Positions 1 to 59,220 of a stretch of DNA of 59,220 bases are shown in pieces. The notes beneath the pieces were generated by a model that was given only the letters and a program-made list of their open reading frames with translations, ran no database searches and had not been told where the DNA came from. This DNA comes from Hoeflea sp. (GTDB lineage: Bacteria > Pseudomonadota > Alphaproteobacteria > Rhizobiales > Rhizobiaceae). Location: the NCBI RefSeq assembly GCF_030682515.1, contig NZ_JAUXOD010000105.1:1-59220 (forward strand), given 5' to 3'. The translations under genes and the position numbers were made by a program. The number at the start of each line of letters is the position of its first letter. Within the stretch, counting starts at the first letter, position 1.

Positions 1-2
1 AA

Positions 3-1322
3 TTACACCACGTTGACGGACGTGACCTCGATAACATGCAAGACGCTGTGAATACCTATCACCAAAATTTGGGGGATCACGTTCACCAGCGCGACCTTTC
101 CAACGTCCTCGACGTCATTCCAGAAATCATCAAACACTCCCCTGATATGATTGCCGGCGGCCCACCATGCCAAGACTACTCGGGCGTAGGCAAGCGTGAG
201 GAGGGAAAGAACGCGCGCCTTACTCTTGCGTTCGCAATTATGATAGCTGCGGCTCGACCAGAGTGGTTTCTTATGGAAAACGTGATTCGAGCAGCTAGTT
301 CGAAGGCGTGGGCGGAAGCCGAGGCGGTACTAAAGAAAGCTGGCTATGGCATTTCACAATCGAAGGTCAACTTCGCCCACTATGGGGTGCCGCAAGCAAG
401 ACGGCGTTTAATCATAATCGGGAGACTCGGTGAGCGAGATGGCTTTCTCGAAAGTTCTATTGCAGAGGCGGCGAGCCAAATTCCATTATCGGTTCGCAAA
501 GCCCTCTCGCAAAAGACCGGACATTTTCCGAGTGCCGACAACCGGTGGAGACCGGCGTATGCGCAACTGATTTCAAAGGCACACGTATACACACGGCCAC
601 AATATGCTGGCAGTGCGGTCCGAACCGTAGACGAGCCTTACGCGACTGTTATCCGTACTTCTGGAGAAGCTCCTTCAAAGCACTTCAGAGAGAATTATAA
701 GGTTCATCGTAGGGATTCTGCGCCCTTGGAATGTGCTTCCATACTAGACCTCGACCTGTTCTCGAAAATCCAAGGATTTCCATACGAGTGGAAATGGCAT
801 ACGAACAACAAACAACATGCCATGGTTATGATTGCCAATGCAGTTCCTCCGCCTGCCGCGGAGATTATCGGACGCGTAATCCTCGCCAGACAGGCTGGAC
901 GGACGTCACCCAAAATGGAAGGCCAGTTCGGCCAGTGGCTCGTGCGTGGCAATATCCGCAAGTCGACCACTGCCAGAAACATAAAGTCTGATCTTCGCCG
1001 CGCCCGTTATCTCTTGGAAGGCAGGACCTTCTCAAATGCGAGCTTGGAAATTGAAGCGCTTGAGGGCTCGCCGGATTTCGGGCGAATGAAGACTGGAAGA
1101 AAATCGGATCACAGACAGGCTCTTCATCATTACCGCGAATTTTTGGACACTCGGGGAAGGGGTCGAAAGGCCGCGGGCCCCGTGAATTGTGTCCATAGCC
1201 CTTCACGCAGCCGATTGCTTGGCAAGTTCGATCTGAAAACAGCGATGGCCGGCATGGACTCGTCCACTTTCCAGAGCGGTGCGCCCGACTATCCCAGCCA
1301 CTGGCTAACGACTGATACGTGA
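3..1322 (+). CDS. DNA (cytosine-5) methyltransferase, 5' end cut by window edge
   Basis: Transfers a methyl group from S-adenosylmethionine to C5 of cytosine in a DNA target. The frame is open to the left edge, so the start and motif I (AdoMet-binding FxGxGG) lie outside the window. The catalytic motif IV GGPPCQDYS is visible about 40 residues after the first in-window ATG at 36, then ENV (motif VI), QARRRLIIIG (motif VIII) and the motif X-like NAVPPPAAEIIG. Roughly 135 residues beyond that form a C-terminal extension I do not recognise. It converges on the Vsr/methyltransferase/endonuclease operon, with 82 bp between stop codons. The second C5 methyltransferase here may methylate the other strand of a non-palindromic site; that is inference. 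Confidence 0.9.
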   Translation, partial: LHHVDGRDLDNMQDAVNTYHQNLGDHVHQRDLSNVLDVIPEIIKHSPDMIAGGPPCQDYSGVGKREEGKNARLTLAFAIMIAAARPEWFLMENVIRAASSKAWAEAEAVLKKAGYGISQSKVNFAHYGVPQARRRLIIIGRLGERDGFLESSIAEAASQIPLSVRKALSQKTGHFPSADNRWRPAYAQLISKAHVYTRPQYAGSAVRTVDEPYATVIRTSGEAPSKHFRENYKVHRRDSAPLECASILDLDLFSKIQGFPYEWKWHTNNKQHAMVMIANAVPPPAAEIIGRVILARQAGRTSPKMEGQFGQWLVRGNIRKSTTARNIKSDLRRARYLLEGRTFSNASLEIEALEGSPDFGRMKTGRKSDHRQALHHYREFLDTRGRGRKAAGPVNCVHSPSRSRLLGKFDLKTAMAGMDSSTFQSGAPDYPSHWLTTDT

Positions 1323-1404
1323 CGCGCTTTCGCCATTGATATCCTATGCTGAAGCCAGTTTGCCAGTCCTGCATTGGGAAATTCAGGGTCTGCTGGCAGC
1401 AAGG

Positions 1405-2190
1405 TTACCGATAATCGCGTATTGCGGCCTGATCGAGCTTTGCAGCAGGTACGAGAAGATAGTGCTTTTCGTCCACAACTCTGATCTCGTCGTTTTGAAG
1501 CGTCAGTTCGAAAAGGGCAACCACTTGGTGATCCATAAACTGAGCAGCGATCGCACGGCAACGAAGTCCTGGGAACTTATCTTCCACGAACCTAATGTCC
1601 TGTGTTGTCTGGACGATACCGATCTGATCCTTTCCGCCCTTTGCCTGAACGGGGATCACGTAGTGACATCCTCGCTTGTCTAGGCCGATATACAATTCAT
1701 CTATCTCGATTTGCCCGATATCTGGGACGGTCGTCCGAAGATGGTTCTGAAGGCTGTATGTGGTCAGCCCCAGAAACGTGTCGATCAATCTATTGTAGCG
1801 AACTATCGCCAAGAGCGCCTGCTCGTCGTCCAGTGCATATGCCCGTATGAGTTCGGGTGTCGCGTCGGGTATGGCGATTTGGATCAGGGTCTCGCTAGGA
1901 ACAATTCTCGTCTCTTTGACCAATCGGAACCGATAGATGGCACGTCCAGCACCTTCTATGATCCATTCGAGCTTTTCTGGCTGGGTCGCCAGTATGCTAT
2001 CCGGAAGGACATTTCGGTATCGAAACGAATAGGGGACATCGCCGATATTCTTCACCCTTGCAAAACCGAGAGCTGCGGCACCGTCCTCCAATTCCTTCCT
2101 TTCGAATTGGAACTCGGTTGCACCTGGGACGTAGTGTGCAAAGAATATCCGTTCGATCAGTGCTTGGTAGCGGTTCGATTTCTTAGCCAT
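1405..2190 (-). CDS. Putative type II restriction endonuclease of the R-M operon
   Basis: A 261-residue protein, last gene of the leftward vsr-methyltransferase-endonuclease operon. The ATG at 2190 overlaps the methyltransferase stop by 8 bp; a longer frame exists but would run inside the methyltransferase. The C-terminal half has a PD-(D/E)xK-like arrangement: acidic residues in EIDELYIG, then VIPVQAKGGKD (a QxK ending) about 20 residues later, followed by a helix and strand. No close family can be named from sequence alone. Its position directly behind a C5 methyltransferase makes the cognate nuclease role likely. Specificity cannot be read from the sequence. Confidence 0.75.
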   Translation of the reverse strand: MAKKSNRYQALIERIFFAHYVPGATEFQFERKELEDGAAALGFARVKNIGDVPYSFRYRNVLPDSILATQPEKLEWIIEGAGRAIYRFRLVKETRIVPSETLIQIAIPDATPELIRAYALDDEQALLAIVRYNRLIDTFLGLTTYSLQNHLRTTVPDIGQIEIDELYIGLDKRGCHYVIPVQAKGGKDQIGIVQTTQDIRFVEDKFPGLRCRAIAAQFMDHQVVALFELTLQNDEIRVVDEKHYLLVPAAKLDQAAIRDYR

Positions 2191-3529
2191 TCGCAACACT
2201 TCGTTCCAAACGTTCGCGTTCGATATCGATCTGTTTGCGCTTCTTAGTTCCGCTTTTTGTGTTTCGCTTCGCGGATGGCGCGTCGACACCGAACAATGCG
2301 GCGGCTGACGCCAATGTCGTCGTCAAAAGCGATATCTCACCAAGTGACAGCGAACCTTCCGGTCGCACCGGTGAAACTCCTAGCGCCTTTAGCACGGAAC
2401 CCGCAATTGCTCGTGCCAACGGTGGCGGTACGGCATTTCCGATTTGCCTGGCCCCATGCCATTTTGTCGCGTGAAACCTAAACCAATCGGGGAATCCGTG
2501 CAGACGCGCCATCTCGCGGACGGTGATGCAGCGGTCATGCTCATAGTGGATTGGGCGAGGGCTGGTAAAGGCTCCGCGCGCTCCATCGGTGCCGGCCCTC
2601 AATGTGTTCGAGAGCCCGTTGGGTGGCAACTTGAACAAGCGACTAATCGGTTCCACTTTCCCAACCTGTGTTTCCGAGAAGCGTCGGCGCGAAATTTCCG
2701 TATGCTCAGTTCGGGCGCTGGACGTGAGAACCTGAGAATTCCATTTCCTAACATGACCAAAGTGCCAAGCATCATTGCTTGTAACTCGCATTTCGGCGGC
2801 AAATCGAGATGGTTCTCCGAAACGAGCGGTACGAACGGCATCGTCGTCGATCAGCGAAGAAAACATCTCTGCGTCGGGGAGATCGCCGATGGCATCGCGA
2901 ACAGTCGGACCGACAACAAGGTTAGGCATCTTTTTCTTACCGTCCGCAGGATTTGTAAGCGCCAGAGGATAGTCTGGGAGCACCTCACCTTTTCTACCAC
3001 CAAAAAGAATCAGACGTTGTCGGTGTTGGGGAACACCGAAATTAGCGGCATCCAGAACGTTCCAAGGCAAGCGGACCTGGTAACCGGCTGCATCAAACGC
3101 GTCGACGAGCTCCCCAAGAAACTTCTTGTGTTGGCCAAGGGTCAAGCCCTTAACATTTTCGAATACGAACGTGCGGGCATCCAGTTCCTTAACCAGACGA
3201 ACAAACTCCAGAACCAGAGAATTTCTGGGATCGTCCATGACTCGTTGGCCTATCATGGAAAATCCTTGGCATGGTGGTCCACCGAAGACGCAATCTATTT
3301 GCTTTCTGCCGATTCCTCCAGCCAACCGAATTTCCAGAGCCGAAAGTCCGACCACCGACTTCGGTATGACAGCCGTTTGAGGAAAGTTGAACTTATGAAT
3401 AGCACAATGAATGGGGTCTACCTCGACAGCGGCAGCGATATCAAAGCCCGCTTGCTCGAAGCCAAGGCTCATACCGCCCGCACCGGCGAACAAATCGATT
3501 CCGATAGGTCTGTCGTCCATCATGCTCAT
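2183..3529 (-). CDS. DNA (cytosine-5) methyltransferase, Dcm type
   Basis: A complete 448-residue C5 methyltransferase protecting the host genome in a type II R-M system. Motif I DLFAGAGGMSLG is near residue 13, catalytic GGPPCQGFS (motif IV) near 86, FENVKGL (VI), QHRQRLILFGG (VIII) and GNAVPPPLARAIA (X) near 380. The target-recognition region lies between VIII and X. I chose ATG 3529: it shares one base with the vsr stop (TGATG) and has GGAGA upstream. A TTG one codon earlier is possible. Translational coupling with vsr upstream and the nuclease downstream indicates one operon. Confidence 0.95.
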   Translation of the reverse strand: MSMMDDRPIGIDLFAGAGGMSLGFEQAGFDIAAAVEVDPIHCAIHKFNFPQTAVIPKSVVGLSALEIRLAGGIGRKQIDCVFGGPPCQGFSMIGQRVMDDPRNSLVLEFVRLVKELDARTFVFENVKGLTLGQHKKFLGELVDAFDAAGYQVRLPWNVLDAANFGVPQHRQRLILFGGRKGEVLPDYPLALTNPADGKKKMPNLVVGPTVRDAIGDLPDAEMFSSLIDDDAVRTARFGEPSRFAAEMRVTSNDAWHFGHVRKWNSQVLTSSARTEHTEISRRRFSETQVGKVEPISRLFKLPPNGLSNTLRAGTDGARGAFTSPRPIHYEHDRCITVREMARLHGFPDWFRFHATKWHGARQIGNAVPPPLARAIAGSVLKALGVSPVRPEGSLSLGEISLLTTTLASAAALFGVDAPSAKRNTKSGTKKRKQIDIERERLERSVANG

Positions 3530-3981
3530 CAAGTCTCCGATTCGTTGGAGCTTAGCGAAAGCGGACGGAGATGTCGATCGCCTTCGAGAAATTCCACCAA
3601 AGCCCTTTCGGTGCGGTCGATGTCTTTAATTTCGCATTGCCATATCACAAAAGTTTCCCAACCCAATGAACGGAGCGCATCGAGCGTTTCGGCATCACGT
3701 GCCTTGTTTCGCTCAATTTTCTCGCGCCAGAATTCAATGTTCGAGCTCGGCAGCTTTCCGTATTTGCACGTGTGCCCATGCCAGAAGCAGCCGTGAACAA
3801 ACAAAACCTTACAGCGCGAAGGAAAAACCAAATCGGGTTTTCCAGGCAAATCCTTCCTATGAAGGCGAAAGCGATAGCCCAGCCGGTGCAGCAAACGTCG
3901 GACGACCAGCTCGGGACGAGTATTTTTGCCCCGTACCCGGGACATTAACCAGCTACGGTGTTTTGTCGTAAGGCGGTCCAT
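3529..3981 (-). CDS. vsr: Very short patch repair endonuclease Vsr
   Basis: A strand-specific nickase that starts repair of T:G mismatches arising when 5-methylcytosine deaminates, and so accompanies C5 methyltransferases. It has 150 residues, about the family length. Family signatures are DRLTTKHRSWLMSRVRGKNTRPEL at the N-terminus (residues 2-25), the PGKPDLVFP catalytic strand, and FVHGCFWHGHTC with the zinc/active-site cysteines and histidines near residues 62-73. It is the first gene of the leftward operon and its stop overlaps the methyltransferase start by one base. The 245 bp upstream hold no gene and probably carry the operon promoter. Confidence 0.95.
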   Translation of the reverse strand: MDRLTTKHRSWLMSRVRGKNTRPELVVRRLLHRLGYRFRLHRKDLPGKPDLVFPSRCKVLFVHGCFWHGHTCKYGKLPSSNIEFWREKIERNKARDAETLDALRSLGWETFVIWQCEIKDIDRTERALVEFLEGDRHLRPLSLSSNESET

Positions 3982-4226
3982 ACTCGAAGGTTATCCCAAT
4001 TTGTAATCCATAGCGTTCATCGTCGGGAGGGGAGCAGGTGGTTCGGCGCTTGGTTCAACGACGAAACAATGTTTTAAAAACCCGGGCAACCATTAAAGTG
4101 ATAAATAATGCTGCGAACGTCGCTGTCACGTATATGTACGTGATGGGAAAAGCGGGCCTGTAAGCTTATTGTGGTGTGATTGCTCGATTAGAATTCCGAT
4201 CGGACTGCGACCAGCTTACGACGAAG

Positions 4227-5336
4227 TCAGAGTTCGAGATGCGCCGTTGCAAAAATTGGCAACTTGTAGCCCAAGCCAAATTTATTGAATGCATCAAGTC
4301 GATTAAATATTTGCATTTCTAGATGCTTAGTATTTTTTGCATAAAATTCCTTGCTTACAGCTCCCGTGTAGACTTGGTCATAGAAGTTCCTTCCAAACTT
4401 ATTATTCTCGAGGAATTCCTTCTCAAATTGCCGCCTCCGTATTACTACGCGTGTGAGGTTTTCGAGATCGGTCTTGCGAATGAAGGAATGAAAATCAAAT
4501 ACATCACCAGATAGTGGATTTCTAACGATTAGTTCAGTCGCTTCTCCCTGCCTCTCAGCTAGTTTAGCAATAAAGCTTCTGCGAACTAATATATCTTCGT
4601 GTCGAGACATCAGTTCTATTAGGTACTTGAGCTGATTACCGTAAGGCAGTTTCTGCACGAGTAGTTCGGCTGCGAAGGCAGCCCATGGCCCTCGAAGTTG
4701 ACGGGTTGCGACGGCCAACGTTTCCTGTATGTTATCTGCATATAGCGAACCTAATAGTTGGAAGGCCGCTTTCGCCAAAAACTTATCATCTGTTGTAATA
4801 AACCTATTTTCAATAATTGAAAACAGAGTCTCAATAGAAACATTGCGTGACAAGGTTTCCATTGCAGATTTTCGAACGTATTGATCGTCGCTTTTAAGAG
4901 TTATTTCTACCAATTGTGATGCATATTCGTCAGTAAATTTTTCAACACTATTACTATTTAACCAAAGCGCCAAGTCCACCCAGTGCTGGCGAAAAAATCC
5001 CTCGGGCAGCACACTTGAGACGCCTTCTTCCTGATCGCCTCGCTGGAATATGGAATCGTCAATCTGGGCTTCATGGAGAATTGTTGAATTGTCCCAAAGT
5101 GTCCTGATGTTTCCCTTCGCCCCGATGAGATTTGTCCCCGTGAAATCGAACCCACGAATATCGCAATCGTCAAAACTAACACCGGCTAAATCCAGATATC
5201 TCAGATCGGTATGCGGATTCAGGCCGGCGAGATTGACCAGCTCCACAAAATTGGAACTACTCGATTCGATGAGTCCCCGCATTCGGTCTAAATCGCTGTG
5301 AGAGAAATTGGATTCGAGGAAAAAACTATCCTTCAT
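4227..5336 (-). CDS. Pentapeptide-repeat / HEAT-like protein of unknown function
   Basis: A 369-residue protein. Residues about 45-80 (LRYLDLAGVSFDDCDIRGFD, then FTGTNLIGAKG) match the A(D/N)LxX pentapeptide-repeat pattern. Residues about 125-260 are short paired helices with repeats of leucine/alanine and 'VRKSAMETLSR'/'VRRSFIAKLAE'-like segments, resembling degenerate HEAT repeats. No enzymatic motif, signal peptide or membrane helix is seen. I chose ATG 5336 (AGG upstream), which overlaps the preceding gene by 11 bp; a TTG at 5342 is possible. AT-rich codon use contrasts with the core genome. Co-translation with the orphan gene upstream points to a two-protein module, possibly defence or toxin-antitoxin-like. 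That role is only inferred from the island context. Confidence 0.75.
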   Translation of the reverse strand: MKDSFFLESNFSHSDLDRMRGLIESSSSNFVELVNLAGLNPHTDLRYLDLAGVSFDDCDIRGFDFTGTNLIGAKGNIRTLWDNSTILHEAQIDDSIFQRGDQEEGVSSVLPEGFFRQHWVDLALWLNSNSVEKFTDEYASQLVEITLKSDDQYVRKSAMETLSRNVSIETLFSIIENRFITTDDKFLAKAAFQLLGSLYADNIQETLAVATRQLRGPWAAFAAELLVQKLPYGNQLKYLIELMSRHEDILVRRSFIAKLAERQGEATELIVRNPLSGDVFDFHSFIRKTDLENLTRVVIRRRQFEKEFLENNKFGRNFYDQVYTGAVSKEFYAKNTKHLEMQIFNRLDAFNKFGLGYKLPIFATAHLEL

Positions 5337-6111
5337 GGTCAACCTCGGAGTTTACAAACGTATCTGACTTGGCAAACGTAATAGCTCTGTCATTCCTTCC
5401 GTGTGCAATCGAGGCAAGGCGCTGACCAATTAACGCGTTCAAAAGCTTCTCCTTGTTCGGAACCAGTGGGAACCATCTCGTGTTTTTTGTAATCTCAATG
5501 GCTATGTCTTGCCTTTTGATTTCAACTGCAATGGAAATCCCGAATCTATTTGGTCTCCCGTTATCCATAATTATACGGCATAATCTATCATTATTGAGAT
5601 AGTATCCTGATAGACTGATATCCTTCTCGTTACAAATAATCCATCTATCATTACCTTGGGCTTCTACAGGTATATGCTCAAAAAAATCAGTGTTTCTTTC
5701 TGATAATTGTACCTCGGCGACTTCACTTGTTTCTTTTTTTCCCTTTCTGGAAGCCTCTATGCTTTGGTCTATTGGTGAAAATTTGCCGCTGACGATTGCT
5801 TCTCTCGCCGAGTTGTTACTGACGGTGGTTTTTGTGGATTTCTCGATTTCTGTTTCGCGCGCGATCCGCTCGGGGTGCTTGCGAATGCCATGCTTCAAAT
5901 TCGGATCGATTCGACCGCCATTTGGTTCCGTAGTCAGGTAGGCTCTACGGAACTTAATTGATACAGTATATTCTTCCAATTCGATATCTTCTACTCCAAA
6001 ACATAGAGTTACGAAAATATCAGCTGCCATTTCAATATTGCTCTCCACTGTTCTAGTGGACATTTCGACCAATTGTCCGAGCGGATTTTCTGTCTTTTCA
6101 TTAAATTTCAT
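5326..6111 (-). CDS. Hypothetical protein, first gene of a two-gene accessory module
   Basis: A 261-residue protein with no domain I recognise. The N-terminal ~75 residues look like an alpha/beta unit ending in IELEEYTVSIKFRRAYL. A charged, Ser/Thr/Glu-rich linker follows (about 75-140). The C-terminal ~115 residues are again strand-rich (WIICNEKDISLSGYYLNNDR, then FGISIAVEIKRQDIAIEIT). The two ends could be copies of one fold, a weak impression. ATG 6111 is preceded by GGGA at 8 bp; an in-frame GTG at 6156 would add 15 basic residues. It overlaps the pentapeptide/HEAT gene by 11 bp, indicating coupled translation. Base composition is AT-rich, in keeping with transfer. Confidence 0.65.
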   Translation of the reverse strand: MKFNEKTENPLGQLVEMSTRTVESNIEMAADIFVTLCFGVEDIELEEYTVSIKFRRAYLTTEPNGGRIDPNLKHGIRKHPERIARETEIEKSTKTTVSNNSAREAIVSGKFSPIDQSIEASRKGKKETSEVAEVQLSERNTDFFEHIPVEAQGNDRWIICNEKDISLSGYYLNNDRLCRIIMDNGRPNRFGISIAVEIKRQDIAIEITKNTRWFPLVPNKEKLLNALIGQRLASIAHGRNDRAITFAKSDTFVNSEVDHEG

Positions 6112-6466
6112 TTTCCGAATCCCGTATTTGCGGTTCTCACTTTGCCGAATCGCCACACACCCAATAATTCAGTGTAGGCATTTTAACACGCTTCCTGCGT
6201 GCAACGGCAGTTTGACCGCGATGGTTCATCTTGTTGATCCAACTTTTAAAAAAGTTTCTTCGTAGGAGGCGTCATGACTGCATCAGTCCCGCGGTTCTCG
6301 TGTTCCTGACGAGCATTTGCGCCGGCCGATCTCTGAGCTCATTCTGAATTGACAAAGAGGATAGCCAGCAATGCCTTGTGTCCACAAGGCCTGGTCAGGG
6401 GGAGGAAATCTCCCCCGTGAACCCCCTCTAGCCCCTTTTGACGGGGCATGATGATGAGGAGTGAGC
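6112..6466. other. Non-coding region between divergent module and mob genes
   Basis: About 355 bp separate the leftward two-gene module from the rightward mobilisation genes. The left half is AT-rich and should hold the promoter of the module. The right half carries three closely spaced palindromes described separately as a possible oriT. I see no convincing gene here. Confidence 0.5.
6373..6446. other. Candidate origin of transfer (oriT): three adjacent inverted repeats
   Basis: Just upstream of the mobC-like gene lie GCCTTGTG-TC-CACAAGGC (6373-6390, perfect 8-bp arms), GGGGGAG-GAAAT-CTCCCCC (6398-6416, perfect 7-bp arms) and GCCCC-TTTTGAC-GGGGC (6430-6446). Palindromes immediately upstream of a mobC/relaxase pair are the usual setting of oriT, where the relaxase nicks. 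A tandem of transcription terminators is the alternative, though no T-tract follows the first two. Confidence 0.5.
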
Positions 6467-6790
6467 ATGCGCGATCATATCGTACGTTGCCGCGTATCCA
6501 GCGCCGAAATAAGCGCAATGAGAAACCTCGCGATAGGGCGGGGTCTTTCATTGTCTGACTTAACCCGTCGTGCAGTGCTCGGCGTTCGCATGCCACCCAG
6601 AGCCCTTGATCGGACCGATGTCCTGCTACTTACTCAAGCACTCGGTCACTTGGCTAGAATTGGTGGCAACCTGAATCAACTGTCGCGGCGCGCCAACGCT
6701 GGCAAATTGACTGGGCACGATGCGGAACTGGCCCGTACCCTAGCAGAGGTCAATTTGTTGCGGGACCGTCTCAGGGCGGTCATATCATGA
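6467..6790 (+). CDS. mobC: MobC-like mobilisation accessory protein
   Basis: A 107-residue protein that would bind oriT and help the relaxase open the nic site. It shows the typical layout: a short N-terminal strand and basic ribbon-helix-helix-like segment (IVRCRVSSAEISAMRNLAIG, then LSLSDLTRRAVLG), then the family-like LGHLARIGGNLNQLSRRANAG (residues about 60-80) and a C-terminal helix. ATG 6467 has AGGAG five bases upstream; a GTG at 6461 sits on top of that site and is less likely. The stop overlaps the relaxase start (ATGA), so the two are translationally coupled. Confidence 0.85.
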   Translation: MRDHIVRCRVSSAEISAMRNLAIGRGLSLSDLTRRAVLGVRMPPRALDRTDVLLLTQALGHLARIGGNLNQLSRRANAGKLTGHDAELARTLAEVNLLRDRLRAVIS

Positions 6791-7962
6791 TCATCCAAAC
6801 GAGCCGCATTTGCCGAAAGGGTGGGGTCCGTTACCTCGCCTGTCATTTGCTAGACAAGTCCTCCGAGAATGACCTGATCGAGATTCTGTCAGGCGACAGA
6901 TATTCGTTGTTCGATGCCGATGCGCTCGCGAGAGTGAAACGCTGCAAATACAGCGTTCGTCATTTTTCCATATCCCCACAACTTGAAATGACGCCTCAGC
7001 AGCTGACCGAGTTTTTTCGCTCGATCGATTCCGAATTCAGCATCGGTGCAGACCGTCCGCGGCTCGTGGTGCGCCATGTCAAAAAAGGCAAATCGCATTT
7101 TCATATCGCTGTAGCCGAGGTCGACCCAGTAACGCTTCGCGTCCTTGATTGCCGCAATGATTACACGCGCCTGGAAAACCTCGCCCGACATTATGAGCAG
7201 CACCATAATGAAACCGTTCAATCCGACCGTGCGGAGCGCCGCCAGCGAAAGGTCGAGGGCTTGTCCGCCATTGCCCGTAAGCGCGCCGAACGAACAGTGG
7301 CGGCATTTGACCGCACGAAACTGAAGAAGGCACTCGGTGCTGGACATCAATCCTTCGACCGCGAACTTGCCCGTCAGGGACTTCATATAGCCAAGGGCGA
7401 CAAGGGGCCAATCCTTGTCGACTCCGAAGGCACTTTTGTCGCTGCCGCAAACAGAGTTGCAGGCGTGAGGCGCAACGAATTCATAAATTTCATGAAAGGT
7501 CTTTCACATGACGGAAACGATTTCCGCGTCCCAGACGCTGACTGCAGTGGAGTGCAACACCAAAAAGCTACTGCCGCTCCTGTCCTTGCTGGAGGCCCCA
7601 GAAGGGCCAGACCGGCTAACCCAGCTTATGGAGCTGCTCACGGCGATCTTGGACGCGCAGCACAAGCAAGCTCTGGGTTTGAAGACCCTTATCGAAAAGG
7701 TCGACCGTATTGCGCGTCGATAGGGAGCCGATTGCAAAGTGAGCGGCTGTTTATCGGTTACCTCGGAAAGTTTGATCTCGATGACCTTCTTCGCCGCGCC
7801 GAGCAACTGGCGGCCTGGATTCGAACAATCTTCGAACCCCAGGTGGACCGTCTGACACGGCAAATTCAGGACCGCAAGCAGATAGGTAAGGCAATCGTGC
7901 CGGCGAACGCGGAAACACATCCCATCACAGCATATACTTATCAAGGGAGGATGAAGCTATGA
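6787..7962 (+). CDS. Relaxase / mobilisation nuclease
   Basis: Would nick and covalently carry the transferred strand during conjugative mobilisation. Of 391 codons, the first ~240 read as a relaxase domain, with the metal-binding HxH motif in KSHFHIAVAEVDP (residues about 98-110) and a basic helical stretch after it. I could not assign the catalytic tyrosine with confidence. From about codon 245 to 315 this frame turns into Arg/Ala/Gly/Pro-rich sequence that looks like the shadow of a 71-codon gene in the next frame (7508-7723). The last ~75 codons again look like real protein. The full frame has no stop, so it may be one long protein or a shorter relaxase plus a separate TTG-start gene at 7732 (AGGGAG upstream). 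Confidence 0.75.
   Translation: MIIQTSRICRKGGVRYLACHLLDKSSENDLIEILSGDRYSLFDADALARVKRCKYSVRHFSISPQLEMTPQQLTEFFRSIDSEFSIGADRPRLVVRHVKKGKSHFHIAVAEVDPVTLRVLDCRNDYTRLENLARHYEQHHNETVQSDRAERRQRKVEGLSAIARKRAERTVAAFDRTKLKKALGAGHQSFDRELARQGLHIAKGDKGPILVDSEGTFVAAANRVAGVRRNEFINFMKGLSHDGNDFRVPDADCSGVQHQKATAAPVLAGGPRRARPANPAYGAAHGDLGRAAQASSGFEDPYRKGRPYCASIGSRLQSERLFIGYLGKFDLDDLLRRAEQLAAWIRTIFEPQVDRLTRQIQDRKQIGKAIVPANAETHPITAYTYQGRMKL
7508..7723 (+). CDS. Small helical protein nested out of frame within the relaxase gene
   Basis: A 71-residue protein in the +1 frame relative to the relaxase. It starts at ATG 7508 with GAAAGG eight bases upstream. Its composition is normal for a soluble helical protein (LLPLLSLLEAPEGPDRLTQL, then LTAILDAQ and LIEKVDRIARR), whereas the relaxase frame over the same bases is Arg/Ala-rich and low in complexity. 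This suggests that this frame is the selected one here. No family is recognised. Its place inside a mob operon suggests a role in transfer. Embedded mob genes are known in other mobilisable plasmids, such as mobB within mobA of RSF1010. Confidence 0.6.
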   Translation: MTETISASQTLTAVECNTKKLLPLLSLLEAPEGPDRLTQLMELLTAILDAQHKQALGLKTLIEKVDRIARR

Positions 7963-8513
7963 GACACCGCACGACAAAAAAGAGCCGCACCTGCTACCAT
8001 CGGTTTCGGAAGCGTAACCTCGCCGCCAGACGGGCACGGCGGAACGATCCGGCAGCATCAGCTTCACTTCAGCTGTTAGCGATTTTCAACATGATCTTCG
8101 GGCGCGCGCCGCTCTTGCCCCAGACCCCCGTTCCTTATTCAGCCCCATCGTATTCTCCGCTTTCGTTGCAGCGCGGCGAGCTGGCGCGCCGTCTCGGCGT
8201 TCCTCACAGATATCTCGGGCTCATCGCGTCTCAAGGCCAAGTTCCCTACTCGTTACTCTTCGAACACATTGGGAAAGGCGGAGTCCTTAGGCGGGACGCG
8301 CTAGTAGAGCTGCGCAAGCGAGCTCCTGCCGCATCGTTGGAATGGTTCGATCATGTCGAGAGGTGGGGCTTTTGGTCGGACCTGCTCCGTTGTCAGTCGC
8401 CAAGCGGGTTTGACCAAGACACTGATGTTAAGCTGTTGAAATCTACTCTGGCTTGGCTCGATCAATCGAACGGGGACAATGGTGGATTTGGTGGACCACC
8501 TGGGCCCGCGTGA
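7959..8513 (+). CDS. Hypothetical protein of the mobilisation operon
   Basis: A 184-residue protein starting at ATG 7959, which overlaps the relaxase stop (ATGA). The first 30 residues are strongly basic (KKSRTC, RFRKRNLAARRARR). A hydrophobic/proline-rich stretch follows (LLAIFNMIFGRAPLLPQTPV), then a possible helix-turn-helix-like segment (RGELARRLGVPHRYLGLIAS, residues about 71-90) and a Trp-rich C-terminus. I know no family for it. Coupling to the relaxase suggests a DNA-contacting accessory factor, but this is inference. Confidence 0.6.
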   Translation: MRHRTTKKSRTCYHRFRKRNLAARRARRNDPAASASLQLLAIFNMIFGRAPLLPQTPVPYSAPSYSPLSLQRGELARRLGVPHRYLGLIASQGQVPYSLLFEHIGKGGVLRRDALVELRKRAPAASLEWFDHVERWGFWSDLLRCQSPSGFDQDTDVKLLKSTLAWLDQSNGDNGGFGGPPGPA

Positions 8514-8711
8514 AGTGATCGGTAGTGTCACCGTTGGTTGGGTAGCGTGCAACGGGTGCGGTTGTTTTCAACAGACAATGGCCCGCTGGAAAGCGGTTAG
8601 AAATGAAATCGCGATACGACGATATATACCTTGACTACTATTAAGGTTGCTCCGACCATTGAATGTGAGAATGCAATAAGGCACCTCCTTACGGTCCGAG
8701 GACTACCAAAA

Positions 8712-8888
8712 ATGCGAACTAATACAGCGAATGTCTCGCAAGGCGAGGGGCAAAGCCATATACCAAGTCTAACTGTCGATCTTCCGAGAGACATAATGGA
8801 AGCGCTGGCGCAGCGCGTTACGGACGATCAGGTCGTAGACATCAATGCAGGCATGATCGAAGTCAGGAAATCCGAGGGCGAAGAATGA
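8712..8888 (+). CDS. Small hypothetical protein, upstream partner of the next gene
   Basis: Fifty-eight codons from ATG 8712, with GAGGA nine bases upstream; an in-frame TTG at 8631 would add 27 residues but lacks a ribosome site. The segment IPSLTVDLPRDIMEALAQRV, followed by TDDQVVDINAGMIEVR, is a plausible short strand-helix unit. Its stop overlaps the start of the 178-residue gene (ATGA at 8885), so the pair is probably co-translated. A small-antitoxin-like role is possible but unsupported. Confidence 0.5.
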   Translation: MRTNTANVSQGEGQSHIPSLTVDLPRDIMEALAQRVTDDQVVDINAGMIEVRKSEGEE

Positions 8889-9421
8889 GCAAGGGAAGAA
8901 CATATCTGACACCCGACGAGTACCCACGGATGTATCGCGACGCAATCGTCGATCTGTTAAGCGTGTTTTCCAACGGGGACATATTCGAAGCTCTGGGACG
9001 GATCACCGATGTGAAGCGCGCCGGCGATTTATTGAATATGGCCATGAACGACATCGATGCTGACATTACAGCGTCTTTACACCTGGTCCCTCAATCTGAG
9101 AAATTCAAATCGGCCATAGATTCACGGATTCCAGAGGAAGACCGTGCGCGGATTGTTGCGGTGGACATGGGCGGCCGCATGCTGGATCGCGTGGGTCTCG
9201 CACAGTTTCGGTTGCTCGATCCTGCCGAGAGCTTCCACTACATATTGGAATGGAAAGCCGCGGATGGCTCAAGCGTCATTCGGACTACGGAATTGATTTC
9301 TGAGCGAGATATTGAATCGAAGCTCGTGGAGTTCCGATACGACCTTTTCCATCACGTCGCCGTCTCCTCCGTAGAGCGCCAGAAATTTCGTGACGGTTCA
9401 ATTCATGTGTTTCTGAACTGA
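8885..9421 (+). CDS. Hypothetical protein at the right end of the island
   Basis: A 178-residue soluble-looking alpha/beta protein with no family I recognise. The N-terminal ~70 residues are helical and acidic (YRDAIVDLLSVFSNGDIFEA). The C-terminal half reads as strands (ILEWKAADGSSVIRTTELIS, then VEFRYDLFHHVAVSSVERQK). It is coupled by ATGA to the small gene before it. It is the last gene before the tRNA-derived attachment site, so it belongs to the accessory island. Cargo function is unknown. Confidence 0.6.
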   Translation: MSKGRTYLTPDEYPRMYRDAIVDLLSVFSNGDIFEALGRITDVKRAGDLLNMAMNDIDADITASLHLVPQSEKFKSAIDSRIPEEDRARIVAVDMGGRMLDRVGLAQFRLLDPAESFHYILEWKAADGSSVIRTTELISERDIESKLVEFRYDLFHHVAVSSVERQKFRDGSIHVFLN

Positions 9422-9481
9422 GAAAACTCACCACGAAGAGCCCAGCCTCCCGACCCGAATGTTTCCTGGCAAGGCCGAATA

Positions 9482-9521
9482 CCAGCCAGAAAACTCGTTG
9501 ACCTATTGGTCAATCGGCTGG
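9482..9521. repeat. Compound inverted repeat near the attachment site
   Basis: Outer arms CCAGCC (9482-9487) and GGCTGG (9516-9521) enclose a perfect inner repeat TTGACC-TATT-GGTCAA (9498-9513). It lies about 90 bp inside the presumed attachment site, where recombinase or excisionase arm sites often lie. It could equally be a terminator for the last island gene, although no T-tract follows. Confidence 0.4.
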
Positions 9522-9611
9522 TAGAAACGCGGCGCACAACACTGGTACACACAACGCCACTACAGCACCTTCAACTCCCTTGTTTTTCGGGCTTTTTGAG
9601 GTGGTAGGCAA

Positions 9612-9631
9612 GAGTCCCACCCTCTCCGCCA
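9612..9631 (+). other. Putative attR: 3' end of a tRNA-Ser gene
   Basis: GAGTCCCACCCTCTCCGCCA matches the 3' end of alphaproteobacterial tRNA-Ser as I recall it: T-stem half CCCAC, acceptor half CCTCTCC, discriminator G and CCA. The preceding GTGG at 9601 could be a remnant of the other T-stem half. No tRNA body lies upstream, so this is a fragment. Such fragments are left at the far end of elements integrated into a tRNA 3' end. The intact tRNA gene and the integrase should lie left of the window. Confidence 0.65.
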
Positions 9632-9849
9632 TTCCTGTTTGGGCATTGTCGCTACGGCGACCCCGCGCGCAGGGCTCCGGGTTCCAACTTCTTCCTTTAC
9701 CTAGCGCCGTTTTCCCGCTTGCAACGATTTCGAGTCGCGTTCCGTCTCCCAAGGCGGCGGTGGGCTCGACTGTGCGGGTGGCTGCCGGCCGGCCAGTGGC
9801 CGGCCTTGCTCTGTCGGAGTGAAGCCGGCGGCGTCGGAGGCGCTCGCGC

Positions 9850-10461
9850 CTAGTCGGGTGCCGTCAGGAAGGTCGTCAGCGCCGTCAGTTCCGGGGTCTG
9901 GATCTCGTGGCCGCCGTCGTGGAAGCTGGTCTCCACACGGCTGCCCTGCGCGGTGAAATAGGCGGCGAGGCGTTCGGTCAGTGGCAGCGGGCAGATCGGG
10001 TCGCGGCGGCCGGCGGTGATCAGCACCCGCTTTCCGGCAAGCTCCGGGTTGGCTTCCGGTGCAAAGGGAATGAGCGGATGCAGCAGCGCGATGCGGTCGA
10101 ACAGGCCGGCATGCCTGAAGGCGACGGAGGCCAGGATGTTGGCGCCGTTCGAATAGCCGAGCCCGTAGACCGGAACGCCCGGATTGGCCGCCTTGTGGCC
10201 GGCGATGAAGTCCGCCATGTTTTCCGTCCGCAGGGCCAGGTCGGCCATGTCGTAGACGCCCTCTCCGGTGCGGCGGAAGAAGCGCAGCGCACCGTGCTCG
10301 GACACGTCGCCGCGCGGCGAAACGAGGCCGGCCTCGGGCAATATCTGGCTCACCAGGCCTGAAAACTGCTGCTCGTCGCCGCCGGTGCCGTGGAAGGCGA
10401 AGACCAGCGGCGCATCGGCTGCGCCGGGTCTTGTGAGCGCGTGATACTGGGATGTCGTCAT
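9850..10461 (-). CDS. Alpha/beta hydrolase (phospholipase/carboxylesterase), MhqD-like
   Basis: A 203-residue serine hydrolase of the phospholipase/carboxylesterase family. The oxyanion-region motif FAFHGTGGDEQQF is at residues about 21-33, the nucleophile elbow GLGYSNGAN has its serine near residue 104, the acid is in ITAGRRDPICP, and the histidine is in DGGHEI. It is cytosolic, with no signal peptide. It lies 47 bp behind the ring-cleaving dioxygenase on the same strand, the MhqO-MhqD pairing known from hydroquinone/quinone detoxification. A role on quinone-derived esters or adducts is inferred from that. Confidence 0.85.
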   Translation of the reverse strand: MTTSQYHALTRPGAADAPLVFAFHGTGGDEQQFSGLVSQILPEAGLVSPRGDVSEHGALRFFRRTGEGVYDMADLALRTENMADFIAGHKAANPGVPVYGLGYSNGANILASVAFRHAGLFDRIALLHPLIPFAPEANPELAGKRVLITAGRRDPICPLPLTERLAAYFTAQGSRVETSFHDGGHEIQTPELTALTTFLTAPD

Positions 10462-10508
10462 GATTTAAGCCTCTGGTGGCGGGATGGCGGGATCCCGCCG
10501 GAAAAGTG

Positions 10509-11441
10509 TCAGTCGGTGATCGGTTCGAGCAGTTGCTCGATCTGAGCGCGATGCGCCTCATAGCGGGTCGGCAGCTTGAGGCCTTCGCCCAGATGGGCCG
10601 CGTCCTCGTCGCGGTCGAAGCCGGGCTCGTTGGTGGCGATCTCGAACAGCACGCCGCCGGGGGTGCGGAAATAGATGGCCCAGAAATAATCGCGGTCGAT
10701 CACCGGCGTGACCTGGTAGCCCGTGTCCATGAGCGCCTTGCGGACCTCGAGCTGCGCCGCCCGGTTTTCCACCGCGAAGGCGATATGGTGCACGGAGCCG
10801 GCGCCCTGGAGCGCCGGGCCGGCGTCGGTCAGCGCTTCGATGTCGATGACATCGGCGCCATTGCCGCCGCTCAGGGCAAAGCGGGTGTGGCTGCCCTGGC
10901 TGTCGACCTTCTCGTAGCCCATGAAGCGCAGCAGTTCGGCGGTGGCGCCGCCATCCCGGAGCCTGAGGCTCGCGCCGCGAAAGCCCTTGATGGCCTCGGA
11001 TGCGGCGATGCCGCCGCGCTGCCAGCCGGTCCTTTCGTCGCCGTCGACCTCGATCAGCGAGAAACTGTCGCGGTCGGGGCCGTCAAAGCGCAGGCGCTTG
11101 TCGCCGAAGACCTCGCTTTCGCTGAGGCCGCCGACATCCTGGGCCGCCAGATGCTGCTTCCAGAAATTGAGCGTGCCCTTGGGAACGGCGAAATAGGTGT
11201 CGCCCACTTCGCCCGCGCCGGGGCGTCCCGGGGCAATGTGGGGAAAGGGGAAATAGGTCATGACCGATCCGGGCGTTCCCAGTTCGTCGCCGTAATAGAG
11301 GTGGTAGACCTCCGGGGCGTCGAAATTGACGGTTTTCTTGACGCGGCGCAGGCCGAGCGTCTTGGTGAAGAAATCGCTGTTCTGCTGCGCGTGGGCGGCC
11401 ATCGACGTGACGTGATGCAGGCCCTTGATCTGAGTGATCAT
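10509..11441 (-). CDS. Ring-cleaving dioxygenase, VOC/glyoxalase superfamily (MhqO-like)
   Basis: A 310-residue type I extradiol-like dioxygenase with two VOC modules. It would open hydroquinone-type aromatic rings and so detoxify quinones. Metal-ligand candidates are the first His of GLHHVTSMAAH near residue 8, HHIAFAVEN in the second module, and the Glu of VLFEIATNEPGF. I chose ATG 11441 because the VOC fold starts there and AAGGAA precedes it; a frame extending to 11531 would reach into the LysR promoter. It is divergent from the LysR gene and first in a two-gene operon with the hydrolase. Confidence 0.88.
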   Translation of the reverse strand: MITQIKGLHHVTSMAAHAQQNSDFFTKTLGLRRVKKTVNFDAPEVYHLYYGDELGTPGSVMTYFPFPHIAPGRPGAGEVGDTYFAVPKGTLNFWKQHLAAQDVGGLSESEVFGDKRLRFDGPDRDSFSLIEVDGDERTGWQRGGIAASEAIKGFRGASLRLRDGGATAELLRFMGYEKVDSQGSHTRFALSGGNGADVIDIEALTDAGPALQGAGSVHHIAFAVENRAAQLEVRKALMDTGYQVTPVIDRDYFWAIYFRTPGGVLFEIATNEPGFDRDEDAAHLGEGLKLPTRYEAHRAQIEQLLEPITD

Positions 11442-11516
11442 GATGGTTCCTTTCCTTTGCCAGGGATGCGTCTGGCCTGGACCCAAGATGGGGAAGATCA
11501 TTGCGGAGGTGAATAG

Positions 11517-11539
11517 CAATAATATTGACAATATAATTG
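11517..11539. promoter_or_regulatory. Candidate LysR operator in the divergent promoter region
   Basis: CAATAATATT (11517-11526), a GAC spacer, then AATATAATTG (11530-11539) form an imperfect inverted repeat with one mismatch, 21 bp before the LysR start. It is the only AT-rich stretch in the 119-bp intergenic region. LysR-type regulators usually bind interrupted dyads between divergent genes, so autoregulation and control of the dioxygenase operon are likely. Confidence 0.5.
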
Positions 11540-11560
11540 CGGAAAACGTAATAATCGGCG

Positions 11561-12460
11561 ATGAGCGAACTCAGCCAGATCCGCGCCTTTCTCGCCGTCG
11601 CCGAGCTTCACAGTTTCGTTGCGGCGGCGCGGCAACTGTCTATGACCGCACCGTCGGTCACCCGCGCGGTCGGCGCGCTCGAGGACCGGCTCGGCGTGCA
11701 GTTGCTGCTGCGCACCACCCGCCAGGTCTCGCTGACGTCCGCCGGCGCGGTCTATGCCGCGCGCGTGGGACCGCTCATGGCCGAGTTCACCAAGGCCGGG
11801 GAGGAGGTGCGCGAGCACGAGGGGGAGGCTGCGGGCCTGCTCCGGATCAATGCGCCGATGTCGCTCGGGCTGCAGATCCTGCCCGATGTCGCCTCGGGCT
11901 TCCGGGTGGACCATCCGGACACGGTCCTGTCGCTCAGTCTGACGGACCGGTTCATCGACATCGTCTCCGAAAATGTCGACCTGGCGATAAGGATCTCGCA
12001 GGCGCCCACGGACAAGTCGACCATCTGGCGCAAGATCTGCCGGGTGCGCCGCGTGCTTGTCGCCTCGCCGGGATATCTGGCGGCCTTCGGCGGCATCACC
12101 CGGCCGCAAGAGCTGCACAGCCATGCCCGGCTTGCCTATGACGGCGAGGCAATAAGCGAGACCTGGGATCTCTCCCACGCCGGCCGGACGCACAGGGTCA
12201 GGGCCGGGCAGGCGCTTGCCAGCAACAATGGAGACCTGATCGCCCGGCTGGCCGAGAACGGCGAGGGCGTGGCGCTCTTGCCCTGGTTCATCGTCGAGCC
12301 GGCGCTGGCGGCCCAACGGCTCGCCCAGGTGCTGCCCGAGTGGGAGCCGACGCCGCTGTGGCTGACGCTCTACTATCCGCCCTACGAGACCCTGCCGCTG
12401 AGGGTCAAGAAATTCTCCGATTTCTTCGAGACCTATGTCACCCGGATCCGGTCGCTGTGA
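11561..12460 (+). CDS. LysR-family transcriptional regulator
   Basis: A 299-residue LysR regulator. The N-terminal winged helix-turn-helix is FLAVAELHSFVAAARQLSMT, then APSVTRAVGALEDRLGVQLL (residues about 10-50). The remainder is the effector-binding domain (LLRINAPMSLG to the C-terminus). It is divergent from the ring-cleaving dioxygenase/hydrolase pair, so it probably senses a quinone or related aromatic and controls them. Its 3' end converges on the RND pump gene with 66 bp between. Confidence 0.92.
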   Translation: MSELSQIRAFLAVAELHSFVAAARQLSMTAPSVTRAVGALEDRLGVQLLLRTTRQVSLTSAGAVYAARVGPLMAEFTKAGEEVREHEGEAAGLLRINAPMSLGLQILPDVASGFRVDHPDTVLSLSLTDRFIDIVSENVDLAIRISQAPTDKSTIWRKICRVRRVLVASPGYLAAFGGITRPQELHSHARLAYDGEAISETWDLSHAGRTHRVRAGQALASNNGDLIARLAENGEGVALLPWFIVEPALAAQRLAQVLPEWEPTPLWLTLYYPPYETLPLRVKKFSDFFETYVTRIRSL

Positions 12461-12526
12461 CGGACGCGTGTCCGGAGCCCGCCGCGCCCGGACGCGCGGC
12501 GGCTAACAATGCCATGCCGGTTGCGC

Positions 12527-15500
12527 TCAGGCTTCGGACGCGGCCTCGACCGCAGGCTCCTTGGCCTTGCGCCGCCTTGTGACCAGCACGAAGAACAGCG
12601 GCACGAAGAGGATGCCCAGGACGGTGCCGGTGAGGGTGCCGCCGAGCACGCTGGTGCCGATGGCGTTGCGGCCGCCCGAGCCGGCGCCCGTGCTGATGAC
12701 CAGCGGCAACACGCCGAGCGAGAAAGCCATCGAGGTCATGATGATCGGGCGGAAGCGCTGGCGCGCCGCCTCGCGCACCGCATCGAACAGGGGTTCCCCG
12801 GCCTCGTAACGGTCGCGGGCGAACTCGACGATGAGGATGGCGTTCTTGCCCGTCAGCCCCACAACGGTGAGCAGGCCCACCTGGAAGAACACGCCGTTCT
12901 GATAGCCGCCGTAGAGAGTCCACAACACCGCGCCGAGGATACCCACCGGCATGGCCAGCATGACGGCAAACGGGATCGACCAGCTCTCGTAAAGCGCCGC
13001 CAGGCAGAGGAAGACGGCAGCCAGCGACAGCGCATAGAGCAGAGGCGCCCGGTTGCCGGACTGGCGCTCTTCCAGCGACAGACCGGTCCAGGACACGGCA
13101 TAGCCGGGCAGTTGCGACGCCAGACGCTCGATCTCCGCCATGGCCTCGCCGGTGGTCACACCGGGGGCGGGCGATCCCTGGATCTGCATCGCGCCGACCG
13201 CGTTGTAGCGGGTGAGGCCCTGCGGCCCGAAGGTCCAGCTGCCTTCGGCGAAATTGGCAAAGGGAACCAGCCCGCCGGTCGAATTGCGCACTCTCCATTT
13301 CGAGATGTCGGAGGGAACGGCGCGCGCGTCCGCTTCACCCTGGATGTAGACCCGCTTGATGCGATCCCGGTCGATGAAGTCGTTGACGTAGCTTCCGGCC
13401 CAGGCGACCTGCAGCAGCTGCGCCACATTGGAGGCGGTAACGCCCATCGCGCCGGCGGCGCGCCAGTCGATGTCGAGATGATACTGGGCGGCATCCTCGA
13501 GGCCGGAGGGACGGACCGAAGCGATGAGCGGGCTCTGCGTAGCCAGGCCGAGCAACTGGTTGCGGGCGGCGAGCAACTGGTCGTGGCTCTGCCCGTCGCG
13601 GGCTTCGAGATAGAAGTCGAAGCCGCTCATGATGCCGAGTTCGGGGACCGAGGGCGGAACGATCGGGAAGACCATGGCGTCCTTGATGCCGAGCAGCGCC
13701 GGGTAGGCGCGGCCGGCGATCGCCTGGGCGCTCTGGCTCGGCGATTGTCGCTCGGACCAGTCCTTGAGGCGGATGAAGGCCAAGCCCATGTTCTGGCCCT
13801 GGCCCGAGAAGGAGAAGCCGACGACGCCGAACAGGCTGTCGACATTGTCCGCCTCGTTTTCGAGGAAGTGCTTCTCCACCTGTTCCAGGACTTTCTGGGT
13901 CCGCTCGGCGGTGGCGCCGGTGGGCGCCTGGATCAGGGCCAGGAGAATGCCCTGGTCCTCGTCGGGCAGGAAGGAAGTCGGGGTCTGCACGAAGCTCCAG
14001 ACCATGAGCCCGACAAGCCCCAGATAGATGATTCCGATGCGCAGCGGCCGGCGGATCATCCAGCCGACGGTGCTGCCATAGCCGTTGCTGAGCCGGTCAA
14101 AATTGCGGTTGAACCAGCCGGCGGGACCGCGCTTGGCATGCTGGGCTGCCTTGGAGGTGAGCAGCGTGGCGCAGAGTGCCGGCGTCAGCGTCAGCGCCAC
14201 GAGGACGGAAAGTCCCATGGCGGAGACGATGGTGACCGAGAACTGCTGGTAGATGATGCCGGTCGAGCCGCCGAAGAAGGCCATCGGCACGAACACCGCC
14301 GACAGCACCAGGGCGATGCCGATGAGCGCGCCGGTGATCTGGCCCATCGACTTGCGCGTGGCCTCGAGCGGACTGAGCCCTTCCTCCTCCATGATGCGCT
14401 CGACATTCTCCACCACGACGATGGCATCGTCGACCAGAAGCCCGATGGCGAGCACCATGGCGAGCATGGTCAGCGTGTTGATGGAATAGCCAGACGCGGC
14501 AAGGATGCCGAAGGTGCCGAGCAGGACCACCGGCACGGCCAGCGTCGGAATGAGCGTGGCGCGAAAATTCTGCAGGAACAGCAGGATGACGAGGAAGACG
14601 AGCACGATGGCTTCGATGAGCGTCTTGACCACTTCGCTGATCGAGATTTCGACGAAGGGCGTCGTGTCGTAGGGCACGACATAGCTCACGCCTTCGGGGA
14701 AGAAGGCCGAGGCCTCCTCGATCTTCGCCTTGACGATTTCGGCCGTCTCGAGCGCGTTTGCGCCGGCCGCCAGGCGGATCGCCATGCCGGTGGACGGCTT
14801 GCCGTTGAAGCGGGCGATGGTTGAATAATTCTCCGCGCCGATCTCGACGCGGGCGACGTCCTTGAGCAGCACGAGGCCGCCATCGGTGGCGGCGCGAATG
14901 ACGATCGCCTCGAAGTCCTCGGGCGTCGTCAGCAGCGACTGCGCGGTGATGGTGGCGTTGAGCTGCTGGCCCTCGACCGTGGGCAAGGTGCCGAAAGCGC
15001 CGGCGGAGATCTGGGCATTCTGGGAAGATACGGCGGCCACGACATCCTCGGGGGCCAGTTCATAGGCCGCGAGCTTGACCGGGTCGAGCCAGATGCGCAT
15101 GGCATATTTGGCGCCGAACACCTGAACTTCGCCGACGCCTTCGAGACGGCTGAATTCATCGACGAGATTGGTGTTGAGATAGTCGGACAGATCGGTCTGG
15201 TCGAGCGCGCCGTCCTCGGAAATCAGCGCAATGACCATGAAGAAGCTGGCCGAGGACTTCTGAACGGTGACGCCCAGGCGCTGCACCGTTTCGGGAAGCA
15301 GCGTGGTGGCCTGCGACAGCTTGTTCTGGACCTGGACCTGGGCGATGTCCGGATCGACGCCGGTCTCGAAGGTCAACGTGATCGACGCAGTGCCGGCGGA
15401 GGTCGAGCTCGAGGAGAAGTAGCGCAGGCCGTCGAGGCCGGTCAGCCGCTGCTCGATGACCTGGGTCACCGTGTTGGCGATGGTCTGCGCAGAGGCTCCC

Positions 15501-15649
15501 GGATAATTGGCCGAGATCGAAATGGTCGGCGGCGCGATCTGCGGGTATTGCGAGATCGGCAGCGTCAGGATGGAAAGAACCCCGGCGCCCATGATGATGA
15601 TCGAGATCACCCAGGCAAAGATCGGCCGGTCGATGAAGAAGCGTGCCAT
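12527..15649 (-). CDS. RND multidrug efflux transporter, inner-membrane permease (AcrB/MexB type)
   Basis: A 1040-residue proton-driven HAE1-family pump, the usual length. An N-terminal membrane helix (FIDRPIFAWVISIIIMGAGV) precedes the porter domains. The TM4 region AMVLAIGLLVDDAIVVVENV carries the two adjacent aspartates of proton relay, near residue 405. The second half repeats the layout, ending with the GKNAILIVEFA and MTSMAFSLGVLPL segments. It lies 15 bp behind its periplasmic adaptor on the same strand. No outer-membrane channel gene is present, so a TolC/OprM homologue elsewhere must complete the pump. Confidence 0.95.
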   Translation of the reverse strand: MARFFIDRPIFAWVISIIIMGAGVLSILTLPISQYPQIAPPTISISANYPGASAQTIANTVTQVIEQRLTGLDGLRYFSSSSTSAGTASITLTFETGVDPDIAQVQVQNKLSQATTLLPETVQRLGVTVQKSSASFFMVIALISEDGALDQTDLSDYLNTNLVDEFSRLEGVGEVQVFGAKYAMRIWLDPVKLAAYELAPEDVVAAVSSQNAQISAGAFGTLPTVEGQQLNATITAQSLLTTPEDFEAIVIRAATDGGLVLLKDVARVEIGAENYSTIARFNGKPSTGMAIRLAAGANALETAEIVKAKIEEASAFFPEGVSYVVPYDTTPFVEISISEVVKTLIEAIVLVFLVILLFLQNFRATLIPTLAVPVVLLGTFGILAASGYSINTLTMLAMVLAIGLLVDDAIVVVENVERIMEEEGLSPLEATRKSMGQITGALIGIALVLSAVFVPMAFFGGSTGIIYQQFSVTIVSAMGLSVLVALTLTPALCATLLTSKAAQHAKRGPAGWFNRNFDRLSNGYGSTVGWMIRRPLRIGIIYLGLVGLMVWSFVQTPTSFLPDEDQGILLALIQAPTGATAERTQKVLEQVEKHFLENEADNVDSLFGVVGFSFSGQGQNMGLAFIRLKDWSERQSPSQSAQAIAGRAYPALLGIKDAMVFPIVPPSVPELGIMSGFDFYLEARDGQSHDQLLAARNQLLGLATQSPLIASVRPSGLEDAAQYHLDIDWRAAGAMGVTASNVAQLLQVAWAGSYVNDFIDRDRIKRVYIQGEADARAVPSDISKWRVRNSTGGLVPFANFAEGSWTFGPQGLTRYNAVGAMQIQGSPAPGVTTGEAMAEIERLASQLPGYAVSWTGLSLEERQSGNRAPLLYALSLAAVFLCLAALYESWSIPFAVMLAMPVGILGAVLWTLYGGYQNGVFFQVGLLTVVGLTGKNAILIVEFARDRYEAGEPLFDAVREAARQRFRPIIMTSMAFSLGVLPLVISTGAGSGGRNAIGTSVLGGTLTGTVLGILFVPLFFVLVTRRRKAKEPAVEAASEA

Positions 15650-15664
15650 GTCGGTCTCCGAGGG

Positions 15665-16795
15665 TCAGTTCTGTGCCGGTTGTTCGGCGCGTTCTTCGGG
15701 GGCAACCGTGGCTCCGGGCGCGATCTTCTGCAGCCCCTCGACGATCAGCCTGTCGCCTGCCTGAAGGCCGTCGGTGACGATCCAGTCGGAACCGCGGTCG
15801 CTGACAATCGTCAGCGTGCGCTGCTCCACCACGTTGTCGGGCCCGACAACCATCGCCGTGGGGTCGCCGCGACGGTCGCGCGAGACGCCTTCCTGGGGGA
15901 CGAGAACAGCGTTCTCGATGACGCCCTGGGGCATCTCGACCTGGACATACATGCCGGGCAGCAGCATCTCGTCCGGGTTGGGGAATTGCAGGCGCAGGGT
16001 GACGACGCCGGTTAGTTCATCAACATTCGGTTCGGCTGCGGTGAGTTCGCCGGTCTGGTCGAAGATGGTCCGGTCGGCGAGCATCAGCTCGACCGTGGTG
16101 TCGATGTTGGCGCCTGCCGAATGCGGACCCTGGCGCTTCCAGCGCACGAGATCGGCGGCCGATTGGGCGACGTCGACATAGACCGGGTCCAGTTTGCGGA
16201 TCACCGCGAGCGGAGATGACTGACCCGAAATGATGAGCGCGCCCTGAGTGGTGAGCGACCGTCCGATGACGCCGGACAATTGGGCGCGGATCGTCGTCCG
16301 CTCGAGGTCGATATTGGCGGCAAGCAGTTGCGCCTTGGCAACCTGCAGCGCGGCATCGGCGATGTCGCGGGTGGTCAGGGCGGCATCGAGCGCCTGTTCG
16401 CTGGCGACGTTGCTCTTGCGCAGCGTCTCCATGCGGACGAGTTCGCGGTTGGCCGACTTGAGGCTGACTTCGGCCTGGTTGACGGCGGCCTGCGCCGCCA
16501 CGACCTGCGCCCGATAGGTGGCCGGATCGATGCGGTAGAGGATGTCACCTTCATTGACGGCCGAGCCTTCCTCGAACAGGCGCTCGACGATGATGCCGTT
16601 CACCTGGGGTCGGACTTCGGCGACCCCGGAGGCCACGACGCGGCCCGGCAGCGTGGAGGTGACGGTGACGGTCTCGGCCTTCAACGTGACAACGGTCACC
16701 GGCGTGGGAGGGCGTTCGGGCTGTTGCGCGGAGGCGGCAGATGCCGTCAAGGCGACAAGCAGGGAACAAAAGGCGGCGTAAGGCGCTAACCTCAT
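15665..16795 (-). CDS. RND efflux periplasmic adaptor (membrane fusion protein)
   Basis: A 376-residue HlyD/AcrA-type adaptor linking the inner-membrane pump to an outer-membrane channel. Residues 1-24 form a signal peptide (YAAFCSLLVALTASAASAQQ). Then come a barrel-sandwich half (VNGIIVERLFEEGSAVNEGD), a long coiled-coil hairpin (about 95-165), and beta-barrel and membrane-proximal domains. It is the first gene of a two-gene operon, divergent from a TetR regulator. The 138-bp intergenic region contains a 14-bp dyad likely to be the operator. Confidence 0.93.
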   Translation of the reverse strand: MRLAPYAAFCSLLVALTASAASAQQPERPPTPVTVVTLKAETVTVTSTLPGRVVASGVAEVRPQVNGIIVERLFEEGSAVNEGDILYRIDPATYRAQVVAAQAAVNQAEVSLKSANRELVRMETLRKSNVASEQALDAALTTRDIADAALQVAKAQLLAANIDLERTTIRAQLSGVIGRSLTTQGALIISGQSSPLAVIRKLDPVYVDVAQSAADLVRWKRQGPHSAGANIDTTVELMLADRTIFDQTGELTAAEPNVDELTGVVTLRLQFPNPDEMLLPGMYVQVEMPQGVIENAVLVPQEGVSRDRRGDPTAMVVGPDNVVEQRTLTIVSDRGSDWIVTDGLQAGDRLIVEGLQKIAPGATVAPEERAEQPAQN

Positions 16796-16858
16796 CGAAT
16801 ATCTCCGTCGGATCTGGAGTTAGCCGCTTGGCGAACGGACGCGCTGCGACTAATATGG

Positions 16859-16872
16859 AAACCAGTTGGTTT
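16859..16872. promoter_or_regulatory. Candidate TetR operator, AAACCA-GT-TGGTTT
   Basis: A perfect 6-bp inverted repeat around a 2-bp centre lies between the divergent adaptor and TetR genes, 64 bp from the adaptor start. AT-rich sequence beside it (TTTTATAATTG) could supply a -10 region. A compact dyad in this location is typical of TetR-family local repressors. Confidence 0.55.
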
Positions 16873-16933
16873 TATAATTGCTTTTTTGCAATGCGCAAGC
16901 GAAACGCTGCACCTGCGAACAGGGAGGGTTAAT

Positions 16934-17584
16934 TTGTTGCCAGAAAGCCTCAACCGCTGCCGCGGCCCCGGCAGGCCGCGCCAGCTCGACACCACGGAGC
17001 GCGAGGCCATCATCATCGACGCAGCCGAACAGGTGATCCTGTCGCAGGGCCTGGGAGGCGCGTCGATGGCGGCGATCGCGCAGGAGGCCGGGATGTCCAA
17101 GCGGACGCTCTATGAGGTGTTCGAGTCCCGCGCAGCCCTCTTCGCCGCCGTGGTCCGGCGCATCCGAAACTTGGTGACGCGGCCGCTGACCGAAAGCGAA
17201 CTCGATCTGCCGCTGGCGCAACGCCTGCGGCTGCTGCTGACGCCGGCGGACGACAAATTCTCGGACCTGATGCCGCTGGCGATCCTGCGCGCGGTGATCG
17301 CCGAGGCCGACAGGCAGCCTGATCTTGCGCGGGAATTCCTGCAGGAAGGGCCGCATGCGCTTTACGGCATGATTCGCCTCGAGATCGACCGCTCCGTGGC
17401 CCGCGGCGAGATCTCAATCAGCGATACGGAGAGCGCGGCGCGGCTGATGGCGGACATGGCCCATGAAAACGTGCTGGAGCATCTCGTCTCCCCCAGGCCG
17501 GCCTGCGAACGCCAGCAGGCCCATGACCGCAGGCTCGATCTTGCCATCCGCGTGTTTGTCGGCGGAATCGGGGAAGCCGGCTAG
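16934..17584 (+). CDS. TetR-family transcriptional regulator of the efflux operon
   Basis: About 216 residues. The N-terminal helix-turn-helix is IIDAAEQVILSQGLGGASMA, then AIAQEAGMSKRTLYEVFESR (residues about 25-65), followed by an all-helical ligand-binding domain. No ATG fits. TTG 16934 (or TTG 16937) is preceded by a strong GGGAGGG at 16922-16928, whereas the TTG at 16886 lacks one. It is divergent from the RND adaptor-pump operon, which it probably represses until a pump substrate binds. Confidence 0.88.
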   Translation: MLPESLNRCRGPGRPRQLDTTEREAIIIDAAEQVILSQGLGGASMAAIAQEAGMSKRTLYEVFESRAALFAAVVRRIRNLVTRPLTESELDLPLAQRLRLLLTPADDKFSDLMPLAILRAVIAEADRQPDLAREFLQEGPHALYGMIRLEIDRSVARGEISISDTESAARLMADMAHENVLEHLVSPRPACERQQAHDRRLDLAIRVFVGGIGEAG

Positions 17585-17914
17585 CGCGGGTCGCCTCCAC
17601 CGGGGACCCGCGAAGGTCGCCCTGGATCTTCGATTCGTTATGCCCTTTCCGAAGTGCCGGGTTCGCACAGGCCTGCCAACCAACACGCCATGGCCGGGAC
17701 TCCTTCAAACTGACATGATCGGCAGTTAGAAGCTCCACACCGATTCACGCCGTCAGGATTTCCTTCGCCGTTTGATGGATGGGCGGAAGCTTGAGCATGT
17801 CAGGCACACTGCGCCCGAACCGATGACCCGAGGCTGCGGCTTCGTTCAAATCGATTCCGATTGTCGAACTTATGCTGTAGGACCTCTCCAACGCCCTCCC
17901 GTCAGGATACCGCC
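17585..17914. other. Intergenic region before the decarboxylase
   Basis: These 330 bp hold no gene. Right after the TetR stop lies a perfect 8-bp stem, CGCGGGTC (17585-17592) with GACCCGCG (17605-17612), without a T-tract; it may be a weak terminator. The rest should contain the decarboxylase promoter. A frame open from a TTG at 17861 adds 18 unlikely residues to the decarboxylase. Confidence 0.5.
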
Positions 17915-20206
17915 ATGAAATTCCGCTTCCCCATCGTCATCATCGACGAGGATTTCCGATCGGAGAATTCCTCGGGCCTGGGCATTCGCGCCATGGCCGA
18001 GGCCATCGAGAACGAGGGCTTCGAAGTGCTCGGCGTGACGGGCTATGGCGACCTGTCTCAATTCGCCCAGCAGCAGTCCCGTGCCAGCGCCTTCGTGCTG
18101 TCGATCGACGACGAGGAATTCAGCCCCGGTCCCGACGTCGATCCGGCGGTGGTCAATCTGCGCAATTTCATCGAGGAGGTGCGCTGGAAGAACGCCGATG
18201 TGCCGATCTACATCTATGGCGAGACCAAGACCAGCCGGCATCTGCCCAACGACATCCTGCGCGAGCTGCACGGCTTCATCCACATGTTCGAGGACACGCC
18301 GGAATTCGTCGCCCGCCACATCATCCGCGAGGCCAAGAGCTATCTCGAGGGCATCAAGCCGCCGTTCTTCAAGGCGCTTTTGAATTATGCCGAGGACGGA
18401 TCCTACTCCTGGCACTGTCCGGGCCATTCGGGCGGGGTGGCGTTCCTCAAGAGCCCGATCGGCCAGATGTACCACCAGTTCTATGGCGAGAACATGCTGC
18501 GCGCCGACGTGTGCAATTCGGTGGAAGAACTGGGCCAGCTGCTCGACCACAACGGCGCCATCGGCGCGTCCGAGCGCAACGCCGCGCGAATCTTCAATGC
18601 CGACCACTGCTTCTTCGTCACCAACGGCACCTCGACATCCAACAAGATGGTCTGGCACCACACCGTGGCGCCCGGCGACGTCGTGGTCGTGGACCGCAAC
18701 TGCCACAAGTCGATCCTGCACTCGATCATCATGACCGGGTCGATCCCGGTGTTCCTGAAGCCCACGCGCAACCACTACGGCATCATCGGCCCGATCCCGC
18801 AGAGCGAGTTCGAGGTGGAGTCGATCAAGGCCAAGATCCGCGCCAATCCGCTGCTCGAGGGCGTCGACGCAGACACGGTCAAGCCGCGCATCATGACGCT
18901 GACGCAGTCCACCTATGACGGCGTGCTCTACAACACCGAGACCATCAAGACACTGCTCGACGGCTACGTCGCCAACCTGCATTTCGACGAGGCCTGGCTG
19001 CCGCACGCCTCGTTCCACCCGTTTTACGGCAGCTACCACTCGATGGGCCGCAAGCGGGCGCGGCCGATGCATTCGGTCACCTATGCCACGCAGTCGATCC
19101 ACAAGCTGCTCGCCGGCATCAGCCAGGCGAGCCATGTGCTGGTGCAGGACAGCCAGGACACCAAGCTCGACCGGCACCTCTTCAACGAGGCCTATCTGAT
19201 GCACACCTCGACCAGCCCGCAATATTCGATCATTGCCAGCTGCGATGTGGCCGCCGCCATGATGGAGCCGCCCGGCGGCACGGCGCTGGTGGAGGAGAGC
19301 ATTGCCGAGGCGCTCGATTTCCGCCGCGCCATGCGCAAGGTGGACGACGAGTTCGGCGAGGACGACTGGTGGTTCCAGGTCTGGGGACCGGTGGACCTCG
19401 AGGAGGAAGGCATCGGTCACACCAAGGACTGGGTGCTCAAGCGCACCGACGCCGAGGGCGTGCAGAAATCGGACGGCGAGGACTCCTGGCACGGGTTCGG
19501 CGACATGGCGCCGGGCTTCAACATGCTCGATCCGATCAAGGCGACGATCATCACGCCGGGCCTCAACCTCGACGGTCGCTTCGAGGAGACCGGCATTCCG
19601 GCCTCAATCGTCACCAAATATCTGGCCGAGCACGGCGTGGTGGTGGAAAAGACCGGGCTTTACAGTTTCTTCATCATGTTCACCATCGGCATCACCAAGG
19701 GCCGCTGGAACTCGCTGCTGACGGAATTGCAGCAGTTCAAGGACGACTACGACCAGAACCAGCCGATGTGGCGGATCATGCCCGAGTTCTGCGCCAAGCA
19801 GCCGCGCTACGAGCAGATGGGCCTGCGCGACCTGTGCCAGCACGTGCATTCGCTCTACGCCAAGTATGACGTGGCGATCCTGTCGACCGACATGTATCTG
19901 AGCGATCACACGCCGGCGATGAAGCCCAGCGACGCGTTTGCCCACATCGCGCACCGGACGACGCAACGCCTGCCGATCGACGAGCTCGAAGGCCGCATCA
20001 CCACGAGCCTGGTGACGCCCTATCCGCCCGGCATTCCGCTCCTGATCCCCGGCGAGGTGTTCAACACGAAGATCGTCGAATACCTCAAGTTCAACCGCGA
20101 GTTCGCGCGCGAATGTCCGGGCTTCGAGACCGATATCCATGGCCTGGTGCAGGAGACCGGAGCCGATGGCGTGGTGCGCCACTTCGCCGATTGTGTTGCG
20201 AAATGA
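17915..20206 (+). CDS. Orn/Lys/Arg decarboxylase, large PLP-dependent (AdiA/CadA/SpeF fold)
   Basis: A 763-residue fold-I PLP decarboxylase that makes a polyamine or diamine from a basic amino acid. The N-terminal wing domain is response-regulator-like (FPIVIIDEDFRSENSSGLGI). The PLP domain shows HSGGVAFLKSPIG, TNGTSTSNKMV, FDEAWLPHASFHPFY and the Schiff-base lysine in TQSIHKLLAGISQASH near residue 397. The C-terminal domain follows. Which of arginine, lysine or ornithine is used cannot be told from these motifs. ATG 17915 has AGGA upstream. The isomerase gene starts 32 bp after its stop. Confidence 0.9.
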   Translation: MKFRFPIVIIDEDFRSENSSGLGIRAMAEAIENEGFEVLGVTGYGDLSQFAQQQSRASAFVLSIDDEEFSPGPDVDPAVVNLRNFIEEVRWKNADVPIYIYGETKTSRHLPNDILRELHGFIHMFEDTPEFVARHIIREAKSYLEGIKPPFFKALLNYAEDGSYSWHCPGHSGGVAFLKSPIGQMYHQFYGENMLRADVCNSVEELGQLLDHNGAIGASERNAARIFNADHCFFVTNGTSTSNKMVWHHTVAPGDVVVVDRNCHKSILHSIIMTGSIPVFLKPTRNHYGIIGPIPQSEFEVESIKAKIRANPLLEGVDADTVKPRIMTLTQSTYDGVLYNTETIKTLLDGYVANLHFDEAWLPHASFHPFYGSYHSMGRKRARPMHSVTYATQSIHKLLAGISQASHVLVQDSQDTKLDRHLFNEAYLMHTSTSPQYSIIASCDVAAAMMEPPGGTALVEESIAEALDFRRAMRKVDDEFGEDDWWFQVWGPVDLEEEGIGHTKDWVLKRTDAEGVQKSDGEDSWHGFGDMAPGFNMLDPIKATIITPGLNLDGRFEETGIPASIVTKYLAEHGVVVEKTGLYSFFIMFTIGITKGRWNSLLTELQQFKDDYDQNQPMWRIMPEFCAKQPRYEQMGLRDLCQHVHSLYAKYDVAILSTDMYLSDHTPAMKPSDAFAHIAHRTTQRLPIDELEGRITTSLVTPYPPGIPLLIPGEVFNTKIVEYLKFNREFARECPGFETDIHGLVQETGADGVVRHFADCVAK

Positions 20207-20238
20207 GCGCGCCAAGCACCGTTTCATAGGGATCGCCG

Positions 20239-21015
20239 ATGCCGCGTTTTACCGCAAACCTCACCATGATGTTCACCGAGCATGCGTTCCTGGACCGGTT
20301 CGAGGCTGCGGCCGCGGCCGGCTTTGGGGCCGTCGAGTTCCAGTTTCCCTATGATTATCCGGTTAAGGAAACTGCCGCGCGGCTGCTCGAAGCCGGCGTG
20401 GAACCGGCGCTGTTCAACCTGCCGCCGGGCGACTGGGCCAAGGGCGAGCGCGGGCTGGCGGCGCTGCCCGAGCGCAAGGACGAGTTCCGGCACTCGGTCC
20501 GCACCGGGCTCGACTATGCTTCAGTCATCGGTGCGCCCTGCCTGCACATGATGGCGGGGATTGCCGATCCGGCCAGTCCGCGCCATCGGCAAGCCTATCG
20601 GGATTCGCTCGCCTATGCGGCGGATCTCGCGGCGGAGGCGGGAGTCGCGATGCTGATCGAGCCGATCAACACCCGCGACATGCCTGGCTATTTCCTGCAT
20701 GATTTCGACTACGCGGCCGACCTCATCGCCGATCTGGGTCGCGACAACATCAAGCTGCAGTTCGACATCTACCACCGGCAGATCCTGTGCGGCGACGTGA
20801 TCGCCGGCCTTGAAGCCCTGCTGCCGCTGATAGGCCATGTGCAGATCGCCTCCGTGCCGCACCGGAACGAGCCGGGATCGGGGGAACTCGATGATTTTCG
20901 CGTGCTCAAGGCGCTCGATGATCTGGGCTACCGCGGCCTTGTCGGCTGCGAGTACCGGCCCAAGGGTGCGACACTCGAGGGGCTGGGCTGGATGGCCAGG
21001 CTGGCGCCGGCCTGA
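20239..21015 (+). CDS. Hydroxypyruvate isomerase family protein (Hyi/OtnI)
   Basis: A 258-residue TIM-barrel sugar isomerase of the AP-endonuclease-2 superfamily. It would interconvert hydroxypyruvate and tartronate semialdehyde, or act on 2-oxo-tetronates like OtnI. Characteristic segments are ANLTMMFTEHAFLDRF at the N-terminus, LIEPINTRDMPGYFL with the metal-binding Glu, LQFDIYHRQI, GHVQIASVPHRNEP and GCEYRPKG with the second catalytic Glu. It follows the decarboxylase by 32 bp and may be co-transcribed, though no metabolic link is evident. Confidence 0.88.
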   Translation: MPRFTANLTMMFTEHAFLDRFEAAAAAGFGAVEFQFPYDYPVKETAARLLEAGVEPALFNLPPGDWAKGERGLAALPERKDEFRHSVRTGLDYASVIGAPCLHMMAGIADPASPRHRQAYRDSLAYAADLAAEAGVAMLIEPINTRDMPGYFLHDFDYAADLIADLGRDNIKLQFDIYHRQILCGDVIAGLEALLPLIGHVQIASVPHRNEPGSGELDDFRVLKALDDLGYRGLVGCEYRPKGATLEGLGWMARLAPA

Positions 21016-21040
21016 ATGGGCGCGGCAGTGCGACGGGCGA

Positions 21041-22258
21041 TCAGTGCCCCGCCCGGTCGAGCCCGGGGTCCTGCACCCGGTCGGCATGGCGCATCAGTCC
21101 GGAGAAGGCGAGCGGAATGGCGACGAAGACCGGGAGCGCCATGTAGATCACCGCGAAGCCGGTGTGCTCGGCGATGAAGCCGATGACCGACGGCGCGAAC
21201 AGGATGCCGGAATAGCCCATGAAGGTGACGACCGAGATCGCCAGGCCCTGGGGCAGGCCGGGCAGGTTGCCCGCCGCCGAAAAGGCGATCGGAACCGTGT
21301 TGGCAAGCCCCAGCCCGGCAATGGCAAAGCCCGCCACGGCCCACTCCGCCGAAGGCGCGAGGCCTGCGGCGCCAAGGCCGATCATCGCCAGGACGGCCGA
21401 GACGCGGAAGGTCATGACCGCGCCGAACCGGTCGCGGACGAGATCGCCCAGGAACCGCATCAGCGCCATGGCTCCGGAAAAGGCGCCGAAGGCAAGGCCC
21501 GAGAGCGCGGGGCTCGCCGCCAGTTCCTGGCGCAGATAGAGCGCCCCCCAATCGAGCGTCGCGCCTTCCGGCGTCATCATGATCAGGCAGATGATGCCGG
21601 TGAGCCAGACGGTGGCGCCGGCGTCGCGCAGCCCGGGCCGGGGGCCGTCTGGCCTGTCGCGGGGGGTCTCGTGCACCGGCGGCGAATCGGCGAGCACGCG
21701 GGTCCAGGCCACGGCGATGGCGACCGCGATCATGACAGACGCCACGAGCGCGTGGACATGGACGTCGAAGAACGAGATCAGCACGCCGCCGAGCGTGGCG
21801 CCGGCCACGCCGCCCAGGCTCCAGAAGCCGTGGCAGGAGGACATGATGGCGCGGTCGAGGCGTTTCTCCACCTCGACGGCATTGGCGTTCATGGCGACGT
21901 CCATGCCGCCGATGACCGCGCCGAACAGGAACAGTGCAATCGCCGCTGTCCAGATCGACGGCGCCAGCGTGACAAGCGGCAGGCTGGTCACGGTCATCGC
22001 CGCCAGAACCAGCGCCGGCATGCGCGATCCGCTTTTCGAGATCAGCAGACCGACCAGCGGCATGGCGCAGAGCGACCCGATGCCGAAGCACATGATCATC
22101 AGGCCAAGCGCGCTTTCATTCAGGTCGAGCCTGATGGCGAATTCCGGGATTTTCGGCGCCCAGCTGCCGACCAGGAAGCCGTTGGCGAGGAACAACAGGG
22201 AGACGGCCAGGCGTTCCGGCGTCAGATAGGGACGTGCTGCAAGACTCGACGCTGTCAT
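21041..22258 (-). CDS. MFS transporter (YbjJ-like)
   Basis: A 405-residue major facilitator with about 12 membrane helices. The N-terminal segment FLANGFLVGSWAPKIPEFAI and the LFLFGAVIGGMDVAMNANAV stretch in helix 4 resemble the YbjJ-type subgroup, whose substrates are not well defined. A cytoplasmic linker with His/Pro/Arg falls near residue 200. Its start faces the desaturase gene across 230 bp that carry a perfect palindrome. It converges tightly on the isomerase gene. Confidence 0.87.
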   Translation of the reverse strand: MTASSLAARPYLTPERLAVSLLFLANGFLVGSWAPKIPEFAIRLDLNESALGLMIMCFGIGSLCAMPLVGLLISKSGSRMPALVLAAMTVTSLPLVTLAPSIWTAAIALFLFGAVIGGMDVAMNANAVEVEKRLDRAIMSSCHGFWSLGGVAGATLGGVLISFFDVHVHALVASVMIAVAIAVAWTRVLADSPPVHETPRDRPDGPRPGLRDAGATVWLTGIICLIMMTPEGATLDWGALYLRQELAASPALSGLAFGAFSGAMALMRFLGDLVRDRFGAVMTFRVSAVLAMIGLGAAGLAPSAEWAVAGFAIAGLGLANTVPIAFSAAGNLPGLPQGLAISVVTFMGYSGILFAPSVIGFIAEHTGFAVIYMALPVFVAIPLAFSGLMRHADRVQDPGLDRAGH

Positions 22259-22329
22259 GGGATTTCCGGGTTAAATCGATTGAAAGATGTCGTACCAGAA
22301 CTGTCCGGTTGGGGTAAATCGCCGCACCG

Positions 22330-22361
22330 GTCACATTCGCAGTGACGATGTGACACATCGT
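22330..22361. promoter_or_regulatory. Overlapping dyads in the MFS/desaturase divergent promoter
   Basis: ACGATGTG-A-CACATCGT (22345-22361) is a perfect 17-bp palindrome. It overlaps a second dyad, GTCAC-N7-GTGAC (22330-22346). Both lie between two divergent starts (22258 and 22489), about 130 bp before the desaturase. The arrangement suggests two dimers of one regulator or two competing regulators. No regulator gene is adjacent. Confidence 0.55.
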
Positions 22362-22488
22362 GAAGCGACAAGGCCAGCCAGAAAAAAGGTGCCGTTTTGC
22401 CCTTTGACGTGCTAAGTCCGCGCATCACAGGCAAAAGGCGGGGCCTCGGGTCCGGCCAGACAATAACAAAAGATCGGGAGAAGCACGC

Positions 22489-23511
22489 ATGACGACAGGA
22501 TCGGCGCGGGAATGGGTGCGGCGTTTGCAGCCCTACAGGCTGCCCAGCAACGGACGCAGCGCGTTTGAGACAGTCCTCACATTCGGGCTTCTGGTCTCCT
22601 TGTGGGTACTGATGTGGTTTGCGCTGTCCTACAGCGTCCTTCTCACCCTGGCACTGTCGATCCCGGCGGCGCTGATGATGGTGCGGCTGTTCATCATCCA
22701 GCATGATTGCGGCCACCAGTCGATGTTCACCTCGGCCAAGTGGAATGACCGGGTGGGCCGCGCGCTGGGCGTGCTCACGCTCACCCCCTATGACTACTGG
22801 CGCCGCTCGCATGCGATCCATCATGCCGGATCGGGAAATCTCGACCGCCGCGGCGTGGGCGACATCGACACGCTGACGGTGGAGGAATATCTCGCCCTGT
22901 CGCGGATCGGGCGGCTCAAGTACCGGCTCTACCGCCACCCGCTGGTGATGTTCGGCATCGGACCTGCCTTCATCTTCATGCTGCAGCACCGGCTGCCGGT
23001 GGCGGCGCTGAAGGACGGGGTCATGTCCTGGACCAGCGTGATGGTCACCAACCTTGCCATCGCCGCGATGTGGATCGGACTGGGCATGCTCGTGGGCTTC
23101 AAGGCCTTCCTGATCATTCACCTGCCGATCATGCTGATCGGCGCGTCAGTGGGCGTGTGGATGTTCTATGTCCAGCACCAGTTCAACCCGACCCATTGGG
23201 ACCACGCTCCCGAATGGGAGCGCGAACAGGCCGCCCTGCACGGCAGCTCGTTCTACGATCTGCCCAAGCCGCTGATGTGGGTGACCGGCAATATCGGCAT
23301 TCACCATGTGCACCATCTCTCGAGCCGGATTCCGTTCTACCGGCTGCCGCAGGTTCTCAGGGATTTCCCCGAGCTGGGCCAGATCGGCCGGCTGACCTTG
23401 TGGGAGAGTTTCAAGTGCGTTCCGCTTGCGCTGTGGGATGAAGACCGCCGGCGGCTGGTGCCGTTCCGGTCGGTTCGCGGCCGGACGGCGGGAGCTGCGG
23501 CAGCAGCCTGA
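22489..23511 (+). CDS. Membrane fatty acid desaturase (omega-6/delta-12 type)
   Basis: A 340-residue membrane di-iron desaturase that introduces a double bond into acyl chains. The three histidine boxes are HDCGH (residues 72-76), HAIHH (108-112) and HHVHH (in NIGIHHVHHLSSRIPFYRLP, near 275). About four hydrophobic membrane spans lie between them. The spacing and third box match bacterial DesA/FAD2-like enzymes. ATG 22489 follows a weak purine-rich site. With a cold-shock gene just downstream it may contribute to membrane adaptation at low temperature, but the two seem separately transcribed. Confidence 0.9.
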   Translation: MTTGSAREWVRRLQPYRLPSNGRSAFETVLTFGLLVSLWVLMWFALSYSVLLTLALSIPAALMMVRLFIIQHDCGHQSMFTSAKWNDRVGRALGVLTLTPYDYWRRSHAIHHAGSGNLDRRGVGDIDTLTVEEYLALSRIGRLKYRLYRHPLVMFGIGPAFIFMLQHRLPVAALKDGVMSWTSVMVTNLAIAAMWIGLGMLVGFKAFLIIHLPIMLIGASVGVWMFYVQHQFNPTHWDHAPEWEREQAALHGSSFYDLPKPLMWVTGNIGIHHVHHLSSRIPFYRLPQVLRDFPELGQIGRLTLWESFKCVPLALWDEDRRRLVPFRSVRGRTAGAAAAA

Positions 23512-23788
23512 CAGGGGCTGTTGCCTTGCGGTCGAGAGGCGGGTGCGCCGGTCCGGCGCCCCTGTCTGTTCGGGGGTGATTCCGTCCCTTGGCGCTTTTG
23601 CTTGTGCAGCCGGAAAAAACAGTGTACAGATGAGCCATCGATTTTTGACCGGACGACTTGGTTGCTCACCGCCAGAGGCGGAGACAGGCTCAACACTTCA
23701 CTTAAATTCGATGACGAACGCCTGCGCCGAGCGCTTTAAAGAGCGCTTGCGCCGGAAAATGCATTCATGGACATAAAGGACTCCCCCC

Positions 23789-23998
23789 ATGAAAACCGGT
23801 ACTGTCAAATTCTACAACGACCAAAAGGGCTTCGGCTTCATCGCACCTGACGACGGCAGCAAGGACGTGTTTGTGCACGCCACTGCACTTGAGCGCGCTG
23901 GCATGCGCGGTCTGGCCGAAGGCCAGAAGGTGTCGTTCGACACCGCTGAAGACCGTCGCACCGGCAAGACTGCCGTTTCGACCATCCAGGCTGACTGA
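23789..23998 (+). CDS. cspA: Cold-shock protein, CspA family
   Basis: A 69-residue single cold-shock domain. RNP1 is KGFGFIAP (residues 13-20) and RNP2 is VFVHATAL (27-34). It binds single-stranded RNA/DNA and melts RNA structure. AAGGA precedes the start. The 277 bp upstream include a possible hairpin around AGCGCTTTAAAGAGCGCT at about 23734-23751, compatible with a structured leader as in many csp genes. A strong terminator closes the gene. Confidence 0.95.
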
Positions 23999-24048
23999 AA
24001 AGTCAAACCTGAGACCGGCTGGCTAGGCTGGTCGCTGTGATTTGATCG

Positions 24049-24078
24049 CGCCCGGAAGCTTCGGCTTCCGGGCGTTTT
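24049..24078 (+). terminator. Rho-independent terminator after cspA
   Basis: CGCCCGGAAGC (24049-24059), a TTCG tetraloop, then GCTTCCGGGCG (24064-24074) form a perfect 11-bp stem followed by TTTT. Confidence 0.9.
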
Positions 24079-24140
24079 CGTGTTGTCTTCGGACTCAAGA
24101 AGCCGGGGCAGCCGCCTGCCTGAGAGCCGGGCGCAAACGC

Positions 24141-24166
24141 AAAAAGCCGGTCCGCGATGGACCGGC
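24141..24166 (-). terminator. Rho-independent terminator after rpmF
   Basis: GCCGGTCC (24146-24153), a 5-base loop and GGACCGGC (24159-24166) are flanked by AAAAA at 24141-24145. On the minus strand this reads as a hairpin followed by a U-run, 29 bp past the rpmF stop. Confidence 0.85.
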
Positions 24167-24194
24167 CTTCAAGCGTCGACAAGCCTGGAAAGGC

Positions 24195-24380
24195 TTATGC
24201 GGATTCTTTCGGGGTCAGAACCTGGCGGCCGCGATACATGCCTGTCTTCAGGTCGATGTGGTGCGGACGGCGCAGTTCGCCGGAATTCTTGTCCTCGACA
24301 TAGGTCGGGGCCTTGAGGGCGTCGGCCGAGCGGCGCATGCCGCGCTTGGACGGGGAGGTTTTACGCTTCGGAACAGCCAT
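24195..24380 (-). CDS. rpmF: 50S ribosomal protein L32
   Basis: A 61-residue basic protein beginning [20 protein letters not shown], the diagnostic L32 N-terminus. The alphaproteobacterial C-terminal half carries [19 protein letters not shown], without zinc cysteines. It is part of the large ribosomal subunit. It is transcribed leftward and ended by its own terminator. Confidence 0.98.
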
Positions 24381-24560
24381 GACGAACTCCAGTTCAACAT
24401 ACAGACATGATCAAAGGCCGACCCGGGGGCCGAAACTGACGCATGCCGATTTCGGAAATTTGACGGGCTTATACATGGCATTTCAGGGTTTGACCAGCAT
24501 GGGCCGGCATTTTTTTGGCGCCGGCACCCTGCTTCGCTTTCGCGCCATGCACCGCGCGCC

Positions 24561-25208
24561 TCAGGCCTCGTCCTCCTCGACGATCCAGGGTTCGGCGCGG
24601 GCTGCCGCTTCCCATTCCCGCCATGCCGGCAGGGCCTGCATCCGGGCCATGTAGCCGCTCACATCCGGCCGGGTCTTGAAGGCATAGACGTCGAGACGGT
24701 TGACGACCGGGGCGAACATGGCGTCCGCCAGCGAGAACGATCCGAACAGGAACGGTCCGCCGCTCCGGTCAAGGCATTGGCTCCACAGGGCCTGAATGCG
24801 CTCCACGTCAGCGACAATGGCGGGCGTCAGCGCGATCGGCTTGCGGGGGCGGCGGATGTTCATCGGGCAGGCGCCGCGCAGCGCCTGGAAGGAGGAGACC
24901 ATCTCCGCGCTCATCGCCATCGCCTGGCTGCGCCGGACCGCATCCTCCGGCCAAAGCCCAGAGCCGGGATGCTTGCGGGCGACATGATCGAGGATCGCCA
25001 GCGATTCCCAGATGGTGACGCCGTCATCGACCAGGACCGGGACCTTGCCGGTGGGCGAGAACGCCCTGAAGGCGGCATTGCCCCCGGCCATGTCAAACGG
25101 GACCAGTCTCTCCTCGAAGGCAATGCCGGTCGCGCGCAGGCCGAGCCAGGGCCGGAACGACCAGGACGAATAGTTCTTGTTGCCAATGTAAAGGACCGGG
25201 TCGGCCAT
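24561..25208 (-). CDS. Glutathione S-transferase family protein
   Basis: A 215-residue GST. The N-terminal thioredoxin-like domain contains YIGNKNYSSWSFRPWLGLRA with likely catalytic serines (residues about 6-25) and the cis-proline segment GKVPVLVDDGVTIWESLAI that binds glutathione. The all-helical C-terminal domain has the N-capping FSLADAMFAPV motif. ATG 25208 starts directly before the fold; an upstream ATG would add four residues. The substrate is unknown. Confidence 0.9.
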   Translation of the reverse strand: MADPVLYIGNKNYSSWSFRPWLGLRATGIAFEERLVPFDMAGGNAAFRAFSPTGKVPVLVDDGVTIWESLAILDHVARKHPGSGLWPEDAVRRSQAMAMSAEMVSSFQALRGACPMNIRRPRKPIALTPAIVADVERIQALWSQCLDRSGGPFLFGSFSLADAMFAPVVNRLDVYAFKTRPDVSGYMARMQALPAWREWEAAARAEPWIVEEDEA

Positions 25209-25280
25209 GGCGCACCTCATGCTGATGGGAAGGCCAATCTGGCATGCGCCGGGTGACCGGACCAGCCAATTCCCTTGAAC

Positions 25281-26030
25281 TCAGCCATAAAGGCATTTGA
25301 TGTATGCGCCGGACTGGGCGGCTCTCTTTTCGATGGTGCCGGCCAGGCGAGTCATGCCGCGCGAGGGGTTGGCGGCGTTGCGCCTGATCGGATTGGGCAG
25401 GGTGACGGCCAGAAGGGCGGACTGGCGCGCCGAGAGGTCGGCGGCGCGGACGCCGAAATAGGTCTGCGCCGCGGCTTCGACGCCGTAGACCCCCGGCGCC
25501 CATTCGGCGATGTTGAGATAGATCTCCATCAGGCGGCGCTTCGACCACACGACATCCATCCACATCGCCAGCGGGATCTCCAGCGCCTTGCGCAGCACGG
25601 ACCGGGTTGACGGAAGAAACAGGTTCTTGGCGGTCTGCATCGGGATGGTGCTGGCGCCGCGGGTGACTTCGCCTTCCAGCGCTTCATCGATCACCTGATT
25701 GAGCGCCTTCCAGTCGATGCCGGAATGGGCGCAGAACTGGCCGTCCTCCGACATCATCACCGACTGCACCAGCACCGGGGCGATGGCGTCGAAATCGACC
25801 CACTGGCGCTCATAGGTCCGTCCCGACAGCATCTCCCCCAGCATCAGGGTGGAGACCGGATGGATTTGCGGCAGCGCGTAGAGCGGGATGAGCAGGTAGG
25901 GCAGGCCCACCGCCAGGACCACGAGACCCAGCGCCCAGGACAGCACCCGCCGTAAAATCGACCGGCGGCGGGGCGGTTGGCCTGAGTTCCGCCTCTCTCC
26001 GACAATGTCGCTGGAATCCTGTCTGGTCAC
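25281..26030 (-). CDS. mtgA: Monofunctional biosynthetic peptidoglycan transglycosylase
   Basis: A 249-residue GT51 enzyme that polymerises lipid II into glycan strands at the inner membrane. A basic N-terminus precedes one membrane anchor ([20 protein letters not shown], about residues 29-48). The catalytic Glu lies in [16 protein letters not shown], and further signatures are [16 protein letters not shown] and [20 protein letters not shown]. There is no transpeptidase domain, as expected for MtgA. The start codon is GTG. Confidence 0.95.
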
Positions 26031-26245
26031 CTGACTTTCCCTGAATGAAAGATGCCGCCTGTCGAGGCCTGGCTCATGTCCTTATCTAGCTTGCGCGCCG
26101 ATGGCCAGTCCAAAGCCGCGCTCCCCGCGCCATACCCGCCGTGGCTCATTCATCCCGACGGGCGCGGGTCCGCCCCTCGCGCCTGGGATTTCTTCGGGGC
26201 AAACAAAGCGTTGCCGCGCGCCGCGCGGCATGGCAAGAAACCGGC

Positions 26246-27163
26246 ATGGACCGGGCTCACCCAGACAGCTTCGCCGCGCGGCTCGACGCAGCGGCACAGA
26301 ACGTGGCGGCGCTGCTTGCGGCGCTGCTCGGGGACACGCCGCTCGACGGCGAGATCGCCCGTCCCGGGCATCTGATGAGCGCGATGCGCCACGGCGTTCT
26401 CAATGGCGGCAAGCGACTGCGACCGTTTCTGGTCCTGGAAACCGCGCGGCTGCTCCATGGGCCGGAGGATGCGGCGCTGCGCGTCGCCGCGGCGCTCGAG
26501 TGCATCCACTGCTATTCGCTCATTCACGATGATCTTCCGGCAATGGATGACGACGATCTCCGGCGTGGCCAACCGACGGTCCATGTCGCCTTTGACGAGG
26601 CGACGGCGATCCTGGCCGGGGACGCGCTGCTGACGCTGGCCTTCGACATTCTGTCCGCGCCCGAGACCGACTTGCCTGATTCCGCCAGGCTGGCACTGAT
26701 CAACCAGCTTGCGCGAGCTTCGGGCGCCGGCGGGATGGTCGGCGGGCAGGCGCTCGACCTTTTTGCCGAGCGGGTGACGCCCGACGAGGCGGGAATCGTG
26801 CGGCTGCAGGCCATGAAGACCGGCGCATTGCTGCGCTATGCCTGCGCGGCGGGCGCCCTTGCAGCCGGGGCGGATGCCGAAACCCTGGCGCGGATGACAC
26901 GGTTTGGCGAGATTGTCGGCCTTGCCTTTCAGCTGGCCGACGATCTGCTCGACGTGACCTCGGATGCCGCCACCCTGGGCAAGGCTGCGGGCAAGGACGC
27001 CGGACGGGGCAAGGGTACATTGGTGTCGCTGCATGGCGTCGAGGCGGCCCGGCGGCGGCTCGACGGGCTGGTCGGCGAGGCAACCCTGCTGCTTGAACCG
27101 TTCGGCGGGCGCGCCGGCATCCTGATCGAGGCCGCCTGTTTCATTGCCAGCCGCGACCGGTAG
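26246..27163 (+). CDS. ispA: Polyprenyl synthetase, farnesyl diphosphate synthase type
   Basis: A 305-residue trans-prenyltransferase that condenses isopentenyl and allylic diphosphates to C15, feeding quinones and cell-wall carriers. The first Asp-rich motif is HDDLPAMDDDDLRRG and the second is FQLADDLLDVT; GGKRLRP binds IPP. The protein starts at the ATG at 26246, whose length fits IspA; the frame extends 35 codons further left into low-quality sequence. It is divergent from mtgA. Confidence 0.93.
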   Translation: MDRAHPDSFAARLDAAAQNVAALLAALLGDTPLDGEIARPGHLMSAMRHGVLNGGKRLRPFLVLETARLLHGPEDAALRVAAALECIHCYSLIHDDLPAMDDDDLRRGQPTVHVAFDEATAILAGDALLTLAFDILSAPETDLPDSARLALINQLARASGAGGMVGGQALDLFAERVTPDEAGIVRLQAMKTGALLRYACAAGALAAGADAETLARMTRFGEIVGLAFQLADDLLDVTSDAATLGKAAGKDAGRGKGTLVSLHGVEAARRRLDGLVGEATLLLEPFGGRAGILIEAACFIASRDR

Positions 27164-27267
27164 GCTGCGACAGCCCGTGGCGCTGCCACCTGCGAGGTGG
27201 TCTCGCACTGCCTGAAGTGACGCAAGCGGCTCCTTTTATACGTGTTTATTAACCAACTCACGGCATT

Positions 27268-29799
27268 ATGTTGAAAACAGGTGCTGGCAGACCCATGACC
27301 GAAATCCGCAAAGAGCAGGCTGAAACAACGGTCGCACGCCGATCGATCATCTCGCTGCGCATAGGCTATATCGTCTCGCTGGCGGCGATCGCCATCATCT
27401 GCGCGTTCTTCTTCCGGGAGCAGAACGAGCGCAACAGGGCCATCCAGCAGATCGGCGAACTCTCCGCGCGCTTTGCGGATGTCGACCATGCCATGCGCGC
27501 CATCGCCGAGCGCAGCGACAGGCTGGCCGAGACCTACGCCACATTTCAGGCCGATGTCGATCCCAGGCTCGCCACCGCAACGTTGCTCGAGAAACGGAAG
27601 ATCATCGAGGAGATGCCGGTGGACCCGGACATCACCTCGGTGTTGTCGAGCCTGCGGTTCCGGTTTGAGCGGACAAGGTGGAAGATCGCGCATCTGAGGA
27701 AAGAATGGGAGCGGGCGCCTGCCGACCTGACCCGGTCGATCCAGGCGCAATCGCGCTACATGACCAATGCGGATCCGTTCCTGCATCACATGCAGATGCT
27801 GGCCGCCCAACGCCTGGACACGGCGCGGACCAAGAAGGACCTCTATTGGGCCGCCCGCGAGGTCAATCAGCTCTACGAGGAAGTGATCCAGCCGTCGAAC
27901 CTGTATGTGCAGGAACAACTTCGCAACCGCCTTGCCCAGCTGTCCCTGATCCAGGGCGCGCTGTTGCAGCGGTATCTGCTGGCGACCATGGGCATTTTGC
28001 TGGTGCTCGGGCTCGGCGTGTTCGTGCCGATCGACATCATCATAAGGCAGATGATCAGGCGCCTGCAGGACAAGACCCGCGAGATTGATCTGGCGCTGAC
28101 CAAGGCGCAGATGGGCGACCGGGCGAAATCCGAGTTCCTCGCCACCATGAGCCACGAGATCCGGACGCCGATGAACGGCGTCCTGGGCATGGCCGAACTC
28201 CTGACAAGGACAGACCTCGACACGCGGCAACGCACGTTCACCGACGTGATCCTCAAATCGGGCAACGCGCTGCTCGAAATCATCAACGACATTCTCGACT
28301 TCTCCAAGATCGACGCCGGGCAATTGGTGCTGAGCCCGAAGCCGTTCAACCTCATCGACACCACCGAGGATGTGGCGACGCTGATGTCGTCGCGTGTCGT
28401 CGAGAAGGACATTGAGCTGGTGGTCCGCATCGCGCCGGGAATGCCCGACAAGCTGGTGGGCGATCCGGGCCGGCTGAGGCAGATCCTGACCAATCTCGTG
28501 GGCAATGCGGTCAAATTCACCGAGCAGGGCCATGTCATGGTCGACATCAACTGGCGCAAGGTCAGCTCCGGCGATCAGCCGGAGCGGCTGGCGATCTCGG
28601 TGGCGGTGCGCGACACGGGCATCGGCATTCCGCCCGACAAGCTCGACAGCATCTTCGACAAGTTCAGCCAGGTGGATGGCTCCTCGACCCGGAAGCATGA
28701 GGGCACGGGTCTGGGTCTCGCCATCGCCACGAGGCTGGTGGAACTGATGGGCGGCAAGATCGAGGTGGAAAGCGAAGTCGGCGTCGGGTCGACCTTCAGC
28801 TTCACCATCGAGATGGACGTGCATGGCGAACCGGCGGCTCAGCCGGTCGTACCTCTGCCGCTGCCCGGCCGCCGGGTGCTGGTGATCGACGACAACGCCA
28901 TCAATCGCATGATCCTGACCGAACAGATCCGCGACTGGGGGTTTGACTGCGTTGCGGTGGAGGGCGGCGAGATCGGACTTGATCTGCTGCGCCATGCCCG
29001 GTCAAACCTCGGGATCGGCATCGATCTCGTGGTTCTCGATTTCCAGATGCCCGGAATGTCGGGCGCCGAGGTGGCCCAGGCGGTACGCTCCGACCCGCTG
29101 ATCGCCGATACGCCGATCCTGATCCTGTCCTCGGTCGACCAGGCCGACCAGCTTCAGGCGCTCGATGACCTCCAAATCTTTGGGCAGCTGACCAAGCCGG
29201 TTCGCACCGCGCAACTGCGCCGGACTGTGCAGCAGGCGTTGAACCAGCCGCAGGCCGCCGTCCCACGGTCTGCCGATCCGCGAGCGCCCGACGCTTCTCA
29301 GGCTGAGCCGAAATCCGCTTCGCCGATTGCAGCCCCCGTCGCTTTCGACTCCCCTGGGCGGGCAGCACAGCCTCCCTCGGAGCGGACCGAGCCTCTGGTG
29401 CTGGTGGCAGAAGACAACCAGATCAACCAGATCGTTTTCCAGCAAACGCTGGACGGCATGGGCTATGCGCACAGCCTCGCCGTCAATGGCCGCGAAGCCG
29501 TGCGACTGTGGACAGAGCTGCGGCCGACGCTGGTGCTGATGGACGTGTCGATGCCGGAGCTGAACGGCCTGGAGGCGACGGCGGAGATCCGCGCCATCGA
29601 AGCCCGCGACGGACTGTCGCCGACGCCGATCATCGCCGTGACCGCGCATTCGCTCAAGGGCGACGAAGACCGGTGCCTCGCCGCCGGAATGGATGATTAC
29701 CTGTCCAAGCCGATCTCGCCCGAAAAACTCGGCGCCATGATCGAGCGCTGGCTGCCCGAATCGCTGAACCGGGGCGGACGCCGCCTGTCGCAGGCCTAG
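27268..29799 (+). CDS. Hybrid sensor histidine kinase with two receiver domains
   Basis: An 843-residue membrane kinase. TM1 is about residues 31-50 and TM2 about 237-257; the ~185 residues between form a helical periplasmic sensor without a known signature. A coiled-coil leads to HisKA with MSHEIRTPMNG (His296). The HATPase domain (DPGRLRQILTNLVGNAVKF, DTGIGIPPDKL, GTGLGLAIATRL) follows. Receiver 1 is about 530-650 (VIDDNAIN, VLDFQMPGMSG), with an Ala/Pro-rich linker. Receiver 2 is about 710-830 (VAEDNQINQ, LMDVSMPELNG, TAHSLKGD). There is no Hpt domain, so phosphorelay needs a separate protein. The nearest regulator partner is not in the window. A second ATG lies at 27295. Confidence 0.92.
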   Translation: MLKTGAGRPMTEIRKEQAETTVARRSIISLRIGYIVSLAAIAIICAFFFREQNERNRAIQQIGELSARFADVDHAMRAIAERSDRLAETYATFQADVDPRLATATLLEKRKIIEEMPVDPDITSVLSSLRFRFERTRWKIAHLRKEWERAPADLTRSIQAQSRYMTNADPFLHHMQMLAAQRLDTARTKKDLYWAAREVNQLYEEVIQPSNLYVQEQLRNRLAQLSLIQGALLQRYLLATMGILLVLGLGVFVPIDIIIRQMIRRLQDKTREIDLALTKAQMGDRAKSEFLATMSHEIRTPMNGVLGMAELLTRTDLDTRQRTFTDVILKSGNALLEIINDILDFSKIDAGQLVLSPKPFNLIDTTEDVATLMSSRVVEKDIELVVRIAPGMPDKLVGDPGRLRQILTNLVGNAVKFTEQGHVMVDINWRKVSSGDQPERLAISVAVRDTGIGIPPDKLDSIFDKFSQVDGSSTRKHEGTGLGLAIATRLVELMGGKIEVESEVGVGSTFSFTIEMDVHGEPAAQPVVPLPLPGRRVLVIDDNAINRMILTEQIRDWGFDCVAVEGGEIGLDLLRHARSNLGIGIDLVVLDFQMPGMSGAEVAQAVRSDPLIADTPILILSSVDQADQLQALDDLQIFGQLTKPVRTAQLRRTVQQALNQPQAAVPRSADPRAPDASQAEPKSASPIAAPVAFDSPGRAAQPPSERTEPLVLVAEDNQINQIVFQQTLDGMGYAHSLAVNGREAVRLWTELRPTLVLMDVSMPELNGLEATAEIRAIEARDGLSPTPIIAVTAHSLKGDEDRCLAAGMDDYLSKPISPEKLGAMIERWLPESLNRGGRRLSQA

Positions 29800-29810
29800 A
29801 TTCAAAGAGA

Positions 29811-29852
29811 TAGAGCGTCATTTGGGCGTCCAAATGGACGCACGGCGCTCTA
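29811..29852. repeat. Palindromic dispersed-type repeat between convergent genes
   Basis: Outer arms TAGAGCG (29811-29817) and CGCTCTA (29846-29852) enclose inner arms CATTTGG (29819-29825) and CCAAATG (29830-29836). The whole can fold into one long hairpin that overlaps the cupin stop codon. Elements with CTAGAGCG...CGCTCTAG ends are, from memory, common intergenic repeats in rhizobial genomes. Here it could act as a two-way terminator between the kinase and cupin genes, although no T-run follows. Confidence 0.6.
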
Positions 29853-30320
29853 GCGTTCGTATTCGCGGATCACGGTGCCGCTGGCATCGCGGATCGTGCG
29901 CTTGCGGCCGTCCCGGTCAACGTGGGACCCGTCGTCGCGATAATGGATCCTGTCGCGCGGGCTGCGGGTTCCCACGACAAGATAGGTCGCTGGGACAAGG
30001 CTGCGATTGTGCAGGCAATGGGCGATCGGTGTTCCGGCCTTGAACGTCGCCGCATCGCCCTCCACAAGCATGGTCTCCCGCTCGTCTTCAAGCAGGATGA
30101 CTTCGCCTGATACCATGTAGATGAACTCATCCTCGTTTTCGTGCCAGTGCTGGCGCGAGGATTTCGAGCCCGGATGGAGGGTCTCGAGAAAGGCGCCGAA
30201 CTGGGTCAGCCCGCCTGAATCGCTGAACAGCAGCGCGTCATGGCAGCCGAGCCCGAACGGATCGTCAGCGCCTTCCAGATGCTGTTCCTTGCGGGCCTCG
30301 TCGGGCCTGATCCGCGGCAT
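29850..30320 (-). CDS. Cupin-domain protein
   Basis: A 156-residue single cupin. The metal-binding motif 1 is SRQHWHENEDEFIYMVSGEV (residues about 54-73), followed by motif 2 AHCLHN. The N-terminus KEQHLEGADDPFGLGCHDAL and the C-terminal RDRIHYRDDG stretch are of the kind seen in small stand-alone cupins of unknown enzymology. I chose ATG 30320; the frame continues upstream through low-quality sequence. Function is undefined. Confidence 0.82.
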   Translation of the reverse strand: MPRIRPDEARKEQHLEGADDPFGLGCHDALLFSDSGGLTQFGAFLETLHPGSKSSRQHWHENEDEFIYMVSGEVILLEDERETMLVEGDAATFKAGTPIAHCLHNRSLVPATYLVVGTRSPRDRIHYRDDGSHVDRDGRKRTIRDASGTVIREYER

Positions 30321-30462
30321 GGAGCTGTCCCTTCGGGATCGGTTGGCAGCGAGCGTTTTCGTACCACCGGTGCGCGCCGCCCTGCAACCGGTCCCGCGCG
30401 AAAGCACCGCGCATCCAATTGAATGCGCAAAGGTCGCTGCAAGGCATCTCTGAGCCGAATGA

Positions 30463-32310
30463 TCAGGCCGCCCTGCTGCGGCCAGCAGCAGGCGCTTCGT
30501 CGGTCAGTCTGAACCTGCCCACCATCTCGCGCAGCCTCGAGGCCTGTGCGGCGAGGTTTGCGGTCGACTGGGTTGCGCCCTCGATCATCGAGACGTTCTT
30601 CGCGGTCACCTGCTTGAGGCCTTCAAGTGCGTGATTGACCGAGTTCACGCCGCCGGCCTGCTCGCGAGAGGCGGAGGTGATGGCGTCCATGTGGCCGTTG
30701 ATGTCGACGATGAGGCTGCTGATCCGCTGCAGGGCGTCGCCGACCTCGCGGACATGCTCGACGCCGCCGTCCACTTCGCGGGACGAATGGGCGATCAGTT
30801 CGCGGATTTCGCGTGCGGCATCGGACGAGCGGCCGGCGAGCGCGCGCACTTCCTGCGCAACAACCGCAAAGCCTCTGCCCGCTTCTCCGGCGCGCGCGGC
30901 TTCAACCCCGGCATTGAGCGCCAGCAGATTGGTCTGAAAGGCGATCTCGTCGATCACGCCGATGATGCTGGCGATCTTGAGCGAGGACTCGTGAATGCGG
31001 CCCATGGCCAGACCGGCATTGGCCACCACCGTTTCCGACTTGTGGGCGCTGTCGTTGGCCTCGGCGGCGACCGCGCGTGCCTCGGTCACCCGGTCGGAGC
31101 TGGTGTTGACATTGGCGGTGATCTGGCCGAGCGCCACGGCGGTTTCCACGAGCGAGGCGGATTGCTGTTCGGTGCGGCCGGCCAGATCCTCGATGTTTCT
31201 GGAAATGTGGCCCGAGCCTGTGTCGATGGCGCCGGCGGTGTCGTGAATGGCGGCGAGCGTCTGTCCGAGTTGCTCCACCGACACGTTGAAGTCCGCCCTC
31301 AGCGCCTCGAACTCCGGCGCGAAGGCGTGATCAAGGCGCGTGGACAGGTCCCCGCCCGCCAGCCGCCGGAGACCGGCGGCGAGACCGGACGTGGCGGTCT
31401 TCAGCCGCTCCGCCGCTGCGGCTTCCGCTCTTTCCTGGGCGGCGATGCGATGCGCCTCGATTTCCAGGCGCTGCTGGTCGGCCCTGTCCTCGAGCTTCTT
31501 CTTCTCGACAAAGGCTGCGCGGAACACTTCGAGCGCGCGGGCCAGGGCGCCGATCTCGTCGCGCCGCTCGTCCAGTCCTGTGGGCACATCGGTGTCGCCG
31601 CCGGCCAGGCGGCTGGTCGCTGCTTCGAGACGCCGGAGCGGCACAAGCGTGGTCATGCGCAGCATCGCCATGATCAGGCCCAGCGTCACCAGAATCGTAG
31701 CGGCGCCGGTCATGACGTGATTCCAGATGCCGGCGTTGAACGCGGCGACTTCGGGCGAAAGGTTGATCGCGGCGCTGTAGGTGCCGAGGATCTCGCCTTC
31801 GCCGACGTCCATCAGCCCGGTGTGACATCCGGAGCACCGTTCATCGGCGGCACTTCCCTCTCCCAGAACCACGGGCCGGGACAGCCGCAGGCCTGAGCCT
31901 TCAAGGACGACCTGGCGCTGCTTGCTGTCCAGGGCGGCCCTGTCGATCCCGTCACGGGCCGGGAGCTCGGGTTCGCCCATCTCCTTCTGGTAGTCGAGGA
32001 TCTTGTCGGCCATGACGATCCAGATGTCGATGTCGGTGTTGGACTGGGAAAACATCTCCATGGTGCCGTTGAGGGTCTCCACCGCAGGATCGCCCTCTTC
32101 CATCTGGCCGCGATTGACCATTGCCTGCACATGCACCGCCTCGAGCATGTCGAGCGCCGCATTGCCGCGCAGCTTGCCGTCATGGACGATGCGTTGCCAA
32201 TTGTCGGAAAGATCGATGGACACCTTGATGGTCTCGGCGGCGACAAGCACGAGGGCCACGCCGGCGAGGATCTTGACGGTCAAAGGCAGGCGTCTGAAGA
32301 ATGAAAACAT
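30463..32310 (-). CDS. Methyl-accepting chemotaxis protein with c-type haem motif
   Basis: A 615-residue chemoreceptor. TM1 is about residues 11-26 and TM2 about 199-219. The periplasmic domain between them contains CSGCH (159-163), the CxxCH signature for covalent haem c, in a DUF3365/Tll0287-like context. Two HAMP-like segments follow (about 221-275 and 305-355). The signalling hairpin tip IDEIAFQTNLLALNAGVEAA with RAGEAGRGFAVVAQEVRALA spans 453-492. It likely senses redox state, oxygen or NO and signals to CheA. No che genes are adjacent. The C-terminus lacks a CheR-binding pentapeptide. Confidence 0.92.
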   Translation of the reverse strand: MFSFFRRLPLTVKILAGVALVLVAAETIKVSIDLSDNWQRIVHDGKLRGNAALDMLEAVHVQAMVNRGQMEEGDPAVETLNGTMEMFSQSNTDIDIWIVMADKILDYQKEMGEPELPARDGIDRAALDSKQRQVVLEGSGLRLSRPVVLGEGSAADERCSGCHTGLMDVGEGEILGTYSAAINLSPEVAAFNAGIWNHVMTGAATILVTLGLIMAMLRMTTLVPLRRLEAATSRLAGGDTDVPTGLDERRDEIGALARALEVFRAAFVEKKKLEDRADQQRLEIEAHRIAAQERAEAAAAERLKTATSGLAAGLRRLAGGDLSTRLDHAFAPEFEALRADFNVSVEQLGQTLAAIHDTAGAIDTGSGHISRNIEDLAGRTEQQSASLVETAVALGQITANVNTSSDRVTEARAVAAEANDSAHKSETVVANAGLAMGRIHESSLKIASIIGVIDEIAFQTNLLALNAGVEAARAGEAGRGFAVVAQEVRALAGRSSDAAREIRELIAHSSREVDGGVEHVREVGDALQRISSLIVDINGHMDAITSASREQAGGVNSVNHALEGLKQVTAKNVSMIEGATQSTANLAAQASRLREMVGRFRLTDEAPAAGRSRAA

Positions 32311-32495
32311 GGAGCTCTATCCGTACGAACCAATGACACCCCAGCCAGTGTCAGGGCAGGAGATGTCCTGTCCGGTCTCTTAATTACGCCCGTTTCATTA
32401 ATGACAATAAATCATAAATCTGGAGAACTAGCCCGCCTGGCAGAGCTAATAAAGCCTTGGCGCACATGCGGCCCGGATGCCGAGGCGAGTCGCGT

Positions 32496-33737
32496 TCAGG
32501 CGCCCTGGCCGAAGCGTTTCTCGATGTAGTCGGCGACCATGGCCTGGAATTCCTCGGCGATGTTCGGGCCGCGCAGGGTGGCGGCCTTCTTGCCGTCGAT
32601 GAAGATCGGCGCCGCCGGGCTTTCGCCGGTGCCAGGCAGCGAGATGCCGATGTCGGCGTGCTTGGATTCGCCGGGTCCGTTGACGATGCAGCCCATGACG
32701 GCCACCTGCAGGCCCTCGACGCCGGGATACTTGTCGCGCCAGAGCGGCATGTTGCGCCTCAGGTCATCCTCGATGGTGCGCGCCAGTTGCTGGAACACGG
32801 TCGAGGTGGTGCGGCCGCAACCGGGGCAGGCGGCGACGACGGGAACGAACTGCCGGAAGCCCATCACCTGCAACAGTTCCTGGGCGACGATGACCTCGCG
32901 GGTGCGGTCGCCGCCGGGTTCCGGGGTCAGCGAGACGCGGATGGTGTCGCCGATGCCCGCCTGAAGCACGATGCCCATGGCCGCGGACGAAGCGACGATG
33001 CCCTTCGATCCCATGCCGGCTTCCGTCAGGCCCAGATGCAGCGCGTGGTCGGAGCGGCGGGCGAGTTCGGAATAGACGGCGATCAGGTCCTGCACCTGGC
33101 TCACCTTGGCCGACAGGATGATGCGGTTGCGTTCGAGCCCGGTCTCCTCGGCGAGCGCCGCCGAGTGCAGGGCCGACTGGATGATGGCTTCGCGGGTGAC
33201 GTCGCGGGCCGACAGCGGCGAGCCGTTCTCGGCATTCTCGTCCATCAGCCGGGTCAAGAGTACCTGGTCGAGCGAGCCCCAGTTGACTCCGATGCGCACC
33301 GGCTTGCCGTAGCGGATGGCCATCTCGACGATCTCGACGAACTGGCGGTCCTTCTTGTCCTTGAAGCCGACATTGCCGGGGTTGATGCGGTACTTGGCGA
33401 GCGCCTCGGCGCAGGCAGGATGGTTGGCCAGCAGCGTGTGGCCGATATAATGGAAATCGCCGACGAGCGGCACGTTGAGGCCCAGCCGTTCCAGCCGCTC
33501 CCGGATCTTCGGCACGGCGGCGGCGCTTTCGTCGCGATCGACGGTGATGCGAACGATCTCCGAGCCGGCGCGGTGCAGCGCCGCAACCTGGGCGACGGTT
33601 CCATCGACATCGGCGGTGTCGGTGTTGGTCATCGACTGCACCACCACCGGCGCGCCGCCGCCGACGATGACGCCGCCGACATCGACGGCGACGCTCGCGC
33701 GTCGCGCTTCGGGCAGAGCAAAGGGAGACATGGTCAT
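32496..33737 (-). CDS. ispG: 4-hydroxy-3-methylbut-2-enyl diphosphate synthase (flavodoxin)
   Basis: A 413-residue [4Fe-4S] enzyme of the MEP isoprenoid pathway, converting MEcPP to HMBPP. The N-terminal TIM barrel has [31 protein letters not shown] and INPGNVGF. The C-terminal cluster domain carries CPGCGRT and [11 protein letters not shown], with the Cys ligands and the catalytic Glu. It shares isoprenoid metabolism with ispA about 5 kb away but is not in an operon with it. ATG 33737 or a second ATG two codons later could start it. Confidence 0.97.
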
Positions 33738-33904
33738 GAAAGCCTCGGATCATGTTCAGCCGCGGGCCGCCGTGGCTGATGCAGACACTTACCTAGAACG
33801 CGATATCGGGAAATGGAAGCCCGCTGATGGCCCGGAGACGCGAGTTTGCGGCGGAAAGACCTGTCAGGTCCGGCGCGACACATCCCGGAGCGGATGCCGT
33901 TCGG

Positions 33905-34360
33905 TCAGCCGGGCACGGCGTCGGGATTGAGCCGCCAGACCGCCCGGTTCAGCGTCGCCGCGGTTGCGACCCAGACGGCGTAGGGCACGAACAGCAAGGC
34001 TGCGGTCGCAGACACCTGGCTCGCCACGGCGATATAGGCGATGATGGTGACGAACAGGGCGCAGACATCGACAAAGGCCAGGTCCATCCGCCGCATGCCG
34101 AAGAACAGCCAGGACCAGGCGGCGTTGAAGACCAGCTGCAGAAGCCAGAGCGCCATGGCCACGCCCATCCCCTCGGTCTCCCAGACCATCCAACCGGACA
34201 CGCCAATGGAGATGAACAGGATGCTCCAGACCACGGGGAAAGCCCAGTTGGGCGGCGTCCAGGAGGGGCGGCGCAAGGACTGGTACCAGTCGCCGGGTTT
34301 GAAGACGGCGCCGCTCGAGGCTGTCGCGACCACGAGAATGGCGATGATGATGGCGGACAT
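33905..34360 (-). CDS. tspO: TspO/MBR tryptophan-rich sensory protein
   Basis: A 151-residue five-helix membrane protein of the TspO/peripheral benzodiazepine receptor family, which binds porphyrins. Typical motifs are WYQSLRRPSWTPPNWAFPVV near residue 25, VWSILFISIGVSGWMVWE, WLLQLVFNAAWSWLFFGMRR and LLFVPYAVWVATAATLNRAV. I chose ATG 34360, with GGAG upstream; the longer frame adds 68 non-membrane residues and is unlikely. Confidence 0.95.
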   Translation of the reverse strand: MSAIIIAILVVATASSGAVFKPGDWYQSLRRPSWTPPNWAFPVVWSILFISIGVSGWMVWETEGMGVAMALWLLQLVFNAAWSWLFFGMRRMDLAFVDVCALFVTIIAYIAVASQVSATAALLFVPYAVWVATAATLNRAVWRLNPDAVPG

Positions 34361-34674
34361 TTCGCACTCCAGAACCGGTTCAGCTGTGTGACAAGATCCG
34401 GCGCTGCGGCGAACCCATAACCGGATTATACAGCGCAGCGGCTTTAAGCAATGTAGTGCCCGCCGGACGAATTGCCAGTGGCGGCGCACAGGAGCGGGAT
34501 CCGCGACCGTGACCGTTACCCATGCGCGCGACTGACAAGGTCTGGCTGGGGCAGAACTAGCCATTTATCCGTGATTGCGGATGGCTGCGAAGCGGATCAT
34601 GATGGACCAATGGTAATTTCCGTATGGGTCGCATGGACGCATGCGGCAAAGGGGAGCCAATGAGGGAGGGTAGC
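34361..34674. other. Divergent promoter region tspO / DUF2189
   Basis: These 314 bp separate two divergent genes and should carry both promoters. I see no open gene with coding character and no strong dyad. A purine-rich AGGGAGGG site for the rightward gene sits at the right edge. Confidence 0.4.
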
Positions 34675-35487
34675 ATGACAAACACGACAACCGGCACCAC
34701 CGCCGGACTGCCCGGAGGGAGCCGGGTTGGGGCGCCGGTGCTCCGGACGATTACACTGGAGGATGTGAAGGCAAGCCTCAGGGACGGCTGGGCGGACTTC
34801 CTCGCCCATCCCGGTTTCGGCCTGTTCTTCGGCGGCATCTACATGTTGGGTGGCCTGGCTATCCTGGGCTTTCTCAACAGCATCGGGGCGCCCTGGATGA
34901 TCATTCCGCTGGCGATCGGCTTTCCGCTGATCGGTCCCTTCGTCGCGGTCGGGCTCTATGAAATCAGCCGCAGGCGGCACGAGGGCGAACCGGTCACCCG
35001 CAAGGGCGTTCTGGCGCAGGTCTTCTACCAACGCGAACGCCAGCTCGGCTGGATGGCCTTCGTCGTCATGTTCATCTTCTGGGTGTGGGTGTACCAGGTG
35101 CGGCTGCTGCTCGCGCTGTTTCTGGGGTTCAAGTCGTTCTCGAGCTGGGACCGGTTTACCGCCATTGTGCTTTACACGCCGGAAGGCTGGGGATTCCTGG
35201 TGGTGGGAACGCTTGTCGGTGGAATTCTGGCGCTGGTGCTGTTTTCGACCACGGTGATCTCGCTGCCGATGCTGGCCGAGCGCGAGGTGGATTTCGTCAC
35301 CGCGATGATCACCAGCGTCGCCGCGGTGGTGAAGAATCCCGTGCCCATGCTCGGCTTTGGCTTCATTGTCGGGGTGTTGACGCTCGTGGCCCTGCTGCCG
35401 GCCTTTGCCGGGCTGCTGGTGGTGCTGCCGGTGCTGGGACACGCGACCTGGCATCTCTACCGGCGGGCGGCTTCGCCGGCGGGATGA
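34675..35487 (+). CDS. DUF2189 integral membrane protein
   Basis: A 270-residue protein with about six membrane helices. The signature region TLEDVKASLRDGWADFLAHP, then FGLFFGGIYMLGGLAIL, matches my recollection of the DUF2189 family, whose function is unknown. ATG 34675 has AGGGAGGG five bases upstream and is preferred over ATG 34624 and 34660. Its stop lies 4 bp from the stop of the convergent ArsR gene. Confidence 0.8.
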   Translation: MTNTTTGTTAGLPGGSRVGAPVLRTITLEDVKASLRDGWADFLAHPGFGLFFGGIYMLGGLAILGFLNSIGAPWMIIPLAIGFPLIGPFVAVGLYEISRRRHEGEPVTRKGVLAQVFYQRERQLGWMAFVVMFIFWVWVYQVRLLLALFLGFKSFSSWDRFTAIVLYTPEGWGFLVVGTLVGGILALVLFSTTVISLPMLAEREVDFVTAMITSVAAVVKNPVPMLGFGFIVGVLTLVALLPAFAGLLVVLPVLGHATWHLYRRAASPAG

Positions 35488-35491
35488 GACC

Positions 35492-35821
35492 TCAGGCGCA
35501 GGAGATCTGCCGGATGACCGGCTGGCAGAGATCCGGCTTGCCGCCGCAGCAATCCTCGAGCAGGAATCCGAGCAGGGCGCTGATGCCGGAATGATCGGCG
35601 TGGTAGCGCACGGTGCGTCCGTCGCGGACGCGACGCACCAGCCCTGCCTTGAGCAGGATCCCCAGATTGGTCGACATGGTGTTCTGCCTTACGCCGAGGC
35701 GTTCGCCGATTTCGCCCGACGCCAGGCCCTCCGTGCCCGCGGACACCAGAAGCCGGAACACGGCGAGCCGTGTTTCCTGGCTCAAGGCCGAGAACGCGTC
35801 CAATGCAGATTGCTCATCCAT
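35492..35821 (-). CDS. ArsR-family regulator
   Basis: A 109-residue winged-helix repressor. DAFSALSQETRLAVFRLLVS starts the fold, with the recognition helix in IGERLGVRQNTMSTNLGILL and the wing VRRVRDGRTVRYHA. The C-terminus has DCCGGKPDLC, three cysteines that could bind As(III) or another soft metal or act as a redox switch. No arsenic-resistance gene is next to it, so its targets are unknown. Confidence 0.9.
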   Translation of the reverse strand: MDEQSALDAFSALSQETRLAVFRLLVSAGTEGLASGEIGERLGVRQNTMSTNLGILLKAGLVRRVRDGRTVRYHADHSGISALLGFLLEDCCGGKPDLCQPVIRQISCA

Positions 35822-35906
35822 AGGGAATGGGTATTGGAAGAGGCGGAATTGCGCAAGTCCGCGCTTGCAGCGTGCCCGTGGCGCAATCCCCTTGACCGCG
35901 CCCTAA

Positions 35907-36752
35907 CTACCGCCCCGGCGGATTGTTCCAGTGAATGTCCTCGAGCGTCTGCATGCGTGCCCTTGCCGCGTCGGACTGGGCGCGGGAGACGCGATCGATC
36001 AGCGCCTCGGCGAGCGCCAGTATGGCGACGCTCGAATCCCAGGTGCGGTTGGCGTCGACGACGCAAGGCAGCACCACGCGGGCCGAGCGGGCGATCGGCG
36101 ACAGCCACGGGTCGGTGATGAGCAGGATCCTGGCCTTGCGCTCGACCAGCAATTCACCGAGCCGGACGAGATCGGACTGGTAGCGGCGGATGTCGAACAG
36201 CACCGCGACGTCGCCGGGACGGACATCGAGCAACTGGTCGCGCCAGGTCGAGGTCTGCCCGTCAAAGTGCCGGACATTGGGACGGATGATCCTCAGATGC
36301 GCGGCCATGTAGGCGGCGATGGCGTCGGTGAACCGGCCGCCCAGGATATAGCAGGCCGTTTTCTGGTCGGACAGCAACTCGCAGGCCGCCTCGAACTCGC
36401 TTTCGGAAACGGCCTTTGCCGTGGCTTCGAGATTGGCGGCGATGTCGGCAAAGCTTGCCTTGAGCGCCGGGTTGTCGGTGAGCGGACCGGTCGAGCGGGC
36501 GCGCTCGAGCGGCGACATCAGCTGCGCCTGCACGTCGGCGCGCAGCATGCGCTGGAAATCGGGATAGGACTCAAACCCCAGCCGGGCGACGAAACGCAGC
36601 ACCGTCGGCGCCGAGGTTCCCGCCAGCGCCGCCAGTTCGGCGATCGTCGACAGGCCGATGCTCGGATAGTTGGCGAGAAAGGCGTGCGCCACCTTTTTTT
36701 CGGCGCCGGGCAGGGTGCCGAGTGCTGCCTGGATCTGTTCGCGTATCGCCAT
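35907..36752 (-). CDS. MurR/RpiR-family transcriptional regulator
   Basis: A 281-residue regulator. The N-terminal RpiR helix-turn-helix (STIAELAALAGTSAPTVLRF, residues about 37-56) is followed by a SIS domain (about 120-250) that normally binds a phosphosugar or other small ligand. ATG 36752 has AGGAGA upstream. It is divergent from the TRAP/ligase/dehydrogenase cluster and is its probable controller. A GTAA-TTAC dyad in the promoter region is a candidate operator. Confidence 0.9.
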   Translation of the reverse strand: MAIREQIQAALGTLPGAEKKVAHAFLANYPSIGLSTIAELAALAGTSAPTVLRFVARLGFESYPDFQRMLRADVQAQLMSPLERARSTGPLTDNPALKASFADIAANLEATAKAVSESEFEAACELLSDQKTACYILGGRFTDAIAAYMAAHLRIIRPNVRHFDGQTSTWRDQLLDVRPGDVAVLFDIRRYQSDLVRLGELLVERKARILLITDPWLSPIARSARVVLPCVVDANRTWDSSVAILALAEALIDRVSRAQSDAARARMQTLEDIHWNNPPGR

Positions 36753-36775
36753 GGGTCTCTCCTGTCCGGGGTAGC

Positions 36776-36822
36776 GTAACAAAAATTACAGTATTGACAA
36801 TGACAGGGCAATCCTAATCAAT
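36776..36822 (+). promoter_or_regulatory. Promoter and candidate RpiR operator of the catabolic cluster
   Basis: TTGACA (36794-36799) and ATCAAT (36817-36822) are 17 bp apart and read toward the rightward cluster. Just upstream is the dyad GTAA-C-AAAAA-TTAC (36776-36789), and GTTAC recurs at 36824-36828. These flank the -35 and -10 elements, so a dimer or tetramer bound there would block the polymerase. Confidence 0.55.
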
Positions 36823-36873
36823 GTTACGAAAGCGGCGGATCCACGCCGCAACTGCCGGGGAGCAGACATCGAA

Positions 36874-37668
36874 GTGCTAGGCGACAGGCTGATTGATCCA
36901 TCAGAAGGTCCCGCGTTTGCCATTCGCCGACCCGGCGGGGCGAGCGAGGTGGTGCTGGTGTGCGAACATGCATCGAAGACCATGCCGAAGGCGCTCGGCA
37001 CCCTGGGGCTCGACCCGGCGGCGCTCGAAAGCCACATCGCCTGGGACATCGGCGCCATGGGCGTGGCCGAACGGCTGTCGGATCTTCTCGATGCAACGCT
37101 CATCTCGCAACGGTTCTCCCGGCTGGTCTATGACTGCAACCGCCCGCCGGAATCGGCCGACGCCTATCCGGAGCGAAGCGAAGTCTTCGACGTCCCTGGA
37201 AACAAGGGACTTGACCAGGCGGAGCGCTCGCGCCGCGCCGCGGCGCTGTATGTTCCATTTCATCAGGCCGTCGACACGATCATCGATGAGCGTCTGGCTG
37301 AGGGCCGCGACGTGGCGCTGGTGACGGTGCATTCCTTCACGCCGGTTTATTTCGGCCGGCCGCGCGACGGCTTTCTCGGCATCCTGCATGACGAGGACAG
37401 CCTGTTGGCCGATGCGATGCTTGACGCCGCCGCGGCCGCACGCATGGAGCGGGTCAGCAGGAACTATCCCTACGGCCCGCAGGATGGCGTGACGCACACG
37501 CTCAAGCGGCATGGATTGACCCGGCAAATCGCCAACGTCATGCTGGAGATCCGCAATGATCTCATTTCCGGCGAAGACGGGCAGATCGCCTGGGCCGGGC
37601 AGATAGCGGGGCTCCTGCGCGTGTCGCTGGACCGCCTGAACCATGAAGGAGGACGCCGTCATGCATGA
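36874..37668 (+). CDS. N-formylglutamate amidohydrolase family protein
   Basis: A 264-residue zinc amidohydrolase of the HutG/FGase family. VLVCEHASKTMPKAL has the metal-binding Glu and His, SRLVYDCNRPPESADAY the substrate arginines, and VALVTVHSFTPVY the second metal His. The family hydrolyses N-acylated glutamate. Here, first in a cluster with a glutamine-synthetase-like ligase and two dehydrogenases, it could release glutamate from a gamma-glutamyl intermediate. That is inference. The start is GTG 36874. No other hut gene is nearby, so a role in histidine degradation is less likely. Confidence 0.88.
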   Translation: MLGDRLIDPSEGPAFAIRRPGGASEVVLVCEHASKTMPKALGTLGLDPAALESHIAWDIGAMGVAERLSDLLDATLISQRFSRLVYDCNRPPESADAYPERSEVFDVPGNKGLDQAERSRRAAALYVPFHQAVDTIIDERLAEGRDVALVTVHSFTPVYFGRPRDGFLGILHDEDSLLADAMLDAAAAARMERVSRNYPYGPQDGVTHTLKRHGLTRQIANVMLEIRNDLISGEDGQIAWAGQIAGLLRVSLDRLNHEGGRRHA

Positions 37669-37761
37669 ACCCGCCATGCCGTCGGCCGGGAACTGTCCGG
37701 CGCCGAGGGACGGCCCGGTCTCGCGGCGCGTCTCAGCCCGCCGCGCGAAAGGCCGGACGGC

Positions 37762-38289
37762 ATGACCTTTCTCGAATCCTACATCCGGACCGTGGACGCC
37801 TTCAACAGGCGGGTCGGCCGGTTTGCGATGTATCTCATCTTTGCCCTGATGGGCGTGCTGTTCTGGTCGTCGATCACGAAATATGCCGGCTCGCCGGCGC
37901 TGTGGACGCTGGAATTCGCCCAGTTCATCATGGTCGCCTATTATCTGCTCGGGGGTCCCTATTCCATGCAGATGGGCGATCACGTGCGGATGGACCTGGT
38001 CTATGGCACCTGGTCGCCGCGCCGCAAGGCGGCGATCGACGCGGTCACGGTCCTGTTCCTGATCTTCTATCTCTGCGTCCTGCTCTATGGCGGGATATCG
38101 AGCACGACCTACGCCATCGAATACAGCGAGCGGGCCCACTCGGTCTGGCGGCCCTACATGTGGCCGGTCAAGCTGATCGCGGCCATCGGCATCTTCCTGA
38201 TGCTGCTTCAGGCTCTGGCCGAACTCTTCCGCGACATCCTTTTCCTGCGCGGCATCAGCGTCAACCATCAAAGCGAGGCAGGCATTTGA
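37762..38289 (+). CDS. TRAP transporter small permease (DctQ)
   Basis: A 175-residue protein with four membrane helices, the Q subunit of a tripartite ATP-independent periplasmic transporter. Family features are FWSSITKYAGSPALWTLEFA near residue 34 and GGPYSMQMGDHVRMDL before helix 3. Its stop overlaps the TTG start of the M subunit. The transporter is driven by an ion gradient and fed by the DctP protein encoded two genes later. Confidence 0.93.
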   Translation: MTFLESYIRTVDAFNRRVGRFAMYLIFALMGVLFWSSITKYAGSPALWTLEFAQFIMVAYYLLGGPYSMQMGDHVRMDLVYGTWSPRRKAAIDAVTVLFLIFYLCVLLYGGISSTTYAIEYSERAHSVWRPYMWPVKLIAAIGIFLMLLQALAELFRDILFLRGISVNHQSEAGI

Positions 38290-39620
38290 GTTACGAAATG
38301 ATCGCGCTCTTCATGTTCGCCTCGATGATGGCGCTGCTTCTGACCGGGCAGCGCGTGTTCGGCGTCATCGGCGCTGTTGCGGTGATCTTCGCGCTGCCGC
38401 TCTGGGGCACCGGCGGTGTGGAGATCGCGTTTGCGCAATCGATCAAGCTGATGAAATGGTATCCGCTGCTGACGCTGCCGATGTTCATCTTCATGGGCTA
38501 CATGCTGTCGGAAAGCCGGATCGCCGACGATCTGTACCGCATGTTCCACGTCTGGTTCGGCCCGGTTCCTGGCGGGCTCGCCATCGGCACGATCTTTCTG
38601 ATGGTGGTGATTTCGGCGATGAACGGCCTTTCGGTCGCGGGCATGGCCATCGGGGCGACGATCGCCTTGCCCGAACTGCTCCGGCGCGGCTACGACAAGC
38701 TGATGATCACCGGAGTGGTGCAGGGAGGTGCGTCCCTGGGGATCCTGATCCCGCCCTCGGTGGTGCTGGTGCTCTATGGCATGATCGCCCGCCAACCGGT
38801 GAGCCAGCTCTGGCTGGCCGGAGTGTTCCCCGGGCTGTTGATGGCAACCCTGTTCATCGTCTACATCGCCGTTCGCTGCCAGTTGCAGCCGCATCTCGGG
38901 CCGCCGCTTCCAAAGGCGGAGCGCGATGCGATTTCCTGGAAAGAGCGGATCAGCCTGCTCAGGGCAGGCATCCTGCCGTTCATGATCTTTTTCCTGATGA
39001 ACGGGCTTTTCCTGATGGGCTATACGAGCCTGGTGGAAAGTTCGGCGGTGGGGGCGCTCTCCTCGATGGCCGCGGCCCTGATCAAGGGCCGGCTGTCACG
39101 CGAGGTGATGGAAAACGTCATGCGGAAGACGCTCGGGATTTCCTGCATGTTCATGTGGATCATCCTCGCAGCGCTTTGTTTCGGGGCGGTGTTCGATGGT
39201 CTGGGCGCGGTACGCGCGATCGAAACCTTCTTCATCGGGCAGCTTGGCCTCGAGCCCTGGCACGTGCTCATCCTGATGCAGCTCAGCTTCCTGCTGATGG
39301 GAACTTTTCTCGACGACACGGCCATGCTGGTGATCGTGGCGCCGCTCTATGTGCCGCTGGTCAAGCTACTCGGCTTTGACCTCGTCTGGTACGGGATCCT
39401 CTACACCATCACCTGCCAGATCGCTTACATGACGCCACCCTTCGGCTACAACCTGTTCCTGATGCGCGCCATGGCCCCGCCGGAAATCAAGCTGCGTCAC
39501 ATCTATCTGTCCGTCATTCCCTTCGTCGCGATCATGCTGCTCACTCTTGTGATCGTGATGATGTTCCCGCAGCTGGCCTTGTGGCTGCCGCAGCATTTCC
39601 AGGGCAAGCTTCAAGGCTGA
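38286..39620 (+). CDS. TRAP transporter large permease (DctM)
   Basis: A 444-residue protein with about 12 membrane helices, the transport channel of the TRAP system. Characteristic segments are GQRVFGVIGAVAVIFALPLW, LPMFIFMGYMLSESRIADDL, SAMNGLSVAGMAIGATIALP and GGASLGILIPPSVVLVLYGM. TTG 38286 overlaps the DctQ stop by four bases and gives the N-terminus M-SYEMIALFMF that I regard as usual for the family; ATG 38298 is the alternative. Confidence 0.93.
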   Translation: MSYEMIALFMFASMMALLLTGQRVFGVIGAVAVIFALPLWGTGGVEIAFAQSIKLMKWYPLLTLPMFIFMGYMLSESRIADDLYRMFHVWFGPVPGGLAIGTIFLMVVISAMNGLSVAGMAIGATIALPELLRRGYDKLMITGVVQGGASLGILIPPSVVLVLYGMIARQPVSQLWLAGVFPGLLMATLFIVYIAVRCQLQPHLGPPLPKAERDAISWKERISLLRAGILPFMIFFLMNGLFLMGYTSLVESSAVGALSSMAAALIKGRLSREVMENVMRKTLGISCMFMWIILAALCFGAVFDGLGAVRAIETFFIGQLGLEPWHVLILMQLSFLLMGTFLDDTAMLVIVAPLYVPLVKLLGFDLVWYGILYTITCQIAYMTPPFGYNLFLMRAMAPPEIKLRHIYLSVIPFVAIMLLTLVIVMMFPQLALWLPQHFQGKLQG

Positions 39621-39663
39621 AACGAGCAGGTCCACAGAAGACGAAACCAAAAAGGAGAACAGC

Positions 39664-40716
39664 ATGACCAATATCAAGAGGCGCCAATTTCTCACCAAGG
39701 CCGGTGTAGCCGCCGGCGCGGCTGCCGGGACTGCGCTCGCCGCGCCGCCGGTGCTTGCCCAGGAGCCGATCCGCTGGCGCATGCAGACCTATGCTGGGGC
39801 GACGCTCGGACAGTTCGTCACCCAGCCCTTCGTCGACGCCTTCAACAAGGCCGCCAATGGCGAAATGGTGATCGAGCTGTTCTTTGCCGACCAGATCGTG
39901 CCGACCGGCGAGTTGTTCCGCGCCATGCAGGCCGGAACCATCGACGCCGTGCATTCGGACGATGACTCGATGGCGTCGCCGGTGGAAGTCGGCCTGTTCG
40001 GCGGCTATTTCCCCTTCGCCACCCGCTCGATCCTCGACGTGCCGGTGCTGTTCCAGCAGTACGGACTCGCCGATATCTGGCGCGAGGCCTATTCCGGAAC
40101 CGGCGTGGTCTGGCTGTCGGCGGCGGGCCAGGACCCGTGCAACTTCAACACCAAGAAGGAAATCACCAGCGTGGCCGATCTCAACGGCCTCAAGCTCTAC
40201 ACCTTTCCGACCGCAGGCCGCTTCCTCACGCAGTTCGGCGTGGTGCCGGTGTCCATCCCCTATGAAGACGCGGAAGTCGCGGTCCAGACCGGCGAGCTTG
40301 ACGGCATGTCCTGGTCGGGCATCACCGAGGACTACACGGTCGGCTGGGCCGATGTGACCGACTACTTCCTCACCAACAACATCTCCGGCGCCTGGATCGG
40401 TTCCTGGTTCGCCAACGAGGCAAAGTGGAACGCGGTGCCCGAGCACCTGAAGGCGCTCTACATGTCGTGCATGGAAGCCAGCCACACCTTCCGCAACCAG
40501 TGGTACTGGGGCGGCGAGGCCAAGCTGCGCGCCACCGGCGACAAGCTGCAGCTGCGCACCGTTCCCGCGGCGGAATGGAAGCAGGTCGAAGATGCAGCAG
40601 TGAAGTTCTGGGATGAAATTGCCGCGGAGAGCGAAACCAAGGCAAAGGTCATCGAGATCTTCAAGGAATACAACGGCGTCATCAACAAGGCCGGCTTCCC
40701 CTACGGCGAAAGCTGA
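39664..40716 (+). CDS. TRAP transporter substrate-binding protein (DctP), Tat-exported
   Basis: A 350-residue periplasmic binding protein. The N-terminus NIKRRQFLTKAGVAAGAAAG, ending at AQ near residue 33, is a twin-arginine signal, so it is probably exported folded. The mature part has the DctP fold (DGMSWSGITEDYTVGW near residue 220). The family's Arg ligand for carboxylates is expected near TFPTAGRFLTQFGVVPVSIP (residues about 181-200). The substrate cannot be read directly. Genomic partners suggest an amine, amino alcohol or amino acid. A GGAG-type site precedes the start. Confidence 0.92.
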   Translation: MTNIKRRQFLTKAGVAAGAAAGTALAAPPVLAQEPIRWRMQTYAGATLGQFVTQPFVDAFNKAANGEMVIELFFADQIVPTGELFRAMQAGTIDAVHSDDDSMASPVEVGLFGGYFPFATRSILDVPVLFQQYGLADIWREAYSGTGVVWLSAAGQDPCNFNTKKEITSVADLNGLKLYTFPTAGRFLTQFGVVPVSIPYEDAEVAVQTGELDGMSWSGITEDYTVGWADVTDYFLTNNISGAWIGSWFANEAKWNAVPEHLKALYMSCMEASHTFRNQWYWGGEAKLRATGDKLQLRTVPAAEWKQVEDAAVKFWDEIAAESETKAKVIEIFKEYNGVINKAGFPYGES

Positions 40717-40900
40717 GCCCGGTCATGACCACCTCTTCCGCCTCCCGGCCTTGCGTCGGGGGGCGAATTGGCACTACAGCGCTGCGGGAGGCTTTCGCCT
40801 GTGGCCGCCGCCGCTGCCAGAGTTCCAGGACGAACGACCCTTCGTCTTGCCGAAGTCTACTCTCAATCGCTGACCACAACACCATCGGGACCCTATCGAC

Positions 40901-42265
40901 ATGGCCGGAAATCTTAGCTTTGATGACCTGAAAACTGCCGGTAAATCCGGTGCCATCGACACCGTGCTGGTGTGCTGCGTCGACATGCAGGGCCGCCTGA
41001 TGGGCAAGCGGTTCCATGTGCAGAACTTCATCGACTCGAGTCATGAAGAAACCCATTGCTGCAATTACATGCTGGCGACCGACCTCGAGATGGCGACGCC
41101 GGACGGCTATGCGACCACCAGCTGGCGCGCCGGCTATGGCGACTATGTGATGAAGCCCGATCTCTCGACCCTGCGCCGCGTGCCGTGGCTCGAGGGGACG
41201 GCGATGGTTCTGTGCGATCTTCTCGATCACAAGACCCACCAGCCGGTGCCGCAATCACCACGGCAGATCCTCAAGACCCAGATCGCCCGGCTGAAGGAAC
41301 TGGGCTACGAGGCGATGATGGCGACCGAGCTCGAGTTCTTCCTGTTCGAGCAGAGCTATCGCGATCTCGCCCGCTCGGGCTACCGCGAGCTGACGCCGAT
41401 CAGCGCCTACAACGAGGATTACCATATCCTGCAGACCACCAAGGAAGAGGTGATCATGCGCCCGGTGCGCAATCATCTGTTCGCGGCGGGCATTCCGATC
41501 GAGAACTCCAAGGGCGAGGCGGAGACCGGCCAGGAGGAGCTCAACATCCGTTACGCCGAGGCGCTCGACTGCGCTGACCACCACACCATCGCCAAGCATG
41601 CGGTCAAGGAAATCGCCTGGGCCAACGGCCGCTCGGCAACGTTCCTGCCGAAATGGCATCCCAACAAGGTGGGCTCGTCCTCGCATGTGCACATGTCGCT
41701 GTGGCAGGGCAAGACGCCGGCCTTCCGCGATCCGGACGCCGAGTATGGCATGTCAGAGCTGATGCGGCATTTCATGGCCGGGCTGATCGAGTATGCGTCG
41801 GACTACACCTGGTTCATGGCGCCCTATGTCAACAGCTACAAGCGCTTCATGAAGGGCACGTTCGCGCCGACCCGCACGGTCTGGTCGGTGGACAACCGCA
41901 CCGCAGGGTTCCGCCTGTGCGGCGAGGGCACCAAGGGAGTCCGGGTCGAATGCCGCATCGGCGGCTCGGACATGAACCCCTATCTGGCGCAGGCGGCCCT
42001 GCTTGCCGCCGGCATCAAGGGGATCGAGCAGAAGCTGGAACTGGCGGCGCCGACCACGGGCGACGTGTACCAGAATGCCGAGGCCAAGCACATTCCCTCG
42101 ACGCTGCGCGCCTCGACCGAGACGCTGCGCAATTCCAAGATGCTGCGCGAGGCGATGGGCGACGCGGTGATCGACCATTATGTGCGCTGCGCGGAATGGG
42201 AGCAGGAGGAATTCGACAAGGCGGTCACCGACTGGGAAATCGCGCGCGGGTTTGAGCGGGTTTGA
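40901..42265 (+). CDS. Glutamine synthetase family protein, probable gamma-glutamyl-amine ligase
   Basis: A 454-residue class-I GS-fold enzyme. N-terminal beta-grasp: VLVCCVDMQGRLMGKRF. The catalytic domain has ATELEFFLFE (metal-binding Glu), GQEELNIRYAEALDCADHHT, GSSSHVHMSLW and FAPTRTVWSVDNRTAGFRLC with RVECRIGGSDMNPYLA. The adenylylation-tyrosine loop of GlnA is not evident. Relatives include GlnT and PuuA-like ligases. With an ALDH and an Fe-alcohol dehydrogenase next to it, ligation of glutamate to an external amine is likelier than ammonia assimilation. A 184-bp gap before it may hold an extra promoter. Confidence 0.85.
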   Translation: MAGNLSFDDLKTAGKSGAIDTVLVCCVDMQGRLMGKRFHVQNFIDSSHEETHCCNYMLATDLEMATPDGYATTSWRAGYGDYVMKPDLSTLRRVPWLEGTAMVLCDLLDHKTHQPVPQSPRQILKTQIARLKELGYEAMMATELEFFLFEQSYRDLARSGYRELTPISAYNEDYHILQTTKEEVIMRPVRNHLFAAGIPIENSKGEAETGQEELNIRYAEALDCADHHTIAKHAVKEIAWANGRSATFLPKWHPNKVGSSSHVHMSLWQGKTPAFRDPDAEYGMSELMRHFMAGLIEYASDYTWFMAPYVNSYKRFMKGTFAPTRTVWSVDNRTAGFRLCGEGTKGVRVECRIGGSDMNPYLAQAALLAAGIKGIEQKLELAAPTTGDVYQNAEAKHIPSTLRASTETLRNSKMLREAMGDAVIDHYVRCAEWEQEEFDKAVTDWEIARGFERV

Positions 42266-42267
42266 AC

Positions 42268-42447
42268 ATGGTTACAGACCCTAAGCTGCCCCCAAAATAT
42301 GGCGAAGTCCCGGAGGAGGCTGGATCTGCCGCGAAACGTCCGACCTACTTCGACGCCATGCATGGCACTCTGAAGATTGATCCAAGTCTCGACTTGACCC
42401 AACCGCCCGACCCGGAATGGGGCAAGGTGTATGAAGATGAGAAGTAA
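42268..42447 (+). CDS. Small hypothetical protein in the ligase/dehydrogenase cluster
   Basis: A 59-residue acidic, proline-rich protein (KLPPKYGEVPEEAGSAAKRP, then MHGTLKIDPSLDLTQPPDPE). ATG 42268 lies 3 bp after the ligase stop; a TTG at 42262 would overlap that stop. No family is certain. The MHGTLK...D segment faintly recalls DUF2281/VapB-type antitoxin tails, but no toxin is adjacent. Its position between ligase and ALDH suggests an accessory to the cluster. Normal codon use supports a real gene. Confidence 0.55.
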   Translation: MVTDPKLPPKYGEVPEEAGSAAKRPTYFDAMHGTLKIDPSLDLTQPPDPEWGKVYEDEK

Positions 42448-42559
42448 TTACCCGACAGCCCGTGAACGCGACCTGACCATCGTAACCCGGGACCGGGCCA
42501 TCCTTACGTATGGCGCGCTCGGGCACGTCAAGACTCTCCCCTGCTGACTGGAAGAAAAA

Positions 42560-43951
42560 ATGACCACCACACTGAAATGCATATCTCCCATCGACGGCTC
42601 GGTCTATGCCGAGCGGCCGGTGCTGGCCCTTGACACTGCAGCCGCGGCCGTGGCGCGTTCGCGCAAGGCCCAGAAGGACTGGGCCCGGCGTCCGCTGGAA
42701 GAGCGCATCGCGCTGGTCCGCGCCGGCGTCGCCCGGCTCAACGAGATGAAGGACGAGGTCGTGCCGGAACTGGCCTGGCTGATGGGCCGTCCGGTGCGCT
42801 ATGGCGGCGAGTTCGGAGGCATGAACGAACGCACCAATTACATGGCCGATATCGCCGCGCGCGCTCTGGCGCCGATCGAGATCGAGACATCGGCGCAGTT
42901 CGAGCGCCGCGTCGAGCGCGTGCCGCACGGCGTCGTCTTCGTCGTCGCGCCCTGGAACTACCCCTACATGACGGCGATCAACACGGTGGTCCCGGCGCTC
43001 ATCGCCGGAAACACCGTGGTGCTCAAGCACGCCACGCAGACGCTTTTGGTGGGCGAGCGCATGGCGCGGGCCTTCCTGGAGGCCGGACTGCCGGAAGACG
43101 TGTTCATCAACCTGTTCCTCGATCATCAGGGCACCGAGAAGCTCATCTCTGCGGGCAGCTTCAACTTCGTCAATTTCACCGGCTCGGTGGGCGGCGGCAA
43201 GGCGATCGAACGCGCGGCTGCCGGCACCTTCACCGGCCTCGGGCTCGAGCTTGGCGGCAAGGATCCGGGCTATGTCATGGACGACGCCGACCTCGACTGG
43301 GCGGTCGACGTGCTGATGGACGGCGCCATGTACAATGCCGGCCAGTGCTGCTGCGGCATCGAGCGGCTCTATGTCGCCCGGCCACTCTACGACGCCTTTG
43401 TCGAGAAGGCAGCGGCCTGGGTCAATTCCGGGCTCCGGCTCGGCAATCCGCTCGATCCCGACACCACGATCGGCCCGATGGCCAATGTGCGGTTCGCCGC
43501 GGAAGTCCGGGCGCAGACGGCCGAAGCGCTGGCCAGCGGCGCGCGCGCCCTCATTGATCCCAAGCTGTTTCCTGCCGATGATGGCGGCGCCTATCTGATG
43601 CCGCAGATCCTGGTCGATGTAACCCACGACATGCGGGTGATGCGCGACGAGAGCTTCGGCCCGGTCGTGGGCATCATGCCGGTCGACAGCGACGAGGAAG
43701 CGCTGGCCCTCATGAATGACTGCCAGTTCGGCCTGACCGCATCCTTGTGGACCAAGGATGCCGAGCGGGCGGCACGGATCGGCGCGGAGATCGAAACCGG
43801 AACGGTGTTCATGAACCGGGCCGATTATCTCGATCCGGCGCTGTGCTGGACCGGCTGCAAGGCCACCGGCCGCGGCGGCTCGCTGTCCGAAATCGGCTTC
43901 CACAATCTCACCCGTCCAAAATCCTATCACCTGAGAAAGAAATCCGCATGA
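42560..43951 (+). CDS. NAD(P)-dependent aldehyde dehydrogenase
   Basis: A 463-residue ALDH-superfamily enzyme oxidising an aldehyde to an acid. The catalytic cysteine is in AGQCCCGIER, with three adjacent cysteines near residue 262, and the general-base Glu in GLELGGKDPGYV. FVVAPWNYPYMTAINTVVPA and NFTGSVGGGKAIE form the cofactor site. Its stop overlaps the start of the iron alcohol dehydrogenase (ATGA), so the two steps, alcohol to aldehyde to acid, are co-translated. The substrate is presumably a gamma-glutamylated amino aldehyde. Confidence 0.92.
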   Translation: MTTTLKCISPIDGSVYAERPVLALDTAAAAVARSRKAQKDWARRPLEERIALVRAGVARLNEMKDEVVPELAWLMGRPVRYGGEFGGMNERTNYMADIAARALAPIEIETSAQFERRVERVPHGVVFVVAPWNYPYMTAINTVVPALIAGNTVVLKHATQTLLVGERMARAFLEAGLPEDVFINLFLDHQGTEKLISAGSFNFVNFTGSVGGGKAIERAAAGTFTGLGLELGGKDPGYVMDDADLDWAVDVLMDGAMYNAGQCCCGIERLYVARPLYDAFVEKAAAWVNSGLRLGNPLDPDTTIGPMANVRFAAEVRAQTAEALASGARALIDPKLFPADDGGAYLMPQILVDVTHDMRVMRDESFGPVVGIMPVDSDEEALALMNDCQFGLTASLWTKDAERAARIGAEIETGTVFMNRADYLDPALCWTGCKATGRGGSLSEIGFHNLTRPKSYHLRKKSA

Positions 43952-45093
43952 GCCCGCGCGCCAACTGGTCCTATCCCACCGCAATCCGTTTTGGCGCCGG
44001 CCGCGTCTCGGAGCTTGCCGAAGCCTGCCTGACCGCGGGCATCAAGCTGCCGCTTCTGGTCACCGACCGGGGGCTGGCCTCGCTGCCGATCACCGCGCAG
44101 GCGCTCGACATTCTCGATGCTGCGGGTCTTGGGCGCGCCATGTTCTCCGAGGTCGATCCGAACCCCAACGAGAAGAACCTCGAGGCGGGCGTGGCGGCCT
44201 TCAAGGCCGGCGGTCACGACGGCGTCATCGCCTTCGGCGGCGGTTCCGGCCTCGACCTCGGCAAGCTGATCGCGTTCCAGGCCGGACAGACGCGCCCGGT
44301 GTGGGATTTCGAGGATATCGGCGACTGGTGGACCCGCGCCGACGCCAAGGCGATCGCGCCGATCATCGCCGTGCCGACCACGGCGGGCACCGGTTCGGAA
44401 GTCGGCCGCGCCGGCGTGCTCACCAACTCGGTCACCCACGTCAAGAAGATCATCTTCCACCCGAAGCTGCTTCCGGCGATCACGATCTGCGATCCGGAAC
44501 TCACCGTCGGCATGCCGCGGATCATCACGGTCGGCACCGGCATGGATGCGTTTGCCCATTGCCTGGAGGCCTATTCATCGCCGTTCTACCATCCGATGAG
44601 CCAGGGCATCGCGCTCGAGGGCATGCGGCTGGTGAAGGACAACCTGCCGCTGGTGGTGGCCGACGGGTCCAACATCGCGGCGCGCGCCGAGATGATGAGC
44701 GCGGCCGCAATGGGCGCGGTGGCGTTCCAGAAGGGACTGGGCGCCATTCACGCCCTGTCGCATCCGGTGGGCGCCGTCTACAACACCCATCACGGCATGA
44801 CCAATGCGGTGGTGATGCCGCCGGTGCTCAGATTGAACAGGCCCGAGATCGAGGAACGTATCGCGCGCGCCGCGGACTACATGGGAATCGGCGGCGGCTT
44901 CGACGGGTTCTATGACTTCGTCCTCAAGCTGCGTGCCGATCTCGGGGTCCCCGACAAGCTGGCGGAGCTGGGCGTCGGGCGCGACCGGATCGACGAGATG
45001 ACCGCCATGGCGCTGGAAGACCCCAGCGCCGGGGGCAATCCGGTCAAGATGACCCCGGAGAACACCCGGGCCCTTTTCGAAGCCTGTATCTGA
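43948..45093 (+). CDS. Iron-containing (group III) alcohol dehydrogenase
   Basis: A 381-residue enzyme oxidising an alcohol with NAD(P). The N-terminal Rossmann-like domain has AFGGGSGLDLGKLIAFQ. The metal-binding domain shows GTGMDAFAHCLEAYSSPFYH and GAIHALSHPVGAVYNTHHGM, containing the Asp and three His ligands. It is the last gene of the cluster and coupled to the ALDH by an ATGA overlap. A perfect 17-bp hairpin lies 53 bp past its stop. It plausibly makes the aldehyde used by the ALDH. Confidence 0.92.
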   Translation: MSPRANWSYPTAIRFGAGRVSELAEACLTAGIKLPLLVTDRGLASLPITAQALDILDAAGLGRAMFSEVDPNPNEKNLEAGVAAFKAGGHDGVIAFGGGSGLDLGKLIAFQAGQTRPVWDFEDIGDWWTRADAKAIAPIIAVPTTAGTGSEVGRAGVLTNSVTHVKKIIFHPKLLPAITICDPELTVGMPRIITVGTGMDAFAHCLEAYSSPFYHPMSQGIALEGMRLVKDNLPLVVADGSNIAARAEMMSAAAMGAVAFQKGLGAIHALSHPVGAVYNTHHGMTNAVVMPPVLRLNRPEIEERIARAADYMGIGGGFDGFYDFVLKLRADLGVPDKLAELGVGRDRIDEMTAMALEDPSAGGNPVKMTPENTRALFEACI

Positions 45094-45146
45094 AGCCAAT
45101 CCCCGGGGTGATTGCAGTCAGCAATCATGGCCGGTCGGGCAGATCC

Positions 45147-45185
45147 TGAAAGCCGGTGCACAAAGGATGTGCACCGGCTTTCAGC
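45147..45185 (+). terminator. Perfect 17-bp stem hairpin closing the catabolic cluster
   Basis: CTGAAAGCCGGTGCACA (45147-45163), loop AAGGA, then TGTGCACCGGCTTTCAG (45169-45185) pair without mismatch. No U-run follows (CGTTCTCG), so it may stabilise mRNA 3' ends or terminate with Rho rather than act as a classic terminator. Confidence 0.7.
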
Positions 45186-45347
45186 GTTCTCGCGCTGCGA
45201 CAACCCGGCTCCGGCATCCGTCTTCGGATTGCGGAATTACTTTTTACAACTGAAGGATTAGGCGTTACACTGCGCAACCGGGCCTGTGCTTTCCGTTGAA
45301 TATTGCCGCCTTTTGGATAAGGCGGACCGGGTGCGAAGGGGGAAACG

Positions 45348-46091
45348 ATGAACATGCATGCGGTTCTGCAGTTCCTGGATGCCGAGAGAGATGCGAAGGA
45401 CAGCGCCGACGCCATCCGCGCGGAGCTTTCGGATGTGATCGGCGCCCTCGGCTTTGACTATTTCACCCTTGTCCGGCAGCCCGGTCCGGAAAGCGACGCG
45501 AACGGCTTGATGCTGGCCGGGCAATGGCCGAAGGGCTGGCCCGAGCTCTATGTGAAGCGGAAATATGCCGCCATCGATCCGATCATCCGCTATCTCGGCC
45601 ACAGCCAGCGGGGCTATCGCTGGGCGGAGCCGATGCTGGCCTTTGCCCAGGACCCGCAACACAAGCGCATGGAACGGATGATGGTCGATGCGCGGCGCTA
45701 TGGTCTGGAGGACGGCTACGTCTTTCCGGTCCACGGGCGGCGCGGGCTGGTTGGCGTTCTCTCCGTGGCGGGCCGGGCGGTCGAGCTGTCGCGGTCGGAA
45801 ATCTCGATGATGGATGCGCTCGCCAAGAAGGCGTTCTGGGATATTCTGCGGGTGCTGGATCCGGCCGCCCATGAGCGGATCGCCCGACCGGTCGCAGTCC
45901 AGATGACCCGCCGCGAGCTGGAGACGCTGGAATATCTCGGCTATGGGATGACATCCAACGAGATGGGCGCGACGCTCGGGCTCTCGGCGCACACGGTCGA
46001 CTGGTACATGAACGGCATCCAGGAGAAACTCCATGCCAAGAACCGCCACCATGTGGTGGCGATCGCCTTCAGGCTGGGCCTGATCTCCTGA
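45348..46091 (+). CDS. LuxR-family regulator with autoinducer-binding domain (solo)
   Basis: A 247-residue quorum-sensing type regulator. The N-terminal autoinducer-binding domain (residues about 20-165) has YVKRKYAAIDPIIRYLGHSQ, then RGYRWAEP, matching the Tyr/Asp-Pro/Trp pattern of TraR/LuxR ligand pockets. The C-terminal helix-turn-helix is MTRRELETLEYLGYGMTSNE, then MGATLGLSAHTVDWYMNGIQ with EKLHAKNRHHVV. No luxI synthase is in the window, so it is an apparent solo sensing self-made or foreign acyl-homoserine lactones. Targets are unknown. Confidence 0.9.
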   Translation: MNMHAVLQFLDAERDAKDSADAIRAELSDVIGALGFDYFTLVRQPGPESDANGLMLAGQWPKGWPELYVKRKYAAIDPIIRYLGHSQRGYRWAEPMLAFAQDPQHKRMERMMVDARRYGLEDGYVFPVHGRRGLVGVLSVAGRAVELSRSEISMMDALAKKAFWDILRVLDPAAHERIARPVAVQMTRRELETLEYLGYGMTSNEMGATLGLSAHTVDWYMNGIQEKLHAKNRHHVVAIAFRLGLIS

Positions 46092-46257
46092 TGAGGCCTG
46101 CGCGACCGGAGCGGGCGGCAAGGCGCGCGACGATCCGGCTCCACGGTTTTGACCGGACCCGCGCCGCTCTATTTGCACTGCAGCAAAACAGACGCTAATG
46201 ATTGAGGCCGGGGTTTTTCATGCCCCGTTCCCTTCGCCCAAACCCGGGAGCCTGTCT

Positions 46258-49200
46258 GTGACGATTTCCAAGATTCTTGTCGCCAACCGGTCAGAAATTG
46301 CCATCCGCGTGTTCCGTGCCGCCAATGAACTTGGCATGAAAACCGTCGCCATCTGGGCCGAGGAAGACAAACTCGCGCTGCACCGGTTCAAGGCGGACGA
46401 ATCCTACCAGGTCGGCCGCGGGCCTCACCTGGCGCGCGATCTCGGGCCGATCGAAAGCTATCTGTCGATCGACGAGGTGATCCGGGTGGCAAAGCTGTCG
46501 GGCGCCGACGCGATCCATCCCGGCTACGGGCTGCTGTCGGAAAGCCCGGAGTTTGCCGACGCCTGCGCCGAGCACGGCATCATCTTCATCGGGCCCCGGC
46601 CCGACACCATGCGCAGGCTGGGCAACAAGGTCGCCGCGCGCAACCTCGCCATCGAGATCGGCGTGCCGGTCGTGCCCGCCACCGAGCCGCTCCCCGACGA
46701 CATGAAGGAAGTCGCCCGCATGGCGGAGGAGATCGGCTATCCGGTCATGCTCAAGGCCTCCTGGGGCGGCGGCGGACGCGGCATGCGCGCCATCCGCGAC
46801 CCGAAGGACCTGGCGCGCGAAGTGATCGAGGCCAAACGCGAGGCCATGGCCGCCTTCGGTAAGGACGAGGTCTATCTCGAGAAGCTGGTGGAACGGGCGC
46901 GCCATGTCGAAAGCCAGATTCTCGGCGACACCCATGGCAACGCCGTGCATCTGTTCGAACGCGACTGCTCGGTGCAGCGCCGCAACCAGAAGGTCGTCGA
47001 GCGCGCGCCCGCGCCGTACCTCACTGAAGCCCAGCGCGAGGAACTGGCGGCCTATTCGCTCAAGATCGCCAACGCCACCAGCTATGTCGGCGCCGGCACG
47101 GTCGAATATCTGATGGATATCGATACCGGTGCCTTCTACTTCATCGAGGTCAATCCGCGCATCCAGGTCGAGCACACGGTGACCGAGGAAGTGACCGGCA
47201 TCGACATCGTCAAGGCGCAGATCCATATCCTCGAAGGTGCTGTGATCGGAACCCCGGAATCGGGCATTCCGGCACAGGCCGATATCAAGCTCAACGGCCA
47301 TGCGCTGCAGTGCCGCATCACCACCGAGGATCCGGAGCAGAATTTCATTCCCGATTATGGCCGCATCACCGCCTATCGCGGCGCCACCGGCTTCGGAATC
47401 AGGCTGGACGGCGGCACCGCCTATTCCGGCGCGGTGATCACACGCTTCTACGATCCGCTGCTCGAGAAGGTGACGGCCTGGGCGCCGACGCCCGAGGAGA
47501 CGATCCGCCGGATGGACCGGGCCTTGCGCGAGTTCCGGATCCGCGGCGTCGCCACCAATCTCACGTTCCTCGAAGCCATCATCGGGCACCCGGAGTTTCG
47601 TAACAACACCTACACGACGCGGTTCATCGACACCACGCCGGAGCTGTTCGAACAGGTCAAGCGCCAGGACCGCGCCACCAAGCTGCTCACCTACCTGGCC
47701 GACGTCACGGTCAACGGCCATCCGGAAACCAAGGGTCGGCCGCTGCCCGCGGAAGATGCGGCGGCGCCCAAGGTTCCCTTCGTCGAGGGTGACATCAAGC
47801 CGGGCACGCGGCAGTTGCTCGATGAGCTTGGGCCGGAAGGGTTCGCCAAGTGGATGCGGGCGCAAAAGCGGGTGCTGATCACCGACACGACGATGCGCGA
47901 CGGCCACCAGTCGCTGCTCGCCACGCGGATGCGCACCCACGATATCGCATCGATCGCGGACACCTACGCAAAGGCGCTGCCGGACCTGCTGTCGCTGGAA
48001 TGCTGGGGCGGGGCGACCTTCGACGTGTCGATGCGGTTTTTGACCGAGGATCCTTGGGAGCGGCTCGAGCTGGTGCGCCAGGGCGCGCCCAACCTGCTGC
48101 TGCAGATGCTGCTGCGGGGCGCCAATGGCGTGGGCTACAAGAATTATCCCGACAATGTGGTCAGGCACTTCGTCCGCCAGGCGGCCCAGGGCGGGATCGA
48201 TCTGTTCCGGGTGTTCGACTGTCTCAACTGGGTCGAGAACATGCGGGTGTCGATGGATGCGGTGCGCGAGGAGAACAAGCTCTGCGAGGCCACCATCTGC
48301 TACACCGGCGACATCCTGAATTCCGCCCGGCCGAAATACGACCTCAAATATTACACCGGACTCGCCACTGAACTTGAAAAGGCCGGCGCGCACATCATCG
48401 CGGTCAAGGACATGGCCGGGCTCTTGAAGCCCGCGGCGGCGCGGCAGCTATTCAAGGCGTTGCGCGAATCGACCGATCTGCCAATCCATTTCCATACCCA
48501 TGACACCTCGGGGATTTCAGCGGCGACCGTGCTTGCTGCCGTCGACAGCGGCGTGGATGCGGTGGACGCGGCGATGGATTCGCTGTCGGGCAACACCTCG
48601 CAGCCGTGCCTGGGCTCGATCGTCGAGGCGCTCAAGGGCCATGAACGCGATCCCGGCCTCGATACCGAGTGGATCCGACGGATTTCGTTCTATTGGGAAG
48701 CGGTGCGCAACCAGTACGCCGCCTTCGAAAGCGATCTCAAGGGGCCGGCGTCCGAGGTCTACCTGCACGAGATGCCTGGCGGGCAGTTCACCAATCTCAA
48801 GGAGCAGGCCCGCTCGCTGGGGTTAGAGACCCGCTGGCATGAAGTGGCGCAGGCCTATGCCGACGCCAACAAGATGTTCGGCGATATCGTCAAGGTGACG
48901 CCGTCTTCCAAGGTGGTGGGCGACATGGCACTGATGATGGTCAGCCAGGATCTGAGCGTCGCCGATGTCGAAAACCCGTTGAAGGACGTCTCCTTCCCCG
49001 AATCCGTGGTCTCGATGATGCGCGGCGACCTCGGCCAGCCGCCGGCGGGCTGGCCCGAGGCGCTGCAGCGCAAGGTGCTCAAGGGCGAGGACGCCTATAC
49101 CGCCCGCCCCGGCTCGCTGCTGCCCGATGCGGACCTTGAGGCCGAGCGCGCCGAGATCGAGGCCAAGCTCGAGCGCAAGATCAGCGAGAACGAGTTCGCC

Positions 49201-49716
49201 TCGTACCTCATGTATCCGAAGGTGTTCACTGATTTCGCGCTGGCAATCGAAACCTACGGTCCCGTCAGCATGCTGCCGACGCCCGCCTATTTCTATGGGA
49301 TCCCGGTCGGCGGGGAGCTGTTCATCGAAATCGAGAAGGGCAAGACGCTGGTGGTCCAGAACCTCGCCCAGGGCGAACCCGACGACAAGGGCATGGTGAC
49401 AGTGTTCTTCGAGCTCAACGGCCAGCCGCGTCGCGTCAAGGTGCCGGACCGGGCGCATGGCGCATCGGGGTCGGCCGCGCGGCGCAAGGCCGAAATCGGC
49501 AACGAGGCCCATGTCGCAGCCCCCATGCCCGGCGTGATCTCGACGGTCGCGGTCGCCCAGGGCCAGGAGGTCAAGGCGGGCGACGTGCTGGTGTCGATCG
49601 AGGCCATGAAGATGGAAACCGCGATCCATGCCGAGCGGGACGGAACGCTGGCCGAGGTCCTGGTCAAGACCGGCGACCAGATCGACGCCAAGGATCTGCT
49701 CGTGGTCTATGGCTGA
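46258..49716 (+). CDS. pyc: Pyruvate carboxylase
   Basis: A 1152-residue biotin enzyme that makes oxaloacetate from pyruvate and bicarbonate, replenishing the TCA cycle. In order: biotin-carboxylase domain (ILVANRSEIAIRVFRAANEL, KASWGGGGRGMR, HLFERDCSVQRRNQKVVERA), carboxyltransferase TIM barrel (LITDTTMRDGHQSLLATRMR, VFDCLNWVENM, FHTHDTSG), PYC tetramerisation region, and a biotinyl domain with the lysine in IEAMKMETAIHAE. GTG 46258 (GGGAG 7 bp upstream) gives the usual rhizobial N-terminus and length; the ATG at 46198 adds 20 unlikely residues. Confidence 0.97.
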   Translation: MTISKILVANRSEIAIRVFRAANELGMKTVAIWAEEDKLALHRFKADESYQVGRGPHLARDLGPIESYLSIDEVIRVAKLSGADAIHPGYGLLSESPEFADACAEHGIIFIGPRPDTMRRLGNKVAARNLAIEIGVPVVPATEPLPDDMKEVARMAEEIGYPVMLKASWGGGGRGMRAIRDPKDLAREVIEAKREAMAAFGKDEVYLEKLVERARHVESQILGDTHGNAVHLFERDCSVQRRNQKVVERAPAPYLTEAQREELAAYSLKIANATSYVGAGTVEYLMDIDTGAFYFIEVNPRIQVEHTVTEEVTGIDIVKAQIHILEGAVIGTPESGIPAQADIKLNGHALQCRITTEDPEQNFIPDYGRITAYRGATGFGIRLDGGTAYSGAVITRFYDPLLEKVTAWAPTPEETIRRMDRALREFRIRGVATNLTFLEAIIGHPEFRNNTYTTRFIDTTPELFEQVKRQDRATKLLTYLADVTVNGHPETKGRPLPAEDAAAPKVPFVEGDIKPGTRQLLDELGPEGFAKWMRAQKRVLITDTTMRDGHQSLLATRMRTHDIASIADTYAKALPDLLSLECWGGATFDVSMRFLTEDPWERLELVRQGAPNLLLQMLLRGANGVGYKNYPDNVVRHFVRQAAQGGIDLFRVFDCLNWVENMRVSMDAVREENKLCEATICYTGDILNSARPKYDLKYYTGLATELEKAGAHIIAVKDMAGLLKPAAARQLFKALRESTDLPIHFHTHDTSGISAATVLAAVDSGVDAVDAAMDSLSGNTSQPCLGSIVEALKGHERDPGLDTEWIRRISFYWEAVRNQYAAFESDLKGPASEVYLHEMPGGQFTNLKEQARSLGLETRWHEVAQAYADANKMFGDIVKVTPSSKVVGDMALMMVSQDLSVADVENPLKDVSFPESVVSMMRGDLGQPPAGWPEALQRKVLKGEDAYTARPGSLLPDADLEAERAEIEAKLERKISENEFASYLMYPKVFTDFALAIETYGPVSMLPTPAYFYGIPVGGELFIEIEKGKTLVVQNLAQGEPDDKGMVTVFFELNGQPRRVKVPDRAHGASGSAARRKAEIGNEAHVAAPMPGVISTVAVAQGQEVKAGDVLVSIEAMKMETAIHAERDGTLAEVLVKTGDQIDAKDLLVVYG

Positions 49717-49856
49717 GGCGGGACACGCCGGGAGAACCGCTCCGGCGGATCGATCAACGGGCTTGCGCTTGGCGGATTGATTTCGCATTGTCGCCGGAAG
49801 GCCGAACCGGGCGCTGATCGCGTCAGGGGCTTGTGCAATTCCCGGGGATATCCGCC

Positions 49857-50261
49857 ATGCTCGCCGCCATACCGTTGATGATCGTGCCGCTGATTGCCTA
49901 CAACCTGGTCCTGGTGGGGCTGTTCGGCGGGGGCGTTGCCGGGCTCGAAGCCACCGTCATCTCGCTGTCGATGATGTCGGGCGCGGTGTGGACCATGAGC
50001 CTGGGCGACCTGCTGATCGTGGTGGCGCTCGTCCTGCTGTTCATCGAGGTGCTGAAGGCGACGCGGACCGGCCCGATGTCGGTCATGGATCACATGCTGT
50101 CGATGTTCGTGTTCATCGCGTTCCTGGTCGAATTCCTGCTGGTGCGCGACGCGGCCACGCAGGTGTTCTTCATCCTGATGGTGATTGCCTTCATCGATGT
50201 GATCGCCGGATTCAGCGTCTCGATCCGCTCGGCGGGCCGCGACGTCTCGATCGGTCTGTAA
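49857..50261 (+). CDS. Small integral membrane protein of unknown function
   Basis: A 134-residue protein with four predicted membrane helices (MLAAIPLMIVPLIAYNLVLV, WTMSLGDLLIVVALVLLFIE, MLSMFVFIAFLVEFLLVRDA, VFFILMVIAFIDVIAGFSVS). ATG 49857 follows GGGGA; a GTG at 49833 is the alternative. The layout is common among small alphaproteobacterial membrane proteins of unknown role. It stands alone between pyc and a convergent GlcG/HbpS gene. Confidence 0.75.
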   Translation: MLAAIPLMIVPLIAYNLVLVGLFGGGVAGLEATVISLSMMSGAVWTMSLGDLLIVVALVLLFIEVLKATRTGPMSVMDHMLSMFVFIAFLVEFLLVRDAATQVFFILMVIAFIDVIAGFSVSIRSAGRDVSIGL

Positions 50262-50284
50262 TCCGGCGATTTTTGCCGACGCTA

Positions 50285-50716
50285 TCAGCCGCCGTCGGGC
50301 GTGAAGCCTGCGGCCTCGATGCCGGCGATGGCGGCGATCTCGTCATTGTCGGAGGTGTCGCCGGTGATCCCGACCGCACCGATGATCGCGCCCTTGCGGT
50401 CGCGGATCAGCACCCCGCCGGGGATTGCCACGATCTTGCCGCCGGAGACCGCCGACAGGCCTTCGAGGAAATGCGGCCTGGTTTCGGCCTGGGCATTGAG
50501 CCAGCGCGAGCCGACGCCCAGTGCAAGTGCGCCATAGGCCTTGCCGCTGGCGATCTCGAACCGCATCATCGAGGCGCCGTCCTGACGCTGGAAGGCTTTG
50601 ACATGGCCGCCGGCGTCGAGCACCACCACGGCCAGCGGCTTGAGCCCGAGGTCCTTGCCCTTGGCGAGCGCGGCGGTGATGATCCTGAGCGCCTTGGCGA
50701 GCGTGAGGTCGGTCAT
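50285..50716 (-). CDS. GlcG/HbpS-family protein
   Basis: A 143-residue single-domain protein of the GlcG/HbpS fold. LAVVVLDAGGHVKAFQRQDG with MMRFEIASGKAYGALALGVG, and GGVLIRDRKGAIIGAVGITG, are the family hallmarks. Some members bind haem or assist two-component sensors (HbpS); others lie in glycolate operons. No signal peptide is present. Neighbours do not indicate a role. Confidence 0.85.
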   Translation of the reverse strand: MTDLTLAKALRIITAALAKGKDLGLKPLAVVVLDAGGHVKAFQRQDGASMMRFEIASGKAYGALALGVGSRWLNAQAETRPHFLEGLSAVSGGKIVAIPGGVLIRDRKGAIIGAVGITGDTSDNDEIAAIAGIEAAGFTPDGG

Positions 50717-50922
50717 GGTGGATAGCCTTTCAAATCGATGTCAAAAAAGTCCATGCAGTTATAGAGCGCCGCACCGGTGCGGCGCCACCGGTTTGACCTT
50801 TACCGCCGCGGGAAAACTGTTTTGCCGAAAGCAGCGTGCCGCGCCGTTCTTGCCTGCAGCCCGGTCGCACGCGATCCCGCGAGCCGCATGGCTCGGGCAG
50901 GCCATGGCGGCGCATGCGGGGC

Positions 50923-51516
50923 TCAGCTGTCGATGGAGTTGATCTTGTCCTGAAGCGACTTGAGCTGCTGCTTGAGCTCGTCGATGTCCCGGGAGGAATC
51001 AGACTTCTTCTTCTCGTCCTCGGGATTTCCCGAATGGGCCAGTGCAAAGGGCGAGAACATCTGCATCGCCTTCTGGAACATTTCGGTGTTGCGGCGGACC
51101 TGCTCCTCGACGAGCTGGATCGGCAGCTGGATGTTGCGGGCGACCGGATTGTCGCCGAATGCCTTGGTGATCTGGGCGCGGACCTGCTCCTGCTGTTCGG
51201 TCAGCGCCGACATCGAGTGCTCGAGATAGCTCGGCACCACCATCTGCATCTGGTCGCCATAGATCGAGATCAGCTGCCTGAGGAAAGACACCGGCAGCAG
51301 CGTGTTGCCGGTTTTCGATTCCTGCTCGAAGATGATCTGGGTGAGGACCGAGTGGGTGATGTCGTCGCCGCTCTTGGCGTCGAGCACGGTGAAGTCTTCG
51401 CCCTTCTTGACCATCACCGCGAGGTCGTCGAGCGTCACATAGGTGCTGGTTCCCGTGTTGTAGAGACGGCGGTTGGCATATTTCTTGATCGTAACCGGTC
51501 CGCTGTTCTTCGCCAT
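50923..51516 (-). CDS. phaR: Polyhydroxyalkanoate synthesis repressor
   Basis: A 197-residue regulator that binds both DNA and PHB polymer, repressing phasin and related genes until polymer forms. The N-terminal domain has IKKYANRRLYNTGTSTYVTL and DLAVMVKKGEDFTVLDAKSG. Two PHB-accumulation regulatory segments follow (LTQIIFEQESKTGNTLLPVS, FLRQLISIYGDQMQMVVPSY). The C-terminus is a charged coiled coil. ATG 51516 has GGAG upstream. It is divergent from phaA with 242 bp between. Confidence 0.95.
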   Translation of the reverse strand: MAKNSGPVTIKKYANRRLYNTGTSTYVTLDDLAVMVKKGEDFTVLDAKSGDDITHSVLTQIIFEQESKTGNTLLPVSFLRQLISIYGDQMQMVVPSYLEHSMSALTEQQEQVRAQITKAFGDNPVARNIQLPIQLVEEQVRRNTEMFQKAMQMFSPFALAHSGNPEDEKKKSDSSRDIDELKQQLKSLQDKINSIDS

Positions 51517-51758
51517 GTTTGTTCTCCTCAAAGGTCTCCCCAGACCTGGACCTCACCGTGATCGCCCGACTGTAGGCGAAAACCACCGGCAATGACAATT
51601 CCTTTGTGCAATGCGGCGAAATGGCCGGAAAACGATCAGACTATAGTCCGTATTAAACCGATTGCATGAGAAATTCGGCTTTCAGGCATTTGACAGAGAC
51701 ATCAACCTCCGGCAGGTTCCGGTCAAAATCGCTTCATCACATGACAGGGAAATCCACC

Positions 51759-52931
51759 ATGAGCTCCATCGTAATCGCCAGCGCCGCCCGGACCCCGGTC
51801 GGGTCCTTCAACGGCGCTCTGTCCTCGGTTGCCGCCCATGATCTGGGCGCGGTCGCCATCAAGGCGGCGCTTGAGCGTGCCGGCGTCGCTCCCTCAGAAG
51901 TCGACGAAGTCATCCTCGGCCAGATCCTGGCGGCGGGCCAGGGCCAGAACCCGGCCCGGCAGGCGGCCATGGCCGCGGGCATCCCGCAGGAGGCAACCGC
52001 GTGGGGGCTCAACCAGCTTTGCGGCTCGGGCCTGCGGGCAGTCGCGCTCGGCATGCAGCAGATCGCAAGCGGCGACGCCAACATCATCGTCGCGGGCGGC
52101 CAGGAATCGATGTCGATGGCGCCGCATGCCATGCACCTGCGCAATGGCGTGAAGATGGGCGCCGCCAGCATGGTCGACACCATGATGTATGATGCGCTGA
52201 CCGATGCCTTCTACAACTACCTGATGGGCAACACCGCCGAGAACGTCGCCAGGCAGTGGCAATTGTCGCGCGACGAGCAGGACGCGTTTGCGGTCGCTTC
52301 GCAGAACAAGGCCGAGGCCGCCCAGAAGGCCGGCAAGTTCAAGGACGAGATCGCCGGCGTCACCATCAAGGGGCGCAAGGGCGACACGGTCGTCGAGGAA
52401 GACGAGTACATCAAGCATGGCGTGACCCTCGAGGGCATCTCCAAGCTGCGTCCGGCCTTCGACAAGGAAGGCACCGTCACCGCCGCCAATGCTTCGGGCA
52501 TCAATGACGGCGCCGCCGTCACCGTGCTGATGAGCGAAGCCGAAGCGTCCAAGCGCGGCATCACGCCGATGGCCCGGATCGTCTCCTGGGCCACCGCCGG
52601 CGTCGATCCGCAGATCATGGGAACCGGCCCGATCCCGGCCTCGCGCAAGGCTTTGCAGAAGGCCGGCTGGAGCGTGGGCGATCTCGACCTCGTGGAAGCC
52701 AACGAGGCATTCGCGGCGCAGGCCTGCGCCGTCAACAAGGACATGGGCTGGGATCCGGCGATCGTCAATGTCAATGGCGGCGCCATCGCCATCGGCCACC
52801 CGGTGGGCGCATCCGGCGCGCGCATCCTGAACACATTGCTGTTCGAGATGGTCCGCCGCGACGCGAAGAAGGGTCTGGCGACGCTGTGCATCGGCGGCGG
52901 CATGGGCGTGGCGCTCTGCGTCGAGCGATAA
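51759..52931 (+). CDS. phaA: Acetyl-CoA acetyltransferase (beta-ketothiolase)
   Basis: A 390-residue biosynthetic thiolase condensing two acetyl-CoA to acetoacetyl-CoA, the first step to PHB. The acylated cysteine is in [14 protein letters not shown] near residue 89, the catalytic His in [17 protein letters not shown], and the second Cys in [14 protein letters not shown] 51759 gives the standard N-terminus [20 protein letters not shown]. The frame continues 31 codons upstream but that part is not family-like. phaB follows after 86 bp. Confidence 0.96.
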
Positions 52932-53017
52932 ATCGAAAAAGAGGAACGAGCGCCGGGGTCCAGGCTGATACCCGGCGCCGCAAAGTGCACTGAAAGCAAC
53001 GATCTGGGAGGGTTGGC

Positions 53018-53743
53018 ATGAGCAAGGTAGCAATCGTGACGGGCGGATCACGGGGCATAGGGGCGGCGATCTCGATCGCGTTGAAAGAGGCCGGCTACAC
53101 GGTCGCCGCCAATTATGCCGGCAATGACGAGGCTGCGGCGAAGTTCACCGCCGAGACCGGCATCAAGACCTACAAATGGTCGGTGGCCGACTACGATGCC
53201 TGCGTCGCGGGCATTGCCCAGGTGGAAGCCGATCTCGGCCCGGTGGCGGTGCTGGTCAACAATGCCGGCATCACCCGCGACGGGATGTTCCACAAGATGA
53301 CGCCGCAGATGTGGGGCGAGGTGATCAACACCAACCTCACCGGCCTGTTCAACATGACCAATCCGGTCTGGGGCGGAATGCGCGACCGCAAGTTCGGCCG
53401 CGTCATCAACATTTCCTCGATCAACGGCCAGAAGGGCCAGGCGGGCCAGGTCAATTACTCGGCCGCCAAGGCGGGCGACATCGGCTTCACGCGGGCGCTG
53501 GCGCAGGAGGGCGCGCGCGCCGGCATCACAGTCAACGCCATCTGCCCGGGCTATATCGGCACCGACATGGTGCGCGCCATCGACGAGAAGGTGCTCAATG
53601 AGCGCATCATCCCGCAGATCCCGGTGGGTCGCCTGGGCGAGCCGGAGGAAATCGCCCGCTGCGTGGTGTTCCTGGCTGGCGACGATGCCGGCTTCATCAC
53701 CGGATCGACGATCTCGGCCAATGGCGGGCAGTATTTCAGCTAA
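53018..53743 (+). CDS. phaB: Acetoacetyl-CoA reductase
   Basis: A 241-residue short-chain dehydrogenase reducing acetoacetyl-CoA to (R)-3-hydroxybutyryl-CoA with NADPH. The cofactor motif is TGGSRGIG near residue 8, NNAGITRD in strand 4, and the catalytic Ser-Tyr-Lys in INISSINGQKGQAGQVNYSA with AAKAG. The C-terminus GFITGSTISANGGQYF is typical of PhaB. A GGGAGG site precedes the start. PHA synthase itself is not in the window. Confidence 0.96.
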   Translation: MSKVAIVTGGSRGIGAAISIALKEAGYTVAANYAGNDEAAAKFTAETGIKTYKWSVADYDACVAGIAQVEADLGPVAVLVNNAGITRDGMFHKMTPQMWGEVINTNLTGLFNMTNPVWGGMRDRKFGRVINISSINGQKGQAGQVNYSAAKAGDIGFTRALAQEGARAGITVNAICPGYIGTDMVRAIDEKVLNERIIPQIPVGRLGEPEEIARCVVFLAGDDAGFITGSTISANGGQYFS

Positions 53744-53772
53744 GGCCAGGACTCGGAACCTGGTCATGAGCG

Positions 53773-54284
53773 ATGCTGATCCGCTCAAGGGATCTTGAGG
53801 CGATCTTCGCCGGCAAGGTGACCGCAGCCTTCCGCCGATGGAAGCGGCCGACGCTCAAGGCGGGCGGAACGCCGTGCACGTCCATGGGCCTTCTGGCGAT
53901 CGATGCGGTCGAAGAAGTCGATCCGGCGAGGCGCGGCGAGGCCGATGCGCGGTCGGCAGGCGTGAGCCTGATGGAACTCCGGGCGGTGCTGGCGGGGCGG
54001 GAGGGGGTCTGCACCCGGATCCGTCTTCGTCCAGGCGGGCCGGACCCTCACATCGCCCTGCAGAGCCAGACAGAAATGTCGCGGCTGGCGAACCATGGAC
54101 GGGCGCTGTGCTTGATGTGATCGCGGAACGGTGTCGCGGCAAGGAAACTCGCCGCCGGGCTCGGCCTGGAGCGGGACGGCTTCAAGGTCGCGTGCGCAAG
54201 CTCAAGGCGATGGGACAGACGATCAGCCTGGCCCGGAGCTACCGGCCGTCGCCGCGAGGCACGGTTTTTCGCGTGCGTCGCTGA
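53773..54284 (+). pseudogene. Degraded ASCH/PUA-like plus winged-helix protein gene, several frameshifts
   Basis: The first frame (53773-54120) encodes an intact-looking N-terminus (LIRSRDLEAIFAGKVTAAFR, then RWKRPTLKAGGTPCTSMGLL and RIRLRPGGPDPHIAL) resembling small ASCH/PUA-like proteins. It then hits a TGA. The expected helix-turn-helix C-terminus continues in pieces: PWTGAVLDVIAE in frame 3 (from 54093), NGVAARKLAAGLGLERDGFK in frame 1 (54127-54186), then VRKLKAMGQTISLARSYRPS back in frame 3 to a stop at 54282-54284. At least three indels separate these. One is explained by a single lost base near 54190. No intact protein can be made. Confidence 0.65.
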
Positions 54285-54407
54285 CCGGGAGCCGGGTTTG
54301 CCTTTCGCGCCGCCGCGTGCGGCCAAAGATTAACAAACCGGGCTGTCAAGCCGGAAAATGAAGCTTTTTCCGAGGCTTGTATAGGTGCGTCGCCTCGGCG
54401 AACTACA

Positions 54408-54489
54408 AGATCTGGTAGGGAACAAACCACGAAACCATCCCCAAGGCTGATTCGTCGCCGATTCGTTCCGCGGCCGTTCCAGAGGTTAA
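54408..54489 (+). repeat. 82-bp block, copy 1
   Basis: Starts AGAT; GAACAAA follows 12 bp in (54420), and GATTCGTCGCCGATTCG 29 bp after that (54449). It ends GTTCC-N6-GTTCC then GAGGTTAA. The core reads as three 11-bp phased units (GATTCGTCGCC, GATTCGTTCCG, CGGCCGTTCCA). Confidence 0.75.
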
Positions 54490-54707
54490 CGCAAACGCTC
54501 AAATCCGCCGAAACCGATTAACCAAGGGTTTGGAATTCCTGACAAATCGTGAATCCAGAAGTCCCGGCGTGGAGCCGGGATCGAGCAGGCGAAAGCCTGA
54601 TCCCAGGTCAAGTCCGGCTCCCCAAAGGTTAACAGCGGCCCTCTTCGAGTTGACAGTGCGCTGCCCTTCTCAGGGCGGATTAGTGGCCACGACGGAATCT
54701 CGGACCC

Positions 54708-54789
54708 AGATGTAGTGGAGAACAAAGGGCCAACAAAGCCAGGTCGGTGATTCGTCGTCGGTTCGTTCCGCGGCTGTTCCAAAGGTTAA
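54708..54789 (+). repeat. 82-bp block, copy 2
   Basis: Exactly 300 bp from copy 1, with identical internal spacing (AGAT 54708, GAACAAA 54720, GATTCG 54749). The core differs by two base changes (GTCGTCGGTTCG instead of GTCGCCGATTCG), then CGGCTGTTCC and AAAGGTTAA. Confidence 0.75.
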
Positions 54790-54989
54790 CTCGAGCCGCT
54801 AAAGTGCAATCTATTACGTTTACGAAGTGTTTGGAATTCCTAACAAATGATGAATTTCAGCAGATCCGTCCCGGGTCCTCGGCCGGAGCCGAAAACGGAT
54901 AATTCGAAAGGTTAACGGCATCGGCCGGATCGGGCCAAAACAGCGCAGGGCCGATTCAGCATCTGGTGGCCCGGAGACAGTGATTTCCC

Positions 54990-55070
54990 AGATGTTGCGG
55001 TGAACAAAAGCGGAATCAGACCGAGTCATTGATTCGTCGCCGATTCGTTCCGTCACTGTTCCAAGGGTTA
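54990..55070 (+). repeat. 82-bp block, copy 3
   Basis: Lies 282 bp from copy 2 with the same spacing (AGAT 54990, GAACAAA 55002, GATTCGTCGCCGATTCG 55031). The right part is GTCACTGTTCC, then AAGGGTTAA, one base shorter. It ends 77 bp before the helicase ATG. Confidence 0.75.
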
Positions 55071-55147
55071 ATCCGCGGCCTTGGCGCGGGCTCGAATTTA
55101 GCCCTGTTCCGGCCGCGCCGATGTGTTAGGTACTTGCCGTCTTGAGC

Positions 55148-58100
55148 ATGTTACGGACACTGATGCCCGCTTCTCCCAGCCATTCGCCGAAACCCCTGAT
55201 CCTGTCCGGACGCGGCGTCACAGCCGTGCTCGGCCCGACCAACACCGGCAAGACCCACTATGCCATCGAGCGCATGGCGGCGCATTCGTCGGGCGTGATC
55301 GGACTGCCGCTCAGGCTGCTGGCGCGCGAGGTCTATGGCCGGATGGTCGACAAGGTCGGCGTCAAGAATGTGTCGCTGGTCACCGGCGAGGAAAAGATCA
55401 CTCCGGCGGGCGCGCGCTATTCGGTCTGCACCGTGGAAGCGATGCCGCAGGAAACCAATGCCGCCTTCGTCGCCATCGACGAGGTCCAGATCGCGGGCGA
55501 CCTCGAGCGGGGACACGTGTTCACCGACCGGATCCTGTCGTTGCGCGGCCGCGAGGAGACGCTGCTCCTGGGGTCGGCGACGGTGCGCGGGATCCTCGAG
55601 CAGCTGCTGCCGGGGATCACCATCGTCGAGCGCCCGCGCCTGTCGGAGCTGCATTACGCGGGATCCAAGAAGATCACCCGGCTGCCGCGACGATCGGCGA
55701 TCGTGGCATTCTCGGCCGAAGAGGTCTATGCGATCGCCGAGTTGGTGCGGCGCCAGCGCGGAGGCGCGGCGGTGGTGCTGGGGGCCTTGAGCCCGCGCAC
55801 GCGCAACGCCCAGGTCGAACTCTACCAGAACGGCGACGTCGATTACCTGGTCGCCACCGACGCGATCGGCATGGGGCTCAACCTCGATGTCGACCACGTG
55901 GCCTTCGCCCAGGACCGAAAGTTCGACGGTTATTCCTACCGGCAGCTGACGGCCTCCGAATTCGGCCAGATCGCCGGCCGCGCCGGACGGCATGTGCGCG
56001 ATGGCACCTTCGGGGTCACCGGACAGGTGGAACCCTTGCCCGACGATCTGGTGCAGCGGCTCGAAAGCCATGTCTTCGAGCCGGTCAGGATCCTGCAGTG
56101 GCGTTCCAAGCAGCTGGATTTTTCCACCCTGAAGGCGCTGCAGGCGAGTCTCGAGCAGATCCCTGCGGTCCAGGGCCTGACGCGGGCGCTGCCGGCCGTC
56201 GACCAGCGGGCGCTTGAGCACCTGGTCAATGATTTCGAAGTGCGCGATCTGGCGAGCTCGCCCAAAAATGTCGCCACCCTGTGGGACGTCTGTTCGCTGC
56301 CCGATTACCGGCGGATCGCGCCGGCGCAGCATGCGGACCTGATCGCGACGATCTACCGGGACCTGATCCGCACGGGCGCCGTGAACGAGGATTTCCTGGC
56401 CGAACAGGTGCGCCGGACCGACTCCACCGATGGCGAGATCGACACCCTGTCCGCCCGGATCTCGCAAATTAGGACCTGGACATATATTTCGAATCGGGCC
56501 GAATGGCTTGCCGATCCGACACACTGGCAGGAAAAGACGCGCGAAATTGAGGACCGATTGTCCGATGCGCTGCATGAAAGGTTGACGAAACGCTTTGTTG
56601 ACCGCAGGACATCTGTGCTCATGAGGCGCCTGAGAGAGAACGCGATGCTCGAAGCTGAAATCAGTGTGAACGGTGATGTCTTTGTTGAAGGTCACCATGT
56701 TGGACAATTGGCCGGATTCCGGTTTGTCGCCGACTCCTCGGCGGACGGGCCCGACGCCAAGGCGGTGATCGCCGCTGCGCAGAAGGCGCTGGCGCTCGAG
56801 TTCGAGGCGCGGGCGGCGCGGCTGCACGCCTCGGGCAATTCCGACTTCGCCATTGGCGCCGACGGCACCGTGCGCTGGCTCGGCGATCCGGTGGCGCGGC
56901 TGGCGGCGGGCGATCATGTGCTCAAGCCGCGGTCGATCCTGCTGGCCGACGAGCAACTGACCGGCACGGCGCGCGATTTCGTCGTCGCCCGCATCGACCG
57001 CTTCGTCAATCATCACATCGCCACCGTGCTCAAGCCGCTGGACGACCTGACCCGTGCGGAGGACCTTGACGGTCTGGCTCGCGGCCTGGCGTTCCGCCTG
57101 GCGGAGAACCTCGGGATCCTGTTCCGCCGGGACGTGGCCGAGATGATCAAGGATCTCGACCAGGCGGCGCGCGCCAGCCTGCGCAAATACGGCATCCGCT
57201 TCGGCGCCTACCACATCTTCATGCCAGCGCTGCTCAAGCCCGCGCCGGCCGAACTGGTGACGCTTCTGTGGGCGCTCGCCAATGACGGCTTCGGCAAGCC
57301 CGGCTATGGCGATGTGACGCCGCTCTTGGCCGCCGGCCGCACGTCGGTGGCCACCGATCCCGAGATCGATCGCGAATTCTACCGCCTGGCCGGGTTCCGG
57401 TTCCTGGGCAAGCGCGCCGTGCGCGTCGATATCCTGGAGCGGCTGGCCGATCTGATCCGCCCGGCGCTGCAGTGGAAGCCCGGCGTGCCGGGCGCGCGTC
57501 CGGAAGCCGCCTATGACGGCCGCCGCTTCATCACCACCACCGGCATGCTGTCGATCCTGGGCGCGACGCAGGACGATATCGAGGAGATCCTCAAGGGGCT
57601 CGGCTACCGCGCCGATTCCGTCCCGGCCGAGGAAGCCCAGACCCATATCGCCACGCTGGATGCCGCCCAGGCGGCGACGGCAAATCCGGCCGATTCCGGT
57701 CCGGTGGTCGAGGTCGTGGTGTCCCGCACGGCGGCCGAACGTCCGCCAAAGCCCGCTGCGGCGCCCAGTGCCGCCGGGACCTCATCGGCTGACGCGACCC
57801 CGGCTGACGCTGCCCACACCGAAGAAGCCGATGCTGCCGAGGCGCCGGCGCAGGCAGACACAACACCGGTTGCAGAGACCGATTCGGTCGGGTCCAGCGA
57901 TGCGGCGCCCGTCTCCGAGCCCGTGGCCGTGCCGGCGGAAGCCGATGCGACACCTGAAGCCGAAGGCAAGCCGGAAACAGCCGCCGCGGAAGAGGCCGAA
58001 GCGCCGCGTCCGGTGCTGCTGTGGCGGCCCGGTGGACGCCAGGATGGCCAGCAGCGCGGACCGCGCCATGGCGCCGGCGCTCCCGGAGCGCCTGGCGAAG

Positions 58101-58435
58101 GCCGCGGCCGGCGCGACCGGGGCAACCGGTCCGGCGACAAGCCGGCCGTCGAAACTGGCGGAGAAGCCGAGGCGCGTCCCGGCAACAAGGGGAATCGCGG
58201 CAAGCCGGCGCATCACCACGGCAAGGGCGGACCTGGCAAGGGCGGTTCGGGCAAGGGCGGACCCGGCGGCAGGGGCGGCCCCGACAGGGGTGGTCCTGAC
58301 CGGGGCGGTCCGGACCGGGGCGCCACCGTGCATGACAGCGGTCGCAACGACCGGCCGGTCCGCAAGGAAAAGCCGATCGATCCGGATTCGCCCTTTGCGG
58401 CGCTGGCGGCCCTGCGCGACAAACTGAAGAAGTAG
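55148..58435 (+). CDS. SUV3-like ATP-dependent RNA helicase with disordered tail
   Basis: A 1095-residue superfamily-2 helicase related to mitochondrial Suv3. Motif I is LGPTNTGKTHYA, LPLRLLAREV is Ia, DEVQ is motif II, LLGSATVR is III, TDAIGMGLNLDV is V and QIAGRAGRH is VI. A long alphaproteobacterial helical C-terminal region follows to about residue 830, then an Ala/Glu/Pro-rich tail. The last ~100 residues are Gly/Arg/Lys-rich (HHGKGGPGKGGSGKGG, PDRGGPDRGGPDRG). The tail probably binds RNA. It would unwind RNA in decay or processing. The start is uncertain: TTG 55142, ATG 55148 or ATG 55163. The S4 gene follows 11 bp after the stop. Confidence 0.9.
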   Translation: MLRTLMPASPSHSPKPLILSGRGVTAVLGPTNTGKTHYAIERMAAHSSGVIGLPLRLLAREVYGRMVDKVGVKNVSLVTGEEKITPAGARYSVCTVEAMPQETNAAFVAIDEVQIAGDLERGHVFTDRILSLRGREETLLLGSATVRGILEQLLPGITIVERPRLSELHYAGSKKITRLPRRSAIVAFSAEEVYAIAELVRRQRGGAAVVLGALSPRTRNAQVELYQNGDVDYLVATDAIGMGLNLDVDHVAFAQDRKFDGYSYRQLTASEFGQIAGRAGRHVRDGTFGVTGQVEPLPDDLVQRLESHVFEPVRILQWRSKQLDFSTLKALQASLEQIPAVQGLTRALPAVDQRALEHLVNDFEVRDLASSPKNVATLWDVCSLPDYRRIAPAQHADLIATIYRDLIRTGAVNEDFLAEQVRRTDSTDGEIDTLSARISQIRTWTYISNRAEWLADPTHWQEKTREIEDRLSDALHERLTKRFVDRRTSVLMRRLRENAMLEAEISVNGDVFVEGHHVGQLAGFRFVADSSADGPDAKAVIAAAQKALALEFEARAARLHASGNSDFAIGADGTVRWLGDPVARLAAGDHVLKPRSILLADEQLTGTARDFVVARIDRFVNHHIATVLKPLDDLTRAEDLDGLARGLAFRLAENLGILFRRDVAEMIKDLDQAARASLRKYGIRFGAYHIFMPALLKPAPAELVTLLWALANDGFGKPGYGDVTPLLAAGRTSVATDPEIDREFYRLAGFRFLGKRAVRVDILERLADLIRPALQWKPGVPGARPEAAYDGRRFITTTGMLSILGATQDDIEEILKGLGYRADSVPAEEAQTHIATLDAAQAATANPADSGPVVEVVVSRTAAERPPKPAAAPSAAGTSSADATPADAAHTEEADAAEAPAQADTTPVAETDSVGSSDAAPVSEPVAVPAEADATPEAEGKPETAAAEEAEAPRPVLLWRPGGRQDGQQRGPRHGAGAPGAPGEGRGRRDRGNRSGDKPAVETGGEAEARPGNKGNRGKPAHHHGKGGPGKGGSGKGGPGGRGGPDRGGPDRGGPDRGATVHDSGRNDRPVRKEKPIDPDSPFAALAALRDKLKK
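58214..58322 (+). repeat. In-frame tandem repeat in the helicase tail
   Basis: Two sets of degenerate 15-bp units lie here. Several copies encode GKGGP/GKGGS from about 58214, then three copies encode PDRGG from about 58276. They keep the reading frame, so unit number can vary without breaking the gene. Confidence 0.7.
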
Positions 58436-58446
58436 GCCCAGATCTG

Positions 58447-58836
58447 GTGGAGCAGCCGGAGCGACAGCGCATCGACAAGTGGCTGTTCTTCGCGCGCGTC
58501 GCCAAGTCCCGGACGCTGGCGGGCAAGCTTGCCGCAGGCGGCAATGTCCGGGTCAACCGGGAGAAGATCGACCAGGCGAGTTTCCTGATCAAGCCCGGCG
58601 ACGCGCTGACCATCACGCTGGAACGGCGCATCCTGGTGCTCAAGGTTCTGGGATGCGGCCTGCGCCGCGGCCCGGCGCCCGAAGCGCAACTGCTCTATGA
58701 GGACATAACCCCAAAATCCGCCGCCGCTGACGAGCCAAAGGCGTTCACGCCGCAGCGCGAACCGGGAGCGGGCCGTCCCACCAAGCGGGACCGTAGAAAA
58801 ATTGATCGATTTCGCAATCCGGACGAGGGCGCATGA
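58447..58836 (+). CDS. S4-domain RNA-binding protein (Hsp15/HslR-like)
   Basis: A 129-residue protein. The S4 domain RIDKWLFFARVAKSRTLAGK, then LAAGGNVRVNREKIDQASFL and IKPGDALTI, occupies residues 8-55. A basic tail ends in GRPTKRDRRKIDRFRNP, as in Hsp15 relatives that bind stalled 50S subunits carrying nascent chains. The start is GTG 58447. It is 11 bp behind the helicase and probably in one operon with it. Confidence 0.9.
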   Translation: MEQPERQRIDKWLFFARVAKSRTLAGKLAAGGNVRVNREKIDQASFLIKPGDALTITLERRILVLKVLGCGLRRGPAPEAQLLYEDITPKSAAADEPKAFTPQREPGAGRPTKRDRRKIDRFRNPDEGA

Positions 58837-59107
58837 TTCTCCCTTGACCGGGGCCATTGCGGGGAAAGCCATGCCCAATGTCCCAAGCCTGCAGCACGCT
58901 TTGTCCGCCGGCCCGCTGCTGCGGCGCATTGTCGAAATCTGATGTCTTGCAAAGCGTGCGCAAAGCCGGTACCTCAGCGCCGATGTTCGCTGCAGTGCAA
59001 GCGGCCCAGACTTGAACGCGTAGCATTGCAGCGCTCTGAAATGATGCAGTCCCGGCTCGCCGCACGACCACGCGAGCGGGAACCGCATGGAGCCTCAGGA
59101 GAGACGT

Positions 59108-59220
59108 ATGACCTATGTGGTGACTGACAATTGCATCCGCTGCAAATACATGGATTGCGTTGAGGTCTGCCCCGTGGACTGTTTCTACGAAGGCGAGAAC
59201 ATGCTGGTCATCCATCCCGA
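59108..59220 (+). CDS. fdxA: Ferredoxin FdxA (7Fe type), 3' end cut by window edge
   Basis: Only the first 37 codons are present. [20 protein letters not shown], then [16 protein letters not shown], shows the CxxC...C...CP cluster ligands of [3Fe-4S][4Fe-4S] ferredoxins, small electron carriers. GGAGAG lies upstream of ATG 59108. The 271 bp before it hold no gene I can support. In rhizobia this gene commonly follows the S4 gene and precedes carD. Confidence 0.95.

Follow-up and report, generated by a model that had tools for sequence, protein, structure and literature searches.

A very probable ethanolamine-utilisation operon of a Hoeflea-like bacterium and an apparent toxin-antitoxin slot at one of its gene junctions

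Introduction

In the PuuA and Ipu pathways, glutamylation shields an amine while oxidation proceeds. For the Csal_0678 cluster of Chromohalobacter salexigens, which belongs among the closest described systems, the founding paper is reportedly Vetting 2015. The C. salexigens pathway is given as demonstrated in PMC10132767 and as predicted in PMC6529630. In Phaeobacter sp. MED193, the eto operon spans MED193_10021-10056; five of its proteins rise on phosphorylethanolamine, and its EtoX binds ethanolamine with a Kd of 7.9 µM (PMC10132767). The GlnA4 route of Streptomyces coelicolor is described as consisting of a gamma-glutamylethanolamide synthetase, two proposed oxidations and a releasing hydrolase of the FGase family, for which SCO1615 was already proposed (PMC6529630).

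The locus presented here lies in a window of 59,220 nucleotides, the whole stretch of DNA that was analysed. It contains the genes that PMC10132767 lists for MED193, namely RpiR, GGAH, EtoV, EtoW, EtoX, ETAGA, GAADDH and GETADH, in identical order. It differs in its Hoeflea-like origin and in what remains of a toxin-antitoxin module between its ETAGA and GAADDH genes, a feature with no entry in that gene list. With the C. salexigens cluster it shares a receptor of 66% identity, the ethanolamine ligand as predicted for the window (PMC12410723, PMC4646407, PMC10132767, PMC6529630) and, presumably, a related ligase, 5dm3. The GlnA4 route is alike, by its description, in its synthetase, its two proposed oxidations and its proposed hydrolase, and differs in that TRAP uptake is not named in the account of PMC6529630.

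Gene content and order

The window carries the gene set of an eto-type operon in its order: RpiR divergent from the FGase-family gene, TRAP Q-M-P, ligase, aldehyde dehydrogenase (ALDH) and Fe-alcohol dehydrogenase (Table 1). All genes named in the original prediction are thus present as ordered there, according to Pfam and the ORF coordinates; its range of 36776-45185 holds them all except the RpiR gene, which falls outside. The ATGA couplings that it described are real at the ALDH/Fe-ADH boundary (43948-43951) but are no general rule: the DctQ/DctM overlap is TTGA (38286-38289), and several genes are spaced apart, by 93 nt (FGase-DctQ), 184 nt (DctP-ligase) and 112 nt (59-aa ORF-ALDH). The hairpin noted at the end of the operon is strong, with -36.8 kcal/mol for the region 45140-45200 (z -6.5; 0 of 200 shuffles equally stable), but has no T tract. 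It is not among the terminator-like entries listed for the window, and we rejected it as a T-tailed terminator.

Table 1 Coordinates of the operon and its surrounding features in the window
Feature	Position	Strand	Basis
RpiR-family regulator (HTH_6 + SIS), divergent	35907..36752	-	Pfam
GTAACAAAAATTAC, candidate RpiR operator	36776..36789	.	strict motif conservation; role putative
TTGACA, candidate -35 box	36794..36799	+	conserved in alignment of intergenic regions; putative
CTAATCAATGTTAC, inverted near-copy of the GTAACAAAAATTAC site	36814..36827	.	putative
FGase-family amidohydrolase, predicted gamma-glutamylglycine amidohydrolase (GGAH)	36874..37668	+	PF05013
TRAP small permease (DctQ/EtoV)	37762..38289	+	PF04290
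TRAP large permease (DctM/EtoW)	38286..39620	+	PF06808; start is TTG 38286 or ATG 38298
TRAP receptor (DctP/EtoX), predicted ethanolamine binder	39664..40716	+	66% identity to 4uab chain
GS-fold ligase (Gln-synt_C), predicted ethanolamine gamma-glutamylase (ETAGA)	40901..42265	+	PF00120
59-aa ORF, antitoxin tail left over from a toxin-antitoxin module that has decayed	42268..42447	+	resembles L013 and L014 antitoxin tails
PIN toxin gene fragment, last 30 codons	42455..42547	+	DNA similarity to L013
Aldehyde dehydrogenase (Aldedh), predicted gamma-glutamylacetaldehyde dehydrogenase (GAADDH)	42560..43951	+	PF00171
Fe-alcohol dehydrogenase (Fe-ADH), predicted gamma-glutamylethanolamide dehydrogenase (GETADH)	43948..45093	+	PF00465/PF25137
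Strong hairpin 3' of the operon, without T tract	45145..45184	+	folding energy vs shuffles

Recurrence of these genes in other genomes had been proposed as a check, and the pathway set does recur. Complete order and strand are retained in 68 of the 80 ligase-anchored loci, and RpiR stands divergent ahead of FGase in 72; the other 12 loci lack part of the set, two of them (L078 and L083) on short contigs. Among 28 EtoX-anchored loci, taken down the match ranking and not randomly, 19 show the full order and five have the TRAP genes with no enzymes nearby; 71 others were covered from DctP onward. Since the order persists from both anchors, it is beyond chance.

Receptor and substrate

The receptor of the window is 66% identical to the 4uab chain, that of Csal_0678 crystallised with ethanolamine, in which Glu220 is described as the platform residue. 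Glu222 of the window protein, conserved in 72/72 EtoX loci and aligned to position 217 of the 4uab chain as listed, is the likely equivalent of Glu220. TRAP receptors are described as holding carboxylates through an arginine. At that position the window DctP has Tyr179, while the 16 other DctP proteins of its genome all have Arg: it is the only one of 17 without the carboxylate-binding residue. It therefore stands apart from the carboxylate-binding receptors, defined by that conserved Arg, and shows the traits of an eto-type receptor, namely an acidic platform residue, by the probable correspondence with Glu220, and no carboxylate Arg.

The chain of 4uab also occurs, identical, in entry 4xf5, presumably an aminopropanol complex, which speaks for another amino alcohol, e.g. 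(S)-2-amino-1-propanol, as the physiological substrate of the same chemistry, with gamma-glutamylalanine as the last intermediate. We consider this improbable: an unrelated ethanolamine receptor is indeed described as taking L-alaninol and serinol too, but the published ortholog set responds to phosphorylethanolamine and its EtoX binds ethanolamine (PMC10132767).

The ligase-ALDH junction

The 59-aa ORF begins 2 nt past the ligase stop and has no Pfam match. It resembles the antitoxin tails of two relatives, L013 and L014, both of which have a PIN domain by Pfam, and the DNA from 42455 on is 89% identical to L013 across 166 bases. No complete type II PIN module is found in the window, only the antitoxin-tail ORF and 30 toxin codons. 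Because of the tail similarity and the PIN fragment behind it, we judge that the ORF is what a decayed toxin-antitoxin module has left behind, with no role in the pathway.

The original prediction had listed this protein in its candidate pathway cluster, and its open frame so close to the ligase, its still recognisable tail and the antitoxin-tail ORF that L191 likewise retains at the junction would suit a small protein that works in the pathway or in its regulation. Such a function is very improbable, given that 73 of 75 ligase-anchored loci with both genes do without the ORF, that the two exceptions (L013 and L014) carry the whole module, and that the PIN gene fragment lies directly behind it. 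Sparse occurrence, likeness to antitoxin tails and the missing Pfam match together led us to discard it as a pathway protein.

Ligase and amidohydrolase

The nearest solved structure to the ligase is 5dm3 (725 bits), which we take to be from Chromohalobacter salexigens; that to the FGase-family amidohydrolase is 2odf, Atu2144 (287 bits). The string NLYDLP, presumably the adenylylation motif of GlnA, is not found in the ligase sequence.

A reading of the ligase, a member of PF00120, as glutamine synthetase or as a ligase for putrescine or other diamines, in a cluster for ammonia or polyamines, can hardly be credited, since its matches to the NCBIfam models of GlnA type I (256.8 of 429.15 bits), type III GS (246.5 of 469.6) and the gamma-glutamylputrescine synthetase PuuA (216.5 of 650) all lie far under the curated cut-offs, and the neighbouring receptor resembles an ethanolamine receptor. 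The window ligase is thus distinct from PuuA. The same cut-offs exclude it from GlnA and type III GS, and exclude the amidohydrolase from the N-formylglutamate deformylase HutG (23.8 of 278.75 bits).

The EutBC ethanolamine ammonia-lyase route requires EutB (PF06751), which gave no match in the organism's own genome (98.86% complete), with the E. coli control positive.

Regulatory region

Of 11 Hoeflea-group regions, 10 carry a strict GTAA-N4..8-TTAC motif; none of the 62 other intergenic regions does. With up to one mismatch, the GTAAYARAAATTAC pattern has a single match in the organism's own genome, which alone carries little weight because the backwards control pattern also matches once. 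Promoter prediction did not report the candidate -35 box as a promoter.

Toxin-antitoxin modules in relatives

Of 199 family genomes, 21 from 16 genera have a PIN module with a DUF7662 or HTH antitoxin at the ligase-ALDH junction, and such modules occur there in another five families of the order as well; the slot modules span six families, or seven with one locus that has no ALDH. No PIN modules were found at the other junctions of the operon. The PIN search was seeded with one of the slot's own toxins, which biases the matches towards slot toxins; all but one of 32 matches were covered in one search and 30 of 35 in another, with flanks of about 1.5 kb. The DUF7662 search was independent of the operon, but the domain was first noticed there. 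Those genomes have 14 DUF7662 domains over the cut-off, every one of them next to a PIN gene and 11 of them in the slot. Pfam gives no function for DUF7662.

The four catalytic acids are present in 33/33 slot toxins, and Asp99 in 32/33. In 22/22 cases the gene upstream ends -15 to +22 nt from the start of the toxin match, antitoxin starts being taken as the earliest ATG or GTG. The slot relatives thus hold predicted type II PIN modules, a toxin with its catalytic acids and an adjoining antitoxin-like gene, as in VapBC-type modules. They differ from the latter in that the toxins match NCBIfam VapC models only far under the cut-off, and in recurring at one position within one catabolic operon. 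Six ligase-anchored loci have insertions of 364-375 nt at the ligase-ALDH junction; these carry VOC-like ORFs (2/6 by Pfam), not toxin-antitoxin modules.

In two congeneric pairs the slot toxins are not sisters, and vertical co-inheritance of toxin and operon is rejected for these pairs. The trees leave out L145, L117 and L148, whose contigs are as long as those of L013, L016 and L017. In the ligase tree, clusters that lack the TRAP genes are represented by carriers alone, and counts taken from it therefore give no frequencies.

Discussion

The locus is very probably an ethanolamine-utilisation operon of the eto type, on the chromosome of a Hoeflea-like bacterium that uses a glutamylation route, the 59-aa ORF standing outside its chemistry. 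This reading is based on the genes present and the order they stand in, their likeness to the published operon, the receptor-site residues and the absence of EutB. The predicted substrate, reactions and regulation would combine in the following order. The TRAP transporter and its receptor would bring in ethanolamine, which the GS-fold ligase would join to the gamma-carboxyl of glutamate, driven by ATP. The Fe-alcohol dehydrogenase would oxidise the alcohol to the aldehyde and ALDH the aldehyde to gamma-glutamylglycine, from which the FGase-family amidohydrolase would release glycine and glutamate. The divergent promoter region would be under RpiR control.

Import, glutamylation, two oxidations and FGase release are what the original prediction had proposed; they fit the ethanolamine pathway described for orthologous operons and a receptor whose relative was solved as an ethanolamine complex, the 59-residue protein alone dropping out. 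The glutamylation chemistry is thus very probably right but of an already known kind. TRAP uptake with an FGase as releasing hydrolase, put forward as a new combination, loses its novelty because the published operon has exactly that set (PMC10132767), and release by an FGase-family enzyme was proposed in PMC6529630 as well. Through this locus, a marine alphaproteobacterium that lacks EutB very probably makes use of ethanolamine.

The toxin-antitoxin slot between ligase and ALDH is apparently new, no report of such modules at this junction having been found in the literature; its role is putative. It is possible, though doubtful, that one lineage, with a DUF7662 or HTH antitoxin of shared tail and a PIN toxin, has this junction of ethanolamine operons as its main home within this alphaproteobacterial order, moves between species there and works as an addiction element, putting a cost on loss of the operon. 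The 59-aa ORF, like the tail ORF of L191, would then be a toxin-binding tail, kept because it shields the host after module loss or against re-entry, and DUF7662 would be the DNA-binding domain of the antitoxin.

The slot gives DUF7662 a first testable role. With the module present, replaced, decayed or absent, it also offers a natural series for asking if metabolic operons on the chromosome are protected by addiction modules, and this by-product may matter more than the pathway itself.

A very probable ethanolamine pathway of a described type

All genes named in the original prediction are present in the window in the same order; only the RpiR gene itself lies just beyond the span proposed for the cluster. 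ATGA coupling is found at the ALDH/Fe-ADH junction but not elsewhere: DctQ and DctM overlap in TTGA, and the remaining junctions are wider. The operon does end in a strong hairpin (−36.8 kcal/mol, z −6.5), which has no T tract and is not among the terminator-like elements listed for the window. Two genes lie further 3', one for a LuxR-type autoinducer-binding regulator and one for a pyruvate carboxylase-like protein; both are also present in 10/10 Hoeflea/Pseudohoeflea loci (L009-L018).

Coordinates of the features discussed
Feature	Location	Positions	Strand
RpiR regulator	window	35907-36752	-
59-aa ORF with antitoxin tail	window	42268-42447	
Last 30 PIN codons	window	42455-42547	
LuxR-type regulator and pyruvate carboxylase-like gene	window	45348-49716	
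Second cluster	own genome, contig C102 (L113)	2215-14257	
515-aa ORF between FGase and ligase	L217	1827-3374	
DUF7662-PIN module away from the ethanolamine operon	L216	4721-5604	
DUF7662-PIN module away from the ethanolamine operon	L226	5252-6077	

PMC10132767 describes a Phaeobacter MED193 operon of RpiR, GGAH, EtoV, EtoW, EtoX, ETAGA, GAADDH and GETADH, a gene order identical to that of the window operon. There, five operon proteins are up on phosphorylethanolamine, EtoX is up also without phosphate, and EtoX binds ethanolamine with a Kd of 7.9 uM. With reference to Vetting 2015, the same paper calls these genes close relatives of the demonstrated ethanolamine pathway genes of C. salexigens and A. 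tumefaciens C58. In PMC6529630 the pathway of C. salexigens counts as predicted; on the extent of its demonstration the papers thus disagree. PMC6529630 also proposes that the gamma-glutamylglycine amidohydrolase is an FGase-family enzyme. TRAP uptake with an FGase-type releasing hydrolase, put forward as a new combination, is therefore not new, being contained in these sources, and the window pathway is of an already described type. As EutB was not found in a search of the genome carrying the window, the operon is probably its ethanolamine route.

The window DctP is 66% identical to the 4uab/4xf5 chain over 315 residues. According to PMC12410723, 4UAB is the crystal of Csal_0678 with ethanolamine, with Glu220 as platform residue; PMC4646407 adds that Csal_0678 lacks the carboxylate-holding Arg of TRAP receptors. 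At this column the window protein has Tyr179, while 16/16 other DctP proteins found in the genome have Arg. Glu222, kept in 72/72 related loci, is the likely equivalent of Glu220, a correspondence that we infer, since in the alignment Glu222 falls on residue 217 of the listed chain. The nearest solved structures are 5dm3 for the ligase (725 bits) and Atu2144 (2odf) for the FGase-family enzyme (287 bits). The ligase misses the cut-offs of the GlnA, type III GS and PuuA models, and the FGase-family enzyme that of HutG.

Conservation and a candidate operator

The co-occurrence on which the original prediction hung is borne out: 68 of 80 ligase-anchored loci carry all eight genes with order and strand kept, and two of the other 12 (L078 and L083) sit on short contigs. 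EtoX occurs in 100 of 199 family genomes, own genome counted. Where EtoX-anchored loci were fetched whole, the set is complete in 19/28 and reduced to EtoX-type TRAP genes, with no pathway enzymes in the fetched stretch, in 5/28 (L137, L138, L139, L141, L142). As a weak control, we looked at the 2-4 kb surrounding each of seven further ligase-family matches in the genome (L001, L003-L008): RpiR and FGase relatives adjoin the match in one (L007), and TRAP, ALDH or Fe-ADH relatives in none.

L007 is part of a second cluster, in which a distant GS-fold ligase is accompanied by RpiR, FGase, an isochorismatase-family hydrolase, ALDH, an FAA-hydrolase-like protein, FmdA/AmdA and branched-chain-type ABC ATPases; it is possibly another glutamylation route. 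In L217, a cluster without TRAP genes, a 515-aa ORF that by eye looks like an APC-type permease is perhaps an alternative importer for the same enzymes.

The RpiR-FGase intergenic region contains GTAACAAAAATTAC, TTGACA and an inverted near-copy, CTAATCAATGTTAC. The strict palindrome is present in 10/11 Hoeflea-group intergenic regions and 0/62 others. With at most one mismatch, GTAAYARAAATTAC matches only the window site in the genome, and the backwards control pattern likewise has one match. We regard the palindromic site as a candidate RpiR operator.

A recurrent slot for predicted toxin-antitoxin modules between ligase and ALDH

Among 78 EtoX-anchored loci of the family sample with ligase and ALDH together, the junction between these genes spans at least 200 nt in 13, and in 11 of these it holds a PIN gene read in the direction of the operon. 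On either strand, no such PIN gene is found in the FGase-DctQ (0/20), DctQ-DctM (0/27), DctM-DctP (0/27), DctP-ligase (0/23) or ALDH-FeADH (0/77) junctions; non-PIN insertions of at least 200 nt occur in 1/23 DctP-ligase and 6/77 ALDH-FeADH junctions. With the toxin of the Hoeflea locus L013 as query, the 199 family genomes give 32 matches in 29 genomes. Eleven are the EtoX-anchored slot loci; 20 of the other 21 were fetched. Ten of these also occupy the ligase-ALDH junction, in clusters whose fetched stretch lacks the TRAP genes of the window; the other 10 lie elsewhere. Slot PIN genes are found in 21 genomes from 16 genera, among 146 family genomes with the ligase. Ligase-anchored loci with ligase and ALDH have one only in L013 and L014 (2/75). 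In six such loci (L019, L020, L034, L035, L050, L066) the junction holds a VOC/glyoxalase-like ORF of ~125 aa, confirmed by Pfam in L019 and L050.

A Pfam search of the family genomes for DUF7662 gives 14 matches above cut-off and a fifteenth below; by coordinates, 11/14 immediately follow the ligase gene and 14/14 adjoin a PIN match from the L013 toxin search. Two modules lie away from the operon (Table), that of L216 just upstream of an ORF resembling dnaG by eye.

The order sample has a slot-type PIN gene in 35/397 genomes. Thirty loci were fetched: 11 read ligase-PIN-ALDH, eight of them from five other families, and one (L248, from a sixth) ligase-PIN-FeADH; in the remaining 18 the operon was not seen within the fetched flanks. 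The class sample has a PIN match in 19/385 genomes, in 0/19 beside operon genes.

In 22 loci, the antitoxin-like gene, taken from its earliest possible start, begins 15-87 nt past the ligase stop and ends -15 to +22 nt relative to the start of the toxin match; the toxin stop precedes ALDH by 11-37 nt (114 nt in L220). These genes share a tail and differ in their front parts: by string test, 12 are DUF7662-like, 8 HTH-like and 2 without class. Pfam, applied to six, finds DUF7662 in L013, L014 and L120 and HTH in L132, L158 and L211. Of five toxin acids that we take to be catalytic, four are kept in 33/33 slot toxins and the fifth in 32/33.

Decay and very probable replacement of the module

The ligase-ALDH junctions of L013 and L014 measure 919 and 1004 nt and hold a DUF7662 gene, then a PIN gene (Pfam). 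Of these, the window retains only an antitoxin tail, in the 59-aa ORF, and the terminal PIN codons: a relic of this type of module. In L191, the junction (791 nt) contains an ORF of 74 aa that ends in an antitoxin-like tail, followed by a DUF1697 gene; this is another case of a module decayed or replaced at this site. Decay of the module is seen both in the window and in L191.

Among 32 PIN proteins placed in a tree, the 22 slot toxins and 3 others form one group (support 99) that excludes the remaining 7. Explaining module presence on the 96-row ligase tree takes no fewer than 14 changes, of which starred branches force 8; shuffled labels need more, 20 on average. For two of three congeneric pairs, picked after the trees were seen, the AU test rejects sister toxins: L123/L162 (p 2.6e-9) and L153/L204 (p 6e-4). 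The ligases of both pairs do come out as sisters in the 22-row tree (support 99 and 97); the 96-row tree does not resolve L153/L204. Since toxins are non-sister despite sister ligases in two pairs, modules were very probably replaced or re-acquired at one site.

Our literature searches, with most subscription papers outside their coverage, returned no report of a toxin-antitoxin slot in an ethanolamine operon and none on DUF7662; as far as they go, the slot is unreported. The module may guard the operon, serve it, or merely use a safe site.
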